From: Plicaturopsis crispa FD-325 SS-3
Taxonomy: Eukaryota > Basidiomycota > Agaricomycetes > Amylocorticiales > Amylocorticiaceae
DNA length: 64,000 nucleotides
Assembly: GCA_000827205.1 (NCBI GenBank)
Contig: KN832554.1
Coordinates: forward strand, 1,238,345 to 1,302,344
Direction: 5' to 3'
The notes under the pieces are model-generated. The model saw nothing but the letters and a program-made list of their open reading frames with translations, did no database searches and was not told the DNA's origin. A program made the position numbers and the translations under genes. Positions 1 through 64,000 of the stretch are shown here, in pieces (positions within the stretch are counted from its first letter, which is position 1; each line of letters starts with the position of its first letter).

Positions 1-797
1 GGCGACACGGACGTCGCCGAGGCGCACATCGACGCGTGTTTGGCGCACGCGAGCAGGGAGGAGGACGTGGATGTCGAGCTTAGCGTCATGGATGGTGTGA
101 GTGTCCGAGGTGAGTACCCAATCTATCGCACCGGGCCGTGTATGAACGACGCACAGGGACGGGCTTCGACATGCGGAATCGGAACGAGCAGGACGTCGAG
201 GACGAGGTGGACATCGACGGGGACGACGAGGCTGTGTTCGGCGATGTCCAGTTCACGGAGGGAGACATCCTCGGGCTCCCTCGTGAGGACGGGGAGGACG
301 ATGCGACGGGATCCACGCTACGCGATTTAGTCGCCAAGGGCAAGGTCGTGACTAGGACGACAGGCGTCGAGGGCGTGAAAGCGAAGGTGGAGGAGGTCAT
401 GGGCCTCGGGGACGCAGACCGCATGGACCTCGCCATCCTCACCGCGCGCCGAAACAACGATACCGCAGGCTTACTCCTCGCGCTCGAGAACAAAATCAAG
501 CAGCTCGTACGTTCTCTCCACCTTAACCTGTGCGCACCCGCTGACGTTGCATCCACACCCGTTAACGTTGCATCTACACCCGTTGACATCACATTACAGG
601 AATCCATGCGCATCTCCTCCACCACGTCCCTCCTCTGCCGCATCTGCCTCGACCCGTACACAGAACCCACCGCCAGCACCGGCTGCTGGCACACCTGCTG
701 CCGCGAGTGCTGGCTCCGCTGTCTCGGCTCGACCAAGCTCTGTCCGATATGTAAGCGCATCACGGCGGCGACGGAGTTGAGGAGGGTGTATTTGTGA
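1..797 (+). CDS. RNF220-like RING-type E3 ubiquitin ligase, copy 1 (5' end outside window)
   Basis: Probable E3 ubiquitin ligase. The window opens inside the middle zinc-binding part (GDTDVAEAHIDACLAHAS), followed by the acidic segment VDIDGDDEAVFGDVQFTEGD, a helical linker, and a C-terminal RING with CRICLDPY, the CWHTCC core and CPICKRI, ending ELRRVYL. That ending closely matches animal RNF220 (...DLRRIYL), as does the order of parts; the family call is from remembered similarity. Predicted introns are 110-156 and 507-599, both GT..AG, in the same places as in the two downstream copies. The second intron is longer here because it carries about 2.5 copies of a 19-bp repeat. The first exons lie left of the window. 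Copies 2 and 3 are nearly identical in protein, so the tandem expansion is recent or homogenised. Confidence 0.85.
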
Positions 798-1990
798 GGA
801 CTTGGGATGTGTTTTTTTGTTTTGGGCTGGACTTTGTACTTTGCTTTGCTTTGAATTTGCTGTTTATTTGCTATCACTGCGGGTGAGTCTCTTTTGCATG
901 CTGGGAGTTGGGCCCGCTCGTTGACGTCGCGTTTGCAGGAATCGAGGACTGCATGCGCGGGCGCGCGGTGATATTCTTCGGACGCGACGCGACGCCGTAG
1001 GGACACAACGCGACACGGCGTGGGCGCGTATGTAGGGCACGAGCGTGGGCACGGTGCTGCTCTAACGGTGAGTGCCTCCGTTCGTCGACGCGCGCGCTCC
1101 TCCTTTTGCAACGCGTCATTTTCCAGGTTTGCCTCTTTTCGCACAAAACGCGTTCGGCGCTCGTGCGCGACGCTTGCGTTCTTTGAAACGCATACTGGTT
1201 GGGTGCGCATCGTCCTCCCGCCCCTCCACCTATCTTTCGTTTGCGCGGCGCATGCGTATTCGCCCCGCGGCATCCATTTCTGTCGGCGGCCTCATTCTCC
1301 GCCTGCGCAGATTTCGACCGCGCGCACTTACAACTCGCAGGCGGCCCTCAAGCTCCTTCTTGCGTGCTGGGCGCATTTTCCGCGCACCCGACGGCGTTGA
1401 GCCTGCGCGGGGAACCGTCGAACTGCGCGCGCGGCGGGCAATTTCGTGATTTCCGCAGATTTTCGGATTTCATGGTGAGTTTTTCGAAACTTCGCCCTAT
1501 GCCTCTCGCGGTGTGGGCGTTCGGTGGGGTGTACCTGGGTGCGCTGCGGCGTGTTTTTCCATCGCGATCGGCGGTGAACTCGTCGCGGGAACGCCGATTT
1601 TCGGCGGAATTTTGGCTTTGCAGTGGATTTCACTTCGAGGGGAAATTCGTTTTTTGCCCGGCGGGCGGTTTGGGGTGCTGGTATTGGTGGGCTATGTCCT
1701 TGGCTATATGGGAGTGCTCGCGGCTCGCGTTGCAGCGCCGTCTCCGTCGAGGGAGACCGACTTTTCCTTGGATTTCTCAGTTCTGAGGGGGAAACTTTCG
1801 ATTTTTTTCACGAGACGGCTCCTGTGCACCCGCCAACTGGTCCTAGCGTATGTGGTACGCATGTACGGCTGTGGGGAGGTCTTTCTGGTCTTTGTAGAAG
1901 ACATTACAAGGCGTGTACATACACTTTCTTGAATCAATATACTTTGCGAGCGGATTTTCTGTGGCGCGTTCGTGACTGAAACATAGGTCT
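798..1990 (+). ncRNA. Spacer 1, proximal part: rightward splice signals without a coding frame
   Basis: No convincing protein gene is present. Two good introns are conserved with unit 2: 883-938 (unit 2: 10274-10328) and 1068-1126 (unit 2: 10468-10527), all GTGAGT..CAG and 55-60 bp. Further GTGAGT donors occur near 1474. Indels between the two units are not multiples of three, which argues against coding. It could be a spliced 3' UTR of the RING gene or a separate noncoding transcript; the sequence does not decide. Confidence 0.4.
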
Positions 1991-1999
1991 ATTTTGCGG

Positions 2000-3065
2000 G
2001 CAGCATTACAACCACGTTACAGTACGGATAATCTACGATACAGATGTACGGCGACGTGCAGAGCACGCCGCCCAATGCAAGCAAACCCGATGCTTACCCC
2101 TTCTTTTGTCGGACGCCGTTTCGACGCGTCTGCGCGGAAACCCGCTGACAACCTACAAGTCAGCGACCTCACCACGTCAACAATGTTACCTGATCATTGC
2201 GCCGTCGCCGTTCCTTTCCGCTGCTACGGCTTCTGGCGAGTCTCGATCCCTCGGTCTCGGCGTTCTCTCTCTCGTTTCCACTATCTTTATTTCGTCGTCT
2301 GAACCTATGTGGTTACCTATAATCAATCCATCATTCGTCCTAGTCTCTCGTTTCCACTATCTTTATTTCGTCGTCTGAACCTATGTACTTACCTATCATC
2401 GTTCCATTAGTCACCCCAGACGCTGCGGCGGGGACTTGCGACTGTGTAGCCCCGGCTACAGATTCACGCGTAGTCGGACTCATCGGGCATGGGCGTGCGA
2501 GGCCCTTGGCGCGATGTAGCGTGCACTGTCCGAGCGCAACAAGCGGCGCATTCGAGCCGCGTGCGGTCAACATGTCACAGACAGCTGTGAGCAGGGAAGA
2601 AGTCAGAATAAAAAGGCGGTGTAGCACGGTGGGGGTCAGGAAGAACGTACGGGAGAGCGTTTCATCTCCTCGCATCAGCGAAGCATTACAGCAACCTAGC
2701 GAATAAACTAATCGAGCATTAGCGACACGGACAAAATGAAGACGCAAAACTTACCAGGCGTCGTAGAGATTACTCGGACTGTAGCAATGACCACAAAAGA
2801 AAGTCGGTAAGCACGGTAAGACTACGGATAATGAGATGAAACGGACCTGCGACGCATTCGTCGTAGGCAGTGAGCGCGGCGAGCGACTACGCGGAAAAAC
2901 ACAATGAGCGGCGGCGACGAAACGAGGCGGAAATGGGTGCGTACCGATGTGCGCCGTGCGACGACGTCCAGCACGGCATGCTGGTGATGATGTGCACAGT
3001 TTGATGGACGACGAAGGGAGGATCCGGAAAGGGAATAGAAAGGGGGATGAGAGGAGAGGAATGGA
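2000..3065 (-). ncRNA. Putative leftward spliced noncoding transcript, unit 1
   Basis: Reading leftwards from a TATA box at about 3096-3089, predicted introns are 2754-2696 (GTAAGT..GCTAATG..CTAG, 59 bp) and 2650-2585 (GTACGT..CACAG, 66 bp), then two tandem modules of about 75 bp (2268-2400) each headed by a GTAAGT or GTAACC donor. The same donors and acceptors occur in unit 2 near 12382-12300, although the exon sequence has drifted with frame-breaking indels. Short open frames such as 3104-2751 on this strand are not conserved as protein. This is an inference from splice and TATA signals only. Confidence 0.4.
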
Positions 3066-3086
3066 GGAAACAAGTCGAAACGTGCA

Positions 3087-3097
3087 CCTTTTTATAT
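3087..3097 (-). promoter_or_regulatory. TATA box of the leftward transcript, unit 1
   Basis: TATAAAAAGG on the minus strand, inside a longer segment (about 3070-3140) that is almost unchanged in unit 2. The first predicted donor is about 340 bp downstream. Confidence 0.5.
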
Positions 3098-3099
3098 TC

Positions 3100-4744
3100 C
3101 ACATCCTCGGCTAACATTTCCCGCATATTCCGCGCTAGCTTTACGCGCAACGCGAACGAACGGACACGGCGACTTGCAAAATTTTGTCAGTACGTTATGC
3201 GATATATTGGCGTACCTCGTGCCCTGCTTCCTCGTCGCTGCACGGCTATACCGTCGTTCCATAATCCCAAATTCTACCCTGTTTCCACCGCTTAGCGACA
3301 TCAACGGGCTGGTATCGGGGCTGGGAGTTCCGTGTAGTTGCCAGAATGTGGAGCTTTGCCCGGAGATAGATGCAGTGAAGACGGGGTGAGGACGCCTGAA
3401 ACGGCTTTGGCGCCCCGCTGTCGTGCAGGTGCGTCGCGTACCTGTACGCGGCGTCCTTGCCGCGCAAATCGAAATCTCCGTGAGCTTTCTTTGTGCGAAT
3501 GGCGGACGCGGCTGCGCGCGGTCTTTTGCGGATTCTGCGTCTGCGTTAGATCTGTTCACGGGGCAGCGAGAGCGCAGCTTTACAGCTGCCTAGGGGCATT
3601 ATTTCCGAGAGAGAAATAATGGGGAGGAAAACAGAAACGGAGGAGGAAAGCGGGAAGTGTGAGAGGAAATGACGATGGCCGTCGTTTGGAAACAACGTCT
3701 CGTAGCCTCGTGTACGAGACGGCAAAGCACCGGCCGTTCGCACCGTAGCCCAAGCGATCTGGTTTTCATTAAGATATCGTCGGTTAGATCAGATTTCGTT
3801 CAGGATCAGTGAAAGCTCACCAGAAATATCTCGCTACGCGACTCGGACAAATGACTGTCCAAGTCGTTCTGCCAGTAGATTGGGCTCTCGCGAGTCTACT
3901 GAGGGCACGCAAAGTGTGTTCACGCTCGCCGTAGATTTCCTCCATGGATGACATTCAAGTGGTTGAACTTGAATTACTGCGATATGGTAAAGACCAAAGC
4001 GCGAAAAGTTGACGCGCCGACTTTGTCGATCTCAGCCACTTTCCGAATCCTCGCGTCTTTCCTCTTGATCTCATCTTTCATCGACACAATTTCGTTGGCC
4101 GCTTACTGCGACGGCTTGCATCGATCCCCATGCTACGAAACATAGAGTAGAAATGAATAAAAAGTATTGGGTATGCATTCCAGACTGATATTACACGATT
4201 TCGGGCATCGCACGGCGCCTGAAACTTCACCGAGTGAAATTCTGATTAAACATTGCTGCAGCCACGGTAGTTCACTGGCATATAGATTTGCTTGTCCGCC
4301 ATTCAATGCATTTGATAGTTGGTCTAGGTGCGAAATAATTAGCCTACTAAGTCTGTCCCTTATTTTGTACTGATTGATTTTACAGTGCACTGGCAGCATT
4401 GAATCATACTTGCCATTGACATTCCAGCCTGAGTGCTCTGCACTCTGCTTCAATGAATATATTTCCTTTGCGGTCCTGGACCGCCATGCGCACTGCAACA
4501 TTCAAGGGAGATGTAGTGCGCCAGCGTTCTTTGGCTACACTGTTATCATATACTGAACCAAAATGCTTTGTAGGGTTATAACCACTTGAGGAATCCGGGT
4601 CACAGAAAATCATCCTGAAGCTTCATTCTGGTCTGGCGCTGTCCGAGGCCGCAAAACCAAGATATCACTGACTTCAGTACACTCAATTTTAGCAGTTTCA
4701 GCAGTCAACCATTAACTTAAGCACAGCATGCACTCAGAGTCAGC
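3100..4744. other. Spacer 1, middle part: no gene recognised
   Basis: Conserved in unit 2 (about 12,680-15,378), where a hAT-type element interrupts it. Open frames on the minus strand (3559-3092) and their unit 2 counterpart (13349-12768) share low-complexity sequence but differ by frame-changing indels, so I do not call a protein. The matching hAT target site here, near 3980, is empty. Confidence 0.5.
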
Positions 4745-5066
4745 TTAGATTAGAAACCTGTAAGACGAAACACACCGGAAGCTTGTACAGGAGCAACAGA
4801 GATTGCACGGACACTGCAAGCTCCGTCGTTCCTGCTCAAGCTTCCGATGAATACATACCGATTACAAATGATAGTGGCGACCATAATTTGAGCAGGGCAG
4901 ACCCTGCACGCCCAGAAGTCCTGCAAAAGGAAATAAAAATAATTAGTGTTGAATGGTACGACAGGCGTGGCACCGTCGGCAAGGGGGAACAATGGCGGAG
5001 AGGTGCGAGAAGCGGGCCTGCAGGCAGTGATGGAATTTGTGGCACATCAGTGAATTTCGGCTAGAG
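4745..5066. repeat. Conserved 320-bp block, copy a
   Basis: This block is about 95% or more identical by eye to 15379-15700 and 16838-17146, while the flanking spacer has drifted further. It stays open on both strands: + 4783-5064 (ending GSDGICGTSVNFG) and - 4992-4750 (starting MFPLADGATPVVPF). Two inverted CAAGCTTCCG-like halves lie near 4780 and 4840. It is either a short conserved exon or a bidirectional regulatory element. No family is recognised. Confidence 0.5.
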
Positions 5067-6038
5067 TATTTCGGACTCACTTGTTGCATCCGGTGGAGCA
5101 CGGCCGCCTCACGGCGGCGCGGCATTTTGGAAGCATCACATACACTCGCTTATTTTTCCCTGCATATATGGGAGGTCAGAAAGTCTGCCTGCATTTCTTG
5201 CACTCACTTTTCCTCTGGCCTTCGTAATGCCAGTGTATTTTTCTGTCACTCCGCTGGACCGATCGCAGCATCCTCGGGCAGCATGCTATACTATGTGTGA
5301 GTCAACTTATTTTATTTTGTCATGTCTGTTGTGTATGCTCACTGATCGTCACGGAGGTGGAAGACAGGTGTGGCGGCGGCGGGACCGCGGCGGCGTGCGA
5401 TCGAGATCGGACTTCAAACTCCGCGGCCACATCGGTTACCGCCAACCTTCTTCGTCTTCGTCGTCCTCCATCGACTTCAATAAAGCGCGCGTTTGTAGGA
5501 AATGGCTCGGGGTACGCGATGCAGGAGAACGCAGGAGATTCATTAGGATATACTTACTGTGAGCCAATTTTTGCGGGTATCCAGTTTGCGACGCTAACCT
5601 CGAATTGTCGCAGATTGCTCTTTTATAAATTTAATGACAAGATGATTTGTTTTGAACCGCAAGCTGTGCGCGTGCCACGTTGAGCATACGGTCCACCGAC
5701 CCACTGGAATCATGCGCCGCGACGCGCGCACGGCCCCGAAGATTTGGCATTCTCCTTCCCAGCAACCTCAAAAGTCGAAACTCGATTTTTGAACGTCCCG
5801 CGGCCAACTGCGCTGGCGCCGAGAGCGAGCTGGCCAAGAATGCGAGACACCGCTCCTTGCTTTGACTCTGCTCGCGGGTGTGCCCGATGCCTTCGAAGGT
5901 TTTATTTTTCGATTTTTGGACGTCCCGCAAACGGGTATTTTGTGCGTACCTTCTCCTCTTCCTCTCGATCGTGTCTTGATATTGATTCTGACTTTCCAGT
6001 GCATCGGCTAATGTCACTTCTCGCGTAACGAGACGCGA

Positions 6039-7495
6039 GCGAGGCCCGCAGGGCCTCGCGTCTCCCTTCCTCTGGCAGTTACGCGCAGGCGAAGATATTA
6101 TTTTTCGATTTTTGGAGATCCCGCGAACGGGTATTTCGGTGCGTATTTGCTGCTCTTCCTATCGACAGAATACTGACGTTCTGTCCAGCACATCGTCTAT
6201 TGCCACGTCTCGCCGCGCGAGACCCGAGCGAGCGATTACGAGCGAGGCCCGCAGGGCCTCGCGATCACTTGAACCTCGTCCTTGCACGCCACCGGCTCCG
6301 ACATTTTTTCTCGATTTTTCGACGTCCGGCGAACGTCTCCATCGGTGAGCAGGTCTTCCTCTCCCTTCGTCGTTGTAGTCGTCTAATCTCGATTGATCCT
6401 TTGCAGACTGTCGGCTAATAACGTCTCGCTACGCGAGACTCGCGTGAGCGATTACGAGCGAGGCCCGCAGGGCCTCGCGACTCCTTTTCTTTGGTGGCCA
6501 CAAGCCCACGGAGATTTTATTTCTCGATTTTTCGGCGTCCCGCGAGCGGCGCTGCAGGTTTGTTTCCCCCTGTGCTCTATGCTTGTGGTAGGATACTAAT
6601 CTCGAGTCGTTCTGCGCAGCCGACGATAAGGAGCGAGGCCCGCAGGGCCTCGCGGTTGTTCTCTCTTGCCCATGCACGCTCCCCTGGCCCTCGACTTTTT
6701 TATTTTCCGATTTTTGGACGTCCGGCGACCGCGTTACGTGGCGCGTACTGAGAGCGAGGCTCGCAGGGCCTCGCGACTGCTCCTCTCTCGTCGACGCACG
6801 CTCCCCAGCCCTTGCCTTTCCATTTTTGATTTTTCGGCGTCCGGCGAGCCCCTCCAAAGGTTCGTTTTATCTCTACGTAGAGTTCTCGCGGGGTATACTA
6901 ACAATGATTCGTTCTGTGCAGTATTTTGAGAGCGAGGCCTGCAGGGCCTCGCGACTACTTTCCTCGCCTCCGTGCATGCTCCCCAACCGTCAACTTTCGA
7001 TTTTTCGATTTTTGGAAGTCCGGCGACCGCTGCACATGCAGCGTATTGAGAGCGAGGCCCGTAGGGCCTCGCGATTACTTCTCTTTCGTCCACACATCCT
7101 CCCCTGCCCTCGATTTTTTTATTTTTCGATTTTCGGACGTCCGGCGACAGCTGTACATAGCGCGTACCGAGAGCGAGGCCCGCAGGGCCTCGCGATTACT
7201 TCTCTCTCGTCCTCGCGTGCTCCCCGGCCCTCGACATTTTGTTTTTCGATTTTTCGACGTCCCGCGAGCGCCGGTGCCGGTGCGTTTCTTTCTGTGTTCT
7301 CTCTTTGTGTGGGTATACTGACATCGACTCGTTCTTCGCAGCATTTGGAGAGCGAGGCCCGTAGGGCCTCGCGACTATGCTTTTCTCGTAACCACTCGCA
7401 TGTTCCCCAGGTCCTCGACAATGTTTTTCGATTTTTCGACGTCCGGCCACCGCTGTACAAGGACTTCATCGAGAGCGAGGCCCGTAGGGCCTCGG
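6039..7495 (+). repeat. Ladder of ten short hairpins, array 1
   Basis: Ten palindromes with 9-bp arms (GCGAGGCCC, 3-nt loop GCA or GTA, then the reverse complement), starting at about 6039, 6242, 6460, 6633, 6754, 6932, 7052, 7173, 7352 and 7475. Each is followed by 40-45 nt of C/T-rich sequence and then a conserved T-rich tag (TTTTTCGATTTTTCGACGTC) plus CCGGCGA or CCCGCGA. Introns alternate with one or two of these modules, so exon-plus-intron blocks appear to have duplicated in tandem. A second hairpin, GTCTCGCTACGCGAGAC, sits just upstream of some modules (6207, 6423). Confidence 0.8.
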
Positions 7496-7655
7496 TACGG
7501 CTCCTGTCTCGTCCTTGCATGCTCCTCTCGCCCTCGACATTTTCTTTTTCGATTTTCCGACGCCCCGCGAGCGTTCCCACCACCAGGTATGTATCTCTGA
7601 ATCTTCTCGAGCCGCGATAGTATTCTTATTTCGCCTCTCCTTTTGTAGCACATCG

Positions 7656-7690
7656 GGCGACGTCGATCGGTGTCCTTGACACCGGCACGC
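7656..7690 (+). repeat. Conserved hairpin CGGTGTCCTTGACACCG, unit 1
   Basis: Seven-bp stem with 3-nt loop in the first exon after the hairpin ladder. It is unchanged at about 20029-20060 in unit 2, although sequence around it has diverged. Confidence 0.6.
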
Positions 7691-8510
7691 GCCTCTTGAG
7701 CTTCTAAAGCTTGGACGTCCACCGGCAGACTCGCGCCCGCACAGCACGCCGCCGACGCCTAGGCGTCTTGTGTTCTAAGGTAAGCACACACTTATCTTAC
7801 GGAGAGGACATTGTTCTATCGTGACGCGATCTCCCCTAGCTTCCCGGCTTCCCCGCCTCGCCGTCTCGTTCCCGCTCGCCGCCTTCTGCTTGCGGCCCTG
7901 CGGTCGTCGTCTAACCTCAAGGTCATCCCCGACGTGTTCCTCTGCACAACGAGGCTGCCGTCGGCGGTCTTCGTGTACGCGCTGGCATTCACCCTCGCTG
8001 GTTTTTCGCGATGCGGTAAGTCCATGCATATTTTACAGAGATACATCATTTTGATGCGACATTTTACAAGTAGGCAGCCATGTACCTGGATCTCTCGCAT
8101 TGCCGATTCACGTTGACGCCCCGCTTCGAGTGCAAGAAGCACTTCACAAGAATCTCGCGGTAAGTTTTCGGTTGCTAGTTCTCTCGAGAGATACTGACGG
8201 GCGTTGGGTCACCGCTGTCGTGCGGCGTTTTCTTTCAGTTTCTACTCGAAGGGAAGGTGCGCAGGATGGCTTCCCGTGCCCGAGTTGTACGAGCGTGCGA
8301 GACGCGTTGTTCTGGACAATGCGAACGCGGTGAGTTCTAGCCCTTACACTTGCAGCCCGCGGACTGAAGATTTGCGCAGATACTTAGATTCACGGGAATA
8401 CGACGAGGGCATGTTCTGCGCGGTCAACGAGGCACAACGGCGGTGCGGACATCTCAGTGGATGAGGAGGTGTTTCGGGTTTGCAATACTTACAGTAGAGT
8501 AGGGAGCTAC

Positions 8511-8551
8511 GCTGCGCGGTGGGCCCTCCATGTGAGGGCCCACCGCGCAGC
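8511..8551 (+). terminator. Perfect 18-bp hairpin closing the transcript module, unit 1
   Basis: Left arm GCTGCGCGGTGGGCCCTC, 5-nt loop, perfect reverse complement, then CTTTACAAAAA. Unit 2 has the same hairpin at 20861-20901 with one C-to-T change that leaves a G-U pair in RNA. A role as transcript end or processing site is inferred; the hairpin itself is directly visible. Confidence 0.55.
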
Positions 8552-8836
8552 TTTACAAAAACTAGATACATGCGCAGGAACCATACTTAACACATTCCGG
8601 CCCTAAACTGCAAAAGACTTAGAATCGAGGGGGAGGACGAGGAGGAGGTCGTGAAATTAACAACCGCAAACAGAGAGGTCGCGTCTTTGCCCACGTGCTC
8701 AGATCAGATCGACTCTGTCTCATCCAAAAGAAAGTGAAGCCATCCATCCCATTCGACTCTGAGATTCACTAGGCAGCCCAGTCCAATATTCACCGTCACC
8801 GCACACACACTCCTCGCGCACCGCCTTCCCCTCGAA
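8552..8836. promoter_or_regulatory. Upstream region of RING gene copy 2
   Basis: A segment of 285 bp between the terminal hairpin and the ATG, about 95% identical to 20902-21186 upstream of copy 3. It has a purine-rich tract near 8626 and no clear TATA box. It presumably holds the RING promoter. Confidence 0.45.
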
Positions 8837-10200
8837 ATGCCCGCAATCAAATCAAACAAGTCCGTTCATTGCCTCGGCTTCCCATTTACCGCCGCACGAC
8901 TAATTTCAGCGGCCACAGGGGCAAACAACGCGCACTCGAGGAGACTTATACCGCGCCGCCAGTAAAGAAACGTGCGTCATCGCATTGTTGTCGATATGAT
9001 TTACTGACTTTTCGTGATAGCGAAACGGGCAGAAACGAAACCGTGCCCCGTATGCAAGGAACCCATACCCATCCGCCTCCTCCACGCGCACTCCGTCCTC
9101 GAACTCCAACGCGTCGACGACATCATCAAATCAGTCGGGTCTACAGAGGTCCTCGACGATGACCGCGAAGAGGGGTGAGCCTCCCCACATTCCCTTCCTC
9201 CGACATGTCTAACCGTTCTACAGCCCAAGCACCAAAACCCGCCGCTCAGCACTCAAAGCGCGCACCTCCCTCCGCGCCATGCACCCGCGCAACGGCACCG
9301 CAACCGACACCTCCACCAACCTCCTCCACGCCATCAAGCGCCGCCGCAAGCTCCGCCACGCCCGCCTCCGCTTCCACGACGACGATCATGACGAGGGGCA
9401 TTTACGAGACGCGGAGATGGTGTGCCCGGTGTGCATGCAGGTCGTGAGGGGCGACACGGACGTCGCCGAGGCGCACATCGACGCCTGTTTGGCGCACGCC
9501 AGCAGGGAGGAAGAGGAGGGGGAGATGCATCTCAGCGTCTTGGATGGCGTGAATGTCCGAGGTGAGTACCCAGTCTATCGCACCGGGCCGCGTATGAACG
9601 TCACACAGGAACGGGGTTCGACACGCGGAATCGGGACGAGCAGGACGTCGAGGACGAGGTGGACATTGACGGAGACGACGAGGCCGTGTTCGGCGATGTC
9701 CAGTTCACGGAGGGAGACATCCTCGGGCTCCCGTCGTTTGGGGAGGATGATGCGACCGGGTCGACGCTACGCGATTTAGTCGCCAAGGGCAAGGTCGTGA
9801 CACGGGAGGGCGTGAAAGCAAAGATGGAGGAGGTCATGGGCCTGGGCGACGCAGACCGGATGGACCTCGCCATCCTCACCGCACGGCGAAACAACGATAC
9901 ACCCGGCTTACTCCTCGCGCTCGAGAACAAAATCACTCAACTCGTGCGTCCTCCCCACTCTACATACTCTGCGTTGGGCACACCCGCTGACTGCATCCAC
10001 AGGAATCCATACACATCTCCTCCACCACGTCCCTCCTCTGCCGCATCTGCCTCGACCCGTACACAGAACCCACCGCCAGCACCGGCTGCTGGCACACCTG
10101 CTGCCGCGAGTGCTGGCTCCGCTGTCTCGGCTCGACCAAGCTCTGTCCGATATGTAAGCGCATCACGGCGGCGACGGAGTTGAGGAGGGTGTATTTGTGA
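8837..10200 (+). CDS. RNF220-like RING-type E3 ubiquitin ligase, copy 2 (complete)
   Basis: Complete copy of six predicted exons. It starts MPAIKSNN; the first donor (GTCCGT, near 8860) is weak but gives a 49-bp intron with a CGACTAAT branch site. Domains in order: a basic N-terminus; a first zinc-binding segment CPVCKEPIPIRLLHAHSV; an Arg/Lys/His-rich helix; a second, CPVCMQVVRGDTDVAEAHID; the acidic VDIDGDDEAVFGDVQFTEGD; and the C-terminal RING (CRICLDPY, CWHTCC, CPICKRI). The two CPVC segments plus acidic stretch plus terminal RING match the layout of RNF220, a RING E3 ligase. The terminal ELRRVYL matches that family. The protein is probably soluble: no signal peptide or membrane segment is seen. 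It is flanked on both sides by the repeated noncoding spacer. Target proteins cannot be inferred. Confidence 0.85.
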
Positions 10201-11350
10201 GGACTTGGGATGTGTTTTTGTTTTTGGGTTGTACTTTGCTTTGTGAATTGCTGTTTGGTTACTATGACTGCGGGTGAGTTCCTTTGCATGCTGTGAGCTG
10301 GGCCCGCTCGTTGACTTCGTGCTCACAGGCACCGAGGCGCGATCGAGGACTGCATGTGCGGACGCGCGCGGTGATGTTTTTCGGACGCGACGCGACGCAG
10401 GAAGACAACGCGACACGGTGTGGGCGCGTACGCGGGGCACGAGCGTGGGCATGGTGCCGCTCTAATGGTGAGTACCTCCGTTTGTCGGCGCGCGCGCTCC
10501 TCCTTTTGCGGCGCGTCGTTTTTCCAGGCTTAGGTCTTTTCGCACAAAACGCGCTCGACGCCTGTGCACGATGCTCGCCCGCTCAAGCACGCACGTTAGC
10601 TGGGTGCACACTACTCCCCCGCCCCTCCACGTCTCTTTCGTTTTCGCTGCTCGTCCCCGCAGCGGCCATTTCTGTCGGCGTCCTCATTCCCCGCGTGCGC
10701 CGATTTCGACCGCGCACGCCCACATCTTACAGGCGGCCCTCAAGCTCGTTCTTACATGCTGGGAGCATCGTTCGCGCACCCGACGGCGTGGAGCTTGCTC
10801 GAGGAACCATCGAACTGCGCGCGCGGCGGGCATTTTCGTGATTCCCGCAGATTGTCGGGATTTCCTGGTGAGTTTGTCGAAACTTCGCCCTGTGCCTCTC
10901 GCGGTGTGGACGTTCGGCGGGGTGTACTAAGGTGCGCTGCGGTGTAGTTTTTCATCGCGATCGGCGGTGAACTCGTCGCGGGAACATCAATTCTTGGTTT
11001 TTGCGACGGATTTCACTTCGAGGGGAAATTCGTTTTTTGCCCGGTGGGCGGTTTGGGGTGCGGGTATGGGTGGGCTATGTCCCTGGATATCTGGGAGTGG
11101 TCGCGGCTCGCGCTGAAGCGCCGTCTCCGTCGAGGGAGACTCGTTTTTCCGCGAATTTTTCAGTTTCGAGGGGGAGACTTTGGATTTTTTGCACGCAACG
11201 GCTCCTGTGCAGCTGCCCATCGGTTCCAGTGTGTGTGGCACGCATGTACGGCTATGGGGACGCCTTTCCATTCTTCGTAGAGGCATTGCGACGCGTGTAT
11301 ATACTTATTTCAATGAAAATATTGACTTTGCGAGCGGAATTTTCGATGCG
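10201..11350 (+). ncRNA. Spacer 2, proximal part: rightward splice signals
   Basis: Counterpart of 798-1990. Predicted introns are 10274-10328 and 10468-10527. Another GTGAGT donor lies at about 10867, but its downstream acceptor differs from unit 1, so exon structure there is not conserved. No protein is supported. Confidence 0.4.
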
Positions 11351-11379
11351 TGTTCGTGAGCGGAAACATAAGTCTATTT

Positions 11380-12650
11380 TGCGGGCAGCATTACATCTAC
11401 GTTACAGTATGGAAACCTACAGTATAGAAACACGGCGACGCGCAAAACACGACGCCCAAGGCGAGCAAGCCCGATCCTTACCCCCCCTTTCGTCGAACAC
11501 CATTTCGACGCGGCTGCGCAGAACCCGAGCCCGTCCCGCTGACAATCTACATGCACGAGGATATCGTGCGAGTGAGCAGCGGCCATGCCAGCAACATCAC
11601 CGCACGACAGTCACCCCGTCGGCGACGTTACCTGATAATTGCGCCGTCGCAATATAACTCGCCGTTCCTTTCCGCTGCTACGGCTTCTGGCGAGTCTCGA
11701 TTCCTCTGTCTCGGCTTGCTCTCTCGTTTCCACTATCTTTACTTCGTCGTCTGAACCTATGTACTCACCTGTAGTCAATCCATCTGTCGTCCCAGTCTCT
11801 CGTTTCCACTATCTTTATTTCCTCGTCTGGAGGTATGTCCCTGTAAACGTTCATGTCAGCGACATCACCACACGACAGACAACGCGTCGGCAACTTACCT
11901 GATGATCGCACCGTCGCAATAAATATAGCTCGCTGTTCCTTGCCGCTGTGACGGCGTCAGCCAATTCTTTCTTTTGAGCTTTCTCTCTCGTTTCCACTAT
12001 CTTTATTTCTTCGTCGGGAGGTCTCTCCCTATAATCGTGCCATTAGTCGCCCCAGACCCTCGCTGCGGCTTCAACTGTGTTGCCCGCGGCCACAGATTCA
12101 CGCGTATTTGGACTTATCGGAGACTATGATGGACGGGCGATGGCCATGGCGCGACGAAGCGCGAAGAGCGGTATGTCCGAGCCGTACACGGTCAACATGT
12201 AGCAGCTAGCTGTAAGCAGGGAATACGGCAGAATCAGAAGGGGTATAGCACGTAGGGGGCGTATAGAACATACCGGAGAGCGCGCTTCATCCCCTCGCAT
12301 CAGTGCAGCATCCCAACAAACTAGCTGATGAATGAATCGACTATCAGCAACAGGGACAACACGGACAACAAGAAAGTCTTACCAGACGTCGTAGGGATTA
12401 CTCGGACTGTAGGCACGAGTACAGAAGAAAGACGGCGAGGATGGTAAGACTACGGATAATGAGATGAAACCGCGGTGCGACGCCTTTGCCGTAGGCAGTG
12501 ACGGCGACGAACGACTGCACGGGAAAACACGATGAGCGGCAACCAAACGAGGCGGAAATATGTTCATACCGAATTGCGACGTGCGACAACGTCCAGCACG
12601 GCATGCTGGTTTAATGGAGGGAAGGGAGTGGGGATGAGAGGGATGGAGGA
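11380..12650 (-). ncRNA. Putative leftward spliced noncoding transcript, unit 2
   Basis: Counterpart of the unit 1 leftward transcript. The first predicted intron starts at 12382 (GTAAGA), has a GCTGATAG branch-like site and ends CAGCTAG near 12317. A second ends TTACAG near 12215. At 11724-12020 there are three, not two, tandem modules containing TTTCCACTATCTTTATTT (read on +), and at least one carries a CAGGTGAGT donor on the minus strand. Exon sequence differs from unit 1 by frame-changing indels. Confidence 0.4.
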
Positions 12651-12668
12651 AACAAGTCAAAACGCGCA

Positions 12669-12679
12669 CCTTTTTATAT
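12669..12679 (-). promoter_or_regulatory. TATA box of the leftward transcript, unit 2
   Basis: TATAAAAAGG on the minus strand, with the surrounding 70 bp nearly identical to unit 1. Confidence 0.5.
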
Positions 12680-13555
12680 TCCACATCCTCGGCTAACATT
12701 TCCCGCATATTCCGCGCTGGTTTTACGCGCGACGCGAACAAACGGACGCGGCGACTTCAAAATTTCGTCAGTACGTTACGCGATATATTGGCGTACCTCG
12801 TGCCCTGCTTCCTCGTCGCTGCACGGCTATACCGTTGTCCCATAACCCCCCATTTCCACCCTGTTTCCACAGCTTCGGGCTCGTATCGAGGCTGGAAGTT
12901 TCGTGTTGTAGCCAGAATGTGGAGCTGCGTCTGGAGATGGATGCGGAAGACGGGGTCAGGACGCCTGAAACGGCGATGGCGCCCCGCTGTCGTGTATTTG
13001 TGTCGCGTACCTGTACGCGACGTCCTTGCCGCGCAAATCGAAATCTCCGCGGGCTTTCTTTGTGCGAATGGCGGACGCGGCTGCGCGCGCGGTCTTTTGC
13101 GGATTCTGCGGGAAACCTGCGTCTGCGTTGGAGGTGTTCAAGGGGCAGCGAGAGCGCAGCTTTACAGCTGCCTGGGGAACTGGTTTCCGTGAGAGAAAGG
13201 ATGGGGCAGAAAAGAAACGGAGGAGGAAAGCAGAAAGTGTCAAAGGAGGTGGCAATGGCCGTCGTTTGGAGACAACGTCTCGTGGCCTCGTGTACGAGAC
13301 GGCAAAGCGCCGGCCGTTCGCACCGTGGCCCAAGCGATCTGTTTTTCATTAAGATATCGTCGGTTAGATCTGATATCTTTCAGGATTGAAAGCTCACCAG
13401 AAATATCTTGTGACGCGACTTGGACCAAACATAATTCACGTCCGTTCTTCCAGTAAATTTGACTCTCGCAAGCCTTCTAAGGGCGCGCAGAGTGTACTCG
13501 CGCCCGTCGTGGAAGTACCCCTCGGACGAGATTGAACTGTTTGAATTACTGCGAT
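12680..13555. other. Spacer 2, middle part: no gene recognised
   Basis: Diverged counterpart of 3100-3975. The minus-strand open frame 13349-12768 is not conserved in frame with unit 1 and is not called. Confidence 0.45.
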
Positions 13556-13563
13556 ATAGTACA

Positions 13564-14602
13564 CAGTGTTGTCAGAGTCAAGTTGACCCGGTCAAGAAAG
13601 GTCAAGTCAATCGGCGGTCAGTAAATCCTGACCCGGTCAACTTGACTGGTCAGGACCCGGTCAGGTTTATATGACTAATAATACGTACCATACCGAACAC
13701 TGTACCGACGCGAGCATGTACCGAACTCAAGACTTAGAGTAGATTCAATGCGGTCGTGAAAATGGCCCTGCGACGCTCACATCTCGCTGCTGGCCTTGTA
13801 CGACCTCGCCACAACAAACGCAAGTTTGGCGACGAGCGCTCTGCGTCATCTAGTCGGCCCGCCGGGGACGATCATCCGTCTGACTCGTCAGACAGTGCTG
13901 CCGCGCCCACCGACACCAGCCCAGCCAGCAATGTCGACTGCGAGTCAGACACCGACGCCTCCCGAGACCCAACCGATTTCTTAGGCCTCGCGGATGACCT
14001 CATTCGCGATTCCATTTTTGCGCGCGACAAACCAGAAATTGTGGATGTCAACGCGATTCCCCGGGCAGCCTCAGGTCGAGCGACCAAGATTCCGCTTATC
14101 GAACTTTTCCGCTTTCCGCGAGATCTTGATGGGAATATTGATGGGACCATGAAGCTGAAGACGAAGGCGGGCTCGCATTTTATTGGCGCGGAGGGTTGGA
14201 CAAGGAGCTGGCAGCATACGGTATGCTGCACGAGCTGGGTGCGTCCGAGTCCGAGAGCTCAGACGCCCCGATAGGTGATGGCGGATACTCCGAGTCAGGT
14301 CGAGACGCAGACCGCCCGGGACGTTGATGCAACTACGACTACTACTTAATTTAATACACAGATTTATTATAATTTTTGAACATGCTTGTGTTCGTGCTTG
14401 TCCCACTGTCCGCCTCTAATGATAATATCTTTGATTCATACCCGTACGCATCATCAATCGCACTGCTGGTCAACGATGATCTCGACCGTCATTTTGACCA
14501 TTTTCCCACGCCATTGACCGGTCAAGCGTTGACTTGACTTTTTGACCCTTTTGACTTGACTTTTTGACTGACCGGGTCAGACCCGGGTCAAAGACAACAC
14601 TG
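13564..14602. mobile_element. hAT-type DNA transposon, 1,039 bp, non-autonomous
   Basis: The ends are inverted repeats CAGTGTTGTC ... GACAACACTG. An exact 8-bp direct repeat, ATAGTACA, flanks it (13556-13563 and 14603-14610). Unit 1 carries the uninterrupted site, so insertion followed the unit duplication. TIR start CAGTG and 8-bp duplications are hallmarks of hAT elements. Both subterminal regions are dense in GTCAAGTTGACC-like motifs, likely transposase binding sites. At 1 kb it is too short for a full hAT transposase. Confidence 0.9.
13756..14274 (+). pseudogene. Residual ORF inside the hAT element
   Basis: An open frame of 172 codons with a Ser/Asp-rich N-terminal half (SDSSDSAAAPTDTSPASN) and then IPLIELFRFPRD. 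In the overlapping frame near 14197 the sequence LDKELAAYGMLHELGASESE runs on to a stop after a Thr run. The apparent ending therefore lies in a different frame, as expected for a decayed tail of a larger transposase gene. I cannot name a domain; it may be the remnant of the parent hAT transposase or unrelated filler. Confidence 0.35.
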
Positions 14603-14610
14603 ATAGTACA

Positions 14611-15378
14611 GACCAAGTCGCGAAAAGTTGACGCGCCGACTTTGTCGATCTCAGCCACTTTCCAAATCCTCGCGTCTTTCCTCTTGCTCTCATCTCTCAT
14701 CGACACAATTTCGTTGGCCACTTATTGCGACGGCTTGCATTGATCCCCATGCTGCGAAACATAGAGTAGAAATGAATAAAAAGTATTGGGTATGCATTCC
14801 GGATTGATAATTCCATCATTTCGGGCATCGCACGCCTGAAACCAACTTCACCGAGTGAAATTCTGATTCGACCTTGCTGCAGCCACGGTGGTACACTAGC
14901 ATATAGATTCGCTTGTCCACCATTCAATGCATTTGATAGTTGGTCTAGGTGCGAAATAATTAGCCTGCTATAATAAGTCTGTCCCTTATTTTGTACCAAT
15001 TGATTTTACAGTGCACTGGCGGCATTGAATCATACTTGCCATCGACATTCCAGTGTTGTGCACTCTGTTTCAGTGGATTATCTGATATATTTCCTTTGCA
15101 GGCTTGAACTGCCATGCACGCAGAACACTGCAACATTCAAGGGAGATAAAGTATGCCCAGTCTCTTTTGGTGCATCATTATCATATATTCAGCCAGAGTG
15201 TTTTCAGTGTTACAGCCTGAGGGGTCACAATCCGCAAACGCAGGAAACCGTCAAGCGCTCAAGCTTCATACTAATCTATCCCTATCCTAGGCTACAAACC
15301 CAAGATATTACTGACTTCAGTACAGTCAGTTCTAGCAGTCTGACATTGACTTAAGCACGGCATGCACTTTGAGCTCAC
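14611..15378. other. Spacer 2 continued: no gene recognised
   Basis: Aligns with about 3980-4744 of unit 1 with many small indels. No coding frame is shared. Confidence 0.45.
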
Positions 15379-15700
15379 TTAGATTAGAAACCTGTAAGAC
15401 AAACAGCACCGGAAGCTTGTACAGGAGCGACGGAGATTGCACGGACACTGCAAGTTCTGTCGTTCCTGCTCAAGCTTCCGATGAATACATACCTATTACA
15501 AATGATAGTGGCGACCACAATTTGAGCAGGGCACACCCTGCACGCCCAGAAGTCCTGCAAAAGGAAATAAAAATAATTAGTGTGGAATGGTATGACAGGC
15601 GTGGCACCGTCGGCAAGGGGGAACAATGGCGGAGAGGTGCGAGAAGCGGGCCTGCAGGCAGTGATGGAATTTGTGGCACATCAGTGAATTTTGGCTAGAA
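15379..15700. repeat. Conserved 320-bp block, copy b
   Basis: Virtually identical to 16838-17146 over about 300 bp. The plus-strand frame 15369-15698 and the minus-strand frame 15626-15384 both stay open. Confidence 0.5.
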
Positions 15701-15927
15701 TATTTCGGACTCACTTGTTGCATCCGGTGGAGCACGGCCGCCTCACTGCGGCGCGGCGTTTCGGAAGCATCACATACACTCGCTTATTTTTCCCTGCATA
15801 TATGAGAGGTCAGAAAGTCCGTCTGCATTTCTTGCACTCACTTTTCCCCTGGCCTTCGTAATGCCAGTTTATTCTCCGGTCGCTCGCCACCATTGATCGC
15901 AGCATCCTTGGGCAGCATGCTTTACTA

Positions 15928-16677
15928 TGTGTGAGTCAACTTATTTTATTCTGTCATGTCTGTTGTGTATGCTCACTGATTGTCACGGAGGTGGAAGACA
16001 GGTGCGGCGGCGGGACCGCGGCGGCGTGCGATCAAGATCGGACTTCAAACTCCGCGGCCGCATCGGTTACCGCCAACCGTCTTTGTTTTCAACGTCGTCG
16101 TCGTTCATCGACTTCAAGAAAGCGCGCGTTTCGTTTGTAGGAAATGGCTCGGGGTATGCGATGCACGAGAATGCAGGAAATACATTAGGATACACTGTGA
16201 GCCAATTTTGCTCGCGGGTTTCCAGTTTTACAACGCTAACCTCGTACTCTCGCAGATTGCTTTATAAATTTAATGACAAGGTGCTTTATTCTGAACCGCA
16301 AGCTGTGCGTGCACCATATCAAGCATACGGTCCACCGACCCATTGGGATTCTGCGCCGCGACGCGCGCAGGGCCATGCGGCCTGGTGTCCTCCCCGGCAA
16401 CCTCAAAAGTCGAAATTCAATATTCAAACGGCCCGCAGACAACTGCGCTGGCGCCGAGAGCGAGCTCGCCAAGAATGCGGTGCGCCGTTCCTCGCTTTGA
16501 CGCTGCTCGCGGGTGTGCCCGATGCTCTCGAAGATTAAAATTCTTCGATTTTTGGACGTCCCGCGAACGGGTACATCGTGCGTACATTCTCCTCTTTCTC
16601 TCGATCGTTTCCTGACATCGAATTTGTCTGTTCAGTGTATCGGCTAATGTCACGTCTCGCTACGCGAGACGCGAGCG
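15928..16677 (+). ncRNA. 5' part of the hairpin transcript module, interrupted by the gap
   Basis: Same intron set as 5297-6040: a donor GTGAGT near 15931, an intron with CGCTAACC branch point ending TCTCGCAG near 16258, and the GTCTCGCTACGCGAGAC hairpin at 16654-16670. Sequence stops inside what should be the first GCGAGGCCC hairpin. Confidence 0.4.
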
Positions 16678-16837
16678 NNNNNNNNNNNNNNNNNNNNNNN
16701 NNNNNNNNNNNNNNNNNNNNNNNNNNNNNNNNNNNNNNNNNNNNNNNNNNNNNNNNNNNNNNNNNNNNNNNNNNNNNNNNNNNNNNNNNNNNNNNNNNNN
16801 NNNNNNNNNNNNNNNNNNNNNNNNNNNNNNNNNNNNN
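16678..16837. other. Assembly gap of 160 N
   Basis: Unresolved bases. On the left the sequence ends at the first hairpin of the ladder. On the right it restarts at the equivalent of 15391, about 1.3 kb earlier in the module. Confidence 1.
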
Positions 16838-17146
16838 GTAAGACAAACAAGCACCGGAAGCTGTACAGGAGCGACGGAGATTGCACGGACACTGCAAGTT
16901 CTGTCGTTCCTGCTCAAGCTTCCGATGAATACATACCTATTACAAATGATAGTGGCGACCACAATTTGAGCAGGGCACACCCTGCACGCCCAGAAGTCCT
17001 GCAAAAGGAAATAAAAATAATTAGTGTGGAATGGTATGACAGGCGTGGCACCGTCGGCAAGGGGGAACAATGGCGGAGAGGTGCGAGAAGCGGGCCTGCA
17101 GGCAGTGATGGAATTTGTGGCACATCAGTGAATTTTGGCTAGAATA
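16838..17146. repeat. Conserved 320-bp block, copy c (left end in gap)
   Basis: Begins directly at the gap. Nearly identical to copy b until about 17170, after which the two diverge noticeably (for example CGGTGGAGC versus CGGCTGAAC). Confidence 0.5.
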
Positions 17147-18125
17147 TTTCGGACTCACTTGTTGCATCCGGCTGAACACGGCCGCCTCGCAGTGGCGCGG
17201 CGCGTCGGAAGCATGACATACGCTCGGCTAATTTTCCCTGCATAGTATATGGGATGTCAGAAAGTACGTCTGTATTTCTTGCACTCACTTTTCCCCTGGC
17301 CTTCGTAATGCCAGTTTGTTCTTCTGTCACTCCGCAGGATCGATCGCAGCATCCTCGGGCAGCATGCTATACTATGTGTGAGTCCACTTATTTTATTTTG
17401 GCATGTCTGTTGTGTATGCTCACTGATTGTCACGGAGGTGGAAGACAGGTGCGGCGGCGGGACCGCGGCGGCGGCGTGCGATCAAGACCGGACTTCAAAC
17501 TCCGCGGCCACATCGGTTACCGCCAACGTTCTTCGTCTTTGTCGTCGTCCATCGACTTCAAGAAAGCGCGCGTTTAGTAGGAAATGGCTCGGGGTATGAG
17601 ATGCACGAGAATGCAGGAAGTACATTAGGATACATTGTGAGCCAATTTTGTTCGCGGGTTTCCTGTTTACGACGCTAACCTCGCGCTTTCGCAGATTGCT
17701 CTATGAATTTAATGACGAGACGCTTTGTTTTGAACCGCAAGATATTTGCGCGCGCCACATTAAGCCTACGGTCTACCGACCCATTGGAATTCAGCGCCGC
17801 TCCGCTCGCATGGTCGGCCTTGCGGCCTCGACAATCGGATTTTGGCCATCTCCTTCCCAGCGACCTCAAGCGTCGCAATTCGGTTTATGAACGGCCCGCG
17901 GCCAACTGCGCTGGCGCTGAGAGCGAGCTCGCCAAGAATGCGGCGTCACGGGTGTGCCCCATGCCCTCGAAGAATTTATTTTTTCGGTTTTTGGACGTCC
18001 CGCGAACGGGTATTCCGCGCGTACCTTCTCCGCTTTCTCTCGAGCGTTTCCTGACATCGAATCTGTCATTTCAGTGCATCGGCTAGTGCTACGTCTCGCT
18101 ACGCGAGACCCGAGAGCGAATACGA

Positions 18126-19861
18126 GCGAGGCCCGCAGAGCCTCGCGTTCACCTTCCTCTGGTGGTACGCACCTGCGAAGATGTTATTCTTCGATTTTTC
18201 GACATCCCGCGAACGGGTATATCGGTGCGTATTCGCTGCTCTTCCTATCGACAGAATATTGACGTTTGGTCCAGCACATCCCTATCGCCACGTCTCGCTA
18301 CGCGAATCCCGAGCGAGCGATTACGAGCTAGGCCCGCAGGGCCTCGCGACTACTTGATTGATGCTCCCCCGCCCTCGACACCTTTTTTTCGATTTTTCGC
18401 CGTCCGGTGAACGCGTTTACACGGAGCCGATCGAGAGAGGCCCGCAGGGCCTCACCACTGCTTCTTTCTCGTCAACTCGTGCTCCCCGGCCCGACATTTC
18501 GCTTTTTCGACGTCCGGCGAACGTCTCCATTGGTACGCAGGTCTTCATCTCCCTGCACTGGCAGCGTAGTTGTCTAATGTTTATTGATTCTTTGCAGACC
18601 ATCGGCTAACGACGTCTCGCTACGCGAGACCCGCGTAAGCGATTACGAGCGAGGCCCGCAGGGCCTCGCGGTTGTTTTCTCTTGGCCATGCGCACTCGCC
18701 AGGCCCCTGACATTTTTGTTCGATTTTTCGTCGTCCCGCGAGCGCCTCTGCAGGTTTGTTTCCGTCCTTGTGCTTTTCTTGCGGTGGTATACTAATCCCC
18801 ACTCGTTCTGCGCAGCCGACGATTTGGAGCGAGGCCCGCAGGGCCTCGCGGTTGCTTTCTCTTGCCCATGCACGCTCCCCCGGCCCTCGAGTTTTTCCGA
18901 TTTTCGATCTTTGGACGTCCGGCGACCGCGTTACGGGGCGCGTATCGAGAGCGAGGCCCGCAGGGCCTCGCGATCACTTCTTTTCGTCGACGGACGCTCC
19001 CTGGCCCTCGACTTTTTATTTTTCGACTTTTCGACGTCCGGCGAGCGCCTCTAAAGGTTCGTTTTACCTCCACGTTCTCTGCGCGCTTGGTATACTAACA
19101 TCGATTCGTTCTGTACAGTGTATTGTGAGCGAGGCCCGCAGGGCCTCGCGACTACTTCACTCGCATCCGTGCATGCTCCCCGGACCTCAACTTTTTATTT
19201 TTCGATTTTTGGAAGTCCGGCGACCGCTGTACATCCAGCGCATTGAGAGCGAGGCCGGCAGGGCCTCGCGGTTGCGTTCTCTCGTCCATGCACGCTCCCC
19301 CGGTCCCCGACACTTTTTTTTTTTTTTTCTTTCGATTTTTCGTCGTCCGGCGAGCGCCTCTCCAGGTTTGTTTTACCTCCGCGTTCTCTGCTCGCGGGGC
19401 ATACTAACGTTGATTCGTTCTGTGCAGTGTCTCGCGAGCGAGGCCCGCAGGGCCTCGCGACAACATCACCCTCGTCCACACATGCTCACCGGCCCTCGAC
19501 TTTCTTCTTCGATTTTTGGACGTCCGGCGACCGCTGGTATTGAGAGCGAGGCCCGCAGGGCCTCGCGACGACTTCTGCTTCGTCGACGCATGGTCCCGGG
19601 CCCTCGACATTTTTCTTTTTCGATATTTCGACGTCCCGCGAGCGGCCCTACTGGTAAGTTTCCTTCTGTGTTCTGTCCCTGTGTGGGTATACTAACATCG
19701 ACTCGTTCTCCTCAGCATTTGGAGAGCGAGGCCCGTAGGGCCTCGCGACTATGCTTTCTCGTAGCCACTCCCCACGCCCTCGGCTTCTCTTTTTCGATTT
19801 TCGGACGTCCGGCGACCGCTGTACGATGGCGCCATCGTGGGCGAGGCCGGCAGGGCCTCGC
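18126..19861 (+). repeat. Ladder of twelve short hairpins, array 2
   Basis: Palindromes with arm GCGAGGCCC start at about 18126, 18327, 18436, 18649, 18829, 18951, 19129, 19249, 19438, 19545, 19725 and 19841. Changes are few: one arm base at 18126, 18327 and 18436, and GGCCGG for GGCCCG at 19249 and 19841. The 62-bp introns, T-rich tags and second-type hairpins (18093, 18614) alternate as in array 1. Two more modules are present than in array 1. Confidence 0.8.
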
Positions 19862-20028
19862 GACGGCTCCTCTCTCGTCGTTGGCTGCTCCCCAGGCCCT
19901 CGACTTTTTTCTTTTTCGATTTTTCGGCGCCCCGCGGGCGTTCCCATCATCGGGTTCGTATATCTTTGCCTCCTGCCGTTGCGATTGATTTCTTACTTCG
20001 ACTTTCCTTGTGTAGCACATCGGCCGAC

Positions 20029-20060
20029 GTCGATCGGTGTCCTTGACACCGGCACGCGCT
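20029..20060 (+). repeat. Conserved hairpin CGGTGTCCTTGACACCG, unit 2
   Basis: Identical to the unit 1 copy in the first exon after the ladder. Confidence 0.6.
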
Positions 20061-20860
20061 CCTTGAACTTCTGAAGCTCGAAGGTCCGCCGCCGCACTCG
20101 CGTTCACTCAGCACGCCGACGACGTGTTGTGTTCTAAGGTGAGCACACGCCTATTTCACGGGGCGTACTTTGTATTGACGCGACGCGATCTTTGTTAGCT
20201 TCTCGACTTCCCCGCCTTGCTGTCCCGTTCCCGGCTCGCCTCCTTCTGCTCGCGCTTCTGCGCTCCTCGTCTAACTGCAAGGCCGTCCTCGATGTTCTCC
20301 TCTGCAGAACGAGGCCTGCCGCCGGCTGTCTTTGTGCGCCCTCAAGTTTACGCGTTATCGCGGTGAGGTAAGCCGACGCATATCTTACGGAGATACATAA
20401 TTCTGACGCGACTTTATACAAGTAGGAAAACACATACCTCGACACCTCGCATCGCCGACCTACGTTGACGCCTCGCGTCGAGTGCGACAAGCAACGCAAG
20501 ACAATCTCACGGTAAGTTTTCGGTCCCTCGTTCTCTGGAAGGATACTGACTCGGGGTCACGGCTGTTGTGCGGCCTTTTCTTTCAGTTTCCACTCGAAGG
20601 GAAAGTGCGCGGGATGGCGTCGTGTGCACGAGTGCAACGAGCACAGCCGTGCGACACGCGTCGTTCTGGATAGGTCTGCAATGGGAATACGGTGAGTTCC
20701 AGACTACAAACTCGAAGCTCGCGGACTGAAGACTTACACAGATTTACGGCCACACGCGGAGGGCCTGTTTTGTGCGGTTAACGAGGGACGGCGGCGAGTG
20801 GATTCACGAGTGGGGGACGAGGTGTTTCGGTTTGTAAAACTGACTGTAGAGTAGAGTTAC

Positions 20861-20901
20861 GCTGCGCGGTGGGTCCTCCTTGTGAGGGCCCACCGCGCAG
20901 C
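20861..20901 (+). terminator. 18-bp hairpin closing the transcript module, unit 2
   Basis: Same position and arm as 8511-8551 with one substitution that becomes G-U in RNA. It is followed by CTTTACAAAAAA. Confidence 0.55.
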
Positions 20902-21186
20902 TTTACAAAAAATAGATACCTACGCCAGAACCATACTTAACACATTCCGGCCCTAAACCACGAAAGACTTAGAATCGAGGGGGAGGACGAGGAGGAGGTC
21001 GTGAAATTAACAACCGCAAACAGAGAGGTCGCGTCTTTGCACACGTGTTGAGACATGATCGACGCCGTCTCATCCAAAAGAAAGTCGACGCATCCATCCC
21101 ATTCGACTCTGAGATTCACTAGGCAGCCCAGTCCAATATTCACCGTCACCGCACACACACTCCTCGCGCACCGCCTTCCCCTCGAA

Positions 21187-22534
21187 ATGCCCGCAATCAA
21201 ATCAAACAAGTCCGTTCGTTGCCTCGGCTTCCCATTTCCCGCTGCCCTGCTAATTTCAGCGGCTTAAGGGGCAAGAAACGCGCACTCGAGGAGACACCGC
21301 CAATCAAGAAACGTGCGTCCGTCTCATTGCTGAAGATATAATTACTGACTTCTACTCAGCTAAACGGGCAGAAACCAAACCGTGCCCCGTATGCAAGGAA
21401 CCCATACCCATCCGCCTCCTCCACGCGCACTCCGTCCTCGAGCTCCAACGCGTCGACGACATCATCAAGTCCGTCGGGTCCACCGAGGTCCTCGACGATG
21501 ACCGCGAAGAGGGGTGAGTCTCACGTTTATTTCTCAGTTTCCCTCCTGACCACGCCCTGGCAGCCCAAGCACCAAAACCCGCCGCTCAGCACTCAAAGCG
21601 CGCACCTCCCTCCGCGCCATGCACCCGCGCAACGGCACCGCAACCGACACGCACCTCCTCCACGCCATCAAGCGCCGCCGCAAGCTCCGCCACGCCCGCC
21701 TCCGCTTCCACGACGACGATCATGACGAGGGGCATTTACGAGACGCGGAGATGGTGTGCCCGGTGTGCATGCAGGTCGTGAGGGGCGACACGGACGTCGC
21801 CGAGGCGCACATCGACGCGTGTTTGGCGCACGCGAGCAGGGAGGAAGAGGAGGGGGAGATGCATCTCAGCGTCTTGGATGGCGTGAATGTCCGAGGTGAG
21901 TGCCCAATCTATCGCACCGGGCCGCGTATGAACGTCACACAGGAACGGGGTTCGACACGCGGAATCGGGACGAGCAGGACGTCGAGGACGAGGTGGACAT
22001 TGACGGGGACGACGAGGCCGTGTTCGGGGATGCCCAGTTCACGGAGGGAGACATCCTCGGGCTCCCGTCGTTTGGGGAGGATGATGCGACCGGGTCGACG
22101 CTACGCGATTTAGTCGCCAAGGGCAAGGTCGTGACACGGGAGGGCGTGAAAGCAAAGATAGAGGAGGTCATGGGCCTGGGCGATGCAGACCGGATGGACC
22201 TCGCCATCCTCACCGCGCGGCGAAACAACGATACCCCCGGCTTACTCCTCGCGCTCGAGAACAAGATCAAACAACTCGTGCGTCCTCTCCACCTTAAACT
22301 CCCCTCACACATTAACCTGATCACACCCGTTCACAGGAATCCATGCGCATCTCCTCCACCACGTCCCTCCTCTGCCGCATCTGCCTCGACCCGTACACAG
22401 AACCCACCGCCAGCACCGGCTGCTGGCACACCTGCTGCCGCGAGTGCTGGCTCCGCTGTCTCGGCTCGACCAAGCTGTGTCCGATATGTAAGCGCATTAC
22501 GGCGGCGACGGAGTTGCGGAGGGTGTTTTTATGA
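21187..22534 (+). CDS. RNF220-like RING-type E3 ubiquitin ligase, copy 3 (complete)
   Basis: Same exon pattern and domains as copy 2: CPVCKEPIPIRLLHAH, CPVCMQVVRGDTDVAEAHID, the acidic VDIDGDDEAVFGDAQFTEGD, and the terminal RING CRICLDPY/CWHTCC/CPICKRI. It ends ELRRVFL where the others end ELRRVYL. It lacks four residues of copy 2 near the N-terminus and two near TATDTHLLHAIKRRR. All introns keep GT..AG, and the frame is intact throughout, so this copy is likely functional. It is the last gene of the array: homology between units stops shortly after its stop codon. Confidence 0.85.
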
Positions 22535-22612
22535 GGACTTAGAGTGCATTTATGATTTATGATGTGTTTTTGTTTTTGTTTTGTACTTTGCTTTGCTTTG
22601 AAACTTGCTGTC
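21187..22612. repeat. Tandem segmental unit 3 (gene only)
   Basis: Matches units 1 and 2 up to the pyrimidine/TTG-rich 3' flank (about 22610), then diverges. A 20-bp patch at about 23255-23275 again resembles the unit flank at 862-880. Confidence 0.6.
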
Positions 22613-24175
22613 TCATCACCAAGGAGACTCGAGTCGCGCAGGTTTAGCCAGACCCGAAGTCGGCGGCGGAGCCCGCAGAAAAGACATCGGATTGGCGTGT
22701 GCACGGTCTAGTATACTACGAATACATGACAATGCCGACGAACAGAGCCTGGAGAGGAGGGAGAGGGGGCAGGTAGCGCGCGAATGCAAACGGCTGAAAT
22801 GCGATAGCTAGGAAGACGCAGAAGGAAATCGTCAGGGACGAAAGCGACGAAAAGCAAAGAAACGCACCTGGAGAGACACAGAGAAAAATCGTCAGGGACG
22901 AAAGCGACGAAGGACCTTTAGGTACTACAAGTGAGATATGAAAAGGGGAAGCCTATATAACGCGGAAGCGGAGTGACGAAGGGTACAGCTCCCCGCCGGT
23001 CTCGACGCCAAACAGGGCAAGGCCGCCGTCATGGTCAGAAAGGAGTGATGTGATCTCTAGCTCGCGCGGGGCGTACACAGACTGACATAAGATACGGGTG
23101 GAGAGGCAGAGGACTGGAAGCGCGCGGGCATGCACAGACCACCCGGCTAGCGAAGAGAGGCCACAGAAAGGAAACGGATCTGAGTCGCGCGAAGCGTACA
23201 CAGACCGTAGCGTGAAGGGCGCGGTAGACTTCTGTAAATAAACTTCAAAGTCGATTTATTTACTATCACTGCTAGAAGAAATTCGTCAGCGTTTGTATCA
23301 TTGGACCGGGGGGAGAGGACAGGATGGGAGAAGGAGGCTCATATCTGGCCTTGTCATGTCCGCATTTCGGGACGCCTGCGTAAACCAGCATATATATGCG
23401 GTTACAGCAGACGCTTGCGCTGCACATGCATAGGGAATGCACAGGGATCGGAACGCTCGCAAGAGCGTTACCACGACATATATAATCACAGCCGCAAACG
23501 AGTAAGTATTATAATTATAACTCACCTTACGGGGCCTGCACGCTGACTGACACGCGTCACGCTGAAAACTAGGATGAGTGTGTTTGCTTCATTGAAAGAT
23601 GGGGATGATATCGGCATTAGGAGATGTCTAGTATATACATGGCCAAACGATGCGGAGGAAAGCGTTCATGCAAGTGGGCTAATCAACCTATAGTGTAGGT
23701 GGTCAGACGTGTGCGTGTGTCAAGGGCGTGCATAGAACGTACTTGATGAGAGAAGGCTGGGGACTACTCCGCGTGAATCCGACGTAGATGATGAGTGGTA
23801 TCCAGGCATAGTGGAGGACCGTCTGTGAGAGGTAATAGTGCATTCAGCGCAAGTCAGACGCATGGGGGCTGCAAACATACGCGGCCAATGTCAACAGCCT
23901 TCGTGATTCTCTCCTGTTACAATAGTTAGAACTCGCCGTGCAGCACAAAACGAGACCAGAGACGCACCTTTGTCTCTTCAGAGGGCATGATGACCTTGTT
24001 TTTTTTTCGACTTTTACAAGTAGTAGGTGGACGTGGAAAGCGACTGAAGGACTGGCGCAAAATCGAGCAGGCGCGGCGCACGTGGCGGCAACTGCCGAAC
24101 TTTTTCAGTCGCTCCCTCCGAAACTTGCTCTAACTAATCTTACTTAAATCCAAGCACCGTACCCGCCCACAAAAA
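22613..24175. other. 1.56-kb gene-free flank of the array
   Basis: No gene recognised. A 25-bp direct repeat (AAATCGTCAGGGACGAAAGC plus GACGA) occurs at 22826-22850 and 22886-22910. A GCGTACACAGAC motif recurs at 23070 and 23187. The right end presumably holds the eIF3f promoter. Confidence 0.5.
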
Positions 24176-25394
24176 ATGTCGTTAGGCCCATCCTCCTCGG
24201 CCGTCCACATCCAAAATGCGTCCCCGGGCACAAACGCACCGCCAGGGTACGTGCGCACAAAAAGATCGACCTCATGAACCGATTTTCATCTATACCTACT
24301 TACCGTAATATCGCAATAATAGGCGGACGCCCTCGAGCGTAACGATCCACCCCGTCGCGCTATTCTCCATCCTCGACCACTACCTGCGGCGCACGGACGC
24401 ACAGGCCCGCGTGATCGGGACGCTGCTCGGCACGCGCAGCGCGGACGGGAGCGAGGTGGACGTGCGCTCGTCGTTCGCGGTGCTGCATAGCGAGACGGAC
24501 GAGCAGGTCGCGGTCGATATGGAGTACCACCGCACGATGTACGAGCTCCATCATAAGGTCGCGCCGAAGGAGGTTATCGTTGGGTGGTAAGTGTTTTGCT
24601 CGATGTGGCTTGTGATGGATCGGGGTATGCTGATTTCTTTGCAATAGGTACTCGACAGGGTCGAATTTGAATACGTATTCTGCGCTCATCCAAAACTTCT
24701 ACTCGCAAGAGACTGCACCTCATCAGGCGATCCATGTCGCACTGAACACCGGCGTCGAACAGGGAGAACAGGCCGGTGTTAAAGCATTCGTCAGGTGCGC
24801 AGAGATACGATCGTCCCAAAAATGCAACTACTAAATTTCTATATAGTTCGCCAGTAGGCGTCTTCCCCAAACCCGAAAACTGTGTCTTTGTTCCTATACC
24901 TTGCGAGCTCCGATTCCACGAAGCAGAGCGCAGTGGCAGTACGTGCTCGCCACCGTCGTGCCATCTCCATTCCCCTAACTTTTTTTCCATTCCATCAGTC
25001 GATCTCCTGACAAAGACAGCCTCCCTCACGCCATCCACGTCGTCCCAGCCCGTGACCGACCTCGAGATCCTCCAAACCTCCATCGAAGCCGTCTCGGAGA
25101 TGCTCGATCGCGTGTTGGCGTACGTACGCGGTGTGCTCTCCGGCGAGACGAAGGGTGATGCGGCGGTCGGGCGGTATCTGATGGACACCTTCGGCTCGAG
25201 CACGGAAGATCTCGAAAAGGGCGGCTTCAACGCAAGTCTGCAGGTACGCCTTACACGCCACACTCTGTCACCTTCTATATGGTTGTTAATGCGGTGTACA
25301 TCGGCAGGATACACTCATGATATCGTACCTCGCGAACCTGGTGCGCGCACAGGCGGAGGTATCGTCTCGGCTGGCACTCGTCACTGCACCATAA
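24176..25394 (+). CDS. Eukaryotic translation initiation factor 3 subunit F
   Basis: Subunit F of the eIF3 scaffold, which acts in the cytoplasm in 40S recruitment. Exons: 24176-24246, 24323-24586, 24648-24794, 24847-24938, 24999-25243 and 25308-25394, all GT..AG. The MPN domain starts at about residue 27 ([18 protein letters not shown], then [18 protein letters not shown] and [18 protein letters not shown]), matching eIF3f closely. The WYSTGSNLN segment keeps the fold, but the JAMM metal-binding H-x-H pattern is absent, as expected for this non-catalytic MPN subunit. The C-terminal part ([20 protein letters not shown]) is the usual helical region. The stop lies 44 bp from the stop of the convergent UreF gene. 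Only the first exon, a Ser/Pro-rich leader, is poorly conserved. Confidence 0.93.
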
Positions 25395-25438
25395 TTTCCA
25401 TGTTGTACTACCCATGTTTTCACTATCCATATACGGTG

Positions 25439-26289
25439 CTAGCTGTTGAATATGCGCGAATGCTGCAAGTCGTGTCGCGCGGCGAGGATCTCGCCCAGCG
25501 GCCAGGTCGTCGCAGGGCCCTCGGTCGTTTCGTCGAAGTGCGCTGGTGGGCGCAGGATCCCGGTCCGCAGGGCTTTGCACCTGGCCAATTCGCGCTGCAC
25601 TAGCGGTTTCACGGCGTGGAGGAGGATTTGTTGGGCACCGTAAGGGCCCAGTGTATTCAATCGCACGGACGCAGAAAGCAGGCTGCGGGCGTGCAGAAAG
25701 AGATGTAGATACTGTGAGCGTTCTACAAGCGCCGATTTAGTTCCTTGCTATGGATCGCGAGAGGTTCTGACGCACCCAACGATAGACCCAATGCGCCTGT
25801 GAGCACTCCCCAACAGAGAGGCAGATGACCGTGCGTCTCTTCCTTCCGTACCATCAGCTTCAGTCGGTCGACCAATCCACCGATCTCAGCATCCTTTCCT
25901 TGCCCCGTTTTCATGGCTGGTGGACGCGAAAATCCCTTCGAAAACAGGTTCAGGAGGGCAACACCTTGAGACTTGGAAGCGCGTTTCGCGACATGATTAA
26001 GGGTCATCGTTTCGTAAAGCTCATCCAGCGCCTTCAGATCGGAAAGCGTAGCCTCCGGACCAGCCTCCTCCAGCCGTTCTACCGCGAGGTGCGCGTCGGA
26101 TGCAAAAGGCAGGGCGCTGCGCGCGTATGTTGCGAGGCTGTCGCGCACGAAACTGGTAGTGAAGTCCTGTTGAGCAGCGGTGAAGCCATGCTTGACATAA
26201 GACTCGAGGCCATTACTGGCTACAAAAGCGCCCGTGGGCAGGTTCGAGTCGGAGAGCAGCAGGAGAATATACGTCTCGTCGTCGTCCAT
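25439..26289 (-). CDS. Urease accessory protein UreF
   Basis: UreF acts with UreD and UreG to load nickel into urease in the cytosol. There are two exons: 26289-25776 and 25722-25439, joined across a 53-bp intron (GTGCGT..CACTAAAT..TTGTAG) that restores the conserved LSLERSQYLHLFLHAR. Family features are the N-terminal LLLLSDSNLPTGAFVASNGLES (the UreF start segment with LPxGxFxxSxGLE), the central helical region, and the C-terminal SASVRLNTLGPYGAQQIL. The lengths fit a fungal UreF of about 265 residues. It is divergent from the AFG1 gene with 237 bp between start codons. No other urease gene is in the window. Confidence 0.93.
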
Positions 26290-26526
26290 AACAGTGAGCA
26301 GGCACTTTTTCGCGCTTTCAATATGGGCACTGGCCGCGGTTATCTGCCTTTAGAGTCGGCGGCAGCGGGACTCGGCAATTGATGCGCCGGATTACCGGAC
26401 CCCTACGTCGTCAGCCAATAATTGTGGCCGAGATTTATTTCATTTTCTATCCTTGTTTCTCCGTTCGGTGACGCTTGCACTGACTGGCGCTGGGTGCTAC
26501 AGGGGGCATCTCAAGGACTACATACT

Positions 26527-28426
26527 ATGAAGGCAGCCTACGGGCGTGTCATCCTACAGGCATCGCACCGTCGACTGCGCTCGCCAGCAACTACCGCACA
26601 TCTACTCCGAATCAAGTCTTGTACAACCTATACAGGCCCCCGGCGCACACTATCTACCCGCGGAAGGGCATCAAACTCCTCCCTTGCGTACCAGAAACAG
26701 TCCCCGTCCGACGCAGAGGCTTCCAGCGCGGCACATGAGCCCGCGGACTCGAGCACCGATACTGCGGAAGGCGAGCATAAAACGACTAAAGCTTCAGAGT
26801 AGACGAGCTTACAGAAATATCTAGATAGCCCTCTGAAACGATACCATGGCCTCATAAATTCTGGCGCAATACGCGGCGATGAGCACCAAACGCGAATTAT
26901 CCAGAAGCTGCAGAATCTGCACGACCAGCTGAAGGCCTACGAACCCCCGCCGATCCCCAGCAAGCCGGACCAGAATGGCATCGTAAGCCATAAACCTGCC
27001 CTGCCGGAACTCCTCTGACGCATCCCCCACGCAGTTCTCGCGCCTTTTCTCGCGCGCAGCGCCGACTCCGGCACTGGACGTAGCGTCCGTTCCGCGCGGC
27101 CTCTATCTGTACGGTGACGTCGGCACGGGCAAGACAATGCTTATGGACATGTTCTACCAGACGCTGCCGCCGTCGATCAAGCGTAAGCGGCGCGTGCACT
27201 TCCACGCCTTCATGATCGACGTGCACAAGCGCGTACACGCGGTCAATGTGTCGCGCGGGTATGTCGGCGGGGACCAGGTGCTAGAAGTTGCCAGGCAGCT
27301 GGCGGCTGATGCATACATATTGTGTTTCGACGAGTTCCAGGTGCGTTCGGCTGCTGGCGTGCCGCTGGGAGGAACCGTGATTGAATCGGGTTTAGGTGAC
27401 GGATATTAGTGACGCGATGATACTAAAACGGCTCATTGGAAGTCTGCTGGACTTTGGAGTCGTATGCGTGTTCACCTCGAAGTAGGCGCTATACGTGTTT
27501 CTTATTCAAGGCCGTCGCTGACCTCTGCATCCGCAGTCGACATCCAGACGAGCTGTACAAGAACGGCATCCAGCGATCGAGTTTCATCCCGACAATCGAG
27601 CTGCTCAAGACCCGCTTTGACGTGACAGACCTCGATTCGGGCACTGGTGCGATCGGTCCCGCCGGCCTCGAGACGCAATGAATTAACGCTGCTTTCACTA
27701 GATTACCGTCGCATACCGCGCGCGCTTTCCAATGTGTACTATTCTCCCCTCAACGAGGAGACGCGTGCGGAGATCGACAAGCTCTTCACGTCGTTTACGG
27801 ACGACCCCGCTGACCCCGTTGTCCACAACCATGCGTTGCACTTTTGGGGTCGCAAGCTTCTCGTGCCAGAATCTACGAGCAAAGTCGCGCGATTTACTTT
27901 CCACGACCTGTGCGAGAACGCGCTTAGTGCGGCGGACTACCTGGAGGTGACGAAAACTTACGAGACTTTGTTCGTGACGGATGTACCGAAGATGGGCTAT
28001 GGCGAGAAAGACATGGTGCGTTCCGCTGAAGATGTTGATTAAGAGAGGTTGCGGACGCTCATATTCTCATTCAACAGGCACGACGGTTCATCACATTCAT
28101 CGATGGTAAGATATCTCAGCACACTGTCGATCAAACGTAGCTAACGATTTCTGTTTCTCTCACTAGCGTGCTACGAGAGCAAGACGAAACTCTTCGTCTC
28201 TTCCGAGGTGCCCATATTCAAGATATTTGCCGACGACCAGCACGGCTCGCGACCGGTGTCGCACCATATGCGGAGTATGATGGATGACCTCGGGCTGCCC
28301 TCAGATGTCGTGGGCTCGAGCACACTCTTCACGATGGACGAGGAGGTGTTTGCGTTCGCTCGTGCGTGCTCGCGGCTCATCGAGATGGGCAGCCAGGAGT
28401 GGGCGGCCACTGCTGGGGGACGGTAG
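26527..28426 (+). CDS. AFG1-like (LACE1) mitochondrial AAA-type ATPase
   Basis: Member of the AFG1/LACE1 P-loop ATPase family of the mitochondrial inner membrane, involved in protein quality control of respiratory-chain subunits. The first exon is Arg/Ser/Thr-rich and could be a mitochondrial presequence. The conserved part begins [20 protein letters not shown] and carries Walker [10 protein letters not shown] (about 27114), Walker B ILCFDEFQ (about 27317), the sensor-like [16 protein letters not shown], and the end [10 protein letters not shown]. Introns are clear at 26980-27034, 27340-27396, 27484-27536, 27647-27697, 28015-28077 and 28105-28167. One problem: a TAG at 26800-26802 lies in frame between presequence and core. 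A branch-site-like CGACTAAA and CTTACAG at 26784-26814 suggest an intron there, but I cannot place its donor. Confidence 0.88.
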
Positions 28427-28661
28427 AGAGTTGGACACTTGTCACAGATATTTCAGTGGAGGAGGATATCTTTTCGCATGTAACTGCTTTGTATAACATC
28501 ATATTAATCTACTCACTCTTGCACTCTGAGCATGTTAGTGTGATGTATCCCACTCTTAGTTCTTAGGCGAGCTGCACGTTCGAAGTGGTTTTAATTGTAC
28601 ATTTGCTTTGAACTTCATCCTACACCACATGGTCCGTATGTCCCTTGTCAACTAGGATGCT

Positions 28662-29271
28662 CTAGATGCCCGAAAGACCCTTGCCCTTGTTGTCCACTAC
28701 ACCACTCCCCCGTGCTGCGTTCAAGGTGGCGAAACCGCCGCTCGCAATTCCATCGCCTGCTTGTGGGCTGCCCTTCTTGAGAAGGATTTCGATGACGTCG
28801 ATGTCTTTCGACGTCCCGAAGACAGTGTCAAGTTGTTGTTTCGAGGGCTTCCCGAGGATGCCCTGTGTGCCTTGACCGGAGTGGAATACTTGGAAAGCTG
28901 TAATGGCGGTTTAGGATCACAACGCCTAAGAAAAATATGTAAGACTCACAGTCAACTACATCTGCTAATGGGATGGTGCTGCACACAAACAAGTTAGAAA
29001 GAGAATGTGAGAACACTGGTGAGTGCATTTACGTGTCTAAAACAAGTGGCTATCAGTAAACCTCGACGATCAAGTACAATCGCACGCGCTGCTCACCTCC
29101 GTCTTTCCATTTCTTGTACTGTAGAGACAAAGAGACGCGTCAGCGTCGACATCCAAGGCATCGTGTGCGGAATCGAGAGCCACATACCTCCTCCGGGTTT
29201 ACGATCGCGATGAACTCGTCTGTCGACTGCGAGTCGGGCTTGTATACGACTTTCGTGAGTGATTTGACCAT
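28662..29271 (-). CDS. RTC3-like SBDS-domain protein with a 4-nt microexon
   Basis: Small protein of the SBDS N-terminal (FYSH) fold like yeast Rtc3/YHR087W, linked to RNA metabolism. Predicted exons (minus): 29271-29188, 29118-29097, 29036-29033, 28978-28950 and 28897-28662. They encode MVKSLTKVVYKPDSQSTDEF, IAIVNPEEYKKWKDGDTTIP, LADVVDSFQVFHSGQGTQGI and LGKPSKQQL, then on to GLSGI. The third exon is only four bases (ACAC) between TTTTAG and GTAAAT. Skipping it would break the frame, while including it gives KDGDTTIPLADVVD, as I recall for relatives. Introns of 50-70 bp flank it, with branch-like CTGATAG and CTAAC. Without RNA data the microexon remains a prediction. Confidence 0.85.
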
Positions 29272-29699
29272 TGTTTCAGATGTAGAGTGCGTGTGATGGT
29301 GGTGGATGCGGAGAAACGGGGGGAAATATTGAAGAACCTGGGCGCGTTTGCTGTGGACTTTATACGAAACGCAAAAGGGTATGACGTCGTGCCAGCGTCG
29401 CACTGGAGCCGTCCAGAACTTAGCCGGTGGCGCAACCTGCACGCGACCGCTTTCCTTTGTCTGATCTCTTTCTTTCGCTGCCGTGCGCTACCGTGTTTGA
29501 CGTGTCTTGACTCCTGCGACCACATGCTCGTTCACTAAATTCTCATGTAAAGGGCCTTGTAGGTCCCATGCAATCTTTGAGACAGCAGAATACTGACGCG
29601 CACGTCCAAAGATATCGTTACAACCGTTGGGACCACTCGATCATCAGCGAAGTGGAAGTCATTCTCTACGCGTTTTCGTGACCAGCATTCCGATTCAAA
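29272..29699. promoter_or_regulatory. Divergent promoter region between RTC3-like and F-box genes
   Basis: 428 bp with no gene. It must hold promoters for both flanking genes. A TATACGAAACGC-like stretch is at about 29361. No specific factor site is recognised. Confidence 0.4.
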
Positions 29700-31301
29700 A
29701 TGACACAAGACGTACACCAACTCGCGCTGGACGACGTCAATGCTTTGGGTCAACCCGAGGTCCTCGAAGACGCGCGCCGGTGGATCAAAGACGGGGTGGC
29801 AGAGCACAAAGCCTCTTTACGCTCGTGCAACTCGAAGATGAACGCCCTGGCGCCAATCTCGAAGCTTTCGCCAGAGCTCTTGTGTGAGATATTTTCCTGG
29901 TGCTGCTGCCATACGTTTCGTCGGCGCCCGATAAGGGTATCGCACGTATGCCAATACTGGAGGACGATCGCGATTGGGTACGCGCCGCTATGGAGCACTT
30001 TCCCGGCCAAACACCCTGACTGGACTCGAGAACTACTCGCACGCTCAAAGAGTGCACCCATCGTCTTCGATCTGACGCCTGGACCATGCTACCGCGATCA
30101 CGATTTGCTCGACTCTTCCGGGCTGGTGCTATCGCATCTGTCGAGAATTGCCGACCTTCGCCTCGCCGCCTACCCGTATGCCATGGAGGAACTCTTGAAA
30201 ACATTATCTGGACCAAGCCCGCTTCTTGAAGGACTATATCTCCACGCGGGACGCTTGGAGTCGTTGCTACTTCCTAGACCATTGTGCTCTATCATCACCG
30301 CGAGATTACGCCGCCTCGAGCTTATAGGCGTTGGTCTCGATATCGCATGGGATACGTTGCCTCTCAACAACCTCACATGTTTGACCCTCTGTCTACCGGA
30401 GTCTTCCACGAAGCCCACATTACTCCAACTACTCGATATCCTTGATAAATCGCCTGCCCTATCTGCCTTAGAATTAGGCATCGAAGCATGTCGCCCATCT
30501 CCCGACCCCGATATCGACCACGCGAAGAAAATCGCTCTACCAATGCTCTCTTCTATCAATATAGCACTCTGCGTACACGATTGGAACGCTCTAGCTCGAC
30601 ACATCGAATTTCCTGCGTCCGCCTCCATGAATATAAGTCTATACGTCGACGACCCGGGCGAAATTCCCTTCATCCTACCGAACACCTTGGCAATACGCGA
30701 CAACGAGCGTCATCCGCAGGAGCTACATTGTCTTCGGTTCGGCATGGATGATCATGATGAAGAGCCTTACGTCAAAAGCTGGACGTCCGACGCCATTGAA
30801 GCTGGCAAGTCCCCTTGCATCGATATTGGCTTACAGCCATACCACCGACCTCACTCCGACGATATCCTGGCAAAGCAAGCATTTGTATTTGCAGTATGCC
30901 GCACACTTCCTTTGGCACATCTTTGCCAGATGACCATTGATTGTTCCCTCTCAACATCGCAATGGATTACGCTGCTCCGAAAGTGCCCTTCCGTGGAATG
31001 TATCACGATACGGGATGCGATACCGTCTCTCTACGGGCTCATTGATGCCTTCGATGCAGCTTCCGGGGATTGCGACAACTCTACACCTTTTCTCCCGAGC
31101 CTTTGCCGGATGAACATCATCGGCGTCCAATACGAAATCCCAGGATGGTCCCTGCAACTGGATCAACTTCGCAATGTCTTGAAGACTCGCTCGGACTGTG
31201 GCGTGCCCCTCGAGCTACTGCGTTTCAGAAGATGTCCGCAGTTCAATAGCCGAGCCCTCGTTTCGAGATTTGCAGGCATTGTGCAAAATGTTGAGTGTTA
31301 G
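29700..31301 (+). CDS. F-box-like protein, first of a pair
   Basis: Single-exon gene of 533 codons. The F-box-like domain is at about residues 55-110 (PISKLSPELLCEIFSWCC ... VSHVCQYWRTIAIGYAPLWS). A preceding helix resembles the usual leader of Agaricomycete F-box proteins. The remainder is Leu-rich with many CxxL and LRRLEL-like stretches, plausibly an irregular leucine-rich region for substrate binding, but regular repeats are not obvious. F-box proteins bring substrates to SCF ubiquitin ligases via Skp1. The ATG at 29700 follows a short AT-rich leader. The C-terminus (LRNVLKTRSDCGVPLELLRF) is shared with the next gene, so the two arose by local duplication. Confidence 0.85.
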   Translation: MTQDVHQLALDDVNALGQPEVLEDARRWIKDGVAEHKASLRSCNSKMNALAPISKLSPELLCEIFSWCCCHTFRRRPIRVSHVCQYWRTIAIGYAPLWSTFPAKHPDWTRELLARSKSAPIVFDLTPGPCYRDHDLLDSSGLVLSHLSRIADLRLAAYPYAMEELLKTLSGPSPLLEGLYLHAGRLESLLLPRPLCSIITARLRRLELIGVGLDIAWDTLPLNNLTCLTLCLPESSTKPTLLQLLDILDKSPALSALELGIEACRPSPDPDIDHAKKIALPMLSSINIALCVHDWNALARHIEFPASASMNISLYVDDPGEIPFILPNTLAIRDNERHPQELHCLRFGMDDHDEEPYVKSWTSDAIEAGKSPCIDIGLQPYHRPHSDDILAKQAFVFAVCRTLPLAHLCQMTIDCSLSTSQWITLLRKCPSVECITIRDAIPSLYGLIDAFDAASGDCDNSTPFLPSLCRMNIIGVQYEIPGWSLQLDQLRNVLKTRSDCGVPLELLRFRRCPQFNSRALVSRFAGIVQNVEC

Positions 31302-31704
31302 CGCGCTCACTGTGGGCAGTCTCCCCGCGAGGATGATATCGATACATAGTATTCTACATATCGTAAATGTGTATGTGTACTGCTAGTGTATTTATACAAC
31401 TGTTAACTATTCAAGCTCCATGTACTTGGACCAATGCACTTACGAATCGGAAATAAGTATCTGAAGCCTGCATTCTAATGCCACCCCGATCAGATCTTCG
31501 CCCCCACGTGTCTATACGAGTTGTGGAGAGTTGTGGGTGGCAATTTTGGCGTTGGCCTGCTCGACCTACTTATAATTCCGTACTGCTGTGAGCAGTGCAA
31601 TACTCAACATCTGCACATCATTTGAGGTAAATATTGATTTACACTCGAACTGGACGCGTCGGAGTCGCCGCCGGTACTCAACGTTATGCACCCCTCAGGA
31701 ATCC
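31302..31704. other. Intergenic stretch with a likely 5' UTR intron
   Basis: No gene. TTGAG/GTAAATAT at about 31626 and CCCTCAG/GAATCC at 31698 look like a leader intron of the second F-box gene. Confidence 0.35.
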
Positions 31705-33519
31705 ATGGCCAGGGACCTAGAGCAGCTCGCGGCGGACGGAGTCACTCCTTTCAGTCCGCCTGAACTCGTCGAGCATGAGCGCAGAAAGATACTTGTGGAG
31801 GTGGAACGACTCGAGGCGTCGATACTATCTCTAAAATCCTCGTGGAACGCCCTCGTGCCCATCTCGAAATTGTCCCCGGAAGTCCTCTGCGAGATATTCT
31901 CCTGGTACCGCTGCACCCACGAAGAGGATTTTCCCGTAAAAGTAACGCATGTCTGCAAACACTGGCGTGCAACTGCGCTCGCGCACGCGAGACTTTGGAA
32001 TCGCGGCCTTCCAGCCCAAAACATTGATTGGACTCGGGAGCTGCTCGTCCGTTCCAAGGGTGTACCTTTGGTGGTCGATCTTAAATGCTATTTCCAGGAA
32101 GATGACCATGATCGAGAGTCTGCCGAGCTGGTGCTGTCGCCCGTATCAAGAGTCGGGAACCTGCGCGTCACGGGCGGCTGGGACTCTGTTTCAGCACTGC
32201 TTCGGGGCGTATCCGGGCCTGCGCCTTTGCTAGAGTGTCTTCACCTAGACTGTGGATCCTTAGGCAATGCAGGAAGTGACTATCCTCCACTCCCGGAGTC
32301 ATTCTGCTCCATAATGACCCCCAAATTACGGCGGCTCTTCTTGTCTTCATGCCCTCTCGGCGTTTCGTTGGACTCGTTGTCTATCGAGAACCTCAGTCAC
32401 TTGACTCTTCGCCACATGTCTCCATTTTCCGGGGAAACGATCGCCCAGATACTCAACGTGCTCGCGAAGTCGCCGACGGTTGTGGAATTGGAATTGGGGT
32501 GCCACAAGTGCGTTCCGGGCGACGATGCGCAAACTAGTTCATGGCAGATCGACCTCCCTTTCCTTTCTAGCTTGAAAATCGGCATTCCGTTGTGGGCATG
32601 GACTCGTTTAGCTCGACACATATCGTTTCCTGTATCCACCACCGTCGATCTGTGTTTGGCCCGGACACAGGAAAGCGCTTGGGAGCTTACCGTTCCTCTT
32701 CCCATCTCCCTTCCGCCTTCCAGCTCGCGCGACCCTCGTGATCCTTCTGCCTCCTCATATTCAACGGAGGTACATGGCCTTTGGATCGTCACAGGCCCTC
32801 GGAGCTGCGTGCAATCCTGGGGGGCCGGGTCAGCCGTGGATTTCGATGCGGCACCTCGGATGAGCGTGGCGTTGGACCAACGCTCCGACCGAGATACCGC
32901 AAAGTTCGTGGCGGACCTATGCAGCAAGCTCCAGCTGACGGTAACAGCGTGCGCTATATGGAATGATAACCAAGACTCTTAATGTGGTGGTGTTGTCTCA
33001 AAGACTACGGTAAGTACACAGTGGAACTCTACAAAATAAGTTCCCACGGTCAGTAAGTACGCGTCGTGCTACACAAGGTCATTAACCTTTGTCAGACGGA
33101 GTTGCGCACCGTGGTCCGTCACCATCTCCGGTATCGGCACCCTCGAGGCACCACAATGGATCGGCATGTTCCAGCGCTGCGCGCTCGCGGACCATGTCGT
33201 GATGAGGGGGCCCAGGGCCCGCCCTTTTCTCCAGGGCTTCATCGACGCCCTGCCAGCGGCGGCCCTGGTCGTGTCATCCAAGACGCTGGAGACGGAAGCC
33301 AATGCGGAGCATTTCCTACCGGAGCTTCGCGTTATCGAGATTATGGAGGTCAACTTTGGCCCCACGCGGGGGTTCCTCGAGCTCGGTCGCCTTCGCGATG
33401 TATTGAAGACTCGTGCGGACTATGGCATGCCGGTGGAGACGCTTCGCTTCACCAGATGTCAACGCTTTGGCCAGGCGGATGCCTACAGATTCAACGGCAT
33501 CGTTAAAGTCGAATACTGA
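31705..33519 (+). CDS. F-box-like protein, second of a pair (3' structure uncertain)
   Basis: It starts MARDLEQLAADGVTPFSPPE. The F-box-like domain is at PISKLSPEVLCEIFSWYR ... VTHVCKHWRATALAHARLWN, very close to the upstream paralogue in spacing. The long Leu-rich body runs open to a TAA at 32980-32982. The paralogue's last quarter reappears downstream in another frame (PQWIGMFQRCALADHVVMRG ... LRDVLKTRADYGMPVETLRF, stop 33519). An intron between about 32940 and 33095 should join them, but the obvious donors (32941, 33010) and acceptor (TTTGTCAG, 33095) do not give a clean frame. Either my splice choice is wrong or this copy has a damaged 3' end. Confidence 0.65.
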
Positions 33520-33737
33520 TATCGTCAAGGCGGGCGGGGACTGCTGTTTTTCCCCAAACTATTTGTTGAACTCAGACTTGTTGTTAGAGTTTCGGTGTCC
33601 ACTTCTTGCTATCGAGGTTGTGCAGAGTTTCGAGGTTTAGGGCGGGCGTTATGGCGATTCATAGGAATGGTATTTACTGTACAGTGTACACTGTTGTAAC
33701 ATTCAAGCTTGAATATTTGAATACCCGCGCTGGTCCA

Positions 33738-36700
33738 TCACGACGGAGCGGTAGCGTCCACAAGGATATTCCTCCGAATAATCGCAATATCCTCATCCCC
33801 AAAACCTACATACTTCTTCAGATACCCATCCACCCCACCGTATTTCTCCTCCAACAAACGCAGAAATGCAATCATAGTTTCCGGCCTGTCATATCATTTG
33901 AGCATAACGTCGATCGCCGACGAGAGGTCGGATGGATGGATGCGCACCGACAGGAAAACATGTTCAGCGCAGCCTCGTTATTCGACGCGAATATCGGTTC
34001 CCTTGCTAGGCGTTCCATGACCATGGCCCGGGAGGGCTCCCGGCCCACGCGGGTGAGGGCGTAGTCTTCCGCTATAACGGAGTCGGGGACGTCTGCGAGC
34101 TGCGTGCATTCCGTTAGAAAAGCCGAGCATTGGCAGAGGTTGGAGCGTGCCTTGAGAATGAGGGCGGCTATAACGCCGGTCCTGTCCTTCCCGGCTACAC
34201 GTGCGGCATGTCAAGCAGCGTATTTCAATCTGGGGGTGTAGGGGAGGGAAATTACCGGTGCAGTGGAATAGGCGGCCCTCGTTTGGCTTGTCGCGGACGT
34301 GTCGGAGGATGGCGCCGAATGCAGGGCCGCCATGGTCGAGTATTTGTGAGTACAGCTCCATGAACGCCTACATGCAAACGAAATCTTAGTTAGCACAGGT
34401 ACAGATTTCGACTTGAGTCCCTCACTTCTGTCTTGCCACTGGCGTACAGCTGATAGCGTCTGCACTTGGTATGAACAGGCGCTCTCTGGACAGCACGCGC
34501 AGACGTAGCACGTACTTACTTCGCCATCATCTCTGGGCTGTAATCTTCCGTCTTGAACACAGGTGCTAATTTCGATGTAAGTTGGGCATAGGGAGGAGCA
34601 GGATGCGCTACGGACCTCTCTCGATATCCACGCCGTCTATGCTTGGTATCGGGGTGTCGTATTTCGCGATTTCGGTATCCGATCTTAGATCGAAGACCTT
34701 TGCAATGTTCAAGTCTCGCATCTGCGCCTTCCCTAGTAAAATATTGAGGGTCAGCTTTGTCTTTGGGAAGCAACAGGTGGACCCGTCAAAACTGGAACGC
34801 AGGGCGCGAGACACGAAAGTGACTGGGATGGATGATGGTGGGTGCTGAGGCTAGCTACACGTCGTATATCTACTGGAAAAGACTCCGAAAACCCCTGAAT
34901 GCACTCCTCCTCACACCTAATCGCGCTCTCTCCTCTGCCTGCAGGTGAACTCGAGGCATGGAGTGACTACTCCATGTGCCCCCCCACGAAAATGCGACGG
35001 CCGCGTCGCCCGCGGGACCTAAGACCTAAGACCTGCGCTTCCGGAGGGTCATAGAGTGCGTTCCTCCCCTGCGTCCCCGCTCCTCGTTGTCGTCGGGTGA
35101 AGGGGCATCCCCCAATGCACCCGCTTCGCTAGGAACATCGGATGAAGGGGCATCCCCCAGTGCATCCGTGTCCCTGCGGGAATCGTTGCCGTCAGGCGAA
35201 GGGGCGTCCCCCAGTGCGCCTGCTTCGCGAACGACAGCGGATGAAGGGGCGTTCCCCAGTGCATCCTCGTCGCTGCGGGTATCGTCATCCTCAGGCGAAG
35301 GGGCATCCCCCAGTGCGCCTGCTTCGCGGTCCGTTACGGGCGAAGGGGCGTTCCCCAGTGCGCCTGTACCGTCGCGGTCGGTGATCGTGTGCTCCTGTGT
35401 GGGAGCACCCGTCTCGGGGGCCTCCGTGTCGTGATCAGACACGTCGCCCACGTCGAGGAAGGTGTCGGCCATGCCGGCCTCGTTCCACTCCTCTTCTGTC
35501 ATTGCGGTGGCTGTCGCGGGGTTGTTGGCGCATGCTGCGAGTAAGTCGGCTTGCTGCTGGGCAAGCCTTGTACCTGGCCGTGGCGTGAATGTTCGGAGGC
35601 GTCGTGCGCTAAAGCGCCCTTTCAGTGGCGTGCCGTCGAGGGTCTCGAGGAGGTATGAGTTCCGCAGTCTCTGCTTTACGCGTCGAGGGGCGGACCAGCG
35701 CGGTATGAGCTTTTTCAGGGTAGTCATGTTGTAGTCGAGCGCATTTCTGTAGACTTGAACGAGGCCGTGGTTGGGAAATATGACCTCGCCGGGGTGAGAG
35801 GCGAGAATGCGCTTGTCGAAGGCGGCCTTTCGGCGCTCGGCATGGTCGGCTATGAATGACTGTCCGTCTAGGCGTTGCTGGTCGGCGTACATGAAGTGGC
35901 GTTGCGCGTCGTCGACAGTGAGCTCGACGGCGTCTGTGTGCGGGCTTCGTTTCCTGGTGTTGATGATCAGGCTGAGCATGAGTTCCTTGGGTGAGTGGTA
36001 GAGCGCCGGCAGGATGCGGCGGTTGAGGAATTCGATGGCGGTGTCGAAGTGCTTTGGCCAGCTGCTCGGTATCGTGTTAGGATCCACCTCCTTGTACGCG
36101 TCCTCGCCGAGGTCTGGGCAGCACAGGCGCTTCAGGCAGCTGAGCAGGATCTTGTTTGAGTTTTCGACGAGTCCGTTGACCCAGGGGGAGTACGCGGCGA
36201 CGACTTCGCGGCGAATTGCCCGTGATTCGCAGTACTCGGCGACTTCCTTGTTGTTGAAATGGGAGCCGCCGTCGGTCATGAATGTATCGGGGGCTGTGAA
36301 ATTCTGTACGATGCTAGAGAGGCCGTGGATGGTGGTTTTGGCCGTGCCGTGGGTCTTGTATTTGAATCCCCAGATGTGCTGGGAGAAGACGTCGACGTAG
36401 AGGGCGACTGTGTGATATCCGGAGGCTTTGGGAAGGGACAGGTAGTCGGCTACGATGAGCTCGAATGGATGTCGTCGGGTAAGCGGCTCGAGGAGGGCGT
36501 GCATATGCGTGCCTCCGTCTCCCTTGCATCGTCCGCATTGCGTGAGGGCGGTGACGATCGACTGATCTAGACGAGGGCTACGGATGCGGTTTAGCAGCTG
36601 CATTTTGATGAGGTCGCGGTGCAGGTGTATGTGGCCATGCTCCGTGCGGGCAAGCTCTGTGGCTTCGGCTTTCGTTACGCACTCTACCCTCGGTTGCGCG

Positions 36701-39700
36701 CGTGCTGACTTCCCGTCGCCTACATACCATAACTTCCCGTCCTCGATCATGTACCCGAGTGCGCGGTGGCGTGCGCGTCTCCTATCGGCGGGGCTGCTGT
36801 CGGAGTCGAGGTTGTTGAGCGCTTTGATGACTTCACAGTACGTGGCCTCGTTCTTGAAGCGGTCGAGGAGCGCGGTCGTCTCTGGGTTGACGGTGACCTG
36901 GAACAGATCGTGGACGAGACCTGTCGCAACCTCCCAGTCCTCACCTACTGACCAACTGCTCCCGTCTCCTTCGCTGTAGTCCTCGCGGTTGTCGTACATC
37001 CTGCTGATGCCGTCGACTGGGTTTGATGCTCCAGGTCGGTGGCGAACAGCTCGGATGTCGTGGGCAATGACACCGTCTCGCCAGCGCGCGTGGTGGATGT
37101 TCAAGTCGTCGCTGTTAAGGACATCTCGCAGCGCCTGGCAGTCAGTTTCGAGCTCGATGGGTGATCCCCATATGATATCCGAGAACTTATCGAGGCAGAA
37201 TTTGAGTGCGGCAAATTCGCAGAGGAACGGTTTGTAGCGTTCCTCCGACTTGGACGTGCGCTTGGACGCGAAGGCGATGGGGTGGAGTTCTGTCACGGTT
37301 TTGCCGTTGGGCAGTGTTCTGGTGAAATACTGCGAAACACTGCCGCCGTATCCCTTCTTGCAGCCGTCTGTCGTGACTATGAAATGTGAGCCATCAAACT
37401 TCGGTGAGCGGCGAACGGGTGCGGAGGTCATCGCTGCTTTAACGTCGATGAACGCCTTCTGGTGCTGTGCAGTCCACCTCCCAGCGAGCGACTGGCTCTT
37501 CAGCGCGTTCTGGTATGTGTGCTTTCCTTTACCGCTGGTTTTGGGGATGTCGGCGTTGCGGAGCAGGTCGCTCAGTGGTTGCGCGAGACGTCCATAGTCG
37601 GGGCAAACCTTGCGGTAGTGGTTTGTGAGCCATATGAAACCCGCGAGTCCCTTCAGGTCTGTCGGTGTCTCCCAGTTGACGATAGCGGAGATCTTGGACA
37701 GGTCGGTGCTGACGCCGTCAGGTCCGACGTTGTCGCCTGCGAACTTGGCTGTCGTCATGAAAAGCTGTGTTTTGGCGGCGGACAGAGACAGGTTGGTGCT
37801 CCGTATGCGGTTGAAGAGGGTGCGCAAGTCCCGCATCTTGTCATTGAAGACGTCGCCCGCAATGCCGCCGTCGTCGACGAACAGCTGGCATAGTGTGCCT
37901 ACGAGGTCTCCAAGTGCGTTAGCTGTCATGCCGGCAAAACGTGATGGTGCACCTGTCAGTCCGAACGGCATGCGTAGGTACTTGAAGTAACCCCGTCCCG
38001 CTACATAGAAACATATGTAGGGTTGGTCTTCTTCAGCGATTGGGCACGCATAGAACCCGGAGGCGAAGTCGAAAATGGTTATCCACCGGTGTCCTGCCAG
38101 GCTCTGCTGTTTGGCTGGTATGTCACCTTGCGGCATGGGCGGTACTGTCGTGCGGTCGTTCAGGGCCTTGAAACTCTGGCAGATGCGCCATTTCTTCTGG
38201 GTCGGGTGTGGCTCTGCGGGCGGCGGTGAGGTGTCGCGGGGAGGTAAGTCGAATTTGGAGGGGAGTCCGTTTGCGATGCACTCGTCGTTGACCTTGTGTT
38301 TTAGTTCATCGAGCGAGAGGCCTTTGGTTGTGTGGGCCTTCTGGGCCAGCACAGTGTTACCGCAAAATTTGACGTCCTCCGCGGCAATTGGGGCGATAAT
38401 TTTGGCGTCGAGCATTGAATTGATATGGTCGAAGAAATATTCCTGTTTCTCTCCGAACAGAGGCTGCTGGTGGACCTTCCAGGGAATTTTTGTGTCCGGA
38501 GGCAAGTTCAAGTGGTGAGTGGCGCCGTTCACGGGTTTGACTTCGCTCACCGACATTGCAAAGCAATCGGCGAACTCCATGACCAGTTTCCGTACTTCAT
38601 CTCGCTCCTCCTCGGTCAGATCGGGCCCGATGGTTATCTCGGACAGTAGTTTCTCGATGCGTTCCGCTTTGAACGGTTCCGTGTGGCGCGTGTACACGTC
38701 GCCGTTTGCGGGGGCGCGTACGTCGGGCAGCTCCGTGTCGTGCCAGAAGTCATGCGCGTCCGCTTCAGTGCTGGTGAAGAAGAAATTGGGTGCGCTGTCG
38801 ACGTCGGGCACTTCTTCGACAGTGGTTCTGTGTCTTGGCGGTGGCGCGTCTTCCTCGTCATCGTCCCCGTTGTCGATCTCCGCGAGGTCTGGGCAGTCAA
38901 TGTACTCGTCGTCAATACACTCGTTAAGCTCGGAGGATTCGACTTCGGGCTTGACTTCCCTGGCGGGGGCCTCTGTGTCCCCCGTTGCGTCTGCACGTGT
39001 TTGGGCTTTGCACGCCCTGTTTCGCTCCCTCATCCATGAGTTCCACCCCTTCCATGCCTGCCCTCGTGCGCGACCCTCTTCCGATATGATGCGCGGATGT
39101 GGTGGCTCATCGAAAGCCGTGAGGTTGAGAATGTCCGAGTCGATGTTGTCGGCCTCGTTGGTCGGTTTGTAGGGGCATCCTGCGGGGGCCTGTAGCGATG
39201 ATGCTTGCACTGCCTCGTCATTCCGTTCTGAGGCTTCAGATTGAAAGGGTGGGGAGACTTGCCTGACGGGGGATGCGCCTTCCCCCGTTTCTCGTGCGCG
39301 CGTGTTTGTGCCTGAGACAGGCGGCACAATGCCTTCCACGGGTCCTGCTTCTCCCTCCGTGTGACTAGTGATCTCGTTGTGCAGCTCCGTCGTGGTGCCG
39401 GCGGCCGAGATGGTGATAGTGTCGGTTGTGTACTCGTGGGTGGCCTCGAGATCAGTGAGGAGCGGTTTGCCGAACAGCACTGTCCACGCCCCGTGGCTTG
39501 GGAAGATCTCGAACGATCCAAGCCCGCGGACTCCCTGTACTTCTATCTGGCCGGTCCAGCATCCTCCTGAAGGGACGATGGATCCGTTTGCCATGCGTAG
39601 TTTGCGTGACGATACCGCTGCCTCCCCGAGTCGGTCGCGTACTTTGCTGAATGTGTCTGTGTCGATAGCGTTTATCATGGCGCCGTCGTCGAAGACACAC

Positions 39701-42231
39701 GGTAGCCCTATGACTTGGCTCCCGGGTCCCACGAAGGACACTGTGTGCACGAAAGGCTGGCTTTCTTTCGTGGCTTGGTTGTTTGCGCTCCCCACGGTAT
39801 ACAGGTCAGATGCTTCTATTAAGGCAGAGCTGGAGTCATACATGCATGCGTCTGGGATAACCGCTACGTCCGCCGGTAAAGCTCCCTTCTCCTCCGAGAT
39901 ACGCGCCGTGGGGGCCTCTGTCCCGTCCCCGACCGGTGCCTCGCTACGTTCGGGGACCTCTGAGGTCTCGATGGGTGGTGTGTGCGTGTTACGGACCGTG
40001 CATGTGTCACCTACACTGCCGGTCCGTTCCCATTTCCCGACTCGTCGTCAACCGGTTCAATCCAAGCGCCTCCACCTCCGCCGCTGTTCTGCTGCTCCCA
40101 ACCGTCATAACCGCCCTGGAAGGTGTACTCGTACCCCATTCCTTGCACCGGTGGCCACGGTGGCGCATACGCTGGGCTCCACATTGTGTTTCCGACGTAG
40201 TGAACCGGGGTAGGAGTCGGCGGTGGCGGTCGTCCGCCGTTCACCCGTCCCTTGAGGCTCGCCGCGATGGCGCGCCAGGCCCGTTCCTGTTCCGGTACTG
40301 GTTTGCCCGTGCACGCACTAGCCCTATGGAAAGGGACGGTGACCATGCCGCAGGCAAAGCACTCGCCGCTCCCGAGTGCCGCTGTGCCCGGGCGGAGCGG
40401 GAATGGTCTGGTTTCGCTCGGCCTCGAACCCATGTTGGCGTTGAACCAGGCCGCTTTGTCCTGCTCGTATCGGCGATGGCCCTCCGGCGTGTCGGGATGG
40501 TGGGTCGGGGCGTTGCGGGTGAGTGCGTACAGACGGCTGGCTTGGTTTGGGACGGGTGCCGGGCCGCCGTACGGCGTGTACGGGTTTGGCGGAGGTGTGC
40601 CTCGTCCGTAGGGCGGCATAGGGCTTTGGGGCGGTGTGTATCGTTGCGGTGGCGGTGTGTACTGTGGTTGGAACGGCGGTGACGTGTATGGTTGCTGCGG
40701 TGGGGGCGGCTGCTGCCGCTGCTGGTATCGAGGGTACTGGGGAGGTGTCGAGATGTGCGTCTGACCGAGACTGTAACGTATGGCGGCAGTGGGCGATGGG
40801 GGACGGGCCAAGCGCAACTGCTGCTGCTCGAAAGCCTCCAGCCGATCGATGCGTTGTTCCTCTGCGACGGCCAGCTGTAGTTCTTCGGCAGGAACACTGC
40901 GTACCGCTTTGCAGAAAGCGGCCCATTGCATGTGCCGCGCGCCGATCTTCTTTTGGAGGATGGCGGGCAGCTTGTGGCGCACCGGCGTGACGAGGAGGCC
41001 TTTGTCGTCTCCGACGGCTTTGGCGAGGCGCTCCACGTCGTTGGCCCAGACGACGTGGGTGTACTCCTCGAGTCCGTCGATCTCCACCTTTTGTCCCAGT
41101 TCCTCCTTCGTTAGAGTGCGACTGAGCAGTCGATCCTCCTTCTCGTCGATGGTGGGTCCCTCAGTGTCCGCTTCCGGCCATCGAGCCGTGAATGCAGCCA
41201 CTAAGGAATCCCAAGACGACTTATGGCTGTCGTCTAGTTTCTTGAACCATGCCGCCGCTTCGGAGCCCGTTTTCAGGTGTAGTCTGAACTTCCGAAGCTT
41301 CTGAGGGTCCTCCATGCCCTCCGTGAATGAGAGTTCTACCGTATTGAGGAAGTCATGTGGATCTGACTCGCCTGGGCGATAGTCCCCATAGAACGGGGTA
41401 AAGCTCGTGCTGGTGGTGGTCGCCATGCGTGGTTTTGCGGGCTTGACCTCGGGCTTTGGGCTCGACGTGCGCGTCAGGAGGCGAGAGGATGGTGCCGGGC
41501 TGCTCTGAGCGCTGGAGAGAGGCGACGAGTCTGATGATTCGAATGAAGACGTTTTGATGAACTGACCGCTTTTATTGCGGGGCGGGAGCTTTCTGGGTGC
41601 TATGGCGCCGGGGAGTGTATCTGTGCGAGGTCGAGGTTGGTTGGGAGTGGAAATGGTGAGGCGCAGACGGTAGCGGGTGGGACGATACTAGCAACGAGGA
41701 CGACGAAGAGAACAGCAGGAAAGCGGCGAGAGCGAAAGCAACGAAAACGGCGAAAGTCAGACGGCAGAAAAGACGACGAAACGAATCAAACAACGGAGGG
41801 GGACGGCGATGGGTCGAATCGCACTGTTGTCACCAGATGGACCCGTCAAAACTGGAACGCAGGGCGCGAGACACGAAAGTGACTGGGATGGATGATGGTG
41901 GGTGCTGAGGCTAGCTACACGTCGTATATCTACTGGAAAAGACTCCGAAAACCCCTGAATGCACTCCTCCTCACACCTAATCGCGCTCTCTCCTCTGCCT
42001 GCAGGTGAACTCGAGGCATGGAGTGACTACTCCACAGGTCATCACGTAGATACTATACGCGCCTTCTGGAGTGATCTTGGATATTTCTGCCGCGCGATAG
42101 AAACGTTTCGGCGCTATGGCATCAGAGTAGTAGGAGAGATCGCGAATGTTGGGTACACCGGATAACGAGACAAACGGCGGTTTGGACAGTATCTCTTGGA
42201 CATAAGCGGGGTCGAGCGGCTCCAGGTCCAT
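33738..42231 (-). CDS. Protein tyrosine phosphatase (Y_phosphatase3 type) split by a retrotransposon-bearing intron
   Basis: Predicted cytosolic dual-specificity/tyrosine phosphatase. The first exon (42231-42054) encodes MDLEPLDPAYVQEILSKPPF, then VSLSGVPNIRDLSYYSD, ending ITPEGAY. A 7,321-bp intron (42053-34733) follows. The rest starts at 34732 with RKAQMRDLNIAKVFDLRSDT, giving the expected IRD and FDLRSD motifs. The catalytic Cys loop HCTAGKDRTG (CX5R) is rebuilt across an ordinary GT..AG intron near 34250. The next intron (about 34130-34080) appears to start with GC (AAG/GCACGC) and has TTCTAACGG and GCAG. The last exon ends RRNILVDATAPS. Every exon needed for a family-length protein is present and in frame, so the gene may still work if the long intron is spliced. 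Confidence 0.85.
34778..34974 (-). repeat. 3' LTR
   Basis: 197 bp, TG...CA. Identical by eye to the partner LTR at 41838-42034. Confidence 0.95.
35026..39843 (-). CDS. Gypsy element pol region
   Basis: Part of the retroelement. In order: an aspartic-protease-like segment, reverse transcriptase (with the FVDD box), RNase H (TTDGCKKGYGG), the integrase zinc segment and catalytic core (VADYLSL, DGGSHFNNKEV, PWVNGLVENSNK), and a C-terminal tail. It lies in a different frame from gag, as is common in the family. Internal low-complexity repeats are at its C-terminal end. Confidence 0.9.
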   Translation of the reverse strand: MYDSSSALIEASDLYTVGSANNQATKESQPFVHTVSFVGPGSQVIGLPCVFDDGAMINAIDTDTFSKVRDRLGEAAVSSRKLRMANGSIVPSGGCWTGQIEVQGVRGLGSFEIFPSHGAWTVLFGKPLLTDLEATHEYTTDTITISAAGTTTELHNEITSHTEGEAGPVEGIVPPVSGTNTRARETGEGASPVRQVSPPFQSEASERNDEAVQASSLQAPAGCPYKPTNEADNIDSDILNLTAFDEPPHPRIISEEGRARGQAWKGWNSWMRERNRACKAQTRADATGDTEAPAREVKPEVESSELNECIDDEYIDCPDLAEIDNGDDDEEDAPPPRHRTTVEEVPDVDSAPNFFFTSTEADAHDFWHDTELPDVRAPANGDVYTRHTEPFKAERIEKLLSEITIGPDLTEEERDEVRKLVMEFADCFAMSVSEVKPVNGATHHLNLPPDTKIPWKVHQQPLFGEKQEYFFDHINSMLDAKIIAPIAAEDVKFCGNTVLAQKAHTTKGLSLDELKHKVNDECIANGLPSKFDLPPRDTSPPPAEPHPTQKKWRICQSFKALNDRTTVPPMPQGDIPAKQQSLAGHRWITIFDFASGFYACPIAEEDQPYICFYVAGRGYFKYLRMPFGLTGAPSRFAGMTANALGDLVGTLCQLFVDDGGIAGDVFNDKMRDLRTLFNRIRSTNLSLSAAKTQLFMTTAKFAGDNVGPDGVSTDLSKISAIVNWETPTDLKGLAGFIWLTNHYRKVCPDYGRLAQPLSDLLRNADIPKTSGKGKHTYQNALKSQSLAGRWTAQHQKAFIDVKAAMTSAPVRRSPKFDGSHFIVTTDGCKKGYGGSVSQYFTRTLPNGKTVTELHPIAFASKRTSKSEERYKPFLCEFAALKFCLDKFSDIIWGSPIELETDCQALRDVLNSDDLNIHHARWRDGVIAHDIRAVRHRPGASNPVDGISRMYDNREDYSEGDGSSWSVGEDWEVATGLVHDLFQVTVNPETTALLDRFKNEATYCEVIKALNNLDSDSSPADRRRARHRALGYMIEDGKLWYVGDGKSARAQPRVECVTKAEATELARTEHGHIHLHRDLIKMQLLNRIRSPRLDQSIVTALTQCGRCKGDGGTHMHALLEPLTRRHPFELIVADYLSLPKASGYHTVALYVDVFSQHIWGFKYKTHGTAKTTIHGLSSIVQNFTAPDTFMTDGGSHFNNKEVAEYCESRAIRREVVAAYSPWVNGLVENSNKILLSCLKRLCCPDLGEDAYKEVDPNTIPSSWPKHFDTAIEFLNRRILPALYHSPKELMLSLIINTRKRSPHTDAVELTVDDAQRHFMYADQQRLDGQSFIADHAERRKAAFDKRILASHPGEVIFPNHGLVQVYRNALDYNMTTLKKLIPRWSAPRRVKQRLRNSYLLETLDGTPLKGRFSARRLRTFTPRPGTRLAQQQADLLAACANNPATATAMTEEEWNEAGMADTFLDVGDVSDHDTEAPETGAPTQEHTITDRDGTGALGNAPSPVTDREAGALGDAPSPEDDDTRSDEDALGNAPSSAVVREAGALGDAPSPDGNDSRRDTDALGDAPSSDVPSEAGALGDAPSPDDNEERGRRGGTHSMTLRKRRS
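35087..35390 (-). repeat. In-frame minisatellite at the pol C-terminus
   Basis: Alternating 60-70-bp units, each containing GAAGGGGCATCCCCCAGTGC or a close variant on the + strand. They encode repeats of EAGALGDAPSP and DALGNAPSS. Its role is unknown. Confidence 0.75.
40011..41426 (-). CDS. Gypsy element gag region
   Basis: Part of the retroelement. It starts MATTTSTSFTPFYGDYRPGE and has the helical retrotransposon-gag segment (AAAWFKKLDDSHKSSWDSLV), a long Pro/Gln/Tyr-rich stretch and a Cys-rich segment near the end (CFACGMVTVPFHRASACTGK) that may be an atypical zinc knuckle. Confidence 0.88.
   Translation of the reverse strand: MATTTSTSFTPFYGDYRPGESDPHDFLNTVELSFTEGMEDPQKLRKFRLHLKTGSEAAAWFKKLDDSHKSSWDSLVAAFTARWPEADTEGPTIDEKEDRLLSRTLTKEELGQKVEIDGLEEYTHVVWANDVERLAKAVGDDKGLLVTPVRHKLPAILQKKIGARHMQWAAFCKAVRSVPAEELQLAVAEEQRIDRLEAFEQQQLRLARPPSPTAAIRYSLGQTHISTPPQYPRYQQRQQPPPPQQPYTSPPFQPQYTPPPQRYTPPQSPMPPYGRGTPPPNPYTPYGGPAPVPNQASRLYALTRNAPTHHPDTPEGHRRYEQDKAAWFNANMGSRPSETRPFPLRPGTAALGSGECFACGMVTVPFHRASACTGKPVPEQERAWRAIAASLKGRVNGGRPPPPTPTPVHYVGNTMWSPAYAPPWPPVQGMGYEYTFQGGYDGWEQQNSGGGGGAWIEPVDDESGNGNGPAV
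41838..42034 (-). repeat. 5' LTR
   Basis: 197 bp, identical by eye to the 3' LTR. The four bases after it (CAGG) repeat those before the other LTR. Confidence 0.95.
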
Positions 42232-42435
42232 TGTATGTAGGTAGCGCAGAATAAAGTACTGAGACGTTGAAAGCTGAAGCTTGAAGCGTCGACGGTGGCG
42301 GCGGGAGGCAAGAACGCAATATCGCGCCACAGGCCCCGTGTTTCTGCTTCAGGGCAAGTCTTCTCGTGTCGAACGTAAGAAATTTGGTCGCGTCCCAGAC
42401 TTGGCTTTCACAAAATCTCTGTTCTCGCCTTCATC

Positions 42436-45769
<3,334 letters not shown>

Positions 45770-45980
45770 TGTTTCTGACTGTCTCCACTCGCACCTGTTA
45801 TCTGCACTTGCTTTCCATGTTGCAACTTTATTGTACAAGTGTTTGATTGTACGCAATAGCCTCGGCGGCATGTACCCGTAACTATCTAATTTTTCACCGA
45901 TGTTCTTTGGTCAAAGAATGATTTTACAAGATGCGCTAAATGTACAATGGGAGGCCAAGAAGTACTGTACATGCTCGAGA

Positions 45981-48900
45981 TCACAGTCCAGTCCAAGAGA
46001 TAGTCTTCGCCAGCTCGACTTCTGCCGTCAATCTCACCGAGGCGGATGACTCCGCCACCAACACATGGAATTTGCCCGCTTCCGCCACCCACGCCTGCTT
46101 GAGATGGTCGTAAAACCCAAGCGCTTCCTTGTCAAGGTCCACCGTCACCCTTTTGCTTTCGCCGGGCTTCAGGGAGACCTTGGTAAATCCCTTCAGCTCC
46201 TTGACGGGCCGCGGCAGGTATGACTGAAGGTCAGAGATGTAAATCTGGACGACCTCGCGGCCAGCGGTCTTCCCAGTGTTCTTCACGTTGAACGAGACGC
46301 TGAATTTGCCCTCGGGAGTGACGGAAGTAGCCTCGATCCCGTCGTAATCAAAGGTCGTGTAGGAGAGACCATAGCCGAAGGGGAAGAGGGTCTCGAGATT
46401 CCTGATTTCGTAGCTTCGATACCCAACATAGATGCCCTGAGGTAGCGGTGTTTCAGTAACAAGGGATAGAAGAGAGGAGTGGTCGCACCTCGTTATAGAG
46501 TATCTTGCCATGCTCTTCACCATTATTTCCGAACGAAGGATATGATGGGGTGTCTTCCAACCGTTTCCTACGCCAGCGTACCTTAGATCAGGAGATACTG
46601 AAGGGCACCTAAAACACTTACGGGAATGTCAGGGCAAGTTTCCCCGATGGATTTACCTTGCCAAAGAGAACATCTGCAAGTCCATTACCTAGCTCATTAC
46701 CTCCGTAGAATGCCTACATCGTCGGTGTGAGAAGCAGTGCGACGACAGAGAAATGGGAGCAACGCACTTGCAGAACCGTGGCTGCTTCATCAATCCAAGG
46801 CATCGACACGGGTGTTCCCGATTGATTTACGATGACGGTATTGGGATTAGCGAGTAACACCTCGTGAACGAGACGGTTGGTTAAGCCTGGTAGCCTGGTG
46901 GTACATCAACGATTGCGGTTAGCGGCGAGAGATAGCACAAAGACCTACTCGATGTCCTTTCGGTCGAACCCTTCACTTTCCCAGCTGCAACACGCAAGTC
47001 AACGTTGTCAATTAGATACAAACGAGAGGAATGCGTACTCGTGGTTTAATCCAATCACCAAGATCGCGGCTTTGAACGAAGCTTCAGGCACTGTTGTCGG
47101 AAAAGAAAGGAGTATTACGAACCGTCTGACTCTTTTGCGAGTTTCGCAGCATTCTTGATTTCCTGCTCTTCTTCGATTTGGCGAATGCCGCCCAGCCTGA
47201 TCCCTCCCCGGCAAGTGAAAGGACTCCCGCGCGACAAAAAGGACGCATTGTTCATGCGGATCTCCAAGTCATATGTCTGGCCCTTCGTCAGCCCTTTGAC
47301 GACGGCACGCAAGTCTACGGTGCCCAGGCCGAAGAATGCCTCGCCCTGTTCGGGGTTGGTGGAAAGGTCAATGACAAGGTTTCCATCCAGGAAGAGGTTG
47401 CCTTTGCCAGCAAGGTTCATTCCGAATTCCCAGTCACCAGACTCGTCCGGGGTGAACTTGGTGTAGTACTGGAAGCGCAGGCCCATGAGATTTGTGGATA
47501 TAACCGTGCATCCTACAAGGAACACTTACGCGGATCCAGCAGACCTCGTTGACTTTGGTGTCATCCTGAGTGGTTTCACGGGTGTCAGAGAGGTCCAACG
47601 GGTAGGAAAAACATTGCGTACAATACCATCCATCAGGAAGCAATTGGAACCCAATGTGGGAGTGCTCCAGTCAGACTGGGGGATTTTACTCGTGTCGAAT
47701 TTTGTATCCAAGAACGATTTCATGGGCTCCTCATTCCAGAACTCGATGATCGCGCCTGGCTCTCCGCTCTCTGTATTGATCAATGGATCAAGCAGCGGCA
47801 AATACCTGTGAGACGTCGCTCCAATCGTATAGCTCACTTCGGCGCCGATCTCCTTCGCTGCGGCGGTTATTCCTTCCAAAGGCGACACCGTCCACGAAGA
47901 CAAGAGACGCGCAGAGCCTCCTCCAGAAGTCATGGCTATCTTGGCATTGGGCCCGATAACTGCGATTTTCTTGAGGCCGCTGGTTTGAAGGGGGAGGACA
48001 GATTTCGAGTTTTTGAGGAGGACAGTGGCATCGGCTGCAGCCGTGCGAAGCAATGCACGGAGTTCGGGAGTGTCGACGCCCTCCTCTGGGCCGTCGAACG
48101 GTATCCCAGACGCATATGCGCGCTTGAGGAGCTCAAGGATCTACAAGATGATATATTTCAAGGCAACGATCTAATGAATAGATTCAGGGAATTCACCTTC
48201 CGAACGCGAGCGTCGATATCGCTCTCGAAGAGTTTTTCGCCAATCAAGGCGCGTGCCACTGCCTTTCCTCGCATTGGCGTCGGCCCGCTGTAACATTCGG
48301 TTCAGATTAGACCTCAGGAGGCGGAAAGAACCATACGGCATTTCTAGATCGAGGCCGGCTTTAATGCTCTCGGATGTGCTGTATACACCGATCCAGTCAC
48401 TCATGGTGAGGCCTTTAAAGCCCCATTCCTGGATATTTGTGAGACCTGCCCAGCGCAATGAATCAAGGTACAGACCCCTCTGAGGACATCCGTTATGAGT
48501 CTTCGATCTTCCGAGACATGCTTTCCGTTGACGCGATTGTACCTACACGCGCGAATTAGCTAGGATAACAATGCGCATGCCATATCAGACGCACGAGGTC
48601 ATCAGTGCCCACGGGTCCGCATGTTTGATTGCCAATTGGAACGGCTTGAGGTATATTTCCCGGAGTGCACGCTCACTGACTTCGCCTGCACGCACAGTCA
48701 GCCGGAAACGAATAGAATTCATTGCACGAAGGGACATACTACTGATTGAGAATCTGAAGAATAGCCATATGGATGAGTTCGCACACCGCCGACATCCTTC
48801 TTGCATACCTTTCAAATTCTTGGTCATTGGCGACGTAGTGCTTGATGGTCGCAGCGACACCTTTGGACTGCACGCCATTGATGTAGGCAGCAGCAATCAA

Positions 48901-49536
48901 ACCGTTTAGGTGAGGGTCTTCCGAGAAAGACTCGAATCCACGCCCTCCAAGTGGAGAGCGTTGTGTGTTCACAGTTGGACCAAGCAATATATGGCAGCCT
49001 GCAAAAAATCGGCAAAGTAACACCTCAGCGTGTGTATGGGGTTGGCACTGTAGCACGTACCTTTGGCGCGGGATTCGTCTCCCAATGCTTTGCCGACGCG
49101 TTCGGCGAGGTCGACGTCGAACGAAGAGCCGAGACCAGTAGAGGAAGGGAAACAACTTGAAGGTACACCGTTAAAAACTGAAGTGGATCGTATTAGTGTA
49201 TCTGGACTTCATGCACAAAGAGTCGAACTTCGACGAACATCTGGTTCCCCGCACACCGTTTGGGCCTGATTAGCGGTGAAAGCACTGTCAGTTGACATCA
49301 TAGACCCATAGTCAAACAAACGTCTATACCGTCACTCATTCTCATGGACGGAATGCCTGCCTCCGGGACAGGTTCTGTGTGCCACCATCCCTGCAATAAA
49401 TCGTTTCGGATGCCTGATAATGTAAGGAGAAGCTGAATGCACTGACCAAGCCGGCGAGCAGCTTTATTTTCCCTGGTAGGGGAATCGTCGTAAGAACTTG
49501 CTCGACGTCAAAATCAGCTGTAAGGGTGGACGGCAT
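45981..49536 (-). CDS. GH3 beta-glucosidase with PA14 domain, no signal peptide
   Basis: Hydrolyses terminal beta-glucose from cello-oligosaccharides or aryl glucosides. Domains in order: the GH3 N-terminal barrel ([54 protein letters not shown], nucleophile Asp in [12 protein letters not shown]); the GH3 C-terminal domain ([13 protein letters not shown]); an inserted PA14 carbohydrate-binding domain ([30 protein letters not shown]); the rest of the C-terminal domain; and a fibronectin-III-like tail ([20 protein letters not shown]). The start [20 protein letters not shown] is hydrophilic, with no secretion signal, so the enzyme is probably intracellular, like other fungal PA14-type GH3 enzymes. 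At least ten short introns interrupt it. Confidence 0.9.
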
Positions 49537-50544
49537 GGTTGGTGTGGGGTTGTTGTGGGGTTGTTGAGAGATGCGGGGAACGGATACTACTACTTGGGAA
49601 TGGTCATTCTAGGATAGAATTATATGCTGCGGCCAAACCTCGGATAATCAGTATACACAGGTCACATCGGGCCATGGTCGGCCCCACGAGATAATACACG
49701 TTTAACTTGAAGATCTTCTATCGACAGATTCAAGAGGAGTGAGCATGACGTCGAGGGGAAGACAGACCACTTGTGTCGGTTGCGTGTCAGTGGGTTCAAG
49801 TCAACGCAAGGACGCCCACAAGTCTTACATAGCTCAGCCTCTTGAACCTTTCAAGCAGGCCCACTGACAGGGCGTCTACACGCGTACAAGCGTGGCATGC
49901 ACACTAGATAACTTTGCAAGGTGACACATATCTGCTGGTGAACACACACGATATGGCCTGTAAGCGAGATAGATATTGCAATATGCTGTGGTACTCACTT
50001 TGTCACCAGTGCCTTGCCAAAGCGTGGATAAGTACGTTCAGAGGTTCTTCCTACGAGCCGAATAAACCTGTTTCATTAGCCAGCTATTCTGTTGTATCCA
50101 CAACCTTACATACGCGGGTAAGTGCTGGTTGTGTCGGCGTGAAATTCTCGATACGCGTCACTGACTAAACCTGCAAAACCGGTCGCCATGAACCGAATCC
50201 ACACATGGAATACGTTCTTGTGGGCTCGTGTGAGCGACGGTGGGTGCTACATGTCCGAATACACATTTGGGGCCTTGAAGACTCGTGGGGTATGGGGAGG
50301 ATAAATGAAGGATGAATTTCGCAACATCGCGGTCGAAGGGAAGTGTTAATGGGGTGCTCGTGTCCGGATATAAGGAAACGTAGCGTAAGATCTATGGGAA
50401 AGGCAAGTTATCGAACACTCACCTCCATCCACTGGAAAAAGTACGGTTCAACATCACCCTAGACAGTCAAACGTATGTCCGTCCATCGTAAAAGAATCCA
50501 ATAGAAGTAGTCCGCAATCAAGATACAGTACACCGGGCCAGACG
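49537..50544. other. 1-kb intergenic stretch, no gene seen
   Basis: Upstream of the GH3 gene and downstream of VAC14. Short ORFs (for example 49914-50168) match nothing recognisable. A lone B-box-like GGGTTCAAGTC near 49793 lacks a partner A box. Confidence 0.5.
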
Positions 50545-53500
50545 TTACTTCTTGGTAGTCGCACTCAGCGCCCTCTTCTGCTGCTTCTGTGCTTGATCCC
50601 CCATTGCGGTTGGGCTGACTGACGGCCTTGGACTCCCATTGCCCACCTGAGCACTAAGCGCGCTTGCTAACAGCCCTGGCTGCCCCCGCGAACGTGGATT
50701 CAATGGCGAGAGGACCGAGCGCCCAGCCGGCGGTGGTGGCGGCTCTGCTCCGTTTGTCACTTTCCGGCGTATGGGCGGCCGTGAAAGAGGTGTCCGCGAC
50801 GACGACGGGTCGAGCGGTCTCTCTGCGGCGGAGAATCCAGAGAAGGGCGGCGAGTCGTTTCCTGGTGTTTGTCGGCGCGTCTTTTCGTGCTTTGCTTGCA
50901 CGGACCGGAAGTGGAGGAGCAACTCTTGCCAATTGATATCTTCGCCCCGACCTAACTTCGAACGAGATGTTGCTGTTATAGGTCTATTGGAGTGGTATGA
51001 GGAAACCGCAGTCATTGAGGTAGAACTGAACTCACGGTTTCGGAGCGATGTGGAGGTACCCTGCCGAGTTCACAGCATTCAGTCGGTTACGTAGCGCCGC
51101 GAATGCGGTACTCTGCGGTAGTAACATTAAGAGCCCATAAAGGCATTTATAGAGATGTGGGTATCGGTCGGGCTCCAATAATTGTAGGCGAAGATCTCGA
51201 AAAATATGTTAGTTTGCAGTTGAGATAGTTCTAGTCCAAGACTCACATGTGAAGACAGGCGATTCAATAAGTTGGACCAATTTGTCGACTTGAACCAGCA
51301 TGGGCACGGTGATTTCCAAATCGGCACTACATATGGACACTGAATTCATCTTGAAGGTGTATGGAGATAGCGTGCAAGGACCCACAAGATTGACAACAAG
51401 TTGGATGCATGCTCGTATGCCTGTGCGAGGAGACATAACGAAAAGACGGCAACAGCATTGTGACACCACGACCTGTATAGTGTTGTGAACAGAACTTGGC
51501 CGTCTTGCTAAATAGCCCGGATTAGGAAGTTAGTGATGGCATCCACCATCGTTAATGAAAGGTCGAACGCACCCGCGTCTCCAGTCTCTTCAGCCGTTTC
51601 CGGAAATCCGCCAGCTCCGGCGATGTTATCAGGATGGTATTCAACTTTTGCACGATAACACTTGCAAACTCCAGATCCTGGGGCAGAAATCAGCGCGTGA
51701 TCGACATCCACAGGCCAATGGACCACTTACGTCCTCCTTCTCCAATATTTCGGCAAATGTCCTATATATCCTCTCGGTATTGAGATTTAGACACAGCTGT
51801 CGGATGATGAAACTGCCACGGTTTTCCAGTAGCTTCCGGTCAGTGCTAAACAGCGCGAGCAGGTTCATCATGAACGCTTTGAAGTATATCTCCTCAGAGC
51901 TCGAAGAGATCTGCGCAAGGAGAAGCAAATCATGTTTGATGACCTGAAAACAAACACCAAACAATTAGACTTGTTCCGCTTGACATAAACGAGTCACCGT
52001 CGTATGTACCTCTTCGGAATCATCGGAAAGTGTCTTGAGTAAGGCGGGAAATGTAGCGTCATCCATAGCTAGAATCTGATAACCGAGTTAAGCTCAGTGC
52101 ATTATTCTAGATACAAACCCGTCATCTCGCACCTTTGGAGATTTTTGATGAAGCATGATAAGCCACTTTAGAGCAGCCACACGTGTTTCTTCGTAATCGC
52201 TCAAAAACTGGATTGTAAGCTCGTTGACGGTAGCTTGATAGTCAAAGGGGTCGGGTTCTTGAGGTATTGGTGGAGGTGGAGGTGGCGGCGGGGGCATTCC
52301 GCCGCTACCGGGCGCATTCCTGAAAGACAAAGGGGATTGCGGTCGGCTTGGTCCAGCAGGCAGGGGAGGTGGAGGCATCTCTGCTGGGTTGACAGTCTTT
52401 GTTAGGGTTAGGTCGGGTGGTAACACATTTGCACGATTCCTTTGGGACGTGGAAGTAGGCGCACGTTCCATTGGCTGGGATTGAGGTGCCGCGTCAATTA
52501 CTGATTCCGGCGAGGACACGTCTCTGCTTGAAGTTGATGGGGCTGTAGGAGCATCCTTCCCTATAGTAGACTGTCGAGAGGGACCTGCAGAGGCTGTCGG
52601 GGTGGGTGACCTAGGCGTCGTGCGTTGTTTCTCTGGTACTGGCCTTGCAGACGTGTCTATTGGGGACGGTAGCGACTGAATAACGCTCATAAGGAGCTTA
52701 TTAGTGCGGATGGCGGCCGTCTGGATCATCGAAACATGGTGTGCGAGATTCGGGAGTATGGCAGGAATCAACCGTGGGGTGAATGGCACCATGACCTCGT
52801 GGGCGAAACTGAGAAATTCGGCCAGCCATCGCAAAGCAGTCGATTGCTGGATTTCGTCATCTAGAACCGTCTGTCAATTATGCATACAGATATAGTAGAG
52901 ATGGAACATACTCACGTTGAGAATCAAGCTGTTGTATTAGTATCTCAATGATGGCCGCATAGTCGACTTTGACTCCCTGTCCTGGGATCCAGGCTGCATA
53001 CTAGTCTGTCAGACATCGAGTGGTTCTATGACATAGGGAAGTGTACTGACCGCCCGTATCTCGATAGTCAGCGTCAGAAGCAAGGTCTTCCTTCTCTCGT
53101 ATACTGGGCTCAACGTCCCGGTCACCCAACCCGTCGTTTTCAGCAATGAAGACTGCGTGTTCCGGATGCGACATTGTGAGATCTGGCAATTTCTCCTTCT
53201 CTGTTTCAGAGCGCCGAGAAGGCTCCGTCAACTCCCCATCGTGTCTTGACGTAGACTGTTCCTCGTTCCGTCTCCGAACGACACTGACGTCGCGAATCTC
53301 GCGTAGGAAGTCGGCTAAAAGATTTTCTGTGGCGACACGCACATCTGGTGTAGGATCCGACAGGTACTTCCTGATGAAGATCAACATCCAGGTGAGGCCT
53401 AGGCACGTTGATAGAGCACTCACAAGAGACCCTCGAGGAATTCGGGGAGATAAGAAATAAGCTCCAACTCTGGAACAGAATCGAGGACGTTGATCCAAGA

Positions 53501-54362
53501 CACCAGATAGCTGCGTGTAAACGGGCTAACGACGTAGATTCTGTCCGAGAGCAAAGGAATAAAATGCGCCAATGAAAAGGCCTTGCGCGCTCCCGGGTAA
53601 TTCTCACCGCCAAGAGGGCCATCTGGAAGTGGCACCAGGACACCATGCTCGTAGGCCTCATCAGCCAGCTCACGAACCTTTTCCGTCTCGGCGTATTGAG
53701 GAATGTAAACAGAGGCTGATTCCGCGACAATGTCCTTCAGCAGTCGATCAAGAAGCTCGGCACCGTTCTTGACAGAGAGTTCCGAATCGGCTGCCAGCTA
53801 AGAAAGACAGGTGAACAATGAACACCGTTGGGCTCGACGCGTAAATATCTTACCTTGCTGAGGGCATCAAATATAGGGTTGAAATACACGAGGATTTCTC
53901 CTTTTGACACTTTCGCAATGTTGTACAAGCACTCTGCCGAAAAGTACCGGATCCTGTTCTCGGGGTCGGTGAAGCAAACTAGGAGCGGCTCGACGAATTT
54001 TTCCATGTAAGGTGCAATGTCGACTCCAAGAGCTATTGCGGTGCCAGCGAGCCCGATGAGTCCTCCATTTCGTATGTGCAGCGGGTTTAACGCATTGCTG
54101 AACATATCCACAAGCTGGTCAATGATTTGACTGATCCGCCGCTGGTCTCCTTGCTGGTGGCATTCCCGGATCTGCCTATACAGACAATCCTTGAGCGTCT
54201 GTACAGGCAAATAGGTTCTGATGGAGTCACTTTTCCAGGTCCAATGCTGCAGCCTTTCGCTTCTCGTATATCTTGTCGACCAATTGTCGTGCGATGGCCG
54301 TTTCTGTGGCAGGAATGAGAACCACAAAAGCCTGACAGAACCTAACAGTCGCTCGTACCCAT
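50545..54362 (-). CDS. VAC14: VAC14, scaffold of the PI(3,5)P2 kinase complex
   Basis: Vac14 organises the Fab1/PIKfyve kinase and Fig4 phosphatase on vacuole/endosome membranes. The start codon lies in a tiny first exon holding only ATGG (54362-54359). The next exon continues [20 protein letters not shown], the canonical Vac14 start. HEAT-repeat segments follow: [60 protein letters not shown] and [21 protein letters not shown] Pro/Ser-rich linker (52250-52680, [20 protein letters not shown]) interrupts the repeats; it looks longer than usual. The conserved C-terminal part includes [20 protein letters not shown] and [20 protein letters not shown], then a low-complexity tail ending SATTKK. About a dozen short introns. 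Confidence 0.92.
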
Positions 54363-54714
54363 GTTGACGGAAAGCGGTGGAACCTACGCAAGCCGCAGTA
54401 CGAAAGAAAAGATAACGAAGGTCCGGAACGCGTCGAACGCGTTTGAGCGAGGTTGACGTCGCTGCTGTGAAACGGGAGTTATATAGGCGTGGGAAAACTG
54501 TGTTAGCCGTAGCAAGCTGTAACTAGCACTTGCCCCGAGGCTCCTGCGTTTCTAACAACGTCTTCGACGCGCAATACCTCCCGCAGCTTTTTTGAAGTAA
54601 GACTTGCAGGATATACAGTTTCGTTCTTGGCTTTACGCGTCGGCTTGTAGGACCAGGAGGAACTAGAAATTGCCTTGAAATCGCCGCATTACTCCAAGGC
54701 CTCAGGCTCGCGCT
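54363..54714. promoter_or_regulatory. Divergent promoter between VAC14 and the formin gene
   Basis: 352 bp between start codons. A TATATAGGC motif lies near 54480 (+ strand GTTATATAGGCG). No other element is recognised. Confidence 0.45.
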
Positions 54715-57700
54715 ATGCCAAATGACGCGCTCATCGTGCCTACAGCATTGCCCAACGGATCTCTTCATTTTGCCTCGATCTCGTCGGACGGAACGGCACA
54801 GGACGTTATAAATGCGCTGTCTGTAATCGAAGAAGTGCGGTCAGACATCCTGGGCGACCTGCAGGAGCGTGGCTGGGCGTTGCAGAAGATCAGGAAACAT
54901 ACGCCTGGTCGCAATTGGGAGGAGGACGAGCTTGAGTCCCTTGGCGACGGTGAGTGTCGCGTACGTCATGTATTTATCTACGGATACTCATGTCCGTGGA
55001 CAGGCATCATCGCGTCTACCGCGCCCATCGCCCCGCTGCTCGATAAATCAGCCCCTGCTGCTACACCACAGCGACATTTCTCCGCCTTCCCTCTCACTTC
55101 ACACTTACACACACCATCACTGCGCCTAGTATCCCTACATCCTGCCCTACAGCTACAGATCTCGTTCCTACGCGTCCCCGAGATCCACGATGCATTCCAG
55201 TGGACAGTCTACATATCGAGGACCACCGCCGTCGAAGACGTCGTGTCTTTGGTCACAGAGGAGCTCGGTCTGACGAAGAGTCTCCCGGTTCCGGGAGGGG
55301 GCAGTTTCGAATATACCCTGGAGGAAGTGTGGACGGACGGCGCATCGGAAAGTAAATATCTGCAGAGTACCATGTCTCGGAGAATAATCACTAAAATACC
55401 TTTAGAATCATCGCGGCTGCCGCCCTCGTCTTCTGTGTTCGACGTGGTGGGATCGTCATTCACTTCAAGCCCGTTCGGTGCCACCGCGATGCGTAGTTTT
55501 CGTTTCTGCATTCCTGATGAATGGTATCGACGGTCCAAATTACGAAATATCTCCTCCTCTTCGCTTGAACCGTCGGAGTCGACAATCAAGCAACTCGCAG
55601 ATATGGAAGAGACTGATGAGGAGGATGGCACGGCGAAGCAGAATAAATCCGCGGAAACACCGGGACCGTCCAAGTCGTCAGAGAGGCCCGCCTCCGTATC
55701 TCAGAACCGGCTGTCCAACATGTTTGATAGTTGGATGCGGCCTGCAACACCCGCCACGCCCGTTCACGCAAAGAAAATATTCTCGCCAGAACGGATGAGT
55801 GTGAGTGAGCCAAAGCTGGTCGAGCACCATACGGGAAGCAGTCTGTCTGCGGCGAGTACACAGAGCGACGCGACTCAGGACGACGAAGCGTTAGATCCAG
55901 CAGAATTTGAACAGATGCTGGTGCGCAGCCTTTTTTGTTATCCATCCCGAACACATTAATGACCGCACTGTAGGACGAACTGGGTCTCAAGGGGCCCCGA
56001 CGCGCTGAAATGAATCAACTCCCTCCCGATCGAAAGCGATACCTGCTGCAGCAAAATCGGCAGTTTCGGTCGACCACCGCTTCGAAATCACCGAAATCTG
56101 ATTCACAACGCCGCGTCCAACCATCTTATCCAGCCTCCTACGGTCCATCGAATGGTGGTGCCCTACTGCCCCGCTTGGTCCCGCAGCTCACCGGCGACTC
56201 TGGTTTGATGAAGAGATTTTCTATAGCTGGGTGGGCGTCGACTAATGCGGCCCCGCCCGTCGTTTCTGCAGACCCAAATCGCCACAGTGGCGAATTTGGT
56301 GGCGGTAGTGCCAGAGGCAAGACCAAGGCGCAGGTTGACAAGATAGCGGAAGATATGCAACCGCTTCAGCCTCAAAGCACGGGCGGCCTGTGGAGCAGTT
56401 GGTGGGCATCTTCGGGCGGCGATAAAGGAGCTGCCTCTGGCGATAAGGGAAAAGACACGGAGAAGTCTGCGAAGTCCTACGTCGACGGGATTAGAAGTGG
56501 GAAGACGAACGATACGAAGCTCGTTAAGCACCTCATTTCGCTGCGTGTTCACCTGTCCACGGCAAAATTAATCTGGATCGAGGAATTCCTCCTGGAGGAG
56601 AATGGCATCGAGGCGTTAGGCAGTCTTCTGGCGGGCCTAGTAGGCAAGGGCGGCAAGAGGAAGACGTTGAACGACGTTGAAGCTGCTGTGTTGCTCGAGA
56701 TAATCAAATGTTTGAGAGTACTTCTCAACACAGAGGTCCGTGGTATGCACATTCATTCCCGTTCGCTGACCAATTTTTTCTTCGCCGCAGCTCGGATTCG
56801 ACAGAGTTCTGGCATCGCCAACCATCATCACGCATATTGCCTACTCGCTGCACTCCTCCTCCTTGAAATTGCGGACCCTTGCGTCTGAGCTACTTGCTGC
56901 CATCTGTATCCTTTCGATACCGGAGGGGCATAAATCGGTCGTCGCAGCCATGTCTGACTATCGGGTTGCGTTCGACGAATCATTTAGATTCGAGTCGTTG
57001 ATCGCCTCCCTCCGTTTACCAGAGAGTGACCTTGATGAAGACCAAACAGATGATCTGGCTATAGCGACAGGGGACGACGGGTCCTGGGAGGCACGAACAG
57101 CATCCATGGCGTTAGTCAATGCGCTTACTAATTGTCCGGAATCCTTGGAGGACCGAATTCTATTGCGAGATGAATTTGGGCGACGGGGATTGAACGAAGT
57201 GATAGTGGTTTGTGTCCCCTTGCCTGGTGTTCAGACTACGTCCTAATCGATGCTACAGGCCCTCCGGTATATCAAACCGCCAGATTCCTTGCTGACCCAG
57301 CTGGATGTCTACACCGAGGAGAAATTTGAAGATGAGGAGGACATGCGGGAGCGCGCACAAGCCCTTATGTCGAGAGGAGCCTCTGGGCATAACCGGTCGC
57401 GATCGGACTCCGGTGCGGCACTAGAAGACATCGTCCAGCTCGCCAAGCAACACGGCGAATTATATCCTATGATGGTCGACATCATGAAGCATTACGGTCA
57501 AATACTGCAAAGAGATATCGGGGTGTGAGTACAATGACCGTTCATTATGTGGATAAGTGCTCACGCTCTGATTTAGCCAGCTGAAGGCTGACCTATTTAC
57601 AATCCTGGACCGCTTCGTAGAGCAAGCAGCACTACTGGATAATTTGTGAGTCTCGAGCGCATTGATTTCCTTCTTCGCAACCTTACGTACTCTGCTTGTC

Positions 57701-60700
57701 TAGCGATGACAGTTGGCACATTTTCATGAAGCGCTTTGCCAGCTCCGTTCAGCATATCACAGGCCAAGAGTTGGAAGTCAAAGCTGCACAGGACGACGGC
57801 TCTGTGTCACTTGTAGAGCAAGAACTAGAATCGCTACGGGCAAAAGTCGAGGAATTGAGTGACGAGGTAAGTTGATAGTATCCGTCCCCGTTGCATAACT
57901 AGACCTATCAACTTTCTTCACAGCGGTCCGAATTGCGTAAAGAGCTCAATCAACAGATTGCGGAACTGAATACGTTGAAGTCACTGCCACTCAATATTGC
58001 TGGATCAAATGCAAAGACTCTTGGCAGAGGAAGTCACGAAGTATGTCGGTCTATTTTCACTCTCAACCACCATTTTGATGCAGGTTGTAGAACTTTCAAG
58101 GGCTGGTACAGCGGCTAGTTCAGAAGGAAAAGCAAGTGATACAATTGCAGGCGGAACTTGATCGTTCCAATGCTGAGAACCCAAGCGAATCGCGAGAGGC
58201 GGTAAATGGCTTTCCAGTGATCAACGAACCTCCCTGATGTCCTGTTTTCAGGATGAGCGTGCTAAAAGGGAACGTGACCGAGTGAAGTGGAACACACTGA
58301 TGGAGGAGATCGCCAAACTGAAAACCAAGGTTCATTCGCCGCATAATGATGTCTGTCACGTCTGCTAAAATAATTCTGACGTAGGCTGGTGACCTCGAGA
58401 GCTTGCTCACGATCAAAGACAAGGACATTCTCTACCTTAAGCGCGCTATGGAATCGGTTTACTCTCGTTTCCAAAGCAGAGAGGAAAATCGAGAGCCGGA
58501 GGTCGATGCTCAGCGTATGGCTGCCAGAGCAATCGAGAGCTTGACACAGAAAGATGACGAGATCAGTTCTCTTCGTACTGAAGTTGCAGATCTCAAAACA
58601 CAGCTGGCGGCTAAGCCAAAGTTCGTCACAGAACGTGATTTCAAGGCGCAATTTTCCCCTCCGCCTCCGCCACCACCTGCGCCAAAGCCGAAGAGAGCGA
58701 CTACTACGATTCCGACTTCAGCTAATACCACTAACCAAGGTGTAGCTGTCTCATCTGATCCTCCCCCACCTCCGCCGCCTCCACCTCCACCCCCACCCCC
58801 GTCATTTACACCGGCCCCGCCGCCGCCACCTCCGCCGCCACCACCACCGGTCGTTGCTAACCAATCACTCATGCCACCTCCGCCGCCGCCGCCGCCGCCG
58901 CCACCACCACCACCTGGACTTAATGGGCCACCACCACCGCCTCCGCCCCCGCCTCCATTCCCGGGTCAGACTTCTGGTCCGCCTCCCCCACCACCGCCGC
59001 CGTCCGCATTTAAGATGGGTGGTAACAGACCTAGGGTTGTCCGTCCAGCCAAACGATTGAAGCCTTTCTTTTGGAACAAGCTGGGGCCGTCAGTTGGTGC
59101 ATCGACCGTTTGGAGTGAAGTTGAGCCAGATTCGACATTCGACATGGATGATCTGGAAGCGACATTCACGCTCGACAGTACACCGTCGACACCCTCACAG
59201 ATTTTAATGAGTCCCAAGAAACAGAATGTCACCACTCTCTTGGACATCACACGTGCTAATAACATTGGTAGGCCTTATACAATATCGAGTACTACTCAAT
59301 CTAACTTTGTCCTCAGCCATCATGCTTTCGCGCATCAAGCTGGGATTCCCGGATATCCGTAAAGCGCTCTTAGACCTTGATGACCAGCGACTATCTTTCG
59401 ATGATTTGAAGGCAATCAGTAAGCAGTTGCCCACCAGCGAAGAGGTCAGTATAGTGCTTTATTCCATGTTGATATCTGATTTACCTACCGATGTTTCAAG
59501 ATTGCTCGAATCAAAGACTTCGAGGAGACTGGAAAATTAGCCAAGGCAGATCAATACTTTAGCGAGGTTAGTACAGCCAATTGTCAGACTTGAGACCTAG
59601 CTGACTGCTCATTTATATATATTAGATCATGACGATCCCGCGACTTACGGAGCGTCTGGAGTGCATGCTTTATCGAAGAAAACTAGACCTCGACATTGAG
59701 GAGATCCGCCCGGAGCTCAATATTCTTCGCAACGCATCTCACGAGCTACGTTCATCGCAGAAGTTCAAACGTGTATTGCAGGTCAGAGCATTGTCTTCTG
59801 ATCATCCGAAAGATCTCACACCCGTCTAGGCTGTTTTGGCAGTGGGCAATGCGTTGAACGGATCCAGTTTCCGCGGAGGTGCTCGTGGCTTTCAATTAGA
59901 GGCTCTTCTCAAGGTAACACATACTCTGGCGTTGCTTCTTCCCGCTCACGCTGACTCGATTTGGCAAGATGAAAGAGACAAAGACTGCTAAAGGAGGCGC
60001 TGACTGCCCTACGTTATTGCACTATCTTGCAAAGATCCTGCTGCGAAATGACCCTTCACTCGTGAATTTCATCGAGGACATACCGCATCTAGAGGCAGCA
60101 GCACGAGGCACGTATGATAACGCTTATGGTTTCTCCCTTCACTCACTCACAGGACCTTATCTACAGTTTCCGTGCAAACTATCATGCAGTCTGTAAACGG
60201 ACTTGTGAATGGGCTAGCCCAGGTGAAGGACGAGCTCACGCAGGTGAAGAAATTACGCTCTCCACCTGCAGGCGACCATTTCATCACGGTGATGGAGGTA
60301 ATTTGTCCAACTTGTTACCGAACCAACTTCCATTTAACCAGCTCTTTTGACTAGCCATTTGTCGCGCAAGTAGGCCCTAGTGTGGAAGCGCTCAAGAAAA
60401 TGGGTAGCACCCTGGATGCGGAGCTTCGCTCTTTACTAGCGTACTATGGAGAATCCCCCGACTCACCCGAGGCCCCCAAGCCTGAAGACTTTTTCGGTCT
60501 CATTTTGTCGTTCTCGTCGTCCTTACAGGTAAATCATACTAGGCGAGTGCATGAAACGATTTACTCATACTCTTTAAACCAGAAATGTGCTCTCGAAGTA
60601 CATGATGCCGAGGCAAAACATGAGCGATCAACGCCCCCACCTATCATCCAGGAACCGGAGGAGGAGCCTGCAGAACCAGTCAGCTACATCCCTCTGCAGT

Positions 60701-60963
60701 CAGCGTTCAGTGCAACTGACGTCCATTCACTGCAGACGATCAAGGGCAGCAGGGACCAGTCTTCCCAGTCCCTGATGCCTCCTCCTTCAGCGATGAGCTC
60801 CCAAGGTCGCGCATCTGGAAAACGTACCATTGGCCGTGGCGATTTGGACCAGGCCATTCGGAGCATGAGAGACGGCAAACGGCGTGTGCGAACCGCTCGG
60901 CCTATCAGCAAGATCTTCTACGACGGGCAGAATACAAGGCCTCAAAGCCGTGTCTTCGATTAA
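54715..60963 (+). CDS. Formin (Bni1/SepA type) with GBD-FH3, FH1, FH2 and DAD
   Basis: Nucleates and elongates unbranched actin filaments for polar growth, septation and cytokinesis. The N-terminal exons encode a Ras-association/ubiquitin-like segment (IPTALPNGSLHF-type start, FLRVPEIHDAFQWTVYISRT). Next come the Rho-GTPase-binding and FH3 regions (LDELGLKGPRRAEMNQLPPD, TKLVKHLISLRVHLSTAKLI), a coiled coil (57800-58600), a long poly-Pro FH1 (about 58660-59010), and the FH2 core (KRLKPFFWNKLGPS, LDITRANNIAIMLSRIKL, GNALNGSSFRGGARGFQL). The C-terminal autoregulatory DAD-like segment is DLDQAIRSMRDGKRRVR. Most introns are 45-65 bp. It is transcribed divergently from VAC14. The FH1 tract is a near-pure CCx repeat and probably length-variable. 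Confidence 0.93.
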
Positions 60964-61136
60964 ATGCCCTTTTGTTTCTGCGTTCTACAACGGACTATTG
61001 TACAGGCCTCGCCGGGCCTTATACTGGGCACTATGCGCATTTCCACCATCTACAGGATAACTAACACATGCACGACGATACCTTTTCTGTAGTCTACTCA
61101 GCTGTACTGCATATGCATTGGATACTAGGATTAACT
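60964..61136. other. Convergent 3' region
   Basis: 173 bp between the stops of the formin and nucleoside hydrolase genes. No element recognised. Confidence 0.5.
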
Positions 61137-62522
61137 TCATTTGTTCAGCGGCGACACTTTGTCACACCGCGCCACGCAGTCCAAGAAAATATCGTTGAAG
61201 AACCGCTCAACCTGTATGCGATCGGCAGACGAAAAGATCAGCGGTGTACATGTATCGAGTGGTGTGTGCACAACTTACATCGAGAGTGACAGCAACAAGA
61301 CAGTTGCGGCCAGTGCTTCCCCAGGAATCGTCGCACTGCCTATACTTGTACACGTCCACCACCGTTTCCCCAGACGTGTGTGTGCCGTGCAGCTCGACAT
61401 CCACACGGTGCCTTTCGCATGTGAAGAGATCGGGGCGCGATACGTAGGCTATCGTCAGCGGATCGTGAAGCGGGGGTCCTAGGTTGAAGCCGAAAGTGGA
61501 TTTGTAGGACTCGGCGAAGAAGGCAATCAAGGTGGAGAGGGTGTGTCGCAAGGGACTAGATGCCTTTGGAGTGTCGTCAGTGTCCGTTGCGTCCTCCCCT
61601 CCAGTGAGTAATTTCGAGTGTATGCGCTTGGTGACAATAGCCGTGTGGGTCACGTTGATAGGGATCATGACTGTCCTGACGGGCGAGTCTAACACGATCT
61701 GAGCTGCTTCAGCTTTAAGAATTATGTGAGAAGTGCGCAAGTAGCGACGGATGCACGGAACGCACGATCGCACAATATGTTGTATTCTACAGAAATAAAT
61801 TAGCGAAGTGAATGCACAACAAGCAGAGATAAACACACCCGCTACAGCAGACCGGTTTCCGAGGCCCACTCCGCCACCCATGAATACGAACTCCTCCACT
61901 GCGGGCAGGAGTTCAGGATGAACGCTCACAAATAGTGCGACATTAGTCTAAGCAGGATTCAATTAAGTGCACTGGAACAACTTGGCAGTAGTAGTCACCA
62001 TGGGGCCGCATGAAACGACCGTGACTTGACTGCCATTCCCGCTATTCCATGTCGACCGAATGGAATTAGCCATGGCCTCTACAGCTCCGATGGAGGGGTC
62101 GGCGAAGTACGAGTTAACCTCGGGATGATCGGCATTAGGGAGTCCTTCAACCCCTCCCAAGCCATCTTCTCCATGTATCTCAGGATCATGCTTAGCAGGC
62201 CGAAGTAATGGCTTTGATGCGCCTGGATATACGCGAACATCCTTCGACGCTGCAAATGCGAAAAGGCATCGCGCCGCATTCTTTGCGGTGCATTGAGCGT
62301 CCGCATTTCCATGCACCTGTTGCGGAAGGTTGATTCAATACAGTGCATTCCGTTCTGTTGTGTCTTACCGTAGACACCCCGAGCAGCTGGATATTTGGGC
62401 AGTGAATCGCAAGTAAGATCGCGGTAGCATCGTCATGCCCCTGTACACCTATCGTTCAACAGGAATGGCGCTTGAATAATTTTTTGGCTTACAGGATCAG
62501 CATCCAGCCACACGTACTTCAT
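61137..62522 (-). CDS. Inosine/uridine-preferring nucleoside hydrolase
   Basis: Cleaves ribonucleosides to base plus ribose in purine/pyrimidine salvage. The first exon gives MKYVWLDADP, and the intron (62492-62442) joins it to GHDDATAILLAIHCPN, making the metal/ribose-binding DxDPGHDDA signature. Further motifs are LLGVSTVHGNADAQCTAKNA, FVFMGGGVGLGNRSAVAEYN, ILCDPEAAQIVLDS (joined over two introns near 61835 and 61780) and IPINVTHTAIVTKRIHS, which carries the catalytic-site His region. The tail VERFFNDIFLDCVARCDKVS ends at LNK. It has no signal peptide, so is cytosolic. A repeat-filled foldback element begins about 41 bp upstream of the ATG, leaving almost no native 5' flank. Confidence 0.92.
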
Positions 62523-62980
62523 TGCGTCGAGCTTATTGGATATGTCGAATGCAGATAATTAGAAATATCGGGGATATTTCCGAAAGTTTCCGAAAGTTTC
62601 GGAAACTCGTGAACAGCCCTTAAGGGATAGTTCGGCGTTTAAGCGTTAAGGCATCGTTTGGCAAATATCCCTTAAGGTGTATCAAGCCGAATATCCCTTA
62701 AGTGACGTCCGTTAAGGCATACACTCTCAAATATCTCTTAAGGGATATTCACCACACCTGCCCTTAAGAGATACATTGCATAAAATTCCTTAAGGGATAT
62801 TTCGAGAATATCCCTTAAGGGATAAACAACAAGGAATCCCTTAAGAGGTATAAAGCAAACTAAGTCTTAAGGGATAAATCCTCGGATATCGCTTAAGGTG
62901 TGTTTCTCGAAACATCCCTTAACGGATGCCCGGACGCGCCAAACGGGATATAGTTAAACAAAATCGAGACCATACATTCA

Positions 62981-63082
62981 GACGGTTGGCGCAGTGGTTG
63001 GGAACGGCGACGTTATTATTCCCAGTCGCGTGTAAGGTTGAGAGTCCAAGTTCGACTCTCGCGAAGTAGTTTTTTTTTTTTT
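62981..63082 (+). repeat. tRNA-like segment (SINE head or relic) with poly-T end
   Basis: Pol III-like A box TGGCGCAGTGG at 62987-62997, B box AGTTCGACTCT at 63049-63059, and a run of 13 T at 63070-63082. The spacing is typical of tRNA promoters. T-stem and acceptor pairing are poor, so I do not call a functional tRNA. It is more likely a tRNA-derived SINE head or a decayed tRNA captured in the element. Confidence 0.45.
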
Positions 63083-63123
63083 CGAGCCTGGCCCTAAAGC
63101 TTTATTCGGGGTGCTAGGCCTTA

Positions 63124-63379
63124 CTGTAGCTGCGTGTATGGAAGCAACGGTCACGCGTCACGCGGGGTCCGTTGCGTTGCTTATTTTCCGTGGTGTCACG
63201 CATAACGCAGGGTTTTGGACGGGAAAACCTTCCAAATATGTCAATTTTTTCGGACCGGGCAGCCTCCGGCTGCCCATTTATAGTAATTGTCACGCTTCCG
63301 GACCTCCCCGTTGCCTAACTCGGGGAAGTTCAGACCTGTCACGCCCCTCGAGCCGTTGCTTCCATACATGCAGCTACAG
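63124..63379. mobile_element. 256-bp TA-flanked MITE (Tc1/mariner-like)
   Basis: 27-bp inverted ends beginning CTGTAGCTGCGTGT, with a single mismatch between ends. TA dinucleotides lie immediately outside both (63122-63123 and 63380-63381), fitting a Tc1/mariner-type insertion. The symmetry extends a few bases into CTTACTG on each side. The interior has a GGGCAGCC/GGCTGCCC hairpin near 63278 and no coding capacity. It is nested in the TTAAGG element. Confidence 0.8.
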
Positions 63380-63671
63380 TAAGTGATATTCGAGCGTATA
63401 GCCCGTAAGTGATATTCGAACGTATATCCCTTAAGGGATATTCGGTCTTGTATGCCTTAAGGACTATTTAACGTTGTAAGCCTTAAGAGATTGATAGTTT
63501 TCAACCATATGGGTATTCTTGACGACGAGGTGCCCTACAGGGTTTCAATACTACACGCCTTAAGGGCTAAAACACGAGTAATGTCTTAAGGGATATTTAC
63601 AAGGATAACCCTTAAGGGATGTTCACGAGTTTCCGAAACTTTCGGAAAGTTTCCGAAATATCCCCAGTATT

Positions 63672-64000
63672 CCCATCGCTCTCGTCGAATGGATGGACGT
63701 GTTGACTCGGGCTCAGATTGTAAGCAAGATACGCGATCGACCATGTGCCGAGAAAATCAAATCACGGGACTGGGCGACGCGTAGAAACGCGAGCTGAGAT
63801 TGTAGGTGGACGATGATCTGCTTGAGAACGAAATGAGATGGAATATGCGGATGTACAATACAAACAAGTCAGTAAGAATCCAGAACCCGGAGAGAAAGTC
63901 AAAAACCAATGATGCTCTGGTGTCACGACATAGCCGACACCATTTGTCCTGGACGCATAGGACTGATGCTCATGCCCTCAAATGAGGCGCCCAGAGCCCC
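63672..64000. other. Right window edge, no gene recognised
   Basis: Ordinary-looking unique sequence after the foldback element. Nothing supported. Confidence 0.4.

Follow-up and report, generated by a model that had tools for sequence, protein, structure and literature searches.

Why would a fungal locus repeat one short hairpin ten times amid a run of predicted introns? A sequence-only reading had reported such a ladder at positions 6039 to 7495 of the window, the whole 64-kb stretch of Plicaturopsis crispa DNA analyzed here, and had proposed a spliced RNA that serves as a protein-binding scaffold or as a small-RNA precursor. To our knowledge, no such fungal RNA family is known. We give an even chance to one explanation built from the sequence signals: that the locus is a spliced noncoding RNA gene, the mature product of which would be a repeated module of about 120 nt acting as a multivalent protein-binding and/or self-pairing scaffold.

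Two arrays of one hairpin

How often the hairpin occurs was determined by pattern scan. With up to three mismatches allowed, the window gave 22 matches, against 0.02 expected from shuffles. The ten hairpins with a 3-nt loop first reported were all found, a second array was present downstream, and the scatter of hairpins outside the arrays that had been proposed as the mark of a plain repeat was not seen within the 64 kb, as 22 of 22 matches fell inside the two arrays.

6039..7495, + strand: hairpin array A, ten 21-nt hairpins starting at 6039, 6242, 6458, 6633, 6754, 6932, 7052, 7173, 7352, and 7475
18126..19861, + strand: hairpin array B, twelve hairpins starting at 18126, 18327, 18435, 18649, 18829, 18951, 19129, 19249, 19438, 19546, 19726, and 19841

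In array A, seven of the ten hairpins read exactly GCGAGGCCC-NNN-GGGCCTCGC, and three carry one mismatch. The stem has nine Watson-Crick pairs in seven hairpins, includes one G-U pair in two, and loses its outermost pair in one. The loop reads G-Y-A on the + strand in all 22 hairpins of A and B (18 GCA and 4 GTA), and the hairpin is an almost perfect DNA palindrome. The genomic spacing in A, first given as 100 to 200 bp, is better stated as 120 to 216 bp (standard deviation [SD], 36.4); in B it is 108 to 214 bp (SD, 39.1). Moreover, the tandem duplication previously suspected for the exon-intron block is real: Tandem Repeats Finder reports a 309-bp period in array B, which is about two hairpins plus one intron, and the entire locus is also duplicated.

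Other hairpins accompany the arrays. A hairpin scan, from which palindrome rows made of N runs were dropped, gave the types listed below. A separate scan for perfect stems of at least 7 bp with a 3-nt loop, limited to A, C, G, and T, found 11 in locus A, 11 in locus B, and 1 in a truncated third copy, C, versus 8 in the remaining 54 kb of the window.

6207..6223, 6423-6439, 18093-18109, and 18614-18630, + strand: second hairpin type, GTCTCGC-NNN-GCGAGAC, 7-bp stem and 3-nt loop (hairpin scan)
16653-16671, + strand: second hairpin type, 8-bp version (hairpin scan)
7668..7684, also 20035-20051, + strand: third hairpin type, CGGTGTC-CTT-GACACCG (hairpin scan)
8511..8551, + strand: long hairpin with a perfect 18-bp stem near the putative 3' end of A; counterpart in B at 20861-20901

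The 18-bp hairpin of B differs from that of A by one stem change, C to T, which still pairs as U-G on the + strand. A single change that preserves pairing is weak evidence.

A conserved U-rich box follows each hairpin

A second element is repeated along with the hairpins. The sequence-only reading had noted a T-rich tag, and alignment of the 22 spliced units of A and B resolved it into a defined box, TTTTTCGATTTTTSGACGTCCSGCGA (RNA consensus, UUUUUCGAUUUUUSGACGUCCSGCGA), that is found after each hairpin. With up to three mismatches, the window holds 25 copies where 0 are expected, and 25 of 25 are on the + strand. Each array has one box per hairpin and one extra upstream of the first hairpin.

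5905..7570, + strand: U-rich box, 11 copies in A, starting at 5905, 6101, 6307, 6520, 6703, 6822, 7001, 7122, 7242, 7424, and 7545
17980..19937, + strand: U-rich box, 13 copies in B (pattern match)
16541-16566, + strand: U-rich box, one copy in truncated copy C (pattern match)

In order, the module comprises a GC-rich hairpin of 9 bp capped by a GYA triloop, a linker that is rich in pyrimidines and varies between units, and the U-rich box. Measured from the start of the hairpin, the GTCC core of the box is reached after 74 to 95 nt, and in 14 of 22 units after 83 to 88 nt. Mean column conservation over the 22 units is 0.97 for the hairpin, 0.88 for the box, and 0.72 for the linker. The box is linked to the hairpin and conserved, and it is not palindromic over its full length. 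Two further structures were considered and dropped: the two G/C columns that vary within the box seemed on inspection to pair but formed no helix and followed unit type, and a small stem in the intron-less linkers was, by eye, not kept across copies. An snRNA-like RNA was likewise rejected, as the Sm-type site, RAUUUUUGG, occurs four times in A and twice in B for 24 boxes and is missing from most units.

Predicted introns avoid the hairpins and boxes

How the introns relate to the hairpins was addressed by delimiting introns on the + strand from a GT...AG reading plus a branch motif, which gave 12 in A and 13 in B. A candidate first intron of A was not counted among the 12.

5297..5367, + strand: candidate first intron with a GTGAGT donor and an uncertain 3' end (5356 or 5367); 5' splice motif common to A, B, and C
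5559..5613, + strand: predicted intron i0, 55 bp, branch CTAAC; counterparts in B and C
5942..5999, + strand: predicted intron i1, 58 bp, ambiguous 5' splice site; counterpart in C
6139..6188, + strand: predicted intron i2, 50 bp (GT...AG reading)
6345..6406, + strand: predicted intron i3, 62 bp, branch CTAAT (GT...AG reading)
6558..6619, + strand: predicted intron i4, 62 bp, branch CTAAT (GT...AG reading)
6860..6921, + strand: predicted intron i5, 62 bp, branch CTAAC (GT...AG reading)
7280..7341, + strand: predicted intron i6, 62 bp, branch CTGAC (GT...AG reading)
7587..7648, + strand: predicted intron i7, 62 bp, without a branch match (GT...AG reading)
7780..8379, + strand: 3' part of A with predicted introns i8 (7780-7839), i9 (8016-8073), i10 (8160-8238), and i11 (8330-8379); counterparts in B

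Five introns of exactly 62 bp had been claimed for A, and i3 to i7 of the 12 delimited introns bear this out; B also has five (i4, i5, i5b, i6, and i7). Intron i3 is 62 bp in A versus 65 bp in B, and the donor of i1 is ambiguous in that a different GT was chosen in A and in B. Introns this short are in keeping with a fungal genome. The CTAAC/CTAAT-type branch sites attributed to the 62-bp introns are present in i3, i4, and i5, but i6 departs by one base and i7 has no match to the pattern. The branch motifs of i3 to i6 sit 20 nt from the AG, and the pattern is missing in 4 of the 25 introns (i7, i8, and i11 of A and i11 of B). The hairpins were also said to be separated by introns. That is so for 5 of 9 hairpin-to-hairpin gaps in A, and 6 of 11 gaps in B hold an intron, but introns do not lie between every pair.

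Counted independently of the delimited list, the intron pattern occurs on the + strand 8 times in A and 9 times in B and on the - strand 0 times and once, respectively, and the + strand count was reached by 0 of 300 shuffles in either locus. Moreover, the introns are retained between copies as canonical splice signals, in A versus B and partly in C. None of the 22 hairpins and none of the 24 boxes of A and B (the box of copy C left out) overlaps an intron, and introns occupy 19% of each array. We infer from these signals that the + strand is transcribed and spliced.

Removal of the introns makes the hairpin spacing more even, 113 to 154 nt in A (SD, 14.7) and 108 to 151 nt in B (SD, 13.8), an effect that is partly automatic because intron length is what is removed. 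The spliced spacing is 108 to 127 nt in the 16 units without an extra second hairpin, and the four long spacings, 149 to 154 nt, come from units in which there is an additional small hairpin akin to GTCTCGC-NNN-GCGAGAC. When those four units, all intron bearing, are left out, intron-bearing and intron-less units are of similar mean spliced length, 115.3 versus 121.2 nt in A and 119.8 versus 114.6 nt in B.

The putative RNA gene is duplicated with a RING-type gene

The copies of the locus and their neighbors are as follows.

5165..5200, + strand: candidate TATA-like motif and putative start region of the A transcript; TATAT at the matching place in three copies
17246 (B) and 15799 (C), + strand: TATAT counterparts of the start motif
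17281..20910, + strand: paralogous RNA gene B with 13 predicted introns (17637-20741) and putative ends
14603..16677, + strand: third copy, C, of the 5' part, with one box, truncated by the 160-N gap (16678-16837) where its first hairpin lies
Window start to about 2386: RING gene X0 (RING domain PF13923; E value, 1.6e-9); the window opens inside the gene
8837..11838, + strand: downstream protein gene copy X1, paralogue of RING gene X0, with a putative start codon
From about 21187: protein gene copy X2, paralogue of X0

Copy C has recognizable counterparts of i0 and i1 as well as the first-intron 5' splice motif. The gap that interrupts it is an assembly gap, and a third array may be absent from the assembly. 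The gene order is X0, RNA gene A, X1, RNA copy C, RNA gene B, and X2, and the alternation of copies indicates that the protein gene and the RNA gene were duplicated together. We note that a frame of about 100 codons lies just upstream of each RNA copy (4780-5064 for A, 15336-15695 for C, and 16838-17140 for B); the three are very similar, and the frame of the A copy had no match in Pfam. The long frames of X1 (9566-10180) and X2 (21900-22559) that were tested match a piece of RNF220 and, unlike X0, have no RING match, which could reflect pseudogenization or else an intron or a change of frame at this point. Elsewhere, the window holds ordinary genes, some with eukaryotic domains (MCM, Vac14, and formin) and others such as UreF and GH3. 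An LTR retroelement on the - strand (34771-42034) has 204-nt direct repeats that are 99% identical and a single long frame that encodes reverse transcriptase, RNase H, and integrase domains. Finally, an element of about 1.1 kb (62564-63671) looks like a nonautonomous DNA transposon. Its terminal inverted repeats are 66 nt long and 91% complementary, TTAAGG-type units recur in it, often at intervals of 26 nt, and a 31-nt inverted pair (97%) is nested at 63120-63383.

The chief rival to a scaffold RNA, which we regard as possible but rather doubtful, is regulation in cis of the RING-type gene, for which the unit would serve as an upstream regulator or as a long 5' leader. Expression of that gene would then be set by transcription and termination rather than by the RNA that is made, with the hairpins slowing polymerase or marking the transcript for decay. 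The arrangement is suggestive, as both complete RNA copies lie on the same strand as a copy of the protein gene, directly upstream of it (about 0.3 kb), and were duplicated with it. Moreover, past 8560 the identity of A and B is 93%, versus 79% for the 3' exons, as expected of a promoter common to both, and a review reports that most functional fungal lncRNAs work in cis (PMC8113380). Regulation in cis, however, has no need for 22 near-identical hairpins and their boxes, confined to exons and evenly spaced once spliced, and the 18-bp hairpin together with the conserved stretch before the ATG would point to separate transcripts.

Hairpins are more conserved than the other exon parts and the flanks

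What has been kept since the duplication was asked by aligning A with B. The comparisons rest on paralogues from one 64-kb window. Identities were as follows.

Hairpins: 202/210 aligned bases (96%)
Other array exon: 855/1055 (81%)
Intron interiors: 392/512 (77%)
First six intron bases: 63/72
Last three intron bases: 34/34 aligned (2/36 in gaps)
3' exons: 425/541 (79%)
5' exons: 589/666
Upstream of 5190: 389/430
After 8560: 294/315 (93%)

The hairpins are more alike between A and B than are other array exon, intron interiors, 3' and 5' exons, and the flanking stretches, and the difference from other array exon gives a Fisher P value of 1.5e-9 over columns that are not independent of one another. 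Divergence varies along the locus, since identity is itself 88 to 93% in the 5' exons and in the stretches on either side. Within arrays, identities over 111 unit pairs are 94.7% for the hairpin, 81.3% for the box, and 62.7% for the linker. When units are compared by linker, 5 of 10 A units have their closest B counterpart at the corresponding position, which makes part of the array older than the locus duplication; the other 5 match best elsewhere, so some exchange between units took place. Gene conversion confined to short stretches could mimic constraint, but conversion of whole units would have homogenized the linkers as well.

Conservation of the hairpin is not conservation of pairing. 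Eight stem pairs are off consensus, of which two become G-U on the + strand and six are unpaired (one of these would wobble on the - strand), and there are 0 compensatory changes over the nine stem pairs in 22 copies. Stem changes without compensation indicate that sequence, not pairing, is what is conserved. The palindrome might therefore be kept as DNA, either as the site of a dimeric DNA-binding protein or as a recombination or replication element, with the introns belonging to an otherwise unimportant or decaying transcript. The near-perfect symmetry fits this alternative, as does the loop, because C-GNA-G triloops form very stable DNA mini-hairpins. We consider it unlikely nonetheless. 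A DNA site does not account for the avoidance of introns by the 22 hairpins and 24 boxes tested, for a GYA loop that reads the same way in 22 of 22 copies on the putatively transcribed strand, for spacing that is more even once introns are removed, or for the conservation of a linked box that is not palindromic.

Hairpin copies are predicted to pair with each other

A single 21-nt hairpin is predicted to be stable, at -18.2 kcal/mol, but a dimer of two 21-nt GCA copies, which are able to pair over about 20 bp, is predicted at -43.7 kcal/mol versus -36.4 kcal/mol for two monomers. When a whole array is folded, many of the copies are predicted to pair among themselves instead of forming local hairpins, and the mean stem probability ranges from 0.09 to 0.95 in A and from 0.01 to 0.97 in B. 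The spliced arrays are predicted to be more stable than 20 shuffles (z score, -6.5 each), and deletion of the hairpins brings the z scores to -2.9 and -2.7. Folding energy was dropped as a guide to strand, as the antisense strand folds more stably than the + strand (-586 versus -532 in A and -695 versus -644 in B) and the energy thus cannot indicate the + strand.

Such pairing bears on the second function first proposed, a small-RNA precursor. Palindromic copies might form duplexes of about 20 bp, or the 18-bp hairpin near the 3' end might be cut, giving RNAs of 20 to 22 nt; the dimer energies are compatible with the first and the perfect 18-bp stem at 8511-8551 with the second. The proposal is weakened, however, since a lone hairpin has 9 bp at most, which is short for Dicer, although two copies can pair over about 20 bp. 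Rfam contributes 0 families at gathering score in the window, and the miRNA-family matches of a permissive scan of locus A are far below their gathering scores. We consider a small-RNA or double-stranded RNA precursor improbable.

The exons look noncoding

Could the hairpin be a by-product of conserved codons? Unspliced, stop-free frames cross both arrays (342 amino acids in A and 425 in B), as they would in a degenerate protein-coding tandem-repeat gene. The + strand, however, is poor in A (AT skew of -0.27 to -0.41 in four 1-kb windows of the arrays), which removes stop codons. Moreover, 24 of 32 gaps in the spliced exon alignment of A and B are not multiples of 3, the ATG frames of A and B do not correspond, and the spliced unit lengths of 108 to 127 nt hold to no fixed multiple of 3. 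The exons of A and B look noncoding, with no conserved open reading frame; a protein-coding repeat gene is rejected on frame, and even a degenerate one is very improbable. Least credible of all is a mobile palindromic element that spread by itself, for while the copies are highly identical, the two gaps of unit size in the A/B alignment (99 and 189 columns) include linker and box as well as the hairpin, and the window contains no solo copies outside the two arrays.

A model for a modular scaffold RNA

How a scaffold RNA might work can be sketched from the parts. A spliced + strand RNA displaying a string of hairpins, as the sequence-only reading proposed, fits the splice signals in two paralogous loci, the strand bias of the introns, the restriction of hairpins and boxes to exons, and the noncoding exons. 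Each locus would be a multiexon noncoding RNA gene read on the + strand, and splicing would produce a mature RNA of roughly 2.6 to 2.9 kb, the middle of which would be 10 to 12 modules of about 120 nt. Of the functions first proposed, we also prefer a protein-binding scaffold, with the conserved U-rich box added as a candidate part of what is recognized. The repeated hairpins and boxes would offer many sites for one RNA-binding protein or complex, such that a single RNA could gather many copies of its partner by way of the hairpin or the U-rich box or the two together. The palindromic nature of the hairpin could also let copies pair within or between molecules, and self-pairing would favor a compact or clustered RNA. 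The RNA would most likely act in the nucleus, near its own locus, including the tandem RING-type genes. If transcribed and spliced as predicted, the locus would give a fungus a modular noncoding RNA, with its paralogues as natural replicates, and would allow asking how hairpin number, spacing, and self-pairing build an RNA-protein assembly.

Comparison with known RNAs

Among animal RNAs, XIST and roX are examples of multivalent hairpin RNAs. XIST is spliced and nuclear, and its repeats are GC-rich. The XIST A-repeat is a tandem series of hairpin-forming repeats (8.5 in human) with U-rich linkers between them and possible inter-repeat duplexes, and at least four repeats are required for high-affinity SPEN binding (PMC10870365). 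The fungal arrays likewise combine tandem GC-rich hairpin repeats and U-rich stretches in what, judging from the introns, would be one RNA. They differ in that each unit runs to about 120 nt and has a GYA triloop on a stem of 9 bp, introns interrupt the array, and the U-rich box is itself conserved. Binding by SPEN is a feature of XIST and is not known for the fungal arrays. The GAUAC core of XIST occurs four times in A and three times in B, not once per unit. Rfam holds Xist families; descent from the A-repeat is not supported, as the window has no gathering-score match and none of the six subthreshold matches in the permissive scan of locus A is named Xist. The likeness is one of layout and, in the proposed model, of working, not of descent. 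We speculate that the locus could be an independently evolved counterpart of the A-repeat, a spliced chromatin-associated RNA that would recruit a repressor through its series of palindromic hairpins and U-rich boxes, pair with sister copies, and mark or silence its own tandem gene cluster or tether homologous loci, but we think this full analogy unlikely.

Two other RNAs invite comparison. Like Drosophila roX1 and roX2, the arrays combine stem-loops with U-rich boxes; the roX stem-loops, however, are distinct elements, whereas the fungal gene copies one 21-nt hairpin 10 to 12 times. In roX2, eight stem-loops with U-rich roX boxes are remodeled by the helicase MLE (PMC6486548). The other is sme2/meiRNA of Schizosaccharomyces pombe, a fungal RNA. 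The DSR core of that RNA is TTAAAC (UUAAAC), which occurs 0 times in A and 0 times in B, and this absence speaks against a meiRNA-type DSR RNA. The lncRNA meiRNA has DSR sequences bound by Mmi1, collects at its own locus, and promotes pairing via droplet-forming proteins, and in that account, 14 DSR repeats alone did not cause pairing (PMC6898681), so the repeats cannot be taken as the part of the RNA responsible for pairing.

Searches for relatives returned little. No comparable fungal RNA is described in the literature searched, a body that excludes most subscription journals and bioRxiv preprints, and the words hairpin and stem-loop do not occur in the main text of the review of fungal lncRNAs (PMC8113380). 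ARAGORN predicted no tRNA in the window. The 21-nt hairpin has 0 exact matches in viral contigs and 6 exact stretches in prokaryote genomes, none of which (0 of 6 loci) has the exact box core, and we treat these six as unrelated to the fungal arrays and presumably coincidental. Four of the six fall in a single groundwater bacterial metagenome-assembled genome, where four contigs (L002, L003, L005, and L006) carry the 21-nt palindrome in the manner of a repeated element.
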